Of a stretch of DNA of 33,195 nt, positions 1 through 33,195 are shown in pieces. The stretch spans positions 1-33,195 of the forward strand of contig NZ_JAQMTY010000266.1 of NCBI RefSeq assembly GCF_028330765.1, written 5' to 3'. The stretch is from Spirulina subsalsa CS-330. Its GTDB lineage: Bacteria; Cyanobacteriota; Cyanobacteriia; Cyanobacteriales; Spirulinaceae. A program made the translations under genes and the position numbers. Within the stretch, counting starts at the first letter, position 1; the number at the start of each line of letters is the position of its first letter. Below the pieces are notes generated by a model. That model was given only the letters and a program-made list of their open reading frames with translations, did no database searches and was not told where the DNA came from.

Positions 1-123
1 CAGGATAAATCAATGGCGTTAGTCGTTGAGCCTAGCAACCCTCTGCAACTCTCGTTGTTTGAGTGGATAAATGGTCAGGTAACTGGCTGTTCAGAATCCC
101 CCACTATAGCCCGTAGGGTTTAG
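1..123 (+). CDS. tnpB: TnpB (IS200/IS605 family) C-terminal end, partial
   Basis: An open frame enters from the left edge and runs 40 codons to a TAG that lies inside a strong hairpin. The last residues read SESPTIARRV and are encoded by the left arm and loop of that hairpin. Overlap of the C-terminal codons with a right-end stem-loop is the usual arrangement in tnpB-type insertion sequences, where the same region also forms the 3' part of the guide-like omega RNA. No catalytic residue lies in this fragment, so the call rests on the hairpin, the terminal TCAA and the matching structure at the other edge of the window. A different short protein overlapping the element is possible. Confidence 0.5.
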   Translation, partial: QDKSMALVVEPSNPLQLSLFEWINGQVTGCSESPTIARRV

Positions 124-139
124 TGGGGGAGTATGTCAA
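91..139 (+). mobile_element. IS200/IS605-type right end with hairpin
   Basis: A 10-bp perfect stem (97-106 with 121-130, arms TCCCCCACTA and TAGTGGGGGA) is followed by GTATGTCAA ending at 139. The same GAATCCCCC...GGGGGAGTATGTCAA frame occurs inverted at 33058-33105 with different inner bases, and similarity stops exactly after TCAA in both. TCAA is the right-end cleavage tetranucleotide known for IS608, a member of this family. Bases 140 onward would be host flank and, in a TnpB system, the guide-encoding sequence. Confidence 0.7.
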
Positions 140-423
140 GTCAACATAGGATGTTCGTTCCCCTCGATTTTGACGGGGTGCGATCGCTCACTCATCCCGC
201 TCACCGAATCTGAGTCGTAGGGTGGAGTCCCAGCCATGTCAGGTGTTGAAGTGCGATCGCCCCTGATTTGGGGTGGGTACGGGTGCGATCACCCTCCAAT
301 CTCGCCTAAAAATTGGCTAATCTTCATATTTATTCTTAAAATACGGTTAACAATTGTAAAGTTAAGACACCGCATTCATCATCATAGTCTTGTCCACTGT
401 CGCAATCTAACCTCCCGATCGCT
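124..423. other. Intergenic region upstream of the Psb32-like gene
   Basis: This is about 300 bases between the insertion-sequence end and the next gene. It contains HIP1-type GCGATCGC/CGATCGC sites near 180 and 254 and an AT-rich stretch at 325-370 that probably holds the promoter of the downstream gene. I see no convincing -35/-10 pair and no conserved small gene. Confidence 0.5.
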
Positions 424-1227
424 ATGGCACATCGCTTAACACAACGAATTTTTATTCCCTTTTTCGCCTGCCTCCTCGCCATCTCCACCTGGTTCATGGC
501 AGCCCCCGCCCAAGCCTTCGATAATCCCGAACTCCTGCCCAATAACAAAACTCCCATTGTTGACCTCGCCAACTTCCTCCCCAGCCTCCAGGAAGACAGC
601 CTAATCAAAGACCTGGAAACCTTTGAAAGTGAAACCGGCTGGAAAGTGCGCGTCCTCACCCAATACGACCAAAGCCCCGGCCGGGCCGTCATTCCCTTCT
701 GGGGGTTAGACGACCACAGCATCCTGCTCGTCGCCGATTCACGAGGGGGCAACCTCCTCGCCTTCAGTGTTGGCGATGATGTCTATGAATTATTACCCCG
801 CACCTTCTGGATTGAATTGCAAACCCGCTTCGGCAACCTCTACTACGTGCGGGACAATGGCGCAAATAATTCCATCGTCCATGCGATCGATGCCGTGACC
901 CAATGCCTCAAGGACGGCGGCTGTGATGTGGTTCCCGGTCTTCCCCAAGAACAATGGATTCTCACCCTGATCACCTCAATTCTCGGCGGCGTGATCTGTG
1001 GTTTAGCCGCAGTGCCCCGCAAAGAAGGCCAAGTAATCGCCTGGCAATGGGCGCTGATCTTTTCGCCGCTGTGGGGCATCCTGTTCATCGCCTTCGGCAT
1101 CGGCCCCGTAGTCACGCGCACCTCGGATTGGCTCCCCATTTTCCGGAATGTGATGGGCTTCAGCATTGGTCTGTTGGTCGCCTACCTCTCCTCGATCATG
1201 CGGATGACCCCCACATCAGACGCTTAA
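424..1227 (+). CDS. psb32: Psb32/TLP18.3-like TPM-domain protein
   Basis: The 267-residue protein has an N-terminal signal peptide ending in APAQA, then a TPM (TLP18.3/Psb32/MOLO-1) domain over about residues 40-165. Recognisable stretches are the LETFESETGWKVRVLTQ region and the SPGRAV...WGLDD and LLVADSRGGNLLAFSVGD blocks. After QEQWILTLI come three hydrophobic segments, roughly 178-198, 206-228 and 240-260. This matches the cyanobacterial family represented by Synechocystis Sll1390, linked to photosystem II repair under high light. The lumenal domain would sit on the p side of the thylakoid membrane, anchored at the C-terminus. It stands alone on the + strand, so a monocistronic unit is likely. 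The family assignment is firm; the PSII role is taken from homologues. Confidence 0.82.
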   Translation: MAHRLTQRIFIPFFACLLAISTWFMAAPAQAFDNPELLPNNKTPIVDLANFLPSLQEDSLIKDLETFESETGWKVRVLTQYDQSPGRAVIPFWGLDDHSILLVADSRGGNLLAFSVGDDVYELLPRTFWIELQTRFGNLYYVRDNGANNSIVHAIDAVTQCLKDGGCDVVPGLPQEQWILTLITSILGGVICGLAAVPRKEGQVIAWQWALIFSPLWGILFIAFGIGPVVTRTSDWLPIFRNVMGFSIGLLVAYLSSIMRMTPTSDA

Positions 1228-1407
1228 GCATCTCCGGGAATTACTCAACCCGCCCCAATCCACCCCAAGGAAGCGTGATCAACGTTTCCTTTTTTTGGTG
1301 GCAATCTGTATGATCTGAAATCCGCAACGCAGAATTCAAAAATTTGCCCTCAGGCCTAACCCCCTTCGACAGGCTCAGGGCATTGCTACCGCTTTTTTCA
1401 GGTCACC

Positions 1408-2514
1408 TCACTGTAGTTCGTTGAGTTTGGCTTTGGCGAAGGTGAGGAGTTCTTGGGCTTGGGGGTGGGCGGTGGTTCCGGGTTGGATGGTTTCGAGGTC
1501 GGTGATGATGCTTTGAATTTGGGCAGCGGTGCGGGGTCGATCCACTTGGGCGGCATCTTGGGGGGTAGAGGCGAGGAGGGCGGCGATTTTGCTGTTGGCT
1601 TGGCTGAGGGCGGTGACGGCGGCTTGTTCGGCCTGTTTGCGGGTGGTGATTTCGCCGAGGTTGCGTTGATATTGGGCGTTGAGGGTTTGGGCTTCGCTGT
1701 AGCCAGCGGCATCGGGGGGAATGCGTTGGAGTTGAGCGATCGCACTCTGCCACAAACTCGCCACCGCGTCCCATTCCGTTACGGAGTGGGGCGGATTTTG
1801 GGAGGCTTCGGCCGCTTGGAGGCCGAAGGCTTTAGCCGCGCTGATCAGGGTGTTGGTCTGCTGGGTGCTGGTTTGGATGCCGGTGACGGCTTGGAAATCC
1901 CGTTGGGCGGCGGTGAGTTGGGTTTGGGCGGTGCGTCCGGCGAGGGTGGTGGGGGGCAGTTGGGTGAGTTGATCGATCGCGCCTTGCCAGGCTGCGATCG
2001 CGGCTTGGCGTTGGGGGTCGTCGGTGGCCTGTTGATGTTGCGCTTTGGCTTGGGTTAAGCTCGCTTCGGCCTGTTGCAGTTGGGTGAAGGCGTTGCGTTC
2101 TTGGAAAACCTGGGCATCCATCCGGCCGACCCGTTGCCGCGCCTGTTGAAATTCATCGAGCGTAAACCGCCACCCACAGCTAAACCATTGGCAATACATC
2201 ACGGGTTGATACCCCAAAAACCACACCGGAAGCTGATCCAGATTTTCTTGAGCCTGTTGGACTTTTTCAGCTCCGAGTTCAAGATCGGCGCTGCTGGTGG
2301 CTTGGTTGATCAGTTGATCGGACTGTTCGACATTGGCGATCGCGGCTCGATAGTTGCGATCCATGTTGAAATAGCTGGGGGTTAATAAGATGGGGGCCGT
2401 TTTTGCGATCGCTTGCCGCAGGGGAGGAACGGGCAAATTAATCACCCACAGGCCCCCCGCAATGCCCACAGTTCCCACTAATCCCCATTTTAAAAGCCCA
2501 ACTATTCGAGGCAT
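1408..2514 (-). CDS. Membrane-anchored coiled-coil protein of unknown function
   Basis: The 368-residue protein has one N-terminal transmembrane segment (about residues 8-26) followed by a long Gln/Ala-rich helical region with repeated Q..A...L patterns typical of coiled coils. A short Trp/Cys-containing island (CQWFSCGW, around residues 108-115) interrupts the helices. I recognise no enzymatic motif. It begins 81 nt after the stop of the kinase-NACHT gene on the same strand and probably shares its transcript, which makes it a candidate substrate, partner or membrane scaffold. The extreme Ala/Gln composition makes homology calls unreliable. Confidence 0.75.
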   Translation of the reverse strand: MPRIVGLLKWGLVGTVGIAGGLWVINLPVPPLRQAIAKTAPILLTPSYFNMDRNYRAAIANVEQSDQLINQATSSADLELGAEKVQQAQENLDQLPVWFLGYQPVMYCQWFSCGWRFTLDEFQQARQRVGRMDAQVFQERNAFTQLQQAEASLTQAKAQHQQATDDPQRQAAIAAWQGAIDQLTQLPPTTLAGRTAQTQLTAAQRDFQAVTGIQTSTQQTNTLISAAKAFGLQAAEASQNPPHSVTEWDAVASLWQSAIAQLQRIPPDAAGYSEAQTLNAQYQRNLGEITTRKQAEQAAVTALSQANSKIAALLASTPQDAAQVDRPRTAAQIQSIITDLETIQPGTTAHPQAQELLTFAKAKLNELQ

Positions 2515-2595
2515 ACTTAATCACCCTTTTTTCACTCAATCACCCAAAAATTCTAACGGACAGAGGCGGCATTGTTCACGGTTCAACCACGGATC

Positions 2596-5238
2596 TTAAT
2601 CTGGGAGGGTGGCGAAATGTTCAAGCAAGAGGCGGTGAATGAAAATATAGCCGCCGCCCACGTTTTGCAGCAAGATCAAACGGGTGGCGGTGTTGAGAAA
2701 CTGGGCGAGGTTCCAGGGGAGGGAGCCGTCGAAATACAGCAGGATGCGCAGGGTGAAATGTTGGATGCAGGCCACGCCGGGGGGGGAGGCACAGCCGAAA
2801 ATAAAGCCGACCAACATCCCAACAGTGAGGGGCAGGCCGATCATTCCGGCCAGAATGCTGAGGGTGGATACCCCGATCAGGGAAAAAAAGGCGGTGTAGC
2901 GGAGCGATCGCTGAATCCCTTGGTTCGGGACGACGCTGGTGGGAATGCTGCCCCCGGTGAGACCCTGAAGGAGGATGAAAATAATGCCCGTGCCAAAGCC
3001 GCAGAGGCCGTAGAGTAGAGTTTCCGTAACCGTGCGTGTCCAGCCCAACGTCCAGCCAAAAAGCACATAGGCCAAGATTGAGATGATCATCACAAGGCTG
3101 CCAATCCGCAGGCCGGGCCAGAGGTTGGCGCGGGCTTTGCGGCTTGACCAGCGGATCATTTCCACGGGTTCGATGGGGGGAAATTGGGCCCCAAAGGTAA
3201 TGCCGAGGACAAGACCGCCACCGATGCCGAGAATTAAGCCCGCTTTCAGGCCAGCGATGGGGTTAATCAGAATGCCGAGGTTAACCCCCGCCACAACACC
3301 CGCGATCAGGCTGCCAATAAACCCGACCCCCAAGGCATAGCACCGACGCAGGCGGGGTGTGTCGCACCAGGTGGGCTGCATTTGTTCGATTAAGAAAATG
3401 GTTTGGGAGTCCCGTTGGAGTTGTTGGGCAAGGCGGCGGAGGCTACGGCGGAGGCGGTGGGGGGAATAGGTACGATCGCGATCGCGCTGGAGCATCCGAT
3501 CGATGTAGGTGTTGAACAGGTGGGTGCGGAGGCTTTGGGCATCGGTGTAGGTGAGTTGTTCGGCGGGCAAATCGCGATAGGCGAGGGTGATGATACTGAG
3601 CATCAGGGGCGATCGCGCCAACTCCTGGAGGGCGGCATCATGGTCGAGGGCGGTGCGGATTGCGGTGAGGCCAGACCCGTGGGAACTAAGATACTGCTGG
3701 ATTTGGTCGAGGTTGAGAGGTTGAATCCGGACGGCGGCTTGGAGACGAAGCCGGGAGGTGAGGGCGAGATAGTCCGCGATCCGGCTACAGATTACCAGTT
3801 CAGTTTGCCCATAGTCCGTGAGGAATTGGTTAATCGCCTCCACACAGGGCGATCGCCACTGCGATCGCACCTCATCCAACCCATCGAGCAGGAGTAACAA
3901 TTGCTGACCCTCCACCCAATCTTGACCGATCAACGGCGCAACCTGATACTGCTGCTGCAATTCCTGCACAATCCAGGCCGCTAAGGGTTGCGCCTCCCGT
4001 TTACCCTGGCCGCGCCAGGATGACAGGTTAAACACCACGGGAATCAGAGCCTGGGCATCCTGTTCTGCTTGGTGAATCAGATCCCGCGCTAGTTCGAGCA
4101 ATGTGGTGGTTTTCCCCGATCCCGGTTCGCCCAAAATTAGGAGCGATCGCCCCGCCCCCAACTGCTGAAACCGCCGCCCCACCGTTTCCCCCGCTGTTAA
4201 CGGCTGTTCCTGCTCACCGGCTTGCCACACCACCCCCCAGGGCCGTTCGAGGACATCACTGCGATCGCTCAATCCCAATTCCAGCATCACCCGCCCATGG
4301 AGCGATCGCTCTAACACCCCTTTCACCCAAGCATTCCGCACTTTATTGAGCAGAATTTGACGGTGGCGATCGCTGGACTTGGCCGGGGCGGGGGCTTTGG
4401 GGGTGAGGGTGGTGGGAGCCAAGGCGGGGGCGGGTTGGGTGGGGAGATTGGCGGCGGCAGCGTGGGGGGTGAAGGTGGCAAGGGCAGCGGCAGCATCGGG
4501 GTAGCGATCGCGCCAATTGCGGTGCAGGCAGCGGGTCAAGAGCGCCGCCAGATCGGAACTGAGGGAGAGCGATCGCACCCGATCCAAGGGGTCAGGGGTG
4601 GGCCATTGTTCCGGACGCTGACCCGTCAAGGCATAGAGCGCAATAACCCCCAAGGCATAGAGATCGCTAGCGGGTTGGGGATACCCGGACAACTGTTCGA
4701 GGGGCATATAGCCCGGCGTACCGATGGCGATCGTCGGGGCGGACTGGGGCGCGATCGTTTTCACCGCCCCAAAATCAATCAACAGAATCACCCCATCCTC
4801 CCGTCGCCGCATCAAATTACTCGGCTTCACATCCCGATGAATCACCCCCTGTTGATGAACAAAAGCCAACACCGTCAAGCTATCCCGCAACAGCATCCGC
4901 ACCGCAGGCTCGGCCCAAGGTTTCCCCAATTCCGCATCGAGGGTGTGGCCCTCAATGTAGTCCTGCACGAGATAGGCTTGGCCTTCGCTCTCAAAATGGG
5001 CCAGCAGGCGGGGAATTTGGGGATGATTGCCCAACTGATAGAGAATGTGGGCTTCTTGGTCAAAAAGACGGAGGGCATCGCGTTGATGGTCTGGATCTTG
5101 GGAGGGTAAGAGCAGTTGCTTAACGACGCAGATCGGCTGGCCGGGCAGATGGCGATCGCGAGCAAGATAGGTTTGCCCAAACCCGCCCTGGCTCAAGGGT
5201 TCAAGGAGTTCATAACGGTGGGCTAACAGGGTGCTCAT
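2596..5238 (-). CDS. Ser/Thr protein kinase fused to NACHT NTPase and C-terminal membrane domain
   Basis: This 880-residue multidomain protein starts with a Hanks-type kinase: glycine loop QGGFGQTY (17-24), Lys40, catalytic loop HRDVKPSN (134-141), DFG (155-157), then GTPGYMPLEQ in place of an APE-type segment. A Pro/Ala-rich linker (about 260-290) leads to a NACHT module with P-loop GEPGSGKTT (370-378) and Walker B LLLLLDGLDE (447-456). From about residue 634 several Gly-rich hydrophobic segments suggest at least five membrane passes. The protein ends with a VGGGYIFIHRLLLEHFATL-type motif that I recall from cyanobacterial NACHT-membrane proteins. All kinase and NTPase key residues are intact. 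It resembles STAND-type signalling proteins that couple nucleotide switching to an effector, here a kinase. A coiled-coil membrane protein follows downstream. Confidence 0.9.
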   Translation of the reverse strand: MSTLLAHRYELLEPLSQGGFGQTYLARDRHLPGQPICVVKQLLLPSQDPDHQRDALRLFDQEAHILYQLGNHPQIPRLLAHFESEGQAYLVQDYIEGHTLDAELGKPWAEPAVRMLLRDSLTVLAFVHQQGVIHRDVKPSNLMRRREDGVILLIDFGAVKTIAPQSAPTIAIGTPGYMPLEQLSGYPQPASDLYALGVIALYALTGQRPEQWPTPDPLDRVRSLSLSSDLAALLTRCLHRNWRDRYPDAAAALATFTPHAAAANLPTQPAPALAPTTLTPKAPAPAKSSDRHRQILLNKVRNAWVKGVLERSLHGRVMLELGLSDRSDVLERPWGVVWQAGEQEQPLTAGETVGRRFQQLGAGRSLLILGEPGSGKTTTLLELARDLIHQAEQDAQALIPVVFNLSSWRGQGKREAQPLAAWIVQELQQQYQVAPLIGQDWVEGQQLLLLLDGLDEVRSQWRSPCVEAINQFLTDYGQTELVICSRIADYLALTSRLRLQAAVRIQPLNLDQIQQYLSSHGSGLTAIRTALDHDAALQELARSPLMLSIITLAYRDLPAEQLTYTDAQSLRTHLFNTYIDRMLQRDRDRTYSPHRLRRSLRRLAQQLQRDSQTIFLIEQMQPTWCDTPRLRRCYALGVGFIGSLIAGVVAGVNLGILINPIAGLKAGLILGIGGGLVLGITFGAQFPPIEPVEMIRWSSRKARANLWPGLRIGSLVMIISILAYVLFGWTLGWTRTVTETLLYGLCGFGTGIIFILLQGLTGGSIPTSVVPNQGIQRSLRYTAFFSLIGVSTLSILAGMIGLPLTVGMLVGFIFGCASPPGVACIQHFTLRILLYFDGSLPWNLAQFLNTATRLILLQNVGGGYIFIHRLLLEHFATLPD

Positions 5239-5617
5239 GCAGGATCGAACCAGGGTAACGCCACTATTTTACGCGGGCAGTGGTCGAAATTCGGCGGAGC
5301 CTGGAGACCGGGAGAGTGTGAGTTCTCCCCCTTGCTCATCTAAAGGGTTCACACCTTGACCGTTGAAAAACTGCGTACCCCAACGACGATGCTCAATTGT
5401 CCTCGATATAATGGATGGCAACAGAAATCGGTGTTTTGAGCGTTAACGCATTTTTTCCATTATTTTTTCGATCATCCAGTCTGCCATGATCCTCAGCTTG
5501 GATTTTACGGAACAGTTCCGGAAAATTTTGTAGCCTTACCTGATTAGCCCCTGCAATCCATGGTGCGATCGCCCTCAGTCTTGATCCCCACCGTTGTCGT
5601 TATTCTGCTTAAGCGCG
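5239..5617. other. Divergent intergenic region between kinase-NACHT and M48 genes
   Basis: About 380 bases separate two divergent genes. The stretch holds a TATAAT at 5407-5412 without an obvious -35 partner, a GCGTTAACGC palindrome near 5441-5450, T-rich runs at 5451-5468, and a near-perfect inverted repeat at 5503-5525. A further in-frame TTG at 5594 lies upstream of the chosen M48 start. I see no small gene here. Confidence 0.5.
5503..5525. promoter_or_regulatory. Inverted repeat upstream of M48 protease gene, possible operator
   Basis: Two 10-bp arms, TTTTACGGAA and TTCCGGAAAA, match at 9 of 10 positions around a CAG spacer, 92 bases before the ATG at 5618. Size and symmetry fit a dimeric repressor site, but no regulator gene is adjacent and the assignment rests on symmetry alone. 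Confidence 0.3.
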
Positions 5618-6520
5618 ATGTTGAATCCCTTGAAAACCACTGCCACGCTGCTCACCACCCTCGTCGCTTGCGCGTTGCCGTGGGCGATCGCACCCACCGC
5701 CATCGCAGAAGTCACCACCCGATCCACAACCCCATCGAGTAGCGCGACCGATGCCGAGACTGAATCCTACTACGACAAAGCCCGCGAAGAATTGCCCCAC
5801 AACCTCTATGTGCTCTATCGCATTGTGGAGCGGATTGCGCGGGCCAATGATCTAGATAATCACCCGTGGCGCGTCGTGGTGGCCGATGATTCGTTAATTA
5901 ACGCCTATGCCACAGAAGTGAATTTGGTGATCGTTCACTACGGGTTGTTGGATCAAATGGCGGGGGATGTGTCGGCATTGGCCTGCGTCGTGGGTCACGA
6001 AATGGCGCACCATACCGAGCAGCACATCGCGATTCGCACCTCCCGCAGCGTTGACTGGCAAGAGGAATTTCGTAACTCCCAATCCCGTGAATACCAAGAA
6101 CGGATTTCTAATCTCGCTCGCACCCATGAAGCGGAAGCCGATCGCATCGGCTATGAATATTCCGTAACGGCGGGGTTTGATGCGTCGGGCTGTCTGCGGG
6201 GTTTGGAAATGTTGTCACGCTTACCGGGAACGCTGCGGGATAGCGATACCCATCCGGCCGTGCCGCGTCGCATTGAAGCAATCCAAGAATTAATGCAGGA
6301 AAAACCGCCCGAAGTCTTGCGAGCAAGCGGCCATCTGGGCTTAACCACCTCACAACCCCTCTCCTACGAAATGGTGGAAGATCAAAGCTGGCTGCGCATT
6401 AATTCCGAACGGGGCGGCAGTTTTGTCGAAGATTGGAACCGGATTTTCCCCGATGATGTGATCGACCCCAATTTTGAACCGGCGGAGGAAGACGAAGCTA
6501 CCACAGAGGAAGCAGAATAA
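5618..6520 (+). CDS. Exported M48-family zinc metalloprotease
   Basis: The 300-residue protein is read from ATG 5618; an upstream TTG at 5594 would add eight residues before the signal peptide and looks less likely. Residues 1-29 form a Sec signal peptide ending in TAIAE. The zinc motif HEMAH lies at 127-131 inside CVVGHEMAHHTEQH, and the downstream EADRIGYEY supplies the third zinc ligand. These are the hallmarks of M48 (BepA/LoiP/Oma1-like) peptidases, which degrade or check envelope proteins. The C-terminus is a short acidic tail rich in Glu. It faces the second, larger M48 gene at 6965-8752 in convergent orientation. Catalytic residues are intact; substrate unknown. Confidence 0.88.
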   Translation: MLNPLKTTATLLTTLVACALPWAIAPTAIAEVTTRSTTPSSSATDAETESYYDKAREELPHNLYVLYRIVERIARANDLDNHPWRVVVADDSLINAYATEVNLVIVHYGLLDQMAGDVSALACVVGHEMAHHTEQHIAIRTSRSVDWQEEFRNSQSREYQERISNLARTHEAEADRIGYEYSVTAGFDASGCLRGLEMLSRLPGTLRDSDTHPAVPRRIEAIQELMQEKPPEVLRASGHLGLTTSQPLSYEMVEDQSWLRINSERGGSFVEDWNRIFPDDVIDPNFEPAEEDEATTEEAE

Positions 6521-6568
6521 GCGATCGCATTCATACAATAGCCTGGACAGGCGGAACACCCCTAGTGG

Positions 6569-6681
6569 CGTGACACAGCCAAAATTATACTTTATTGTAG
6601 GGTGGTTTAGGTGGCTAAAATCCCCGCCATCACTACAATCCAGCAATCCGCCGTAACCCACCGATTAACGTGTGTCGTGAC
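6569..6681 (-). mobile_element. MITE-like 113-bp repeat, copy A
   Basis: The reverse complement aligns without gaps over 113 bases to 17219-17331, with 91 identical positions by my count (about 80%). Near the ends lie imperfect inverted repeats (GACACAGC against GACACACG), and inside are GGTGGTTTAGG and GTAACCCACC arms that can pair. CCCTAG occurs directly on both sides (6560-6565 and 6681-6686), which may be a target duplication. There is no coding capacity. Confidence 0.7.
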
Positions 6682-6845
6682 CCTAGGTCAACGCTAAAAG
6701 TTAGGGTGTATTCAGTCTCGCTGTCTGGAAACTCAAAACTGAATACATCCCCCATCTCGCTGACATCCTCAGTTCGGAGCGCAAAACCCAAACGAGTGGA
6801 GTCAAGACCCAGTTGCCCTGGCTGCGATTCCACTCAGCTTTTGTT

Positions 6846-6939
6846 ACAGCTTGTTCAGAAATCCATCACGTACAGATTCAGAAGCCCCTCGCCTCGTGGA
6901 AGAGGGGTTTAGGGTGAGGGTAATGAGTGAACAAGCTGT
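6846..6939. mobile_element. Small palindromic element with 12-bp terminal inverted repeats
   Basis: Perfect inverted repeats ACAGCTTGTTCA (6846-6857) and TGAACAAGCTGT (6928-6939) bound a 94-bp unit. Its interior (6894-6920) is a degenerate inverted copy of the CCCTCACCC...GAGGGG hairpin core found at 24453-24527 and 27892-27966. TTTTGTT occurs at 6839-6845 and again at 6942-6948, a possible but offset target duplication. It lies just beyond the stop of the M48-TPR gene. Confidence 0.55.
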
Positions 6940-6964
6940 ATTTTTGTTCAATTCGGCTTTGGGA

Positions 6965-8752
6965 TCAGGTCAACTTCTGGCGTATTTGATCATGCACTTC
7001 AACACCTTCGAGAGCAAAGCGATTGTAGCCATTACGTTGAATCATGGATTCTAGATAGTCAATGCGTTCGGTAGGAGCAGGATGGGTGGAGAGATATTCT
7101 GGAATTTGATCGTCCTCTTCCACCTCTTGGGCATAGGTTTCGAGCTTCACCATAAAGTTACGCAAACCATCTGCCGCTAGCCCAGATGTGGCGAGAATTC
7201 GTGTGCCCAGAACATCAGCTTGGCGTTCTTGTTGGCGCTCAAAATGCGTACTGAGCAGGGCATTCGCAAAATCTCCAAATGGAACTTCTTTCGTGAGTTG
7301 ACCCAGGATGTTAGCTCGAAAGAAACTCTGAACACTATGAGATAGTGCAGAATGTGCCATTTCGTGGGCAATCAGTCCAGCTAATTCGGCTTGGGAACTT
7401 GCTGCTAAAATAGCTCCAACATTGACGAATATTTTGCCGCCAGGTAAAGCAGTGGCATTCATACTTCTGTCATTGACGACGTAAAATTCATAGTCAAAAT
7501 CTCGTCCAATCCGTTGGGACATTTGCAGGCCGAGTTGAGTGATGTAATCAGTGATCTCTGGATCATCCACAAGGGATAAATCTTGACTGTAATATTGGGC
7601 AATTTGACCGCCAAAATCTGCTTCACTTCCCAGCATCATCCGGACAATATTGAGAGTTTCAAAGGCGGAATCTAAATCAAGGTTGCCATTGTCCCGCAGA
7701 AAAAAATTGATGCCAATATTTAAAATGCCGCCTAGGATACTGCGCTTACGATACTTACGTTTAAACCGACCAAACTCATCAGCAGCGAGTTCTTCAAACT
7801 CTGGAGCTTGAGGATGATCGAGATGCACCATCGCAAATTCACGAGCAGCAATTGAGGCTTCAAGATGGTCATTGGCTTCTGAGAGGGCTTCGACTTGAGC
7901 CTTGATCACGTAGGGTTCGTCCGGATAGAAGGCAGCCAGTTGTTCAAGGAGGGCGAGGGCTTCTTCTTCTTCGTCTTCTGCTTGGAGCAGTTGAGCTAAC
8001 TGCACTTGTCCCTGAAGAAAGGCTGGCTCTGCGGCACTTAAGTCACGCAAGGCAGCGATCGCACCAGCTTCGTCCTTCTCTTCCAGTGCCAGAGTTGCCG
8101 TTTCCCAAAGAGCTAGATTCTCCGGAGCGAGATCCATCACTTCATAGATGGGGTCTGGAATGTTAGAAAAGGAGGTCTCTGCAAAATCCGGTTTGACCTC
8201 TTTATATAACGCAGTGGCTGTGTCAAAATCACCAACATAATAAGCCTCATCCGCAGCCAGAAACACGGGCCGAGTTTCGGGACGAATCCTGGGAATTCTT
8301 ACCTGTATTGCCGCTCCATCAACAGTATTGTTTGGCTCATCAGAAACTTGCTCACCAGGACTGTCTGGGTCATCAGATATTTCATCAGCAGCACTGTCTG
8401 GGTCATCAGAAACTTGCTCATCAGGACTGTCTGGGTCATCAGATATTTCATCAGCAGCACTGTCTGGGTCATCAGAAACTTGCTCATCAGGACTGTCTTG
8501 TTCATCAGATATTTCATCAGCAGTACTGTCCTGTTCATCAGAAACTTGCTCATCAGTACTGTCCTGTGGCTCAGTACGATTTTGGGCAAGCTCAGAGGGT
8601 AGCATTGGGTCAGACAGAGAAGTTAGATCTGAGAGTAGAACCTGAGCAGAAGACGGGCGACGCTGCCACCCCGGCATCCCGATGGTTAAACACAAGGTTG
8701 CCAAGGCCACAATGACCCAACGGAGTAGACGATGAGATCGGACGTTAAACAT
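6965..8752 (-). CDS. Exported M48 metalloprotease with TPR-like region and acidic tandem repeats
   Basis: The 595-residue protein has an N-terminal signal sequence (hydrophobic 12-26, possible cleavage after SSA). Residues 62-148 are nearly four copies of a 22-residue acidic repeat of the form DxDSPDEQVSD plus DxDSAADEISD. A helical TPR-like region (about 160-320) contains ALEEKDEAGAIAALRDL and related stretches. The peptidase domain follows, with HEMAH at 463-467 and downstream ERQADVLGTRIL giving the third ligand. The layout recalls BepA-like M48-TPR envelope proteases, but with domain order reversed (helices before the protease) and an extra acidic stalk. It lies 99 nt after the FecR-like gene on the same strand. 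HIP1 sites are rare in it compared with neighbours. Confidence 0.88.
   Translation of the reverse strand: MFNVRSHRLLRWVIVALATLCLTIGMPGWQRRPSSAQVLLSDLTSLSDPMLPSELAQNRTEPQDSTDEQVSDEQDSTADEISDEQDSPDEQVSDDPDSAADEISDDPDSPDEQVSDDPDSAADEISDDPDSPGEQVSDEPNNTVDGAAIQVRIPRIRPETRPVFLAADEAYYVGDFDTATALYKEVKPDFAETSFSNIPDPIYEVMDLAPENLALWETATLALEEKDEAGAIAALRDLSAAEPAFLQGQVQLAQLLQAEDEEEEALALLEQLAAFYPDEPYVIKAQVEALSEANDHLEASIAAREFAMVHLDHPQAPEFEELAADEFGRFKRKYRKRSILGGILNIGINFFLRDNGNLDLDSAFETLNIVRMMLGSEADFGGQIAQYYSQDLSLVDDPEITDYITQLGLQMSQRIGRDFDYEFYVVNDRSMNATALPGGKIFVNVGAILAASSQAELAGLIAHEMAHSALSHSVQSFFRANILGQLTKEVPFGDFANALLSTHFERQQERQADVLGTRILATSGLAADGLRNFMVKLETYAQEVEEDDQIPEYLSTHPAPTERIDYLESMIQRNGYNRFALEGVEVHDQIRQKLT
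8309..8569 (-). repeat. 66-bp in-frame tandem repeat encoding acidic 22-residue units
   Basis: There are about 3.9 direct copies of a 66-bp unit, itself built of two related 33-bp halves. The inner copies are almost identical at the DNA level, with single-base changes such as GACTGTC against CACTGTC. The unit length is a multiple of three, so copy changes keep the frame. The product is a Ser/Asp/Glu-rich linker between the signal peptide and the TPR region. Confidence 0.9.
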
Positions 8753-8851
8753 GATTTTTCAGGTGATAGACGAATGGAGAGACAACGTTAAGACAACATT
8801 TGGCAGGGTCAGAAAATCTGATGACTAGGAATCGCTTCAGGATTGCCGCAT

Positions 8852-10399
8852 TTATCGAGGGCAACGCAGTTTATAGTTCCACCGGGTTCCAAATTCTTCC
8901 ACTGCACCGGTCGCCCGCACGGTCACTCGCCCAGATTGGCCAGAAAACGGAATCCGAAGCTGACCGCTGCCTGAAATAAAACCAGTATCGAGAATTTCTT
9001 CGCCTTCATAGAACACTTGCAAGCGATCGGGAATGTCATACATGTTGTATTCAATCCGAATTTCCCCTGCATTGGTGCTCATTTGTAGCTCATTCTCTCG
9101 TACACCTCTGCCACCGCTATCTTGTTCTTGGTTGCAGAAGCCGATTGGCTCTTGACCGTTACCGAGTAGATTGGCCTCGTAGCAGGTTTCAATGGTCAAG
9201 TTGGCATTGGGAACAGCGGAAAAGGCACAGAGCACTTCAAGATCAACGGATTTGAGGGTGGCGGCACGATCAAAACGTTCTGTTCGGCCGCCCTCGCTGG
9301 TGTGTATATATCGCTCCCCTTTGCTGACGACTTGACCCTGGGGCAGATTGACTGCTTCTACCGTGATGGCTCCTTCAATGACATCGGCTTGGATGCCGTC
9401 TGGGGTATCTCGAACTTGGACGAGAATTTGCTGATCGCCAGCGGCGAGCACGGCATCATCACTGGCGGGTTTCACGACTAAGCTTGACGGTTTCAATACC
9501 CGTCCTACGCAGGCTTGAGGTGCTTGGGATGGAATCAGATCGATGGCTGCGGCGGCGATCGTCTCGCCCGTTCCTGTTACGACGACCGTATCTTGATCGG
9601 GGCAGGTGAGGGTAGCGGCCAGATCTTCATCGCTACTCCACCAAACTCCCATTGTCATCGGTTGACAGGTGGTATCTCCAGAGGCTTCACATTGAGTGAG
9701 GGCTGGGGGACAGGGATCAGTGCGATCGCTCCCCGTGGCAAACCCCATCGCCCCACTCTCCCCCGCTGTCATGCAGTAGTAGATCCGGCGAGGTGGGGCC
9801 TGGGCCTGGAGGGTTTTAGAGCCAAATTGCGCAGCAATGCGCTGCCACTCAACGTCTAGTTGTGAACTGTTGGGGTGTCGTCCGCGCTGGACTTCTACCC
9901 CTTGATCACAAGCACGTTCTCGGTTATCTCGATCAAGAGCAACATGGCCAATAAACATATCCCCACTGAGGTTCGTACAGGGATAGTAATAGATGGTTTT
10001 ATTGGTATGGGGATTCGTTTTAATATAGCTAGCCAGATCATCCCCACTTTCATCAAGAAAGCGGAGTATAACCCGAGCGAGACTGTTTTCTTCAACGACC
10101 AGTAAAGAGTCTCGATGGGACTGCAATCGTGTTTCGCCGGGGTTAATAATGCCTTCCTGAATGCCGCGCACTCGTAAGTCGGCACTGTTGCCAGCGAGCA
10201 TTTGGTCGATGGCCGCTTGGTGGGGGATTGCACTCCAGGCCTGGGGCGGTTGAGGAATGATCCCGACAATGCTAAACAATGCACTACTGATGACAGTTTT
10301 GGAGATGCGGACGATACGTTGGTAATTCCGGGGTAAGTCGGCTATCTTCGACGGGATGATAGCCTGCACAATGTTACAAAACATGAATTTTCTGATCAA
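8852..10399 (-). CDS. Secreted FecR-like protein with C-terminal beta domain
   Basis: The 515-residue protein has a long basic N-terminus (about 30 residues), then a hydrophobic stretch and a likely cleavage near QAWSA (about 56). The first part (RVRGIQEGIINPGETRLQSHRDSLLVVEENSLARVIL) and a later VIEGAITVEAVNLPQGQVVSKGERY fit the pattern of a FecR-type domain interrupted by an insert of about 230 residues with several Cys pairs. The last 75 residues, from about 440 (IRIEYNMYDIPDRLQVFYEGEEI, ending WNYKLRC), form a Cys-terminated beta-rich module. No sigma or anti-sigma gene lies nearby, so classical FecR signalling is doubtful. It is the first gene of the leftward unit, divergent from the LRR gene, and precedes the M48-TPR gene. 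Family assignment is tentative. Confidence 0.7.
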   Translation of the reverse strand: MIRKFMFCNIVQAIIPSKIADLPRNYQRIVRISKTVISSALFSIVGIIPQPPQAWSAIPHQAAIDQMLAGNSADLRVRGIQEGIINPGETRLQSHRDSLLVVEENSLARVILRFLDESGDDLASYIKTNPHTNKTIYYYPCTNLSGDMFIGHVALDRDNRERACDQGVEVQRGRHPNSSQLDVEWQRIAAQFGSKTLQAQAPPRRIYYCMTAGESGAMGFATGSDRTDPCPPALTQCEASGDTTCQPMTMGVWWSSDEDLAATLTCPDQDTVVVTGTGETIAAAAIDLIPSQAPQACVGRVLKPSSLVVKPASDDAVLAAGDQQILVQVRDTPDGIQADVIEGAITVEAVNLPQGQVVSKGERYIHTSEGGRTERFDRAATLKSVDLEVLCAFSAVPNANLTIETCYEANLLGNGQEPIGFCNQEQDSGGRGVRENELQMSTNAGEIRIEYNMYDIPDRLQVFYEGEEILDTGFISGSGQLRIPFSGQSGRVTVRATGAVEEFGTRWNYKLRCPR

Positions 10400-10501
10400 T
10401 TAATCATAAACAACTGAAGCATTGAGCATCTAAGGGTCATATTTTGGGTGAACAACCTCCAAATTAGTCGTAAAAAATGGGAAAGCTGGGGTCTGCTGGA
10501 G

Positions 10502-10534
10502 TTCTGGTGAGCAACACGCTGAAGCTCACCAGAA
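10502..10534. promoter_or_regulatory. 11-bp inverted repeat in divergent promoter
   Basis: The arms TTCTGGTGAGC (10502-10512) and GCTCACCAGAA (10524-10534) are perfectly complementary around an 11-nt loop. No T-run follows on either strand, so an operator or RNA leader hairpin is more likely than a terminator. Confidence 0.5.
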
Positions 10535-10564
10535 TCCCAGATCTCTAGTCTTTAAGTTGCTGAA

Positions 10565-10588
10565 ATACTGTATTGCTGAATACAGTAT
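10565..10588. promoter_or_regulatory. Perfect 10-bp palindrome, candidate operator
   Basis: The arms ATACTGTATT (10565-10574) and AATACAGTAT (10579-10588) are perfect complements around GCTG. The centre is 86 bases upstream of the LRR gene start. The nine-base word CTGAATACA from the right arm recurs at 6739-6747 and, inverted, at 6707-6715, at the other end of the leftward unit. Confidence 0.5.
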
Positions 10589-10662
10589 AGTTCGTGAGCT
10601 TAGGAGACTGATAAATTGATATTGAAAGTCTATCCGATTTTAACACTTTTGTCTAAAGTAGA

Positions 10663-11811
10663 ATGATGAGAAATCAATACCGTCAGGATAGTTTATGGCA
10701 ATGGGGTCGTGTGAGTCTGGGATTATTTTTTCTCAGTGTCTTGAACAGTCCAAATGTTCTCGCTCAAGAGTCTAGGTTTCGGGAAATCTGCCAAGCACGC
10801 GATCGCACCACACCAGCCCAAGCTCACACCATTGAGGTGTTGTTACGAGAAGCTAAAACCGATGACTGTGGCGCAGCGGCAGAGTTTTTAGGACAACAAA
10901 CCCACTTGAGCCTCAATCATCAAGAGCTTCAAGATTTAAGCGCGATCGCTACCCTAGCGCAGCTCACTGAACTCTATTTAGGTAATAATGATATTGCCGA
11001 TCTGAGTCCCCTCCAAGAACTGGTCAACTTGCAGGTTTTAGCCCTCGACAATAATCAAATTCAGCACCTTGCTCCTCTTACCAGGTTAAATCAACTACAA
11101 AAACTGTATCTCAGCCGCAATCAAATTATTGATGTTACACCGTTGGGACAATTGACTCGTTTGAGCCATTTAGAAATTGCTCATAATCAAGTTCAAGCGG
11201 CTGATGCCTTCGCGAACTTACACCAGCTTGAGCATCTGAATATTTCCGAAAATCAACTGATCTCTCTAGATTTTGTGAGTCGTTGGCAAAAACTTGCCAT
11301 TTTTCAGGCGAATCAAAATCAAATCACGACCCTGATCCCCTTAGAGAACTTGACGAGTTTACGTCATCTAGAACTGATCGGGAATCAAATTCAGGAAGTA
11401 CATCCGTTGTTAGGCTTGGAGAATCTGATCACGCTCAGAATTGAGAATAATCTCATCGCAGAACCCGCACAACTCAGGCTAGAACAAACGGTTAATGTCC
11501 GAAAACTTCAGGAGCAATATCACTGTGTTAATTGTAATTTAGCAGGCTTAGATTTAAGCAATCTTGATTTAATTGGAGTCTCGTTGATTAATGCAAATTT
11601 ATCAGGGGCTAATCTGTCCAATACAGATTTGGTGGGAGCTAATTTGGAACATGCTAATTTGCGAAATGCAGACCTACGCGGTGCAGATTTAGAAGGCGTG
11701 CTGTTAATCAATGCTGACTTGACGGAAAGCATTCAAGACAATACAAATTTTTGCAATGCGATATTTTCCCTTTCATTATCGGGTCAGCAGCATTTGGGGG
11801 ACTGTGAATGA
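10663..11811 (+). CDS. Exported leucine-rich-repeat protein with pentapeptide-repeat tail
   Basis: The 382-residue protein has a Sec signal peptide (about 1-35, cleavage near VLAQE) and a short N-cap with two Cys residues. About eight 22-residue SDS22/internalin-type leucine-rich repeats follow (about 80-270; consensus LxxLxxLxLxxNxIxDLxPLxx), then pentapeptide repeats (about 290-350; A[N/D]LxGA pattern such as SGANLSNTDLVGANLEHANL). There is no catalytic motif, so it is probably a binding scaffold. The stop overlaps the next start in ATGA (11808-11811), implying translational coupling with the CHAT gene. Its N-cap and repeats are paralogous to those of that protein. The gene looks more AT-rich than its downstream neighbour. 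Confidence 0.88.
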   Translation: MMRNQYRQDSLWQWGRVSLGLFFLSVLNSPNVLAQESRFREICQARDRTTPAQAHTIEVLLREAKTDDCGAAAEFLGQQTHLSLNHQELQDLSAIATLAQLTELYLGNNDIADLSPLQELVNLQVLALDNNQIQHLAPLTRLNQLQKLYLSRNQIIDVTPLGQLTRLSHLEIAHNQVQAADAFANLHQLEHLNISENQLISLDFVSRWQKLAIFQANQNQITTLIPLENLTSLRHLELIGNQIQEVHPLLGLENLITLRIENNLIAEPAQLRLEQTVNVRKLQEQYHCVNCNLAGLDLSNLDLIGVSLINANLSGANLSNTDLVGANLEHANLRNADLRGADLEGVLLINADLTESIQDNTNFCNAIFSLSLSGQQHLGDCE

Positions 11812-14800
11812 GTAGCAAACAACATTGGTGCATGATGGAGGCGATCGCCACTGGTGCGATCGTCCTGATGGGCTGCCCTGATCCCGGCGTTGCCCAAGGG
11901 GAACCGCTTGGGTTTCAGGACTATTGTGAGCGTCAAGCGGGGGTCTCTGTTGATGAGCAGCGCACGATTATGGCCTTGCTGGCGATCGCTGACACCCAGA
12001 CTTGCACCGAGGCAGCCGCCACCCTAGCCACCCTGGCCCAACTGAATTTAGGGGGGCAAGAACTCACAGATTTGAGACCCTTGGCGAGCCTGACACAGCT
12101 TAAAACCCTTTATCTGCATGACAATCAGATTACGGATTTACGACCCTTAGCGACCCTGACTAATCTGGAAGTGTTGTTACTGGATCAAAACCAAATCCAC
12201 GATCTACGCCCCTTAGCTGCCTTAACCCAGCTTCGGAAATTATCAGTTATTAGCAATCAGATTCGCGATGTTTCGCCGTTAGCGAGTCTGGGAAATTTAA
12301 AGGAATTGTCACTGTTTGATAATGAGATTCGACAAATTTCCCCCTTGGCTACTCTGTCGGCCCTCACGCATTTAAGTGTCAGTGATAATCGTCTGCGCAC
12401 CGCAGATCCGATCGCAGCACTACCCAATCTCATGGCAGTGGATTTAAGCCAGAATGCCATTGAGCAAGTGGATGCGTTGCGGTCTCTCACTCAACTCACC
12501 TCTCTAGATCTGCGCAACAACCCGATCACGTTCAACGTTTGTCCTGTCAAACCGGCCACGATCTGTTTATTTACCGATGTTGCGGCTGATCTCTACCGCC
12601 GAGGGGAACAGGAGGCCCAACAAGGCGAATTTCAAACTGCTTTAGCAACCTTCCAGCAAGCATTGCAGCGATACGAGGCGCAGCAGGATTTCCTGCGGGC
12701 GAGTGATGCTTTGGCACAAATCGGGCAACAGTATGATGCTTTGGGACAATATGCCAATGCTTTGGGGGTTTATGAACAGGCTTTAGCTCTGCGCCAAGAC
12801 TTGAGCGATCGCCAAGGAGAGGGCGAGTCGGCGGCTGATTTGGGAATCACGGCCCTGCGCTTAGGACAGATTGAGTCAGCGATCGCTCAACTCACCCTCG
12901 CCCAAGACATTGCCCAAACTTTAGCCGTGCAAGAACGGAGTTGGCTGCGACCGGGCCCCCGCCAAGGCGTGATTCTCAGTCATCTGGCTTTGGCCTACGG
13001 GCTTCAGACGGATCATGTTCAATCGCTCCGAGCCGCGAAACAAGCCCTCGCGGTCTATCGCTACGGCCGCGATCGCGCCGGCGAAATCCGGGCCCTCAAT
13101 CAAGTGGGGAATGCCTACCGAGCCTTGGGGGAACTGGACAAAGCCCAACATTACCTAGATCGGGCCCTGGAACGCTCCCAACGGCTGTCAGATTTGCCCG
13201 GAGTCGCCCAAACCTTTAAAAGTCTGGGGGATTTAGCCTTCGCTCGCCACAACCCAGAACTAGCGATCGCGCATTATCAGCAAGCTCGGCAACTACACCG
13301 CCAAAGCCGCGATCGGGCCGGAGAAGGCGAGGTCTTAACCGCCCTCGGAACAGTATGGTTGAGCCAAGCCCAATATTCCCAAGCCGAGACCGCCCTCACT
13401 ACGGCGGTACAACGCTGGGAAGCACTCCGTCCGGGCCTTGAAGACAGCAATAAAATCTCCCTGGCCGATACCCAAGCCCAAACCTATCGCCTCCTGCAAC
13501 AAACCTTGATTGCCCAAGGTCAAACCGAAGCCGCCTTAGCCATATCCGAACGAGGACGGGCGCGGGCCTTTGTGGAACTCTTAGCCCATCGCCTCAAATT
13601 ACGAGGACAACGCCAACCCCTCAACTCCTTTACCGCTCCCACCGTTGCCGAAATACGTCAGCTTGCCCAAACCGCACAGGTCACGTTTGTGGAATATACC
13701 TTTGTGGGGGAGCAACTCTATATCTGGGTGGTGCAGCCCACGGGCGAGATTCATCATCGCACGGTTGATCTCATCAGCCCCAATCATGATGGCCTGAGCA
13801 CCCTTGCCCTCGAACCCAACCAGGCTGCCCCCTTTTACCGAGGGCAACCTGCCGCAACGGAAATGGCGGCAGGGGTTGCGGCCCTGCGCACAGGCATTGT
13901 CACGGAGTTTACCGAACCGCCTCCAGCTCCGCAAAACCACCAAACGGTTCAGGAACAACAACTCCGTCAACTCTATAATGTCCTGATTGAACCGATCGCA
14001 CCGCTGTTACCGCGTGATCCGAACGCGCCTGTGGTCATCATTCCCCAAAACAGTCTCTTTCTCGTGCCCTTTGCAGCCCTGCGTGATGCCCAAGGCGACG
14101 ATCTCATTGACCATCACACCTTGATGGTGTCCCCATCGATTCAGGTGTTTCAGCTTACCCAACAGCCCTCACTGCGGCCACCCTCTGGCGGCGAGATTGA
14201 GAGGGCCTTGATTGTCGGCAACCCCATTATGCCGTCCGTCTGGGAACCCACCGGAAACGGCCAGTTTCTGCCGGTTACCCTCCCACCCCTGGCAGGTTCG
14301 GAAACCGAAGCGGCAGCCATTGCCCAGTTACTCCAAAAATCCGCCTTAATTGGTGCTCAAGCCACGGAAGCACGGGTGAAACAGGAATTAGCCGATGCAC
14401 AGATTATTCACTTTGCTACCCATGGTCTTTTGCAATATGGTGATCCCCAAGCCGATCGCCAACCGGACGTTCCCGGTGCGATCGCCCTCACCCCTGGGCA
14501 AAATGAAGATGGCTTACTCACAACCGCCGAGTTGTTCTCCTTTGACCTAGTGGCGGAACTCGCTGTTTTAAGTGCCTGCGATACGGGTCGGGGTAACATT
14601 ACCAGCGACGGTGTAGTGGGTCTTTCCCGGGCGTTGATGACAGCGGGGGTCAGCAGTGTGCTGGTGTCGCTCTGGGCCATTCCTGACCGCGAAACTGCAA
14701 CACTCATGCAAGAATTCTATCGCCAGCTTACCAAGGGCCAGTCTAAGGCCCAGGCCCTACGGCAGGCGATGCTCATGGCGCGATCGCAGTCTTCCAATCC

Positions 14801-14900
14801 TGACCCCAGCCAATGGGCTGCCTTTGTCCTGATGGGAGATGGATCAACCCTGGGCAGTAGAGAGATATCCCCTCAATTGTCCAGCCACACTGGGCCCTAA
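11808..14900 (+). CDS. Exported LRR-TPR-CHAT protease
   Basis: The 1030-residue protein begins with a hydrophobic export signal: either a lipobox LMGC (about 20-23) or a Sec site near GVAQG. An N-cap with Cys residues and LRRs (about 75-245) resembles the upstream protein. TPRs follow (about 260-570, for example GEIRALNQVGNAYRALGELDKAQHYLDRAL). The C-terminal half is a CHAT domain (about 690-1015) with catalytic-type His872 in HFATHG and Cys924 in LSACDTG, followed by GVVGLSRALMTAGVSSVLVSLW. CHAT domains belong to the caspase/separase clan; TPR-CHAT proteases act in type III-E CRISPR and other sensing systems. An exported CHAT would act outside the cytoplasm. Both catalytic residues are present. 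Confidence 0.92.
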   Translation: MSSKQHWCMMEAIATGAIVLMGCPDPGVAQGEPLGFQDYCERQAGVSVDEQRTIMALLAIADTQTCTEAAATLATLAQLNLGGQELTDLRPLASLTQLKTLYLHDNQITDLRPLATLTNLEVLLLDQNQIHDLRPLAALTQLRKLSVISNQIRDVSPLASLGNLKELSLFDNEIRQISPLATLSALTHLSVSDNRLRTADPIAALPNLMAVDLSQNAIEQVDALRSLTQLTSLDLRNNPITFNVCPVKPATICLFTDVAADLYRRGEQEAQQGEFQTALATFQQALQRYEAQQDFLRASDALAQIGQQYDALGQYANALGVYEQALALRQDLSDRQGEGESAADLGITALRLGQIESAIAQLTLAQDIAQTLAVQERSWLRPGPRQGVILSHLALAYGLQTDHVQSLRAAKQALAVYRYGRDRAGEIRALNQVGNAYRALGELDKAQHYLDRALERSQRLSDLPGVAQTFKSLGDLAFARHNPELAIAHYQQARQLHRQSRDRAGEGEVLTALGTVWLSQAQYSQAETALTTAVQRWEALRPGLEDSNKISLADTQAQTYRLLQQTLIAQGQTEAALAISERGRARAFVELLAHRLKLRGQRQPLNSFTAPTVAEIRQLAQTAQVTFVEYTFVGEQLYIWVVQPTGEIHHRTVDLISPNHDGLSTLALEPNQAAPFYRGQPAATEMAAGVAALRTGIVTEFTEPPPAPQNHQTVQEQQLRQLYNVLIEPIAPLLPRDPNAPVVIIPQNSLFLVPFAALRDAQGDDLIDHHTLMVSPSIQVFQLTQQPSLRPPSGGEIERALIVGNPIMPSVWEPTGNGQFLPVTLPPLAGSETEAAAIAQLLQKSALIGAQATEARVKQELADAQIIHFATHGLLQYGDPQADRQPDVPGAIALTPGQNEDGLLTTAELFSFDLVAELAVLSACDTGRGNITSDGVVGLSRALMTAGVSSVLVSLWAIPDRETATLMQEFYRQLTKGQSKAQALRQAMLMARSQSSNPDPSQWAAFVLMGDGSTLGSREISPQLSSHTGP

Positions 14901-14996
14901 ACTCAAGCCCTGATCCCCATGGATTACGCTTGAAACTATCGAGCCTGGGTTTGTTGGCTTATCATTCATACTCTGCCCCATCATGTTGTCCGCATC

Positions 14997-17180
14997 ATGC
15001 TGAACCGTCGCCACTTTTTGCAATTTGCCGGAGCTACCCTTGCCGCTGGGGCTGGGTTGCATCGCCACCTTCTCGCCCAACTGACAAGCCACGCCCAGGT
15101 TCTCAGCCAGCGAACGCCCCGTAAGCTGGCCTTGTTGGTGGGCATTAATGACTACCAAAATGATTTGAATCCGCTCTATGGATGTCTCACCGATGTGGAG
15201 CTACAATATCAACTCTTGGTGCATCGCTACGGATTTTTACCCCAAGATATTGTGCGCCTGACCGATACAACGGCCCAAAAACCGACCCGAATCAATATCC
15301 TCACTGCGTTTGAAGAGCATCTGATCAAATCAGCCCAGCCCGGTGATGTGGTGGTGTTTCACTATTCTGGCCATGGCTCACAGTTACAAGACCCGCAACC
15401 GCTGACCGCTGATGGGTTGAATGGGACTATTGTTCCTGCTGAGGGTCAAAATGACATTATGGGCCGCACGTTGTTTCTACTCCTGTCGGCTCTCCCCACG
15501 TCTCAAGTCACAACCCTACTGGATAGTTGCTTTTCGGGTGGGGGACTGCGGGGGACAGTGCAGTTTCGGTCGATTAACTCCCGTTTGGCACGGGGATCAG
15601 AGCTGCCCTCTGCCCTGGAACTGGATTATCAAGAACAATGGCGATCGCGCCTAGGATGGAGTCCCACGGATTTTCAGGCACGTCGTCAACGCGGGATTGC
15701 TCAGGGTATTGCGATCGGTTCGGCTCGGCGCGATCAACTGGCGGCAGATGCGCGTTTTGAGGGGTTTTTTGCGGGGGCGTTGACCTATTTGCTCACGCGC
15801 TACCTGTGGCAACTGCCCCTGAATCAGCCTATCGAACGGGTCTTTGTGGATTTGCAGCGGAGCACCAAGGATGTGGCTAATGTGAATGGGGTCGCTCAGG
15901 AGCCAGTCTTTGAAGCCGCGATCGCGGGCGATCGCCAAGAACTACCCTATTTTTTGAGCTTGGCCCGTCCTGCGGCTGAAGCCGTTGTCCTCAAGCAAGA
16001 AGGGGCACAGGTTTACTTTTGGCTGGGAGGAGTCTCAGCCCAGAGTTTGCGAAATTTTACCAGCGGAGCCATCTTAACGACGATCGCGAGGGAGAATCAG
16101 CCGGCTGTGGACATTGAACAACTCCAGCGCGAGGGGCTGCGGGGTTTAGGGCGCATTATCAGTGGTGCGGGCACTGTGCAACCGGGTGATTTACTGCGGG
16201 AGAAGATCCGAGGTGTGCCCCCAGACCTGAATCTACGGGTGGGACTGGATCAATCTCTCGGTGCGGAGCGTGCCCAATGGCAAGCAGCCCTCCAAACGCT
16301 CACGGGTCTGACCACTGTTCCCGTTGAACCGGGGCGATCGCTCGACATCATCCTGGGGCGATTGACTGTTGACCCTGCACCAACATCGCGCCCAGAACCG
16401 CCATCTGGGAACCGTTGGGGCTTATTGACCCCAAGTTTGACACCTATTGCTGCCAGCTTCGGGCCCGCCGCAGAACCCCTCAGTACCGCGATCGCACGGT
16501 TAACCGTCAAGCTCAAAACACTCCTCGCCACCCGTCTGCTGAAATCCTTGGTGAATGAACAGGCCTCAACCCTCAATGTCACCACCCAACTTTACCCCGT
16601 TGGACAAGCTCCCCCGCCACAACCGATGCAGGGGAGCCGTGCAGCCCAAGAAACTGGGCAATTTTCACGCCTTCCCACGGTCGCAGCGGTGCAATTTGCC
16701 CCCGAAACGACCCTGCAACTCAGGGTCGAAAACCAAGAACAGCGCGATTTATACCTCGCTGTCCTGATCATTATGGGTAATGGGGATCTCGCTGTTTTGT
16801 TTCCCTATTGGGATGCCCCCGAAGATGCCGCCCGCATTGCCGCTGGTCAGACCATCACCGTACCGCGTCCGGATGATCGGTTTCGCTTCACGGTTAAAGG
16901 CCCGGCAGGATTTGCAGAATTATTAATCTTGGCGAGTGTTACGCCGCTGCGAGATGCCCTGCGGGGGTTGAATGCGATCGCTACCCAGCGAGGTACTCGC
17001 TCCGGGAATCCCACCGTTTTGCAAGGTGATGATCCTCTGACCATGATGAATGCGCTGTTGGGCGACATGGATCGTGCGACTCGCAGTTCTCCGATTAAAG
17101 TACGTCCCCGCGTCCAAGCCTTAGATGTCAATAAATTTGCAGTATTTTCCACCACAATTGAAGTCGTTGAGGCTGATTAA
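14997..17180 (+). CDS. Tat-exported caspase-like (C14) protease with DUF4384-type C-terminus
   Basis: The 727-residue protein starts with a twin-arginine signal (NRRHFLQF followed by an Ala-rich core). The caspase-like domain begins KLALLVGINDYQ (about 42) and has the catalytic pair His126 (HYSGHGSQ) and Cys178 (LDSCFSGGG). It thus resembles bacterial metacaspases/orthocaspases, which cut after basic residues. After a linker, about residues 575-655 match DUF4384 (LQLRVENQEQRDLYLAVLI...LFPYW...FRFTVKGPAGFAELLILAS), a module often paired with bacterial caspases. It lies 96 nt after the CHAT gene on the same strand and is probably cotranscribed. Tat export means it folds, probably with a cofactor such as calcium, before crossing the membrane. 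Confidence 0.92.
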   Translation: MLNRRHFLQFAGATLAAGAGLHRHLLAQLTSHAQVLSQRTPRKLALLVGINDYQNDLNPLYGCLTDVELQYQLLVHRYGFLPQDIVRLTDTTAQKPTRINILTAFEEHLIKSAQPGDVVVFHYSGHGSQLQDPQPLTADGLNGTIVPAEGQNDIMGRTLFLLLSALPTSQVTTLLDSCFSGGGLRGTVQFRSINSRLARGSELPSALELDYQEQWRSRLGWSPTDFQARRQRGIAQGIAIGSARRDQLAADARFEGFFAGALTYLLTRYLWQLPLNQPIERVFVDLQRSTKDVANVNGVAQEPVFEAAIAGDRQELPYFLSLARPAAEAVVLKQEGAQVYFWLGGVSAQSLRNFTSGAILTTIARENQPAVDIEQLQREGLRGLGRIISGAGTVQPGDLLREKIRGVPPDLNLRVGLDQSLGAERAQWQAALQTLTGLTTVPVEPGRSLDIILGRLTVDPAPTSRPEPPSGNRWGLLTPSLTPIAASFGPAAEPLSTAIARLTVKLKTLLATRLLKSLVNEQASTLNVTTQLYPVGQAPPPQPMQGSRAAQETGQFSRLPTVAAVQFAPETTLQLRVENQEQRDLYLAVLIIMGNGDLAVLFPYWDAPEDAARIAAGQTITVPRPDDRFRFTVKGPAGFAELLILASVTPLRDALRGLNAIATQRGTRSGNPTVLQGDDPLTMMNALLGDMDRATRSSPIKVRPRVQALDVNKFAVFSTTIEVVEAD

Positions 17181-17218
17181 TACAGACATCGCTAAAATGC
17201 TCGATTCTAGGCCGTAGT

Positions 17219-17331
17219 GTCACGGCACACGCTAATTAGTGGGTTACATCGGATCGCTGAATTGCAGTGATAACAGGAGTTTAAGCCGCCTAACCCACCC
17301 CACAATAAAATATTATTTTAGCTGTGTCATG
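17219..17331 (+). mobile_element. MITE-like 113-bp repeat, copy B
   Basis: This is the gap-free partner of the inverted copy at 6569-6681 (91/113 identical by my count). GCCGTAG flanks it directly (17211-17217 and 17332-17338), consistent with a 7-bp target duplication. Internal GTGGGTTA and TAACCCAC arms can pair. It lies immediately downstream of the caspase-like gene and might end its transcript. Confidence 0.7.
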
Positions 17332-17418
17332 GCCGTAGCGGGCAAGATGCCCGTACTACGGCTCGGAACATACATATAGCACTAGCCAGAGCGGTTAGGA
17401 CATTCAAAGGTTCTGGAA

Positions 17419-17438
17419 CAAGGGGCTTAAGCCCCTTG
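17419..17438. terminator. 20-bp palindrome, possible terminator of the GlmS-like gene
   Basis: The sequence is self-complementary over 20 bases, centred on CTTAAG with AAGGGG and CCCCTT arms. It lies 51 bases beyond the stop of the leftward GlmS-like gene. There is no good T-run on either side, so it may instead be a repeat remnant: a related CTAAGCCCCTTGCCTGT occurs near 22833. Confidence 0.35.
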
Positions 17439-17489
17439 CCTGTCCTAATGCCCTTGTTGATTGCTATATTTCCCGGCTTGTTGAACGGG

Positions 17490-20400
17490 TCAGAGCCAAC
17501 CCTTTTTCGCTTTGGCGATTTTGGGGGGGTGGACGGGTTCCACGTCGTAGAATGTGCCGAGGCCCTCGTATTCGGCGAGATAGTCGCTTTCGTAGAGGGT
17601 GCGATCGCTGCCGTGGGGTCGGGAAATTTTGACCTGGTGGGGACGGGTCGCGCCGCTTTCGTCAACCAGGAAATGGTCGGTGAGTTGTTTGGACTGTTCG
17701 CCGTTGCTGAGTTCGAGGGCGAGGTCTTTGAGGACGATCAGGTAGGTTTTGTGATCAAGAGGCGCGGCGGGGTAGCGCTGGGTGTGGATCGCGATCGCGC
17801 CCTGTTCACTGCCGAGAAAGCCGCCGATTTCGTGGGGGCGATCGTCTACGGTCTGTTCCCCTGCGAGTAAGCTCAAGGTGGTGAGAATCCCTTCCCGGCG
17901 TTGCCCTTCCATGCGGTCAAAATAATGGGTCGTGTGACAGGTGTGGGTGAATTCTTTAAGGACGGTTTGGGCGTGGTGGGTGACCTGCGATCGCACCTCA
18001 TCATCAATCGCCATCGCCTGAGCATCGACCCGCAACAGGGCATCCACAAAGGGCTGATTCCACTGTTCGATCCTCTGCGCCAATTCCTTCTTTTTCAGCC
18101 CCCAAAAATAGGAGATGAGATGGCTGACAATGATCACCTGAAAGGGATAGAGGACGATACTATCGGCGGGGTAGGTGAAAATATAGTCCGGGGCGTAGTC
18201 GGGGATGGCGGCGAGGCGATCGCGATCGCGCTCGTGGGCAATGAAAAACGAGGTCGCCACGCGGGGGCCAATTTCCGCCGCCGACTTAATCGCCCGCGCA
18301 TTGAAAAACGGCCAAGAGGGTGGCGGCGCATTGTGGCCGAGAATCGACCCCAAGGTGTAGCGGGTGCGGCGTTTCATATGGGCATATTTGCCATGCTGGA
18401 ACTGGAAGAAATGCCACCCCGCGAACATTTCTTGAATCATTTCCGCCGCCTTGTGGGCCTGCTCTTCGGGCACGCCGTCGAGATAGCCCGTATAGACAAA
18501 ATCGAAATTGCCGCCGACGAGTTCATGGCTCATGGTTTCAATTTCGCGGATCAGGGTGCGATCGCCCACAATCTGCTTCGCCACCTCCGGCAACAGCGCC
18601 AACTCCGCATAAATTTTCTGGGCATAGGTAGCCGAAATATCACCCCGCACCTCCCCCAGGTATGTATGCAATGCCAACTGCCACTGCAACGATGCCATCG
18701 CCGCAAAGGTCGATCCCACACATTCCTCTTCTGGTAGGTTGGTAATCCCCGCCCCCGCCGCCGGTTGAATCACCGCATCCAACCCCCGGCCAATATTCCC
18801 CAAGGGACTCGCCTCAATATTCGTCACCACATAGATCCAAGGCGTTTTCGTCGCGATAAACGCCTGGAGGTGTTGGGGGAGATCCGTGCGTTGGGTGTCG
18901 GGTTTGACGAGGGCTTTTAATTCCGTGAGCCGCGCCTGAGCCACAATCACCTCAGCGAGGTTCGGGTCGCGCCGCTCAATTTCCGCCTCAATGCGGTTAA
19001 TCACCGCCGGTAAACTGGCGAGTTCATGGGTGAGTTTAATCGTGTCGGACGTGCCCCCGGAATTAGAGTTCGCCAAAAAGAGCGTGTCACGCCCCACCGA
19101 CGGCGGAATCGTATCCGACCCGGTGAACCCATCCAAATTCACCACCGGCAGCGTATTTAAGCCCAATTTCCGCGACAGATTCCCCGCGATCATATTGATC
19201 AAAAAGGACGTGCCGGCCGCTCCGGTGACGATCTGGGTCAGGTTTTGAATCCGTTGGCGGCGAATGGCTTCATCTTCTGTGCCCATCACCAGGCCAATCC
19301 CATCGGCTCCGGTGCGCAGTTTCACCTGACCGTCTTGGCTGATGGTGAAAAGTTTCTCGCTGTTTTTTTGGAGGGCGAGGGGTTGAATGACGATGATTTC
19401 TTCGCCGTATTTGTTGTAGGGGCAGGGGATGGGCTGATTATCCAGATCGCGATATTGGATGTTAAACACCTTGAGGGGGGCGAGGCGTTCTTGGCGAATA
19501 TCGGCATGGATGTAGGCATCGGCTTGTTTTTGCTTTTCGATGCTGATCAGGGGAATGTCCTGGCCGCGATAGATATTGAACATTCGCACCTGACCGTCGG
19601 CGGTGACTTCGACAATTTCACCCGGCAACACGTCGTAGATGGGGGCAACGCCTTCGGTGATGTGGGCGGTGGCGCGGATGTCGTTGAGGAAGGTGACCTC
19701 TTGAATGGAGGCTTCGGCGAGTTCGGTGCGGCCACTGTCGAGACTGTGGGGGTTGAGCAAAACCATTTGCTCTTTGAGGGCGTTTTCTTCGGAAGCGGAA
19801 AGGAAGGCGACGCGGTTGTAATTGCTGATGTCGTAGGATTTGGGGAGGTAGAAGATCAGTTCGCCCCCTTCTTCGCCGCCCCGTTCTGTGCCGCCCCGGA
19901 GCATGGTGTAAGTGCCGCCGCCGAGCATCCCGTAGCTGGGCTGACCGAGGGGGGTGAAGGATTGGAAGGTGAATTTGTTTTTCGGGTCGGAATATTCGAG
20001 GATGCGGGCGAGGAGGGCAGCGGCGATCGTGACTTGTTCGGCTCCGGCCGCTCCCATGATCGCCGCCAGTTCGAGGAGTTGGGAGATTTTTTCGCTGGCT
20101 TCGGAGAGTTCGTCATCACGGAGAAAGCCCTGTTGGGTGAATTGGGCGATCGCTTGTCCGTTGCGATGGTGAAAGGCGATGGTTTTACCGCTGAGTTTGA
20201 CCTGAAGCGTTTTTTGGGCAAATTCAATGCCGAGATCGTAGGCTCCGATTTTGCCGTCGCTGGTGACGGTGGCGCTGTCGCAATCGAGATAGTCCGGGTC
20301 AATGTAGGCGAGGCGGTGCAAGGCTCCGATCAGTTGATCCGCCCGCAAATGTTCATAAAGAAAGCGTTTCAGGGCCGGTTCAACGCAGGAGTCGGAATTG

Positions 20401-21071
20401 GAATTGAAGTGAAAGCCTTCGTAGGACAGAAAACTTTTATAGCGGGCCGCGTCGTTAATGTCGCCGTTGTGGGTGTCAGAAAAAATACTAGGGCCGAGGT
20501 CGTTGTCCCGTTCGTCAAAAAAGAGGTCGCCTTGGCTGCTGAGTTGATAGAGGCGCAGGCGCGATCGCGTCAGGTTCTCCTGATGGGGGTGGGCGTTGCT
20601 CTCGGAATACATATCCCCCTGGGAGGCTTGGCGCACATGGGTTTCCCAGTTGGTGAGGAATTCATTGTTATGGAGGCTAACGCGCTCTAGGAGGGCATCC
20701 CAGGTTTTCAGCAGGTCGCCCCCGTCCCGCGACACTTTAATCTGTGTTTGAGCGATCGCTTTAATCTGCCCCGCCAAATCCGTCATTTCCGCATGGCTCA
20801 GTTCCGTGCGATCGGCGTAGGGTTCTAAATGGGCAAAGACGCGATCGAGGGGAATCGTCCCGATCGCCATCCCCGCTGCATCGTAACCCGCCTTGGTACT
20901 GCGTTTCGAGCAGTCCTCGGCCACCGCTGTGGCGTAGGTATTCCGGTCGTGCAAATCCGCTTGAATCACACTAGGCGATCGGAGGCTATAGGTTCCGGTG
21001 GCCGGGTGTTTCGAGAAAAAGAGATACTCGATCTTAACGGGACTCAGGCAGACGTTAAAGTTACGACACAT
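17490..21071 (-). CDS. Oversized GlmS-like protein (class II amidotransferase plus SIS domain)
   Basis: The 1193-residue protein resembles glucosamine-6-phosphate synthase but is about twice the usual 600-630 residues. Met is followed by Cys2, the position of the Ntn-type amidotransferase nucleophile. Further GlmS-like landmarks are GYDAAGMAI (62-70, compare GYDSAGLAV), NAHPH (159-163) and THNGDIND (200-207). A SIS-type sugar-phosphate isomerase domain is seen at AAGTSFLINMIAG (about 616-628) and LANSNSGGTSDT (about 667-678, compare SQSGETADT). A later LYPFQVIIVSHLISYFWGL resembles the GlmS C-terminal helix. Long insertions separate these parts. It lies 87 nt downstream of a ferredoxin gene. 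It may be an amino-sugar enzyme with a non-standard substrate or a regulatory relative; ordinary GlmS is unlikely given the divergence. Confidence 0.8.
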   Translation of the reverse strand: MCRNFNVCLSPVKIEYLFFSKHPATGTYSLRSPSVIQADLHDRNTYATAVAEDCSKRSTKAGYDAAGMAIGTIPLDRVFAHLEPYADRTELSHAEMTDLAGQIKAIAQTQIKVSRDGGDLLKTWDALLERVSLHNNEFLTNWETHVRQASQGDMYSESNAHPHQENLTRSRLRLYQLSSQGDLFFDERDNDLGPSIFSDTHNGDINDAARYKSFLSYEGFHFNSNSDSCVEPALKRFLYEHLRADQLIGALHRLAYIDPDYLDCDSATVTSDGKIGAYDLGIEFAQKTLQVKLSGKTIAFHHRNGQAIAQFTQQGFLRDDELSEASEKISQLLELAAIMGAAGAEQVTIAAALLARILEYSDPKNKFTFQSFTPLGQPSYGMLGGGTYTMLRGGTERGGEEGGELIFYLPKSYDISNYNRVAFLSASEENALKEQMVLLNPHSLDSGRTELAEASIQEVTFLNDIRATAHITEGVAPIYDVLPGEIVEVTADGQVRMFNIYRGQDIPLISIEKQKQADAYIHADIRQERLAPLKVFNIQYRDLDNQPIPCPYNKYGEEIIVIQPLALQKNSEKLFTISQDGQVKLRTGADGIGLVMGTEDEAIRRQRIQNLTQIVTGAAGTSFLINMIAGNLSRKLGLNTLPVVNLDGFTGSDTIPPSVGRDTLFLANSNSGGTSDTIKLTHELASLPAVINRIEAEIERRDPNLAEVIVAQARLTELKALVKPDTQRTDLPQHLQAFIATKTPWIYVVTNIEASPLGNIGRGLDAVIQPAAGAGITNLPEEECVGSTFAAMASLQWQLALHTYLGEVRGDISATYAQKIYAELALLPEVAKQIVGDRTLIREIETMSHELVGGNFDFVYTGYLDGVPEEQAHKAAEMIQEMFAGWHFFQFQHGKYAHMKRRTRYTLGSILGHNAPPPSWPFFNARAIKSAAEIGPRVATSFFIAHERDRDRLAAIPDYAPDYIFTYPADSIVLYPFQVIIVSHLISYFWGLKKKELAQRIEQWNQPFVDALLRVDAQAMAIDDEVRSQVTHHAQTVLKEFTHTCHTTHYFDRMEGQRREGILTTLSLLAGEQTVDDRPHEIGGFLGSEQGAIAIHTQRYPAAPLDHKTYLIVLKDLALELSNGEQSKQLTDHFLVDESGATRPHQVKISRPHGSDRTLYESDYLAEYEGLGTFYDVEPVHPPKIAKAKKGWL

Positions 21072-21158
21072 GGATTCTGACGAATAAGGAAAGGCAACCC
21101 CTATTTTAATCGGTGCAGGCGATGGGTTTTGTTCAGAATTCTCGCCGTAATCTAGCCA

Positions 21159-21398
21159 TTACCAGAGGGGGTCTGTGTAGAGGTTAATCGTGATCTGGGG
21201 TTGACCGGCGGGAATGGACGTAATGCAGGCACAGATGGAGGTTCCGTCGGCGAGTTCCACCTCGCAAGCATGGCAGGAACCCATCAGGCAACCCGTGGGA
21301 ATCGTAATCCCCGCACGGGCGGCAACGGTAAGCATGGGTTCACCCACTTCGGCGGTGGTGGTGACTCCATCGGGCAAAAATTCAACCTGGACTGACAT
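21159..21398 (-). CDS. Short [2Fe-2S] ferredoxin
   Basis: The 79-residue protein is a beta-grasp ferredoxin with Cys37-x4-Cys42-x2-Cys45 (TGCLMGSCHAC) and further Cys57 and Cys59 in SICAC. The fourth ligand is therefore only 12-14 residues downstream, unlike the roughly 29-residue gap of photosynthetic PetF, and closer to the [2Fe-2S] domains of molybdenum hydroxylases and similar short ferredoxins. It probably donates electrons to an unknown cytoplasmic partner. It sits 51 nt after the TPR gene and 87 nt before the GlmS-like gene, all on one strand. Confidence 0.88.
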   Translation of the reverse strand: MSVQVEFLPDGVTTTAEVGEPMLTVAARAGITIPTGCLMGSCHACEVELADGTSICACITSIPAGQPQITINLYTDPLW

Positions 21399-21449
21399 GG
21401 TGCGATCGCGATTCTTTAAGGTGTGCTGTGGGTATTATGGCGCATCCCC

Positions 21450-22070
21450 TCAACCGGGCGATCGCAGTTGGCAATGGACGCGGGCCAAGTGCCACATATA
21501 ATCATCAAGGCGAAAATTGTTGGCCGCCCTGTGGATCAACTCCAGGCCAGCGGTTCCGGTCACTTCGCCATACAGTCCCGCGTAGAGGTGGGCGTAAAAT
21601 TGGCCAGTTTTACCCAGGGTTTGGCTCGCGTTGAGGAGGTCAGCCGGGCCGATTTGACCCGTAAAAAGCTGTTGAATGGGGGTCATTATCGGACGGCGAT
21701 CGCGCACCCGCTGCGGTGCATCCCCATACACCCGCTGCCGCGCCGCCTCCATCCCCCCAAGCTGCGCCACACACAAACACCACCACACCGTTTCTTCCAC
21801 ATCCACCCCATTCACCGCCAAATCCTGCTCAAACTGCCGCGCCCCTGCTTCGTACCGCTCGGCATAGTAATAGGCTAGACCCCGCTGCCACAGATAAGGC
21901 GTGACCGTCGGATCAAGCTGTTCGGCCTGGTCAAAATCCGCGATCGCCCCCTCAATCTCCGCCGCCATAAACCGCGCCATCCCCCGCTGAATATAGGCTT
22001 TTGCAGAGTTGGGTTGACGCTGGATCTGTTGCGTCCAATGAGTAATGCGATCGCGCAGTTCTTTAATCAC
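21450..22070 (-). CDS. TPR-repeat protein
   Basis: The 206-residue protein has tetratricopeptide repeats over about residues 10-85 (for example [20 protein letters not shown] then [19 protein letters not shown]). The C-terminal half is helical, with [11 protein letters not shown] and MWHLARVHC. It has no signal peptide. The start is GTG at 22070, overlapping the upstream stop in GTGA, so translation is coupled to the TM2 gene. It resembles widespread cyanobacterial TPR proteins of unknown partner. Confidence 0.85.
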
Positions 22071-22519
22071 AGATCAAAGCGATACCGAATCGCCCCTGAA
22101 ACTGGGTCATTACCAATGTCAGCATACCCCTCTCGCACCGCCTGTTCTAACACCGCTTTCAGCGGCTCAGGGTCTAACTCCGTCAGCATCGCCGCTTGGG
22201 CGAGAGACAGATCCCCATTACGATCTTTAGCAGCTCCTAAGAGCTTTTGCCTGGGAGTCTTAACTCCTGTGGCTGGTTCTGGAGTTGCAACATTAGTGGC
22301 AATCTCTACAGCAAAGCGTTCAATATCCTGGTTGCGCGATCGGACTAATCCCGGAATTAGGAATACATCGATTAATTGCCCTATCCCCAACAAACCGAAT
22401 GTCAGCAGATACAGAATACCACTGATGCGTTTACCTGTGTAGAAACGATGCAGACCACAGAATCCTAGAAGACCCGCACACCATAACAGATAGGCGATCG
22501 CTACATTTGATTTTGGCAT
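22067..22519 (-). CDS. TM2-domain membrane protein
   Basis: The 150-residue protein has an N-terminal TM2 domain: two hydrophobic helices (about 6-24 and 33-55) around the characteristic GLHRFYTGK turn. The C-terminal 65 residues (from about [20 protein letters not shown]) look like a small winged-helix-type fold, ending IRYRFDL. Function is unknown in this family. It is first in a leftward run followed by the TPR gene with a four-base overlap. Confidence 0.87.
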
Positions 22520-22867
22520 AACAAAGCACCAAATTAGTTCATATACCCTTTATTATAATTGAGGGTACTTAGAAACTCACCAATATTCTGATGTGATATC
22601 ACTTTAAGAATCATGAATGGTCAAAAATAAATTGATACAAAAGCAATATTTTTTAACATATGCAGTATTTTGCAAATCACATTGATTAGGGTTAGCAATA
22701 AAGGGCTTATGAGCATTAAAAATTTAATCTGGTAATCGTGCAGAGTGGGCAGTGCCTACCCCAAGCCAGTTTTGGCGATTGCTTTGGCAGTGTGCAATCA
22801 CAGTATTACCAGATTATTTTCTTAAGTGATCTAAGCCCCTTGCCTGTTGGGGGAAGTCTACGAATTG
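22520..22867. other. AT-rich intergenic region upstream of the TM2 gene
   Basis: These 348 bases, lacking HIP1 sites, separate aspA (ending 22868) from the start of the TM2 gene. An AT-rich stretch at 22535-22560 (TTTATTATAATTGAGGG) is a plausible promoter zone for the TM2 gene. The half-palindrome CTAAGCCCCTTGCCTGT near 22833 echoes 17427-17443. I see no gene. Confidence 0.45.
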
Positions 22868-24271
22868 TTAACTTTGATCGCCGATCATTTGGCTCATGGT
22901 TTCGAGGTTGAGCACGTTGGATAATGTGGCTTCGTCCATGAGTCCTTTTTCGAGGACAACTTCGCGGATGGATTTACCAGAGGCGAGGGATTCTTTGGCG
23001 ACGGCGGCGGCGTTGAGATAGCCGATATGGGTGTTTAAGGCAGTCACTAACGATAGAGTTCCTTCGGCATAACCAAGACAGCGATCGCGCTGGGCTTCGA
23101 TGCCGCTCAAACATTTATCACTGAAGGCTTGCACCGCATGACCCAGAATTTCCACCGAGTGGATTAAATCGTAGGCAATCAACGGCATCATCACGTTTAA
23201 TTCCAGTTGACCGGCTTGGGCACAAAATGCGATCGCCGTATCATAGCCCATCACCTGAAAACAGACCATGGAAATCATTTCCGCCATCACCGGATTGTAT
23301 TTACCCGGCATGATTGAAGACCCCGGTTGTACGGGGGGTAATTGAATTTCTTTTAACCCCGTTTTTGGGCCCGAATCCATCAGGCGCAAATCGTGGGAAA
23401 TTTTCACCAAATCCTGAGCCAAATTCCGCAACGACCCCGACACATTCACAAACGGGGCCATACTCTGCATCGCCGCCATTAAATGAGGTGCAACAGTGAG
23501 GGGTTGGCCGATAAATTCACCGAGCAATGCCGCGACGCGAAACCGATAATCCGGATGGGTATTCATGCCTGTTCCCGACGCGCTCCCCCCTAGTCCTAAA
23601 ACCCAGAGGTCTTCGGCGGCAAGTTTGATCCGGGTGAGGTGGCCGGTGAGGATGCGGGCCCAAGCGCGGAATTCTTCGCCGAGGCGGACGGGGACGGCAT
23701 CTTGCATGTGGGTGCGGCCGGATTTGACGACGGTTTGAAATTCGCTGGCTTTGGTGTTGAGGGCAGCGATCGCACTCTCCAAGGCCGGATAAAGGGTATG
23801 GATTAACGCCAAGAGTGTCCCGATCCGGATCGCAGTGGGGATCACATCGTTGGTGGATTGGCCGTAGTTAACGTGATCATTGGGACTGACGCGGCCATAG
23901 TTGCCTTTTTCGTCACCGAGGAGTTCGAGAGCGCGGTTAGCGAGGACTTCATTCAGGTTCATGTGGTGGGATGTCCCCGCCCCGGCTTGGTAGATATCCA
24001 CGACGAATTGATCCCGCAGTTGGCCGCCCAAAATTTCATCAACGGCCTTGACGATCGCATCACTAATTTCGGTGGGAATGCAGCCCAATTCACCATTGGC
24101 GATCGCCGTGGCTTTTTTAATCAGTAACCCCGCATCCACATAGGTGGGGAGCGGCTTCAATCCACTAATGGGAAAATTTTCCGTGGCGCGGAGGGTTTGA
24201 ATCCCGTAATAAACATCCTGGGGCAGTGAGCGATCGCCCATGGAATCCTTTTCAACCCGATACTCACTCAT
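22868..24271 (-). CDS. aspA: Aspartate ammonia-lyase
   Basis: The 467-residue protein has the usual length for aspartase. It catalyses reversible deamination of L-aspartate to fumarate and ammonia in the cytoplasm. Evidence is YYGIQTLRATENFPISG near the N-terminus (aspartase-type; FumC differs), YQAGAGTSHHMNLNEVLAN, NDHVNYGQSTND, and the superfamily signature GSSIMPGKYNPV, where Tyr replaces the more common Val. AGQLELNVMMPLI follows. ATG 24271 is preceded by GAGGT at a good spacing. The upstream DUF362 gene is separated by a terminator-like hairpin, so aspA probably has its own promoter. Confidence 0.93.
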   Translation of the reverse strand: MSEYRVEKDSMGDRSLPQDVYYGIQTLRATENFPISGLKPLPTYVDAGLLIKKATAIANGELGCIPTEISDAIVKAVDEILGGQLRDQFVVDIYQAGAGTSHHMNLNEVLANRALELLGDEKGNYGRVSPNDHVNYGQSTNDVIPTAIRIGTLLALIHTLYPALESAIAALNTKASEFQTVVKSGRTHMQDAVPVRLGEEFRAWARILTGHLTRIKLAAEDLWVLGLGGSASGTGMNTHPDYRFRVAALLGEFIGQPLTVAPHLMAAMQSMAPFVNVSGSLRNLAQDLVKISHDLRLMDSGPKTGLKEIQLPPVQPGSSIMPGKYNPVMAEMISMVCFQVMGYDTAIAFCAQAGQLELNVMMPLIAYDLIHSVEILGHAVQAFSDKCLSGIEAQRDRCLGYAEGTLSLVTALNTHIGYLNAAAVAKESLASGKSIREVVLEKGLMDEATLSNVLNLETMSQMIGDQS

Positions 24272-24350
24272 GGCAGCGTTACCTCATCACGATTAAATCC
24301 GGACAATCATAACAAACCGCCCCAAGCTTCTGCGCTCCTTACACTGGGCC

Positions 24351-24383
24351 AAAAAAAATCCCCTAAGCCCGGAGGCGAGGGGG
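24351..24383 (-). terminator. Rho-independent-type terminator after the DUF362 gene
   Basis: Read on the - strand, CCCCT and AGGGG arms enclose an inner GCC-TCCG-GGC stem, and a run of eight T follows directly. It lies between the DUF362 stop (24538) and the aspA start (24271), so it should stop read-through into aspA. Confidence 0.6.
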
Positions 24384-24452
24384 TTATGTATCAGGGTGCA
24401 TCTACCATTGCTTTGTCCTCATCTGGGGGGAGCGATTCCGGAGGGTTTTTTA

Positions 24453-24527
24453 CCCTCACCCAACCCTCTCCCACGGGAGAGGGCTTCTTACTCCCTTCTC
24501 CTGCGGGAGAAGGGGCGGGGATGAGGG
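24453..24527 (+). repeat. 75-bp double-hairpin repeat, copy 1
   Basis: This aligns without gaps to 27892-27966 (67/75 identical by my count). It contains two stems: CCCTCTCCC with GGGAGAGGG, and CCTTCTCC with GGAGAAGG. The outer CCCTCACCC/GGGATGAGGG ends could also pair. GGTGCATC at 24395-24402 matches the outer end of the complete element at 27871-28010, but the right end is missing. Confidence 0.75.
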
Positions 24528-24537
24528 CATTTAAGAA

Positions 24538-25494
24538 TTATTTCGCGTTGCTGTAGGTTTGCATCGGTTCTTTAATCCAGCGGATGTAGAGGTGTTTGAA
24601 CGTGGATTTGAGGATACGGGGTGCGCCGAAGTCGATGGGGACGAGGGCATCGGGGAGCTTCCAATCAGCGATCGCTAATTCTTCCGGTGTGAGTAACGGA
24701 AACTCTAGGGTTTCAGGATTGAGGCCCAGGCGTTTAGCGGCGGCGTAGGTGGGAACGGTGTCGGGGTTGACTTGGAGAAGGTCAAGGAGGGCGCAATCGA
24801 GGGCGAAGACATTGGCGGAGGCGGCGAGGATGCCAAGGGGCCGGGCTTCGCCGCCGCTGGGGCCGTTGCCTTGGTGGGCGATGATGCCGTCGAGGATCGT
24901 GAGGTTAGGCGCGATCGCGTTTGCCGTCTGCACCAACATTTCCCCAAAGCGATCGCGATCTTTCCCGGCCTCAAGATGCCACCAGGCCTTCATTTTGCCC
25001 GGCACACAGCCAAACAGATTCTTCACCCCCATCGTCATTGTTAATTGACAGTGGGATTTCACTTTTGGCAGATTGATCACCACATCCGCATCCATGGCTT
25101 CTTTGGAGAGGCGGAGATGGTCGAAATTGTCCGATTCCACAGCGTAGCGGTGGCCGTGGAATTCCACCACGGGAATATTTAAATCCTGCAACATCGGCAG
25201 ATAGCCGTTAGTGCGGGCGACTCCTTTGGCGCTGCCAAAAGCGGGACTATCCCCCATAAAGGGCTTGCCCCCAGCGGTGATTACTTGTTGAGCGACGGCG
25301 GCGACGAGTTCGGGGCGGGTGATACATTCATGGCCGGGACGGCTGCCGGTGAGGAGGTTGGGTTTGAGGAGGACGCGATCGCCTGGCTTGACGATCGCAC
25401 CCATGCCACCGAGGGGGGCAAGCAGTTGATCAAGGGACGCGGCCAGGGGCGCAGCGTCGTAGGTATCGGCGCGAAGGAGGCTAACGATAGACAT
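24538..25494 (-). CDS. DUF362-domain protein
   Basis: The 318-residue protein is of the DUF362 family throughout: VKPGDRVLLKPNLLTGSRPGHECITRPELVAAV, then GDSPAFGSAKGVARTNGY, VINLPKVKSHCQLTMTMGVKNLFGCVPG (about 140-167) and LTILDGIIAHQGNGPSGG. The Lys-Pro-Asn and Lys-x-His elements are conserved in the family, whose reaction is not established. No ferredoxin-type Cys clusters are fused to it, unlike some relatives. It is cytoplasmic and transcribed alone, with a terminator downstream. Confidence 0.88.
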   Translation of the reverse strand: MSIVSLLRADTYDAAPLAASLDQLLAPLGGMGAIVKPGDRVLLKPNLLTGSRPGHECITRPELVAAVAQQVITAGGKPFMGDSPAFGSAKGVARTNGYLPMLQDLNIPVVEFHGHRYAVESDNFDHLRLSKEAMDADVVINLPKVKSHCQLTMTMGVKNLFGCVPGKMKAWWHLEAGKDRDRFGEMLVQTANAIAPNLTILDGIIAHQGNGPSGGEARPLGILAASANVFALDCALLDLLQVNPDTVPTYAAAKRLGLNPETLEFPLLTPEELAIADWKLPDALVPIDFGAPRILKSTFKHLYIRWIKEPMQTYSNAK

Positions 25495-25597
25495 GGGTGG
25501 GATGGGGGTAACGTTGTTTAAAATTGCTCCTATTCTAGACAGGGAAGGGCAAGGTGGGGGTGAGGCGATCCGATGGTGAGGGCATCGCGGGGGGCGG

Positions 25598-25603
25598 TAT
25601 AAT
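25598..25603 (+). promoter_or_regulatory. Candidate -10 box for the 119-residue membrane protein
   Basis: A perfect TATAAT lies 35 bases before the ATG at 25639. No good -35 hexamer is seen 16-18 bases upstream, so an activator-dependent promoter is possible. Confidence 0.4.
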
Positions 25604-25638
25604 ATTGTTACAATTCTTAACCCTTTGCCTGAGTAACT

Positions 25639-25998
25639 ATGGTTTTACCTGCAATCAGTGCGGCGATCATGATCACGACCTTTTTTGCGATCGCCACCGG
25701 CTTCATTTTTAAAGACGTATTGGAATATCAAGTGGACTACTGGTATGCCCATCGCGACACCCAAGACCGCATCAACTACAAAACATCATCGGGAACCCTG
25801 GCCTACATTTTGATGACGATTTTCCTGACGCTTTTTATGGGGGAATGTCTATCGGTGTTTCAGATTGGGGCGCTCTTTGCCTGGGGGATTGCGGTGATTA
25901 CGGTGATTCCAACCACGGTGTTAATTTGGCTGCAATTGGGGTCAATGCTTGAACTTTTGGTGCGTGGCGGTTCAGCAGCGATCGATCTGGATGCGTAA
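25639..25998 (+). CDS. Small cyanobacterial membrane protein of unknown function
   Basis: The 119-residue protein has three hydrophobic segments (about 5-25, 53-75 and 78-105) and a charged loop EYQVDYWYAHRDTQDRINYKTS between the first two. I recognise no enzymatic motif. The clear start, candidate -10 box and clean coding pattern support a real gene. It is monocistronic, between the divergent DUF362 gene and larE. Confidence 0.8.
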   Translation: MVLPAISAAIMITTFFAIATGFIFKDVLEYQVDYWYAHRDTQDRINYKTSSGTLAYILMTIFLTLFMGECLSVFQIGALFAWGIAVITVIPTTVLIWLQLGSMLELLVRGGSAAIDLDA

Positions 25999-26012
25999 TT
26001 GGTTGGTTTAGA

Positions 26013-26031
26013 GGGTTTGGAGACCAAACCC
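26013..26031. terminator. Hairpin after the small membrane-protein gene
   Basis: GGGTTTGG and CCAAACCC arms form a perfect 8-bp stem with an AGA loop, 15 bases after the stop. CCTACGGGG follows rather than a T-run. The GGTTTGGAGACCAAACCCCTACGG type of sequence recurs widely in cyanobacterial spacers, so this may be a dispersed repeat acting as a terminator. Confidence 0.45.
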
Positions 26032-26152
26032 CTACGGGGCAGGAAAGACCCCAAGGATCTCGTCGGGGCATGGGTCACCCTGCCTCCTCACAAAGGTCAA
26101 GGCAACTTCGTTAGAGTTGGAAGTAAGCCGTATAACTATTGATTAAATCTAT

Positions 26153-26995
26153 ATGAACAGAACTAAATTAGAGCAACTGCGATCGCTCTTTGCCGAGATG
26201 GATCGGGCCTTGATTGCCTATTCTGGGGGCATTGATAGTACCTTAGTGGCGAAAGTCGCCTATGACGTACTAGGCGATCGCGCCCTCGCGATCACAGCCA
26301 TGTCACCATCGCTCTTACCGGAAGACTTAGAAGATGCCCGCATCCAAGCAGCAGCGATCGGGATTCGCCATGACTGCGTTGATACCCACGAAATGCAGAA
26401 CCCCAACTACACCAGCAACCCCGTCAACCGTTGCTACTTCTGCAAAAGCGAACTCCACGACACCCTCAAACCCCTCGCCCTCGAACGCGGCTATCCCTAC
26501 GTCGTCGATGGCGTGAACGCCGATGATCTCCACGACTACCGCCCCGGCATCCAAGCCGCCCAAGAACGGGGAGCGCGATCGCCCCTCGCCGAATTAGGCA
26601 TCACCAAAACCGAAGTCCGCGAAATCAGCCGCGCCCTCGCTCTCCCCTGGTGGGACAAACCCGCCCAACCCTGCCTTAGTTCACGCTTTCCCTACGGCGA
26701 AGAAATCACCGTGGCAAAATTGCAGCGCGTCGGCCGGGCAGAAGTTCACCTCCGCCGCTTGGGATGGCAAAACATCCGCGTCCGCTCCGAAGGCGACACC
26801 GCCCGGATTGAACTCCTGCCCGATCAGATCAAGGATTTTGTCGCCCAAACCGATTTGCCGCCCTTGGTGGCCCAATTTGAAGAATTCGGCTTTACCTATG
26901 TCACCCTCGACCTCGAAGGCTACCAAAGCGGCAAACTCAACCGCGTCCTCGGCACGAACCAAAGCACACCCTTTCAGAGTGCGATCGCGGGTTAA
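26153..26995 (+). CDS. larE: LarE-type ATP-dependent sulfur transferase
   Basis: The 280-residue PP-loop protein has the ATP-binding SGGIDST motif (24-30), then RCYFCKSELHD (about 93-103), VDGVNADDLHDYRPG, and PAQPCLSSRFPYGEEI (about 173-188). LarE supplies sulfur to build the nickel-pincer nucleotide cofactor of lactate racemase-type enzymes. In the Lactiplantibacillus enzyme a single Cys in PCLxSR is consumed; here CxxC is present as well, the arrangement of LarE forms that bind a [4Fe-4S] cluster for catalytic sulfur transfer. larB, larC and larA are not in the window, so the gene may serve a different thiolation. Confidence 0.88.
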   Translation: MNRTKLEQLRSLFAEMDRALIAYSGGIDSTLVAKVAYDVLGDRALAITAMSPSLLPEDLEDARIQAAAIGIRHDCVDTHEMQNPNYTSNPVNRCYFCKSELHDTLKPLALERGYPYVVDGVNADDLHDYRPGIQAAQERGARSPLAELGITKTEVREISRALALPWWDKPAQPCLSSRFPYGEEITVAKLQRVGRAEVHLRRLGWQNIRVRSEGDTARIELLPDQIKDFVAQTDLPPLVAQFEEFGFTYVTLDLEGYQSGKLNRVLGTNQSTPFQSAIAG

Positions 26996-27128
26996 ACGCG
27001 GTGAGAGTGGATGAGGTGCGATCGCTCAGCAAACAAGGGGATGTGTGCCCTTTGTTTCGCATGATTTACCCTACGGCAGAGCCATGAGACAAGAGATAAT
27101 GTCCTTGAAAAACGTTGAGGGATGTCCG

Positions 27129-27470
27129 ATGCCATCCAGTCAAGAAATTGTGCAGCACCGAGTAGACACTAAGACAGTGATATCTCAGGAACAATTACAG
27201 CAGCTTCTGAGGGAATTCAAAGCGAAATGGGGAGATCAGTTTAATTTAACTGCATTGGGATATTTCGGCTCCTATGCCCGTGGAGAAGCTCGACCGGATA
27301 GTGATGTGGATATTGTCTTTGGCACGACCAATCCCGATTTATTTAAGACCGCTATTTTGAAACAAGATTTGGAAGTTTGGCTGAATCGATCAGTCGATGT
27401 GATTCGACTACATTCCTATCTAAATTCTGACTTTAAGGCTCGACTAGAACACGAAGTCATCTATGTCTAA
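27129..27470 (+). CDS. mntA: MntA-like nucleotidyltransferase antitoxin
   Basis: The 113-residue protein is read from ATG 27129, chosen over GTG 27045 because GAGG lies 8 nt upstream and the longer N-terminus is not family-like. The minimal nucleotidyltransferase motif GSYARGEARPDSDVD fits GSx10DxD, the metal-binding active site. MntA antitoxins neutralise HepT by adding AMP to its active-site Tyr. The stop overlaps the hepT start by eight bases, the usual antitoxin-first layout. The active site is intact although the partner is interrupted. Confidence 0.88.
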   Translation: MPSSQEIVQHRVDTKTVISQEQLQQLLREFKAKWGDQFNLTALGYFGSYARGEARPDSDVDIVFGTTNPDLFKTAILKQDLEVWLNRSVDVIRLHSYLNSDFKARLEHEVIYV

Positions 27471-27840
27471 AAATGCCCGGCTGATTGAACGCTTAACGAT
27501 GGTATTGTCTGCTTTAGAGCGCATTCCTAGCCGATTTGCTTCTATCAACGTTCCCAGTGACTTTATCAATAGCGAGTCAGGCATCGAACATATGGATAGT
27601 ATTTGCATGGTACTCATCGCCGCCGGAGAAGAATTCAAAAACATAGATCGCGCAACCAAAGGCACAGTATTTTCTCAGTACCCTCAGATCGAATGGCGTG
27701 GTGCAATGGGGTTGCGAGATGTTTTAGCTCATGGGTATTTTTAAGTTGATCCTGAACAACTCTATACAATTTGTGCCCACCGTATTCCCCAGTTAATTGA
27801 AACCTTAAAGCAGATGATTCACGATCTAGAGAACACTTGA
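27463..27840 (+). pseudogene. hepT: HepT-like toxin gene interrupted by an in-frame stop
   Basis: The reading frame gives 93 residues from ATG 27463 to a TAA at 27742-27744. Beyond it the same frame continues with VDPEQLYTICAHRIPQLIET and QMIHDLENT to a TGA at 27838-27840, which is the normal HepT C-terminal helix. A single C-to-T change (CAA to TAA, Gln after HGYF) would explain it. The RNase motif Rx4HxY is present just before the stop (RDVLAHGY), so the short product keeps the catalytic residues but lacks about 31 C-terminal residues. It may be inactive, a tolerated truncation, or a sequencing error. It overlaps mntA. Confidence 0.85.
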
Positions 27841-27870
27841 ATACGGGAAAGTAGAGATAACTTGCTCAAT

Positions 27871-28010
27871 GGTGCATCCCAGTTGTGCAACCCCTCACCC
27901 AACCCTCTCCCGATGGAGAGGGCTTTTGGCTCCCTTCTCCTGCGGGAGAAGGGCTGGGGATGAGGGTTCTACCTGGCGAGCAATATGAATCTGCAAAAGT
28001 GGGATGCACC
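27871..28010. mobile_element. 140-bp MITE with terminal inverted repeats and 10-bp target duplication
   Basis: The ends GGTGCATCCCA (27871-27881) and TGGGATGCACC (28000-28010) are perfect inverted repeats, extendable with two mismatches to about 18 bp (TTGTGCA against TTTTGCA). The decamer CTTGCTCAAT flanks the unit directly on both sides (27861-27870 and 28011-28020), the signature of insertion. The interior carries the double-hairpin core found at 24453-24527. There is no coding capacity, so it depends on a transposase elsewhere. Confidence 0.85.
27892..27966 (+). repeat. 75-bp double-hairpin repeat, copy 2
   Basis: This is the core of the MITE at 27871-28010, matching 24453-24527 without gaps. 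Stems are CCCTCTCC with GGAGAGGG, and CCCTTCTCC with GGAGAAGGG. Confidence 0.75.
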
Positions 28011-28261
28011 CTTGCTCAATGCATTGAAAATCAATGCGATCGCTTGTCTTTGTTTTGTGAGGGATGCGATCGCACTTGTTTCGTCAATTGATGGCGCAAG
28101 CGCGATCGCACCCTGGCCATCCCGATAGAGTCGCACCCCAAAGCCAGATGCGATCGCAACAAAGGCCATGCCACAGCGGTACAATAATCACGGTGCGGAA
28201 TCCTGAAGGGGTTGCGCTCTTCCTGTCTGAACTGTTGAACAACGTTAAGGTGAATTGATCC

Positions 28262-30079
28262 ATGTCCAGTGCTGAAAATGTTGCGCCCGAACCGATGAAG
28301 CTCCTTCGTACCAGCGAATCGGACAGCCTGAAGCGCATTCGTCACACCGCCTCCCATGTGATGGCGATGGCCGTGCAGAAACTCTTTCCCACGGCACAGG
28401 TGACGATTGGCCCTTGGACAGAAACGGGATTTTATTACGACTTTGACAATCCGGAACCCTTCACGGAGCAGGATCTTAAGGCCATCAAGAAAGAGATGGA
28501 CAAGATCATTAAAAAGAAACTGCCGGTGGTGCGCGAAGCGGTCAGCCGCGACGATGCCCAGGCGCGGATTGAGCAGATCGAAGAACCCTATAAATTAGAA
28601 ATTCTCAGCGACCTGATTAAAGGAGAAGAGATTACCCTGTATCACTTAGGGGATGAGTGGTGGGATCTCTGTGCGGGGCCCCATGTGGAGAATACGAGCG
28701 AGTTGAATCCGAAGGCGATCGCCCTCGAAAGTGTGGCCGGGGCCTATTGGCGCGGCGATGAAAACCGGCAACAACTCCAGCGCATCTATGCAACGGCCTG
28801 GGAAACCCCCGAACAACTGAAAGAATATCAACGCCGCAAAGCCGAAGCCCTCAAACGCGATCATCGTAAATTAGGGAAAGAATTAGGCCTGTTCCTCTTT
28901 TCCGATGTGGTGGGGCCAGGCTTGCCGTTGTGGACTCCGAAAGGGACGGTGATTCGGACGTTGTTGGAAGGGTTTTTGCGGGAAGAACAAACCAAGCGCG
29001 GTTATCTGGGGGTTGTTACGCCTCATATTGGCCGCGTGGACTTGTTTAAAACCTCCGGTCATTGGCAGAACTATAAAGAAGATATGTTCCCGATGATGGC
29101 GGAAGATGAGGCGGCGGCAGCGGCAGAGCAAGGGTTTGTGTTGAAGCCGATGAACTGCCCGTTTCATATTCAAATCTATAAAAATGACCTACGTTCCTAT
29201 CGGGAATTGCCGATTCGGTTGGCGGAATTTGGGACGGTGTACCGCTATGAACAGTCGGGAGAATTGGGCGGTTTGACACGGGTGCGGGGCTTCACGGTGG
29301 ATGATTCGCACCTATTTGTGACCGAACAACAATTAGATGAAGAATTCCTTGATGTGGTGGATTTAATTCTCTCGGTGTTCGGTAAATTGAAGTTGAAAAA
29401 CTTTAAGGCGCGGCTGAGTTTTCGTGATCCGGCATCGGATAAATATATTGGCTCGGATCAGATTTGGAATACGGCGGAAAATGCAATTCGGCGGGCGGTG
29501 CAACATCTGGGGATGGAATATTTCGAGGCTCCGGGTGAGGCGGCGTTTTATGGGCCGAAGTTGGATTTTATTTTCCGAGATGTGTTGGATCGGGAATGGC
29601 AATTGGGGACGGTGCAGGTGGATTACAACCTGCCGGAACGGTTTGATTTGGAATATGTGAGTGAGGATGGATCGCGGCAGCGGCCGATTATGATTCACCG
29701 TGCGCCGTTTGGCTCGTTGGAGCGGTTGATCGGGATTTTGATTGAAGAATATGCGGGGGATTTTCCGTTTTGGTTGGCTCCGGTGCAGGTGCGGTTGCTC
29801 TGTGTGAGTGATGAGTTTTTGCCCTACGCGCAGACGGTGCGATCGCAACTGCTGGCGCAAGGGTTGCGGGTGGAGATTGCCAGCGGCGATCGCCTCGGTA
29901 AGCAAATCCGCAATGCGGAGAAGGAAAAAGTGCCGGTGATGGCGATCGTGGGTGAAAAGGAAGTGGCCGCCGAAACCCTGAGTATTCGCACCCGTGCATC
30001 GGGGGAACTGGGGGCGATCGCACTCTCGGAAATCACCGAAACCTTGGTCAATGCAAACCGCGATCGCACTGATCCGTAA
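28262..30079 (+). CDS. thrS: Threonyl-tRNA synthetase
   Basis: The 605-residue class II synthetase attaches threonine to tRNA-Thr. It lacks the N-terminal TGS domain of the longer bacterial enzymes, as is common in cyanobacteria. The editing domain has HTASH (28-32) and CAGPH, the metal-binding deacylation site. In the catalytic domain are the KPMNCPFH zinc-site Cys, motif 2 (YRYEQSGELGGLTRVRGF) and motif 3 (IMIHRAPFGSLERLIGILIE). A C-terminal anticodon-binding domain follows from about residue 500. ATG 28262 is preceded by AAGGTG at a good distance. A strong terminator follows. Confidence 0.96.
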   Translation: MSSAENVAPEPMKLLRTSESDSLKRIRHTASHVMAMAVQKLFPTAQVTIGPWTETGFYYDFDNPEPFTEQDLKAIKKEMDKIIKKKLPVVREAVSRDDAQARIEQIEEPYKLEILSDLIKGEEITLYHLGDEWWDLCAGPHVENTSELNPKAIALESVAGAYWRGDENRQQLQRIYATAWETPEQLKEYQRRKAEALKRDHRKLGKELGLFLFSDVVGPGLPLWTPKGTVIRTLLEGFLREEQTKRGYLGVVTPHIGRVDLFKTSGHWQNYKEDMFPMMAEDEAAAAAEQGFVLKPMNCPFHIQIYKNDLRSYRELPIRLAEFGTVYRYEQSGELGGLTRVRGFTVDDSHLFVTEQQLDEEFLDVVDLILSVFGKLKLKNFKARLSFRDPASDKYIGSDQIWNTAENAIRRAVQHLGMEYFEAPGEAAFYGPKLDFIFRDVLDREWQLGTVQVDYNLPERFDLEYVSEDGSRQRPIMIHRAPFGSLERLIGILIEEYAGDFPFWLAPVQVRLLCVSDEFLPYAQTVRSQLLAQGLRVEIASGDRLGKQIRNAEKEKVPVMAIVGEKEVAAETLSIRTRASGELGAIALSEITETLVNANRDRTDP

Positions 30080-30120
30080 GAGCGGTGCAGGGGGCGCGAT
30101 CGCCCCCGCTTCCCGATTCT

Positions 30121-30171
30121 GAATCCCTTGGGCCCTACGCCAAAACCCTGGCCCAAGGGATTCGTTTTGTT
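30121..30171 (+). terminator. Rho-independent terminator of thrS
   Basis: A perfect 14-bp stem (GAATCCCTTGGGCC at 30121-30134 and its complement at 30150-30163) with a 15-nt loop is followed by GTTTTGTT. It sits about 40 bases after the thrS stop. Confidence 0.8.
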
Positions 30172-30264
30172 GCACGTCTGGATGGATTTTGATGGGGGGT
30201 AGTAGTGGATACTCTCGATTTTGTGACAAAATCTATAGATCTTGCCCAGTCAGGCTTATAGATA

Positions 30265-30292
30265 TTGACACAAAATCAAAATTTGCTACAGT
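30265..30292 (+). promoter_or_regulatory. Near-consensus sigma-70-type promoter
   Basis: TTGACA (30265-30270) and TACAGT (30287-30292) are 16 bp apart, 36 bases before the ATG at 30329. TATAGAT occurs twice just upstream (about 30232 and 30258) and might be operator half-sites. Confidence 0.65.
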
Positions 30293-30328
30293 GAATGTAT
30301 TGAAACGATTATTTTGAGGATCAAAATC

Positions 30329-30787
30329 ATGAAAGGTCGAGGTGGAATGCGGGCGGGAGCCGGTCGGAAAGGGAATTGGCAGCATGGTGAAACCCAAACG
30401 ATTCGAGTTCCGGCAGCCCTCAAGGATGAACTGCTGTCTCTGGGGCAACAGTTGGATTGTGGCCAGGGCGTGCTGGGTGGACGGATGCGGATGGAACTCG
30501 AAGCGGTGTTACGTGACTATGAAGCCCAATGTGATGCCCAGGGGGAAGCCGAATGGCAACCGATGCGCGAGTTGATCAGTGCAGTTCGGGATGTGATGGC
30601 GCAACATCCTCGGCGGGGTCAAGGCCGACGGGGACAGGGGCGAGGCTGTGGACAACAGCAACGGCATGGCGGTGATGCGATCGCGCAGGGTAACGGCCGC
30701 GGCCAACGGGCGGGACGTTGTGGAAATGTAGAGATGGCAGTACCGGCTGTGGGTGATGCGATCGCTGTCGAGTCCGCCAGTCTCTAA
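30329..30787 (+). CDS. Small basic AGRK-motif protein, possible DNA-binding
   Basis: The 152-residue protein is read from ATG 30329, with TGAGGA 8 nt upstream; a TTG at 30314 would place the ribosome site inside the gene. The N-terminus MKGRGGMRAGAGRKGNWQHG has the RxGAGRKxxW pattern seen in many cyanobacterial and plasmid proteins, followed by TIRVPAALKDELLSLGQQLD, a ribbon-helix-helix-like stretch. The C-terminal 55 residues are low complexity, rich in Gly, Gln and Arg (RRGQGRRGQGRG). A nucleic-acid-binding regulator is likely but unproven. It has its own strong promoter. Confidence 0.75.
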   Translation: MKGRGGMRAGAGRKGNWQHGETQTIRVPAALKDELLSLGQQLDCGQGVLGGRMRMELEAVLRDYEAQCDAQGEAEWQPMRELISAVRDVMAQHPRRGQGRRGQGRGCGQQQRHGGDAIAQGNGRGQRAGRCGNVEMAVPAVGDAIAVESASL

Positions 30788-30805
30788 GGCCAGGTTGAAC
30801 AGGCT

Positions 30806-30838
30806 GCCCATCCCAGAGCATGATCACCGGGGATGGGC
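30806..30838. terminator. Hairpin between convergent AGRK and feoB genes
   Basis: GCCCATCCC (30806-30814) and GGGATGGGC (30830-30838) form a perfect 9-bp stem with a 15-nt loop. It lies in the 74-base gap between two convergent stops and could serve both strands. Neither side has a strong T-run. Confidence 0.5.
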
Positions 30839-30861
30839 CTCCTCTCCGTCAAGATCGCCCC

Positions 30862-32706
30862 TTAAACTGCCCAAGGCAATCGCGTTATCCCCTGGTAAAA
30901 CAGGAAACTCAACAGCCAAGCGGTCACTAAGGGAACAATCACCGCGATCGCTGTATAGCGCCAGGATTTCGACTCACTCCAGATCGCGCCGAGGGTGGTG
31001 AGACAGGGGATATAGAGGAGGCTAAAGAGACAATAACTCAAGCCTTGGGCGGTGGTGAGGGTTTGGCCCAGTTCGACGGCCATGGCGTGATTGTTGAGGC
31101 CGTAGAGGACAGTGAGGGCGGCGATTTGGACTTCTTTGGCGACGAAGCCGATGATCAGGGAGACGGTGAGGAAGGGGTTAATCCCTAGGGGTTCCATCAG
31201 GGGTTGGAAGAGGCCGCCGAGTTGACCGGCGAAGGTGTCGAGGCCGGTGCTGCCTTGGGGGAAGCTGGTGAGAAACCAGATTAAGCTGCTGCCGATCACC
31301 ATGAAGATGGAAAGGCGGGTGACGAATTCTTTCATTTCACCCCAGACGCGCAGGAGGACTTGCTGAATCGTCGGCAGGCGGTAGGGGGGGAGTTCGAGGA
31401 CGAAGGGATCGCGGGATTGGAAGTAGTCGAAGCGGCTGAGGAGGGCGGCGAGGGTGAAGGCGCTCACAAAGCTCATGACATAGAGGCAAAAGAGGGCGAT
31501 CGCCCCCTGACGATTGGGGAACACTGCCGCCAAAATAAACACAAACACCTGTAACCGGGCTGAACAGAGGGAAAAGGGAATCACCAACATCGACAGCAGC
31601 CGCATCCCTCGACTACGCATCACCCGCGTTCCCATAATCGCAGGCACATTACAGCCAAACCCCATCATCTGCAACACAAAAGCCCGACCATCTAACCCCA
31701 ACCGTCCCATCAGAGCATCCATCAAATAGGCGGCACGGGACAGATAACCACTGCCTTCTAAAAGACCCATCACCACAAAGAAAATCGCCACCAACGGCAC
31801 GAAGGACAGCAGAGCCGCGAATCCGGCCCAGATACCATTGAGGACAAGGTCTTGAACCAGTTGGGGCGCAACGGAGAGAACCGGCTCCAGGATGGCGGTT
31901 TGGAACCATCCCGTCACAGCATCAACAGGGTCAGCACTGGGCAAACCCACCGTCCAAATCAGCCAAAAGACCCCAAACATGGAGGCGAAGAAAATCGGCA
32001 GACCAAAGAGGGGGTGCAACATCACGCCGTCGATGGTATGGGTAATCGTGCGGGCGGTTAAGGACGGCATTTGCACGACTCCCCGCAAGAGGGTTTCAAT
32101 CTCGGCTTCGGGGATAGGGTGGGCGGCGAGAACTGCGTTGAGGTGGGGAACGGTGACGGCTTCGGCGCTGTGTTCGACGGTGTGGGTAATGGTGGCGATC
32201 GCTCGCTGACACCCCGTGCCATATTTGGCGCTGATCGGTTGGATGGGAATGCCGAGGCGATCGCTCAACGCTTGGGCATCGTATTGCACCCCGTAGCGTT
32301 TGGCTTCATCGGCCAGGTTCAACACCGCCACAGTGGGAATGCCCAAGGATTTCACCTGCAACAGGAGGCGCATCTGTCGATCAATTTGGGTCGCATTGAG
32401 CACCACCACCACCGCATTAACCGCATAGGTTTCCAGGAACCGCCGCACCACCTGCTCATCATCGGAAAAACCATTGAGGTCATAAATACCGGGCAGATCC
32501 ACCACTTCCACCGTTTCCCCCGACCATTGGACGCGGGCTTGAAACAGGTCAACCGTCAGACCGGGCCAATTTGCGATCGCCGCGTTGGACTGGGTCAAGC
32601 GATTAAAAAAGGTGGATTTTCCCGTGTTGGGCTGTCCGAGTAGCGCGATCCGTTTCTGAACGCCCACCCGTGAGGGTTGCACGGTTGCAGGTTGACAATG
32701 GCTCAT
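30862..32706 (-). CDS. feoB: Ferrous iron transporter B
   Basis: The 614-residue protein has an N-terminal G domain with G1 GQPNTGKST (24-32), G2 Thr in NWPGLTVD, G3 DLPG (about 71-74) and G4 NLAD. The C-terminal membrane part has multiple helices and the two Gate-type segments (GFGCNVPAIMGTR near 345, and LSIIGFVAKEVQIAAL later). It imports Fe(II) across the plasma membrane, driven or gated by nucleotide hydrolysis. It is somewhat shorter than enterobacterial FeoB (about 770), as usual for cyanobacteria. feoA lies 48 nt upstream on the same strand. Confidence 0.95.
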   Translation of the reverse strand: MSHCQPATVQPSRVGVQKRIALLGQPNTGKSTFFNRLTQSNAAIANWPGLTVDLFQARVQWSGETVEVVDLPGIYDLNGFSDDEQVVRRFLETYAVNAVVVVLNATQIDRQMRLLLQVKSLGIPTVAVLNLADEAKRYGVQYDAQALSDRLGIPIQPISAKYGTGCQRAIATITHTVEHSAEAVTVPHLNAVLAAHPIPEAEIETLLRGVVQMPSLTARTITHTIDGVMLHPLFGLPIFFASMFGVFWLIWTVGLPSADPVDAVTGWFQTAILEPVLSVAPQLVQDLVLNGIWAGFAALLSFVPLVAIFFVVMGLLEGSGYLSRAAYLMDALMGRLGLDGRAFVLQMMGFGCNVPAIMGTRVMRSRGMRLLSMLVIPFSLCSARLQVFVFILAAVFPNRQGAIALFCLYVMSFVSAFTLAALLSRFDYFQSRDPFVLELPPYRLPTIQQVLLRVWGEMKEFVTRLSIFMVIGSSLIWFLTSFPQGSTGLDTFAGQLGGLFQPLMEPLGINPFLTVSLIIGFVAKEVQIAALTVLYGLNNHAMAVELGQTLTTAQGLSYCLFSLLYIPCLTTLGAIWSESKSWRYTAIAVIVPLVTAWLLSFLFYQGITRLPWAV

Positions 32707-32754
32707 GATCGTTATCTGAGGTAAAGGGACAGGAAGGAGCAGGAGAAATGCAAA

Positions 32755-32994
32755 TTAGCCCTCCATATTGATCCGGACTAAACGCGCTTCGGAGCGCCGC
32801 ATCGCGATTTCGGTGGTGCTGCCAATGCGCAGGTGGAGCGGGCCACCGAGGGCCGCTTTGCGCAACAGTTGGATCGGCTTATTCGGCACAATGCCCATGG
32901 CGGCCAAACGCGACACCAGCCCTGGGCCGTGAACACTGTCACTGATGCCGTCTACCAACGCAATTTGACCAACGGAGAGTTCAAGTAATGTCAT
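32755..32994 (-). CDS. feoA: Ferrous iron transport protein A
   Basis: The 79-residue protein is an SH3-like FeoA: LSVGQIALVDGI, then LVSRLAAMGIVPNKPIQLLRKAALGGPLHLRIG and a terminal EIAMRRSEARLVRI. It is a small cytoplasmic partner of FeoB, thought to modulate its GTPase or assembly. It is first in the feoAB operon. I could not find a convincing Fur box in the short upstream region (32995-33057). Confidence 0.93.
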   Translation of the reverse strand: MTLLELSVGQIALVDGISDSVHGPGLVSRLAAMGIVPNKPIQLLRKAALGGPLHLRIGSTTEIAMRRSEARLVRINMEG

Positions 32995-33057
32995 GGTGAT
33001 TGGGGGGGTGAGTGATTTGAAATTGAGGATCTGCTGATGAGATTTAGTATAGCCTTA

Positions 33058-33105
33058 TTGACATACTCCCCCGTTAATTGCTAAAGCAATCTAACGGGGG
33101 ATTCT
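33058..33105 (-). mobile_element. IS200/IS605-type right end with hairpin (inverted relative to the left edge)
   Basis: Arms at 33067-33081 and 33086-33101 form a stem of about 15 bp with one bulge; outside it on the - strand lies GTATGTCAA ending at 33058. The outer TCCCCC/GGGGGA and GAAT...GTATGTCAA elements match the end at 91-139, while the inner stem differs. Bases below 33058 would be host flank and guide-like sequence. Confidence 0.75.
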
Positions 33106-33195
33106 TAGATTCACACCTAAGAGTTTCTGCTTCACAGATTGGTAACTAGGCAAAGCCCCCGTCCCATCATCTCCACAGACATTTTCAGATACGCC
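33091..33195 (-). CDS. tnpB: TnpB (IS200/IS605 family) C-terminal end, partial
   Basis: A - strand frame enters from the right edge and runs 34 codons to a TAG at 33091-33093, inside the right-end hairpin. It reads GVSENVCGDDGTGALP at the visible start and ends VNLRIPR. The SENVCGD stretch and polar tail, with final codons overlapping the hairpin, fit the C-terminus of cyanobacterial TnpB RNA-guided nucleases. The RuvC-type catalytic core would lie outside the window, so activity cannot be judged. Confidence 0.65.
   Translation of the reverse strand, partial: GVSENVCGDDGTGALPSYQSVKQKLLGVNLRIPR

Follow-up and report, generated by a model that had tools for sequence, protein, structure and literature searches.

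Peptidases of the CHAT and caspase types are relatives of the human cell-death proteases and have mainly been treated as immune or death effectors of the cytoplasm. Orthocaspases, the caspase relatives of this kind, cleave after basic residues. The SAVED-CHAT protein of type III CRISPR systems has a caspase partner, and a CHAT-to-caspase protease relay in CRISPR was reportedly described by Steens et al. in 2024. In the available account of Craspase, the complex includes a TPR-CHAT protein, so that CHAT takes part in a CRISPR protease relay. The survey of cyanobacterial orthocaspases (PMC8283722) regards forms lacking transmembrane helices as probably cytosolic, and the accessible part of its text holds none of the words "signal peptide", "twin" or "periplasm"; likewise, a word search of the accessible part of PMC7159879 found neither "CHAT" nor "signal peptide".

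The locus considered here lies in a window of 33,195 nt, which is the whole stretch of DNA analysed and from whose first letter all coordinates are counted. The preferred reading, held at a probability of roughly 0.4, is an extracytoplasmic relay of two proteases, in which a repeat-bearing CHAT protein would be the sensor-initiator and a Tat-signal caspase the executioner. The six reading frames claimed in the initial annotation are present at the positions it gave, and the features of the locus are as follows:

5618..6520, + strand, small M48 metallopeptidase; backbone gene flanking the island, outside the unit
6521..17185, accessory island of ~10.7 kb, with an empty colinear site in congener G002
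6965..8752, - strand, TPR + M48 metallopeptidase (M48-TPR); accessory, HEMAH motif, signal peptide-like N-terminus, Pfam M48 E 1.7e-23
8852..10384, - strand, FecR-like protein, family unassigned; signal peptide-like N-terminus
10385..10662, divergent intergenic region separating two gene blocks, by coordinates; same arrangement in G072
10663..11811, + strand, LRR + pentapeptide-repeat protein; signal peptide-like N-terminus, LRR_4 E 1.7e-31, Pentapeptide E 8.8e-20
11808..14900, + strand, LRR-TPR-CHAT cysteine peptidase homologue; Pfam CHAT E 4.1e-70, His872/Cys924, signal peptide- or lipobox-like N-terminus
14997..17180, + strand, Tat-signal orthocaspase with DUF4384; Peptidase_C14 E 4.4e-20, DUF4384 E 1e-13, His126/Cys178

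Homology of the backbone to G002, a largely colinear congener with protein colinearity on both sides of the island, stops at 6492 and restarts at 17186 (blastn), and G+C is as low as 0.43-0.50 over stretches of the island's left and middle portions, versus ~0.54-0.58 in the flanks. As judged from these comparisons, the genes for M48-TPR, the FecR-like protein, the LRR-pentapeptide protein, LRR-TPR-CHAT and the Tat-caspase are one accessory island, probably horizontally acquired. The locus had been described as one cluster of six, but the small M48 gene belongs to the conserved backbone, its orthologue in G002 being 95% identical and directly adjoining a gene for a 1193-aa protein, with ~6521-17185 missing there; the six-gene unit was therefore rejected in favor of one of five genes. 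In congeners G001 and G003 the small M48 gene adjoins a CHAT gene, and these neighbourhoods may reflect a looser tie between the two. Inverted 127-nt copies (79% complementary) of a repeat that matches the genome at 56 places lie near both island ends. Composite transposition by this pair is not claimed as the vehicle of the island, as the right copy lies beyond the island edge and, with its apparent 8-base target duplication, looks like a separate insertion.

From the gap at 10385-10662, the FecR-like and M48-TPR genes run leftward and the LRR-pentapeptide, CHAT and caspase genes rightward, the reading frames of the LRR-pentapeptide and CHAT proteins overlapping by 4 bases; an alternative start at 10399 (TTG) is possible for the FecR-like gene. 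Of the divergent control region proposed earlier, the gap and the divergent blocks are thus confirmed, and the promoter scan was uninformative (11 sites vs 9.1 expected, no excess). Terminator-like sites were fewer than in shuffles.

The HEMAH motif was found in both M48 proteins (the small one with Pfam M48 at E 4e-19), and the annotated residues of CHAT (His872/Cys924) and caspase (His126/Cys178) are exact. The caspase combines a C14 p20 domain (E 4.4e-20, over cut-off) with the His-Cys dyad, as in true orthocaspases, and the CHAT protein carries the PF12770 domain (E 4.1e-70) with the His and Cys of a CHAT peptidase. Further Pfam matches in island proteins include LRR, TPR and pentapeptide repeats, and the N-terminal/LRR parts of the LRR-pentapeptide and CHAT proteins share 38% identity over 228 aa (BLAST). 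The label "FecR-like" did not hold at the level of families, as the protein matches 0 Pfam families at E <= 0.1; its C-terminal ~95 residues were modelled as a beta-sandwich. A PDB sequence search led from the caspase to metacaspases and from the CHAT domain, weakly, to one CHAT protein (8rot). Against a defence library, only one TPR and one caspase model matched island proteins; kinase models of the same library match a backbone kinase gene. The island caspase falls outside the EACC1 type (NCBIfam NF047832, 34.4 bits, cut-off 140). The best-scoring models for both M48 proteins are those of the envelope proteases BepA, in first place, and LoiP, in second, with scores far under the cut-offs (BepA, NCBIfam NF052400: 95 bits for M48-TPR and 49 for the small M48, cut-off 570). 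This ranking would suit exported proteases working in parallel with no relay: co-regulated enzymes of envelope quality control or scavenging, each dealing on its own with misfolded or foreign proteins. Such a reading is possible but doubtful; the LRR/TPR repeats would rather suggest recognition than bulk degradation.

All six products had been described as exported. Five are predicted to have signal peptide-like N-termini by a simple hydrophobicity rule, a home-made heuristic and not SignalP, and the caspase N-terminus carries the Tat-type motif RRHFLQ, its match to the Pfam TAT_signal model being weak (18.6 bits, cut-off 22.7). The dyad and the Tat motif are kept in relatives, the latter in 26/26 type-A rows holding the N-terminus and 15/15 type-B rows. 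From sequence, then, Sec-type export is predicted for the CHAT protein and Tat-type export for the caspase; as these signals differ, the two possibly reach different compartments (periplasm, thylakoid lumen or surface). Signal-like N-termini were found in 40/45 CHATs within 3 kb of a caspase vs 171/549 other ORFs of >=150 aa, in 9/13 other CHATs of the same loci, and in 15/19 CHATs sampled elsewhere (the complete ones among 20 genes hand-picked from the strongest CHAT matches listed, with one of the 15, L247, doubtful by eye). Since they are common among unpaired CHATs, the signal peptide was rejected as a mark of pairing, and the frequency of signal-bearing CHATs with no caspase in reach also fits proteases acting in parallel. 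CHAT domains fused to the end of two-partner-secretion (TPS) proteins in several genomes show that some CHATs are exported; no paper on this combination was found in the open-access literature. Those TPS-type CHATs seen on the CHAT tree lie in a clade with no caspase-adjacent members, and therefore support CHAT export in general, not that of this pair.

Genomic neighbourhoods show that the pairing of CHAT and His-Cys Tat-caspase genes recurs across cyanobacteria, a pairing on which no paper was found in the open-access literature. A CHAT gene lies within 1 kb of the caspase in 36/55 loci, window included (34 on the same strand), and within 3 kb in 39/55; because many loci are related (e.g., G051/G073), the genus count is also given, the linked loci covering 20/31 genera. 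The other 16/55, some at contig ends, have no CHAT within 3 kb. These 55 loci comprise 25 from a first search (to E 1.1e-95; one, in G050, is a broken gene), 28 new ones from a second search, the window, and an extra 410-aa caspase in L163. Two further sets were author-picked as subsets of the first search list: 16 short His-Cys Tat-caspases (two cut or split), with CHAT within 1 kb in 9/16, all on the same strand, and 15 Tyr-Ser/Ala forms, with CHAT within 1 kb in 0/15 and none within 5 kb in 15/15, the CHAT gene of Tyr-Ser locus L102 lying just over 5 kb away. CHAT-linked caspases are dispersed over the whole His-Cys clade, and caspase-adjacent CHATs cluster on their own tree, not as one clade (23 changes vs 33.6 in shuffles).

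The initial annotation offered a chance neighbourhood of unrelated exported proteins as its own alternative. With 566 CHAT matches in 74 Mb, a CHAT gene could lie close to a caspase by chance, and the complete five-gene set occurs only in the window. However, with the window left out, 35/54 loci have a CHAT within 1 kb vs 2.1-3.5 expected from CHAT density, compared with 0/15 for the Tyr-Ser/Ala forms, and 8/8 full-length FecR-like loci have a caspase or CHAT gene nearby; chance is therefore disfavoured for the CHAT-caspase pair, and is very unlikely as an explanation of the locus as a whole, though the LRR-pentapeptide and M48-TPR genes may yet have roles unrelated to the pair. The restriction of linkage to His-Cys caspases (0/15 in Tyr-Ser/Ala forms) also speaks against independent, parallel proteases. 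In favour of these is the variable position of CHAT genes, which may flank the caspase on one side, on the other, or on the two sides at once.

Under the preferred relay, the island would be a cassette of extracytoplasmic proteases. In the periplasm or at the surface, the CHAT protein would use its TPR/LRR part to recognise a ligand or damage, the LRR-pentapeptide protein perhaps being its partner or inhibitor, and the CHAT peptidase would then activate the Tat-delivered, already folded caspase, which by analogy with orthocaspases may cleave envelope targets after basic residues. The order of action, the substrates and the activity of the pair are inferred here. In the initial annotation, LRR/FecR modules would bind the ligand, CHAT would activate the caspase and M48 would clear the products. 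More tentatively, a caspase-superfamily cascade may operate in cyanobacteria outside the cytoplasm, with exported TPR/LRR CHAT initiators activating Tat-delivered caspases in the envelope. Such a cascade would parallel, on the extracytoplasmic side, the protease relays of apoptosis and CRISPR. Its two-gene form would be widespread, and the window would carry it on an accessory island that adds LRR and FecR-like sensors.

The FecR-like and M48-TPR proteins could be an accessory pair, exported and optional, that perhaps senses or tunes the response. The former is found in only 5/386 genomes of the phylum at E <= 1e-20, a count that includes the genome of the window; in another search, 8 of 11 matching genomes match the last ~100 residues only and were not counted as loci, and the two such C-terminal matches whose surroundings were read (G060 L133, G068 L134) have no caspase or CHAT gene nearby. 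Conserved co-occurrence of the five genes, suggested earlier as a check, was borne out in part. The full set is present only in the window, and among the 55 His-Cys loci FecR-like, M48-TPR or LRR-CHAT genes within ~9 kb occur only there, while the CHAT/Tat-caspase pair recurs (36/55) and full-length FecR-like genes are near M48-TPR in 7/8 loci. In G072 the LRR-pentapeptide, LRR-TPR-CHAT, FecR-like and M48-TPR genes stand together, divergent as in the window, with no caspase within the 34 kb read; its M48-TPR groups with that of the window (100/99), apart from the other M48-TPR of the window's genome (C148). Elsewhere, the accessory pair adjoins caspase- or CHAT-nSTAND1 genes, the modules in G428 and in three records of Nostoc type having a caspase-STAND look.

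In another explanation, the CHAT-caspase pair is the extracytoplasmic arm of transmembrane conflict or stress signalling, and its target is a CHASE2 or DUF928 protein that passes the signal inward to DUF1822 and other regulators. Around His-Cys Tat-caspases, BLAST found homologues of CHAT-CHASE2 (13/55), DUF928 (11/55; two Pfam matches in the examples are under cut-off), DUF1822 (8/55) and a ~460-aa partner (5/55; no Pfam match in the examples), and no such homologue around the 15 Tyr-Ser/Ala forms; the accessible part of PMC8195603 describes ECF sigma and DUF1822 beside EACC2-caspases. However, most of the 55 loci, including the window, have no such module within ~9 kb, and Pfam matches of the examples show no sigma-like gene in Tat-caspase loci, which makes this explanation unlikely.

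The side-by-side protease genes hint that proteases signal within the cell envelope. The recurrent pair of a dyad-retaining Tat-caspase and a signal-bearing CHAT, with no counterpart around the sampled dyad-lost paralogues, offers a concrete two-gene unit for probing the role and location of cyanobacterial orthocaspases.

Among known systems, the TPR-CHAT of Craspase and the SAVED-CHAT of type III CRISPR (PMC11417357, accessible part) likewise use a CHAT peptidase in proteolysis that is set off by a trigger. However, both are CRISPR-triggered, whereas Pfam finds no Cas domain, and no Cas7-11, the partner of Craspase TPR-CHAT (Csx29), among the five island proteins, and no SAVED domain in them, the CHAT protein included. 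In the caspase-STAND conflict modules that include ECF sigma and DUF1822 (PMC8195603, accessible part), caspase or CHAT is fused to nSTAND1, whereas the island encodes the two separately, each with an export signal. HetF of Anabaena is also a membrane-located CHAT-TPR protein of a cyanobacterium, but it is a divisome protein with a transmembrane segment, and the accessible part of PMC8406250 mentions no caspase partner. The YS pseudo-orthocaspases of cyanobacteria (PMC6426788, accessible part) resemble the island caspase in having a C14 p20 domain behind a Tat-type N-terminus, but form a separate, well supported clade on the caspase tree, the 15 sampled having Tyr-Ser (13) or Tyr-Ala (2) where the island caspase has His-Cys. 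The true cyanobacterial orthocaspases, as presented in the accessible part of PMC8283722, resemble the island caspase in their HC dyad, their C14 domain and, in some, DUF4384.

The six reading frames claimed by the initial annotation are present in the window (C259, one contig of a 4.70-Mb genome), with the domains, active-site residues and predicted export signals assigned to them. The features relevant here are arranged as follows:

2596-5238: Ser/Thr kinase-NACHT protein, conserved backbone beside the island
Leftward block, - strand: FecR-like gene, then M48-TPR gene
10385-10662: gap of 278 bases between the leftward and rightward blocks
Rightward block, + strand: LRR-pentapeptide gene, then LRR-TPR-CHAT gene, then Tat-signal caspase with DUF4384
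17490-21071: 1193-aa protein, 96% identical in G002, a congener

The LRR-pentapeptide and LRR-TPR-CHAT genes overlap by 4 bases, and the caspase gene begins 96 bases past the CHAT gene. The M48-TPR gene contains a 33-base tandem repeat (8284-8596), coding for acidic 11-residue Ser/Asp/Glu-rich units after a signal peptide-like start. The 1193-aa protein had zero Pfam matches at E <= 0.1, and its NCBIfam GlmS-like matches were weak, far under the cut-off.

Fourteen non-island genes of the window were matched colinearly in G002, with protein identities of 89-98% in 13 and 65% in one, while two window genes at 27.0-27.7 kb have no match there and several G002 genes are likewise unmatched in the window. 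Because the small M48 gene directly adjoins the 1193-aa gene in G002, and DNA homology between window and congener is lost at 6492 and restarts at 17186, the comparison assigns the small M48 gene to the backbone and treats the other five genes as accessory, on an island about 10.7 kb long. The proposed six-gene cluster is thus reduced to a unit of five. Within the island, G+C dips to 0.43-0.50 in some left and middle stretches; for the greater part of the CHAT and caspase genes it is 0.52-0.58. An inverted pair of a MITE-like 127-nt repeat (6559-6685 and 17215-17341; 79% complementary; 56 matches genome-wide) was also observed, the right copy being missing at the G002 site and flanked by apparent 8-base duplications. 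In two congeners the small M48 gene adjoins a different CHAT gene (L214:5150-9471, L215:10299-12790).

The three congeners gave no FecR-like match, and the caspases matched in them are short or distant forms only; two of these genomes are about 81-82% complete. G072, a genome of family f10, holds together the best non-self matches of the FecR-like, M48-TPR and CHAT genes plus an LRR-pentapeptide gene, and the window caspase clusters with genus g18, also of family f10 (98/87). We infer that the island was acquired from this quarter; the alternative is its loss in the congeners.

Full-length relatives of the window caspase, which share a twin-arginine N-terminus, split into group A (His-Cys) and group B (Tyr-Ser or Tyr-Ala). 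His-Cys is kept in 26/26 rows covering the site in one alignment and in the 27/27 listed in another set. Group B (n=15; Tyr-Ser in 13, Tyr-Ala in 2) is a single clade (100/100), taken for the YS pseudo-orthocaspases of PMC6426788. A CHAT gene lies within 1 kb of the caspase in 36 of 55 His-Cys loci (34 on the same strand), within 3 kb in 39 and within 5 kb in 41. Conservation of the neighbourhood in other genomes held in part: the pairing recurs in 35/54 loci within 1 kb without the window, against 2.1-3.5 expected from CHAT density with kinship ignored (566 matches in 74 Mb, 12 genomes), but in 0/15 Tyr-Ser/Ala loci, even within 5 kb. Linked pairs within 3 kb occur in at least one locus in 20 of 31 genera, a second pair is located on contig C281 of the same genome, and 9/16 short His-Cys Tat-caspases (~400 residues) are linked to CHAT at a distance of 1 kb or less. 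Both caspase kinds coexist in five genomes, and the His-Cys clade intermixes 43 linked and 25 unlinked copies. Judged from these sequences, the CHAT-caspase association is real and non-random.

Homologues of further proteins recur by BLAST at the 55 His-Cys loci, namely CHAT-CHASE2 (13), DUF928 (11), DUF1822 (8) and a ~460-aa partner without Pfam match (5); none was found by BLAST in the 15 Tyr-Ser/Ala loci or in the window. Example loci are L077, L079, L080, L152 and L159. At two loci (L071:14286-15605, L073:4459-5778) a 439-aa CHAT protein adjoins an intact CHAT near a His-Cys Tat-caspase; a pattern search for its His and Cys motifs gave no match, and it is possibly an inactive regulator.

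Under a home-made signal rule (a hydrophobic stretch following a basic residue near the protein start), complete CHATs lying no more than 3 kb from a His-Cys caspase were signal-like in 40 of 45 cases (background: 171/549 other proteins of at least 150 residues). Other CHATs of those loci (9/13) and CHATs sampled elsewhere (15/19) were also mostly signal-like, which rules out the signal as a mark of pairing; among the stronger CHATs of these genomes, such a predicted signal is generally the rule. Some two-partner-secretion (TPS) proteins also end in a C-terminal CHAT domain (L243:268-6486, L244:397-5019, L237:555-3791). At least 25 reading frames in five genomes with 85 TPS matches in total carry both domains, as paired by eye between two match lists by frame length and contig, and three were confirmed by Pfam. 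These predicted fusions support CHAT export independently. Among the CHAT tree rows inspected, TPS-type rows form a 10-row clade with zero caspase-adjacent members, and no paper combining 'CHAT domain' and 'two-partner secretion' was found in the open-access library searched.

The initial annotation had proposed an envelope sensing and proteolytic cascade. Tat export carries folded proteins, and protease relays containing CHAT occur in CRISPR systems. For these reasons, and because the recognition repeats lie on the CHAT side, we favour, as a hypothesis, an extracytoplasmic relay in which CHAT would act first and the Tat-signal caspase, delivered folded, second. The main rival, which we favour less, is that the two are parallel, independent envelope proteases. 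Neither the association nor its export theme was encountered in the published open-access literature searched.

FecR-like relatives (a label only) are rare, found in 5/386 phylum genomes at E <= 1e-20, and a separate contig collection gave four loci, one being that of G072 again. All eight distinct full-length loci have a caspase or CHAT gene within five genes, and seven also have M48-TPR within that distance; these loci are non-independent, since G428 and Amazonocrinis are close kin, as are two Nostoc records. Pfam identifies this caspase or CHAT partner as caspase-nSTAND1 in G428 and G016 and as CHAT-nSTAND1 in G167; in Amazonocrinis and the two Nostoc records it is homologous to the G428 protein (76-89% identity). 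FecR-linked M48-TPR copies form two lineages, one comprising the window and G072 and the other the remaining loci with an unlinked G016 copy, both outside a 13-row clade containing the other M48-TPR of the window's genome. As a pair, FecR-like and M48-TPR give the impression of a separable accessory. Sigma-like and DUF1822 genes accompany the partner gene in G428 (Pfam) and in Amazonocrinis and the two Nostoc records (BLAST), and these four loci resemble the sigma-like/DUF1822 type of setting in which PMC8195603 describes EACC2-caspases.
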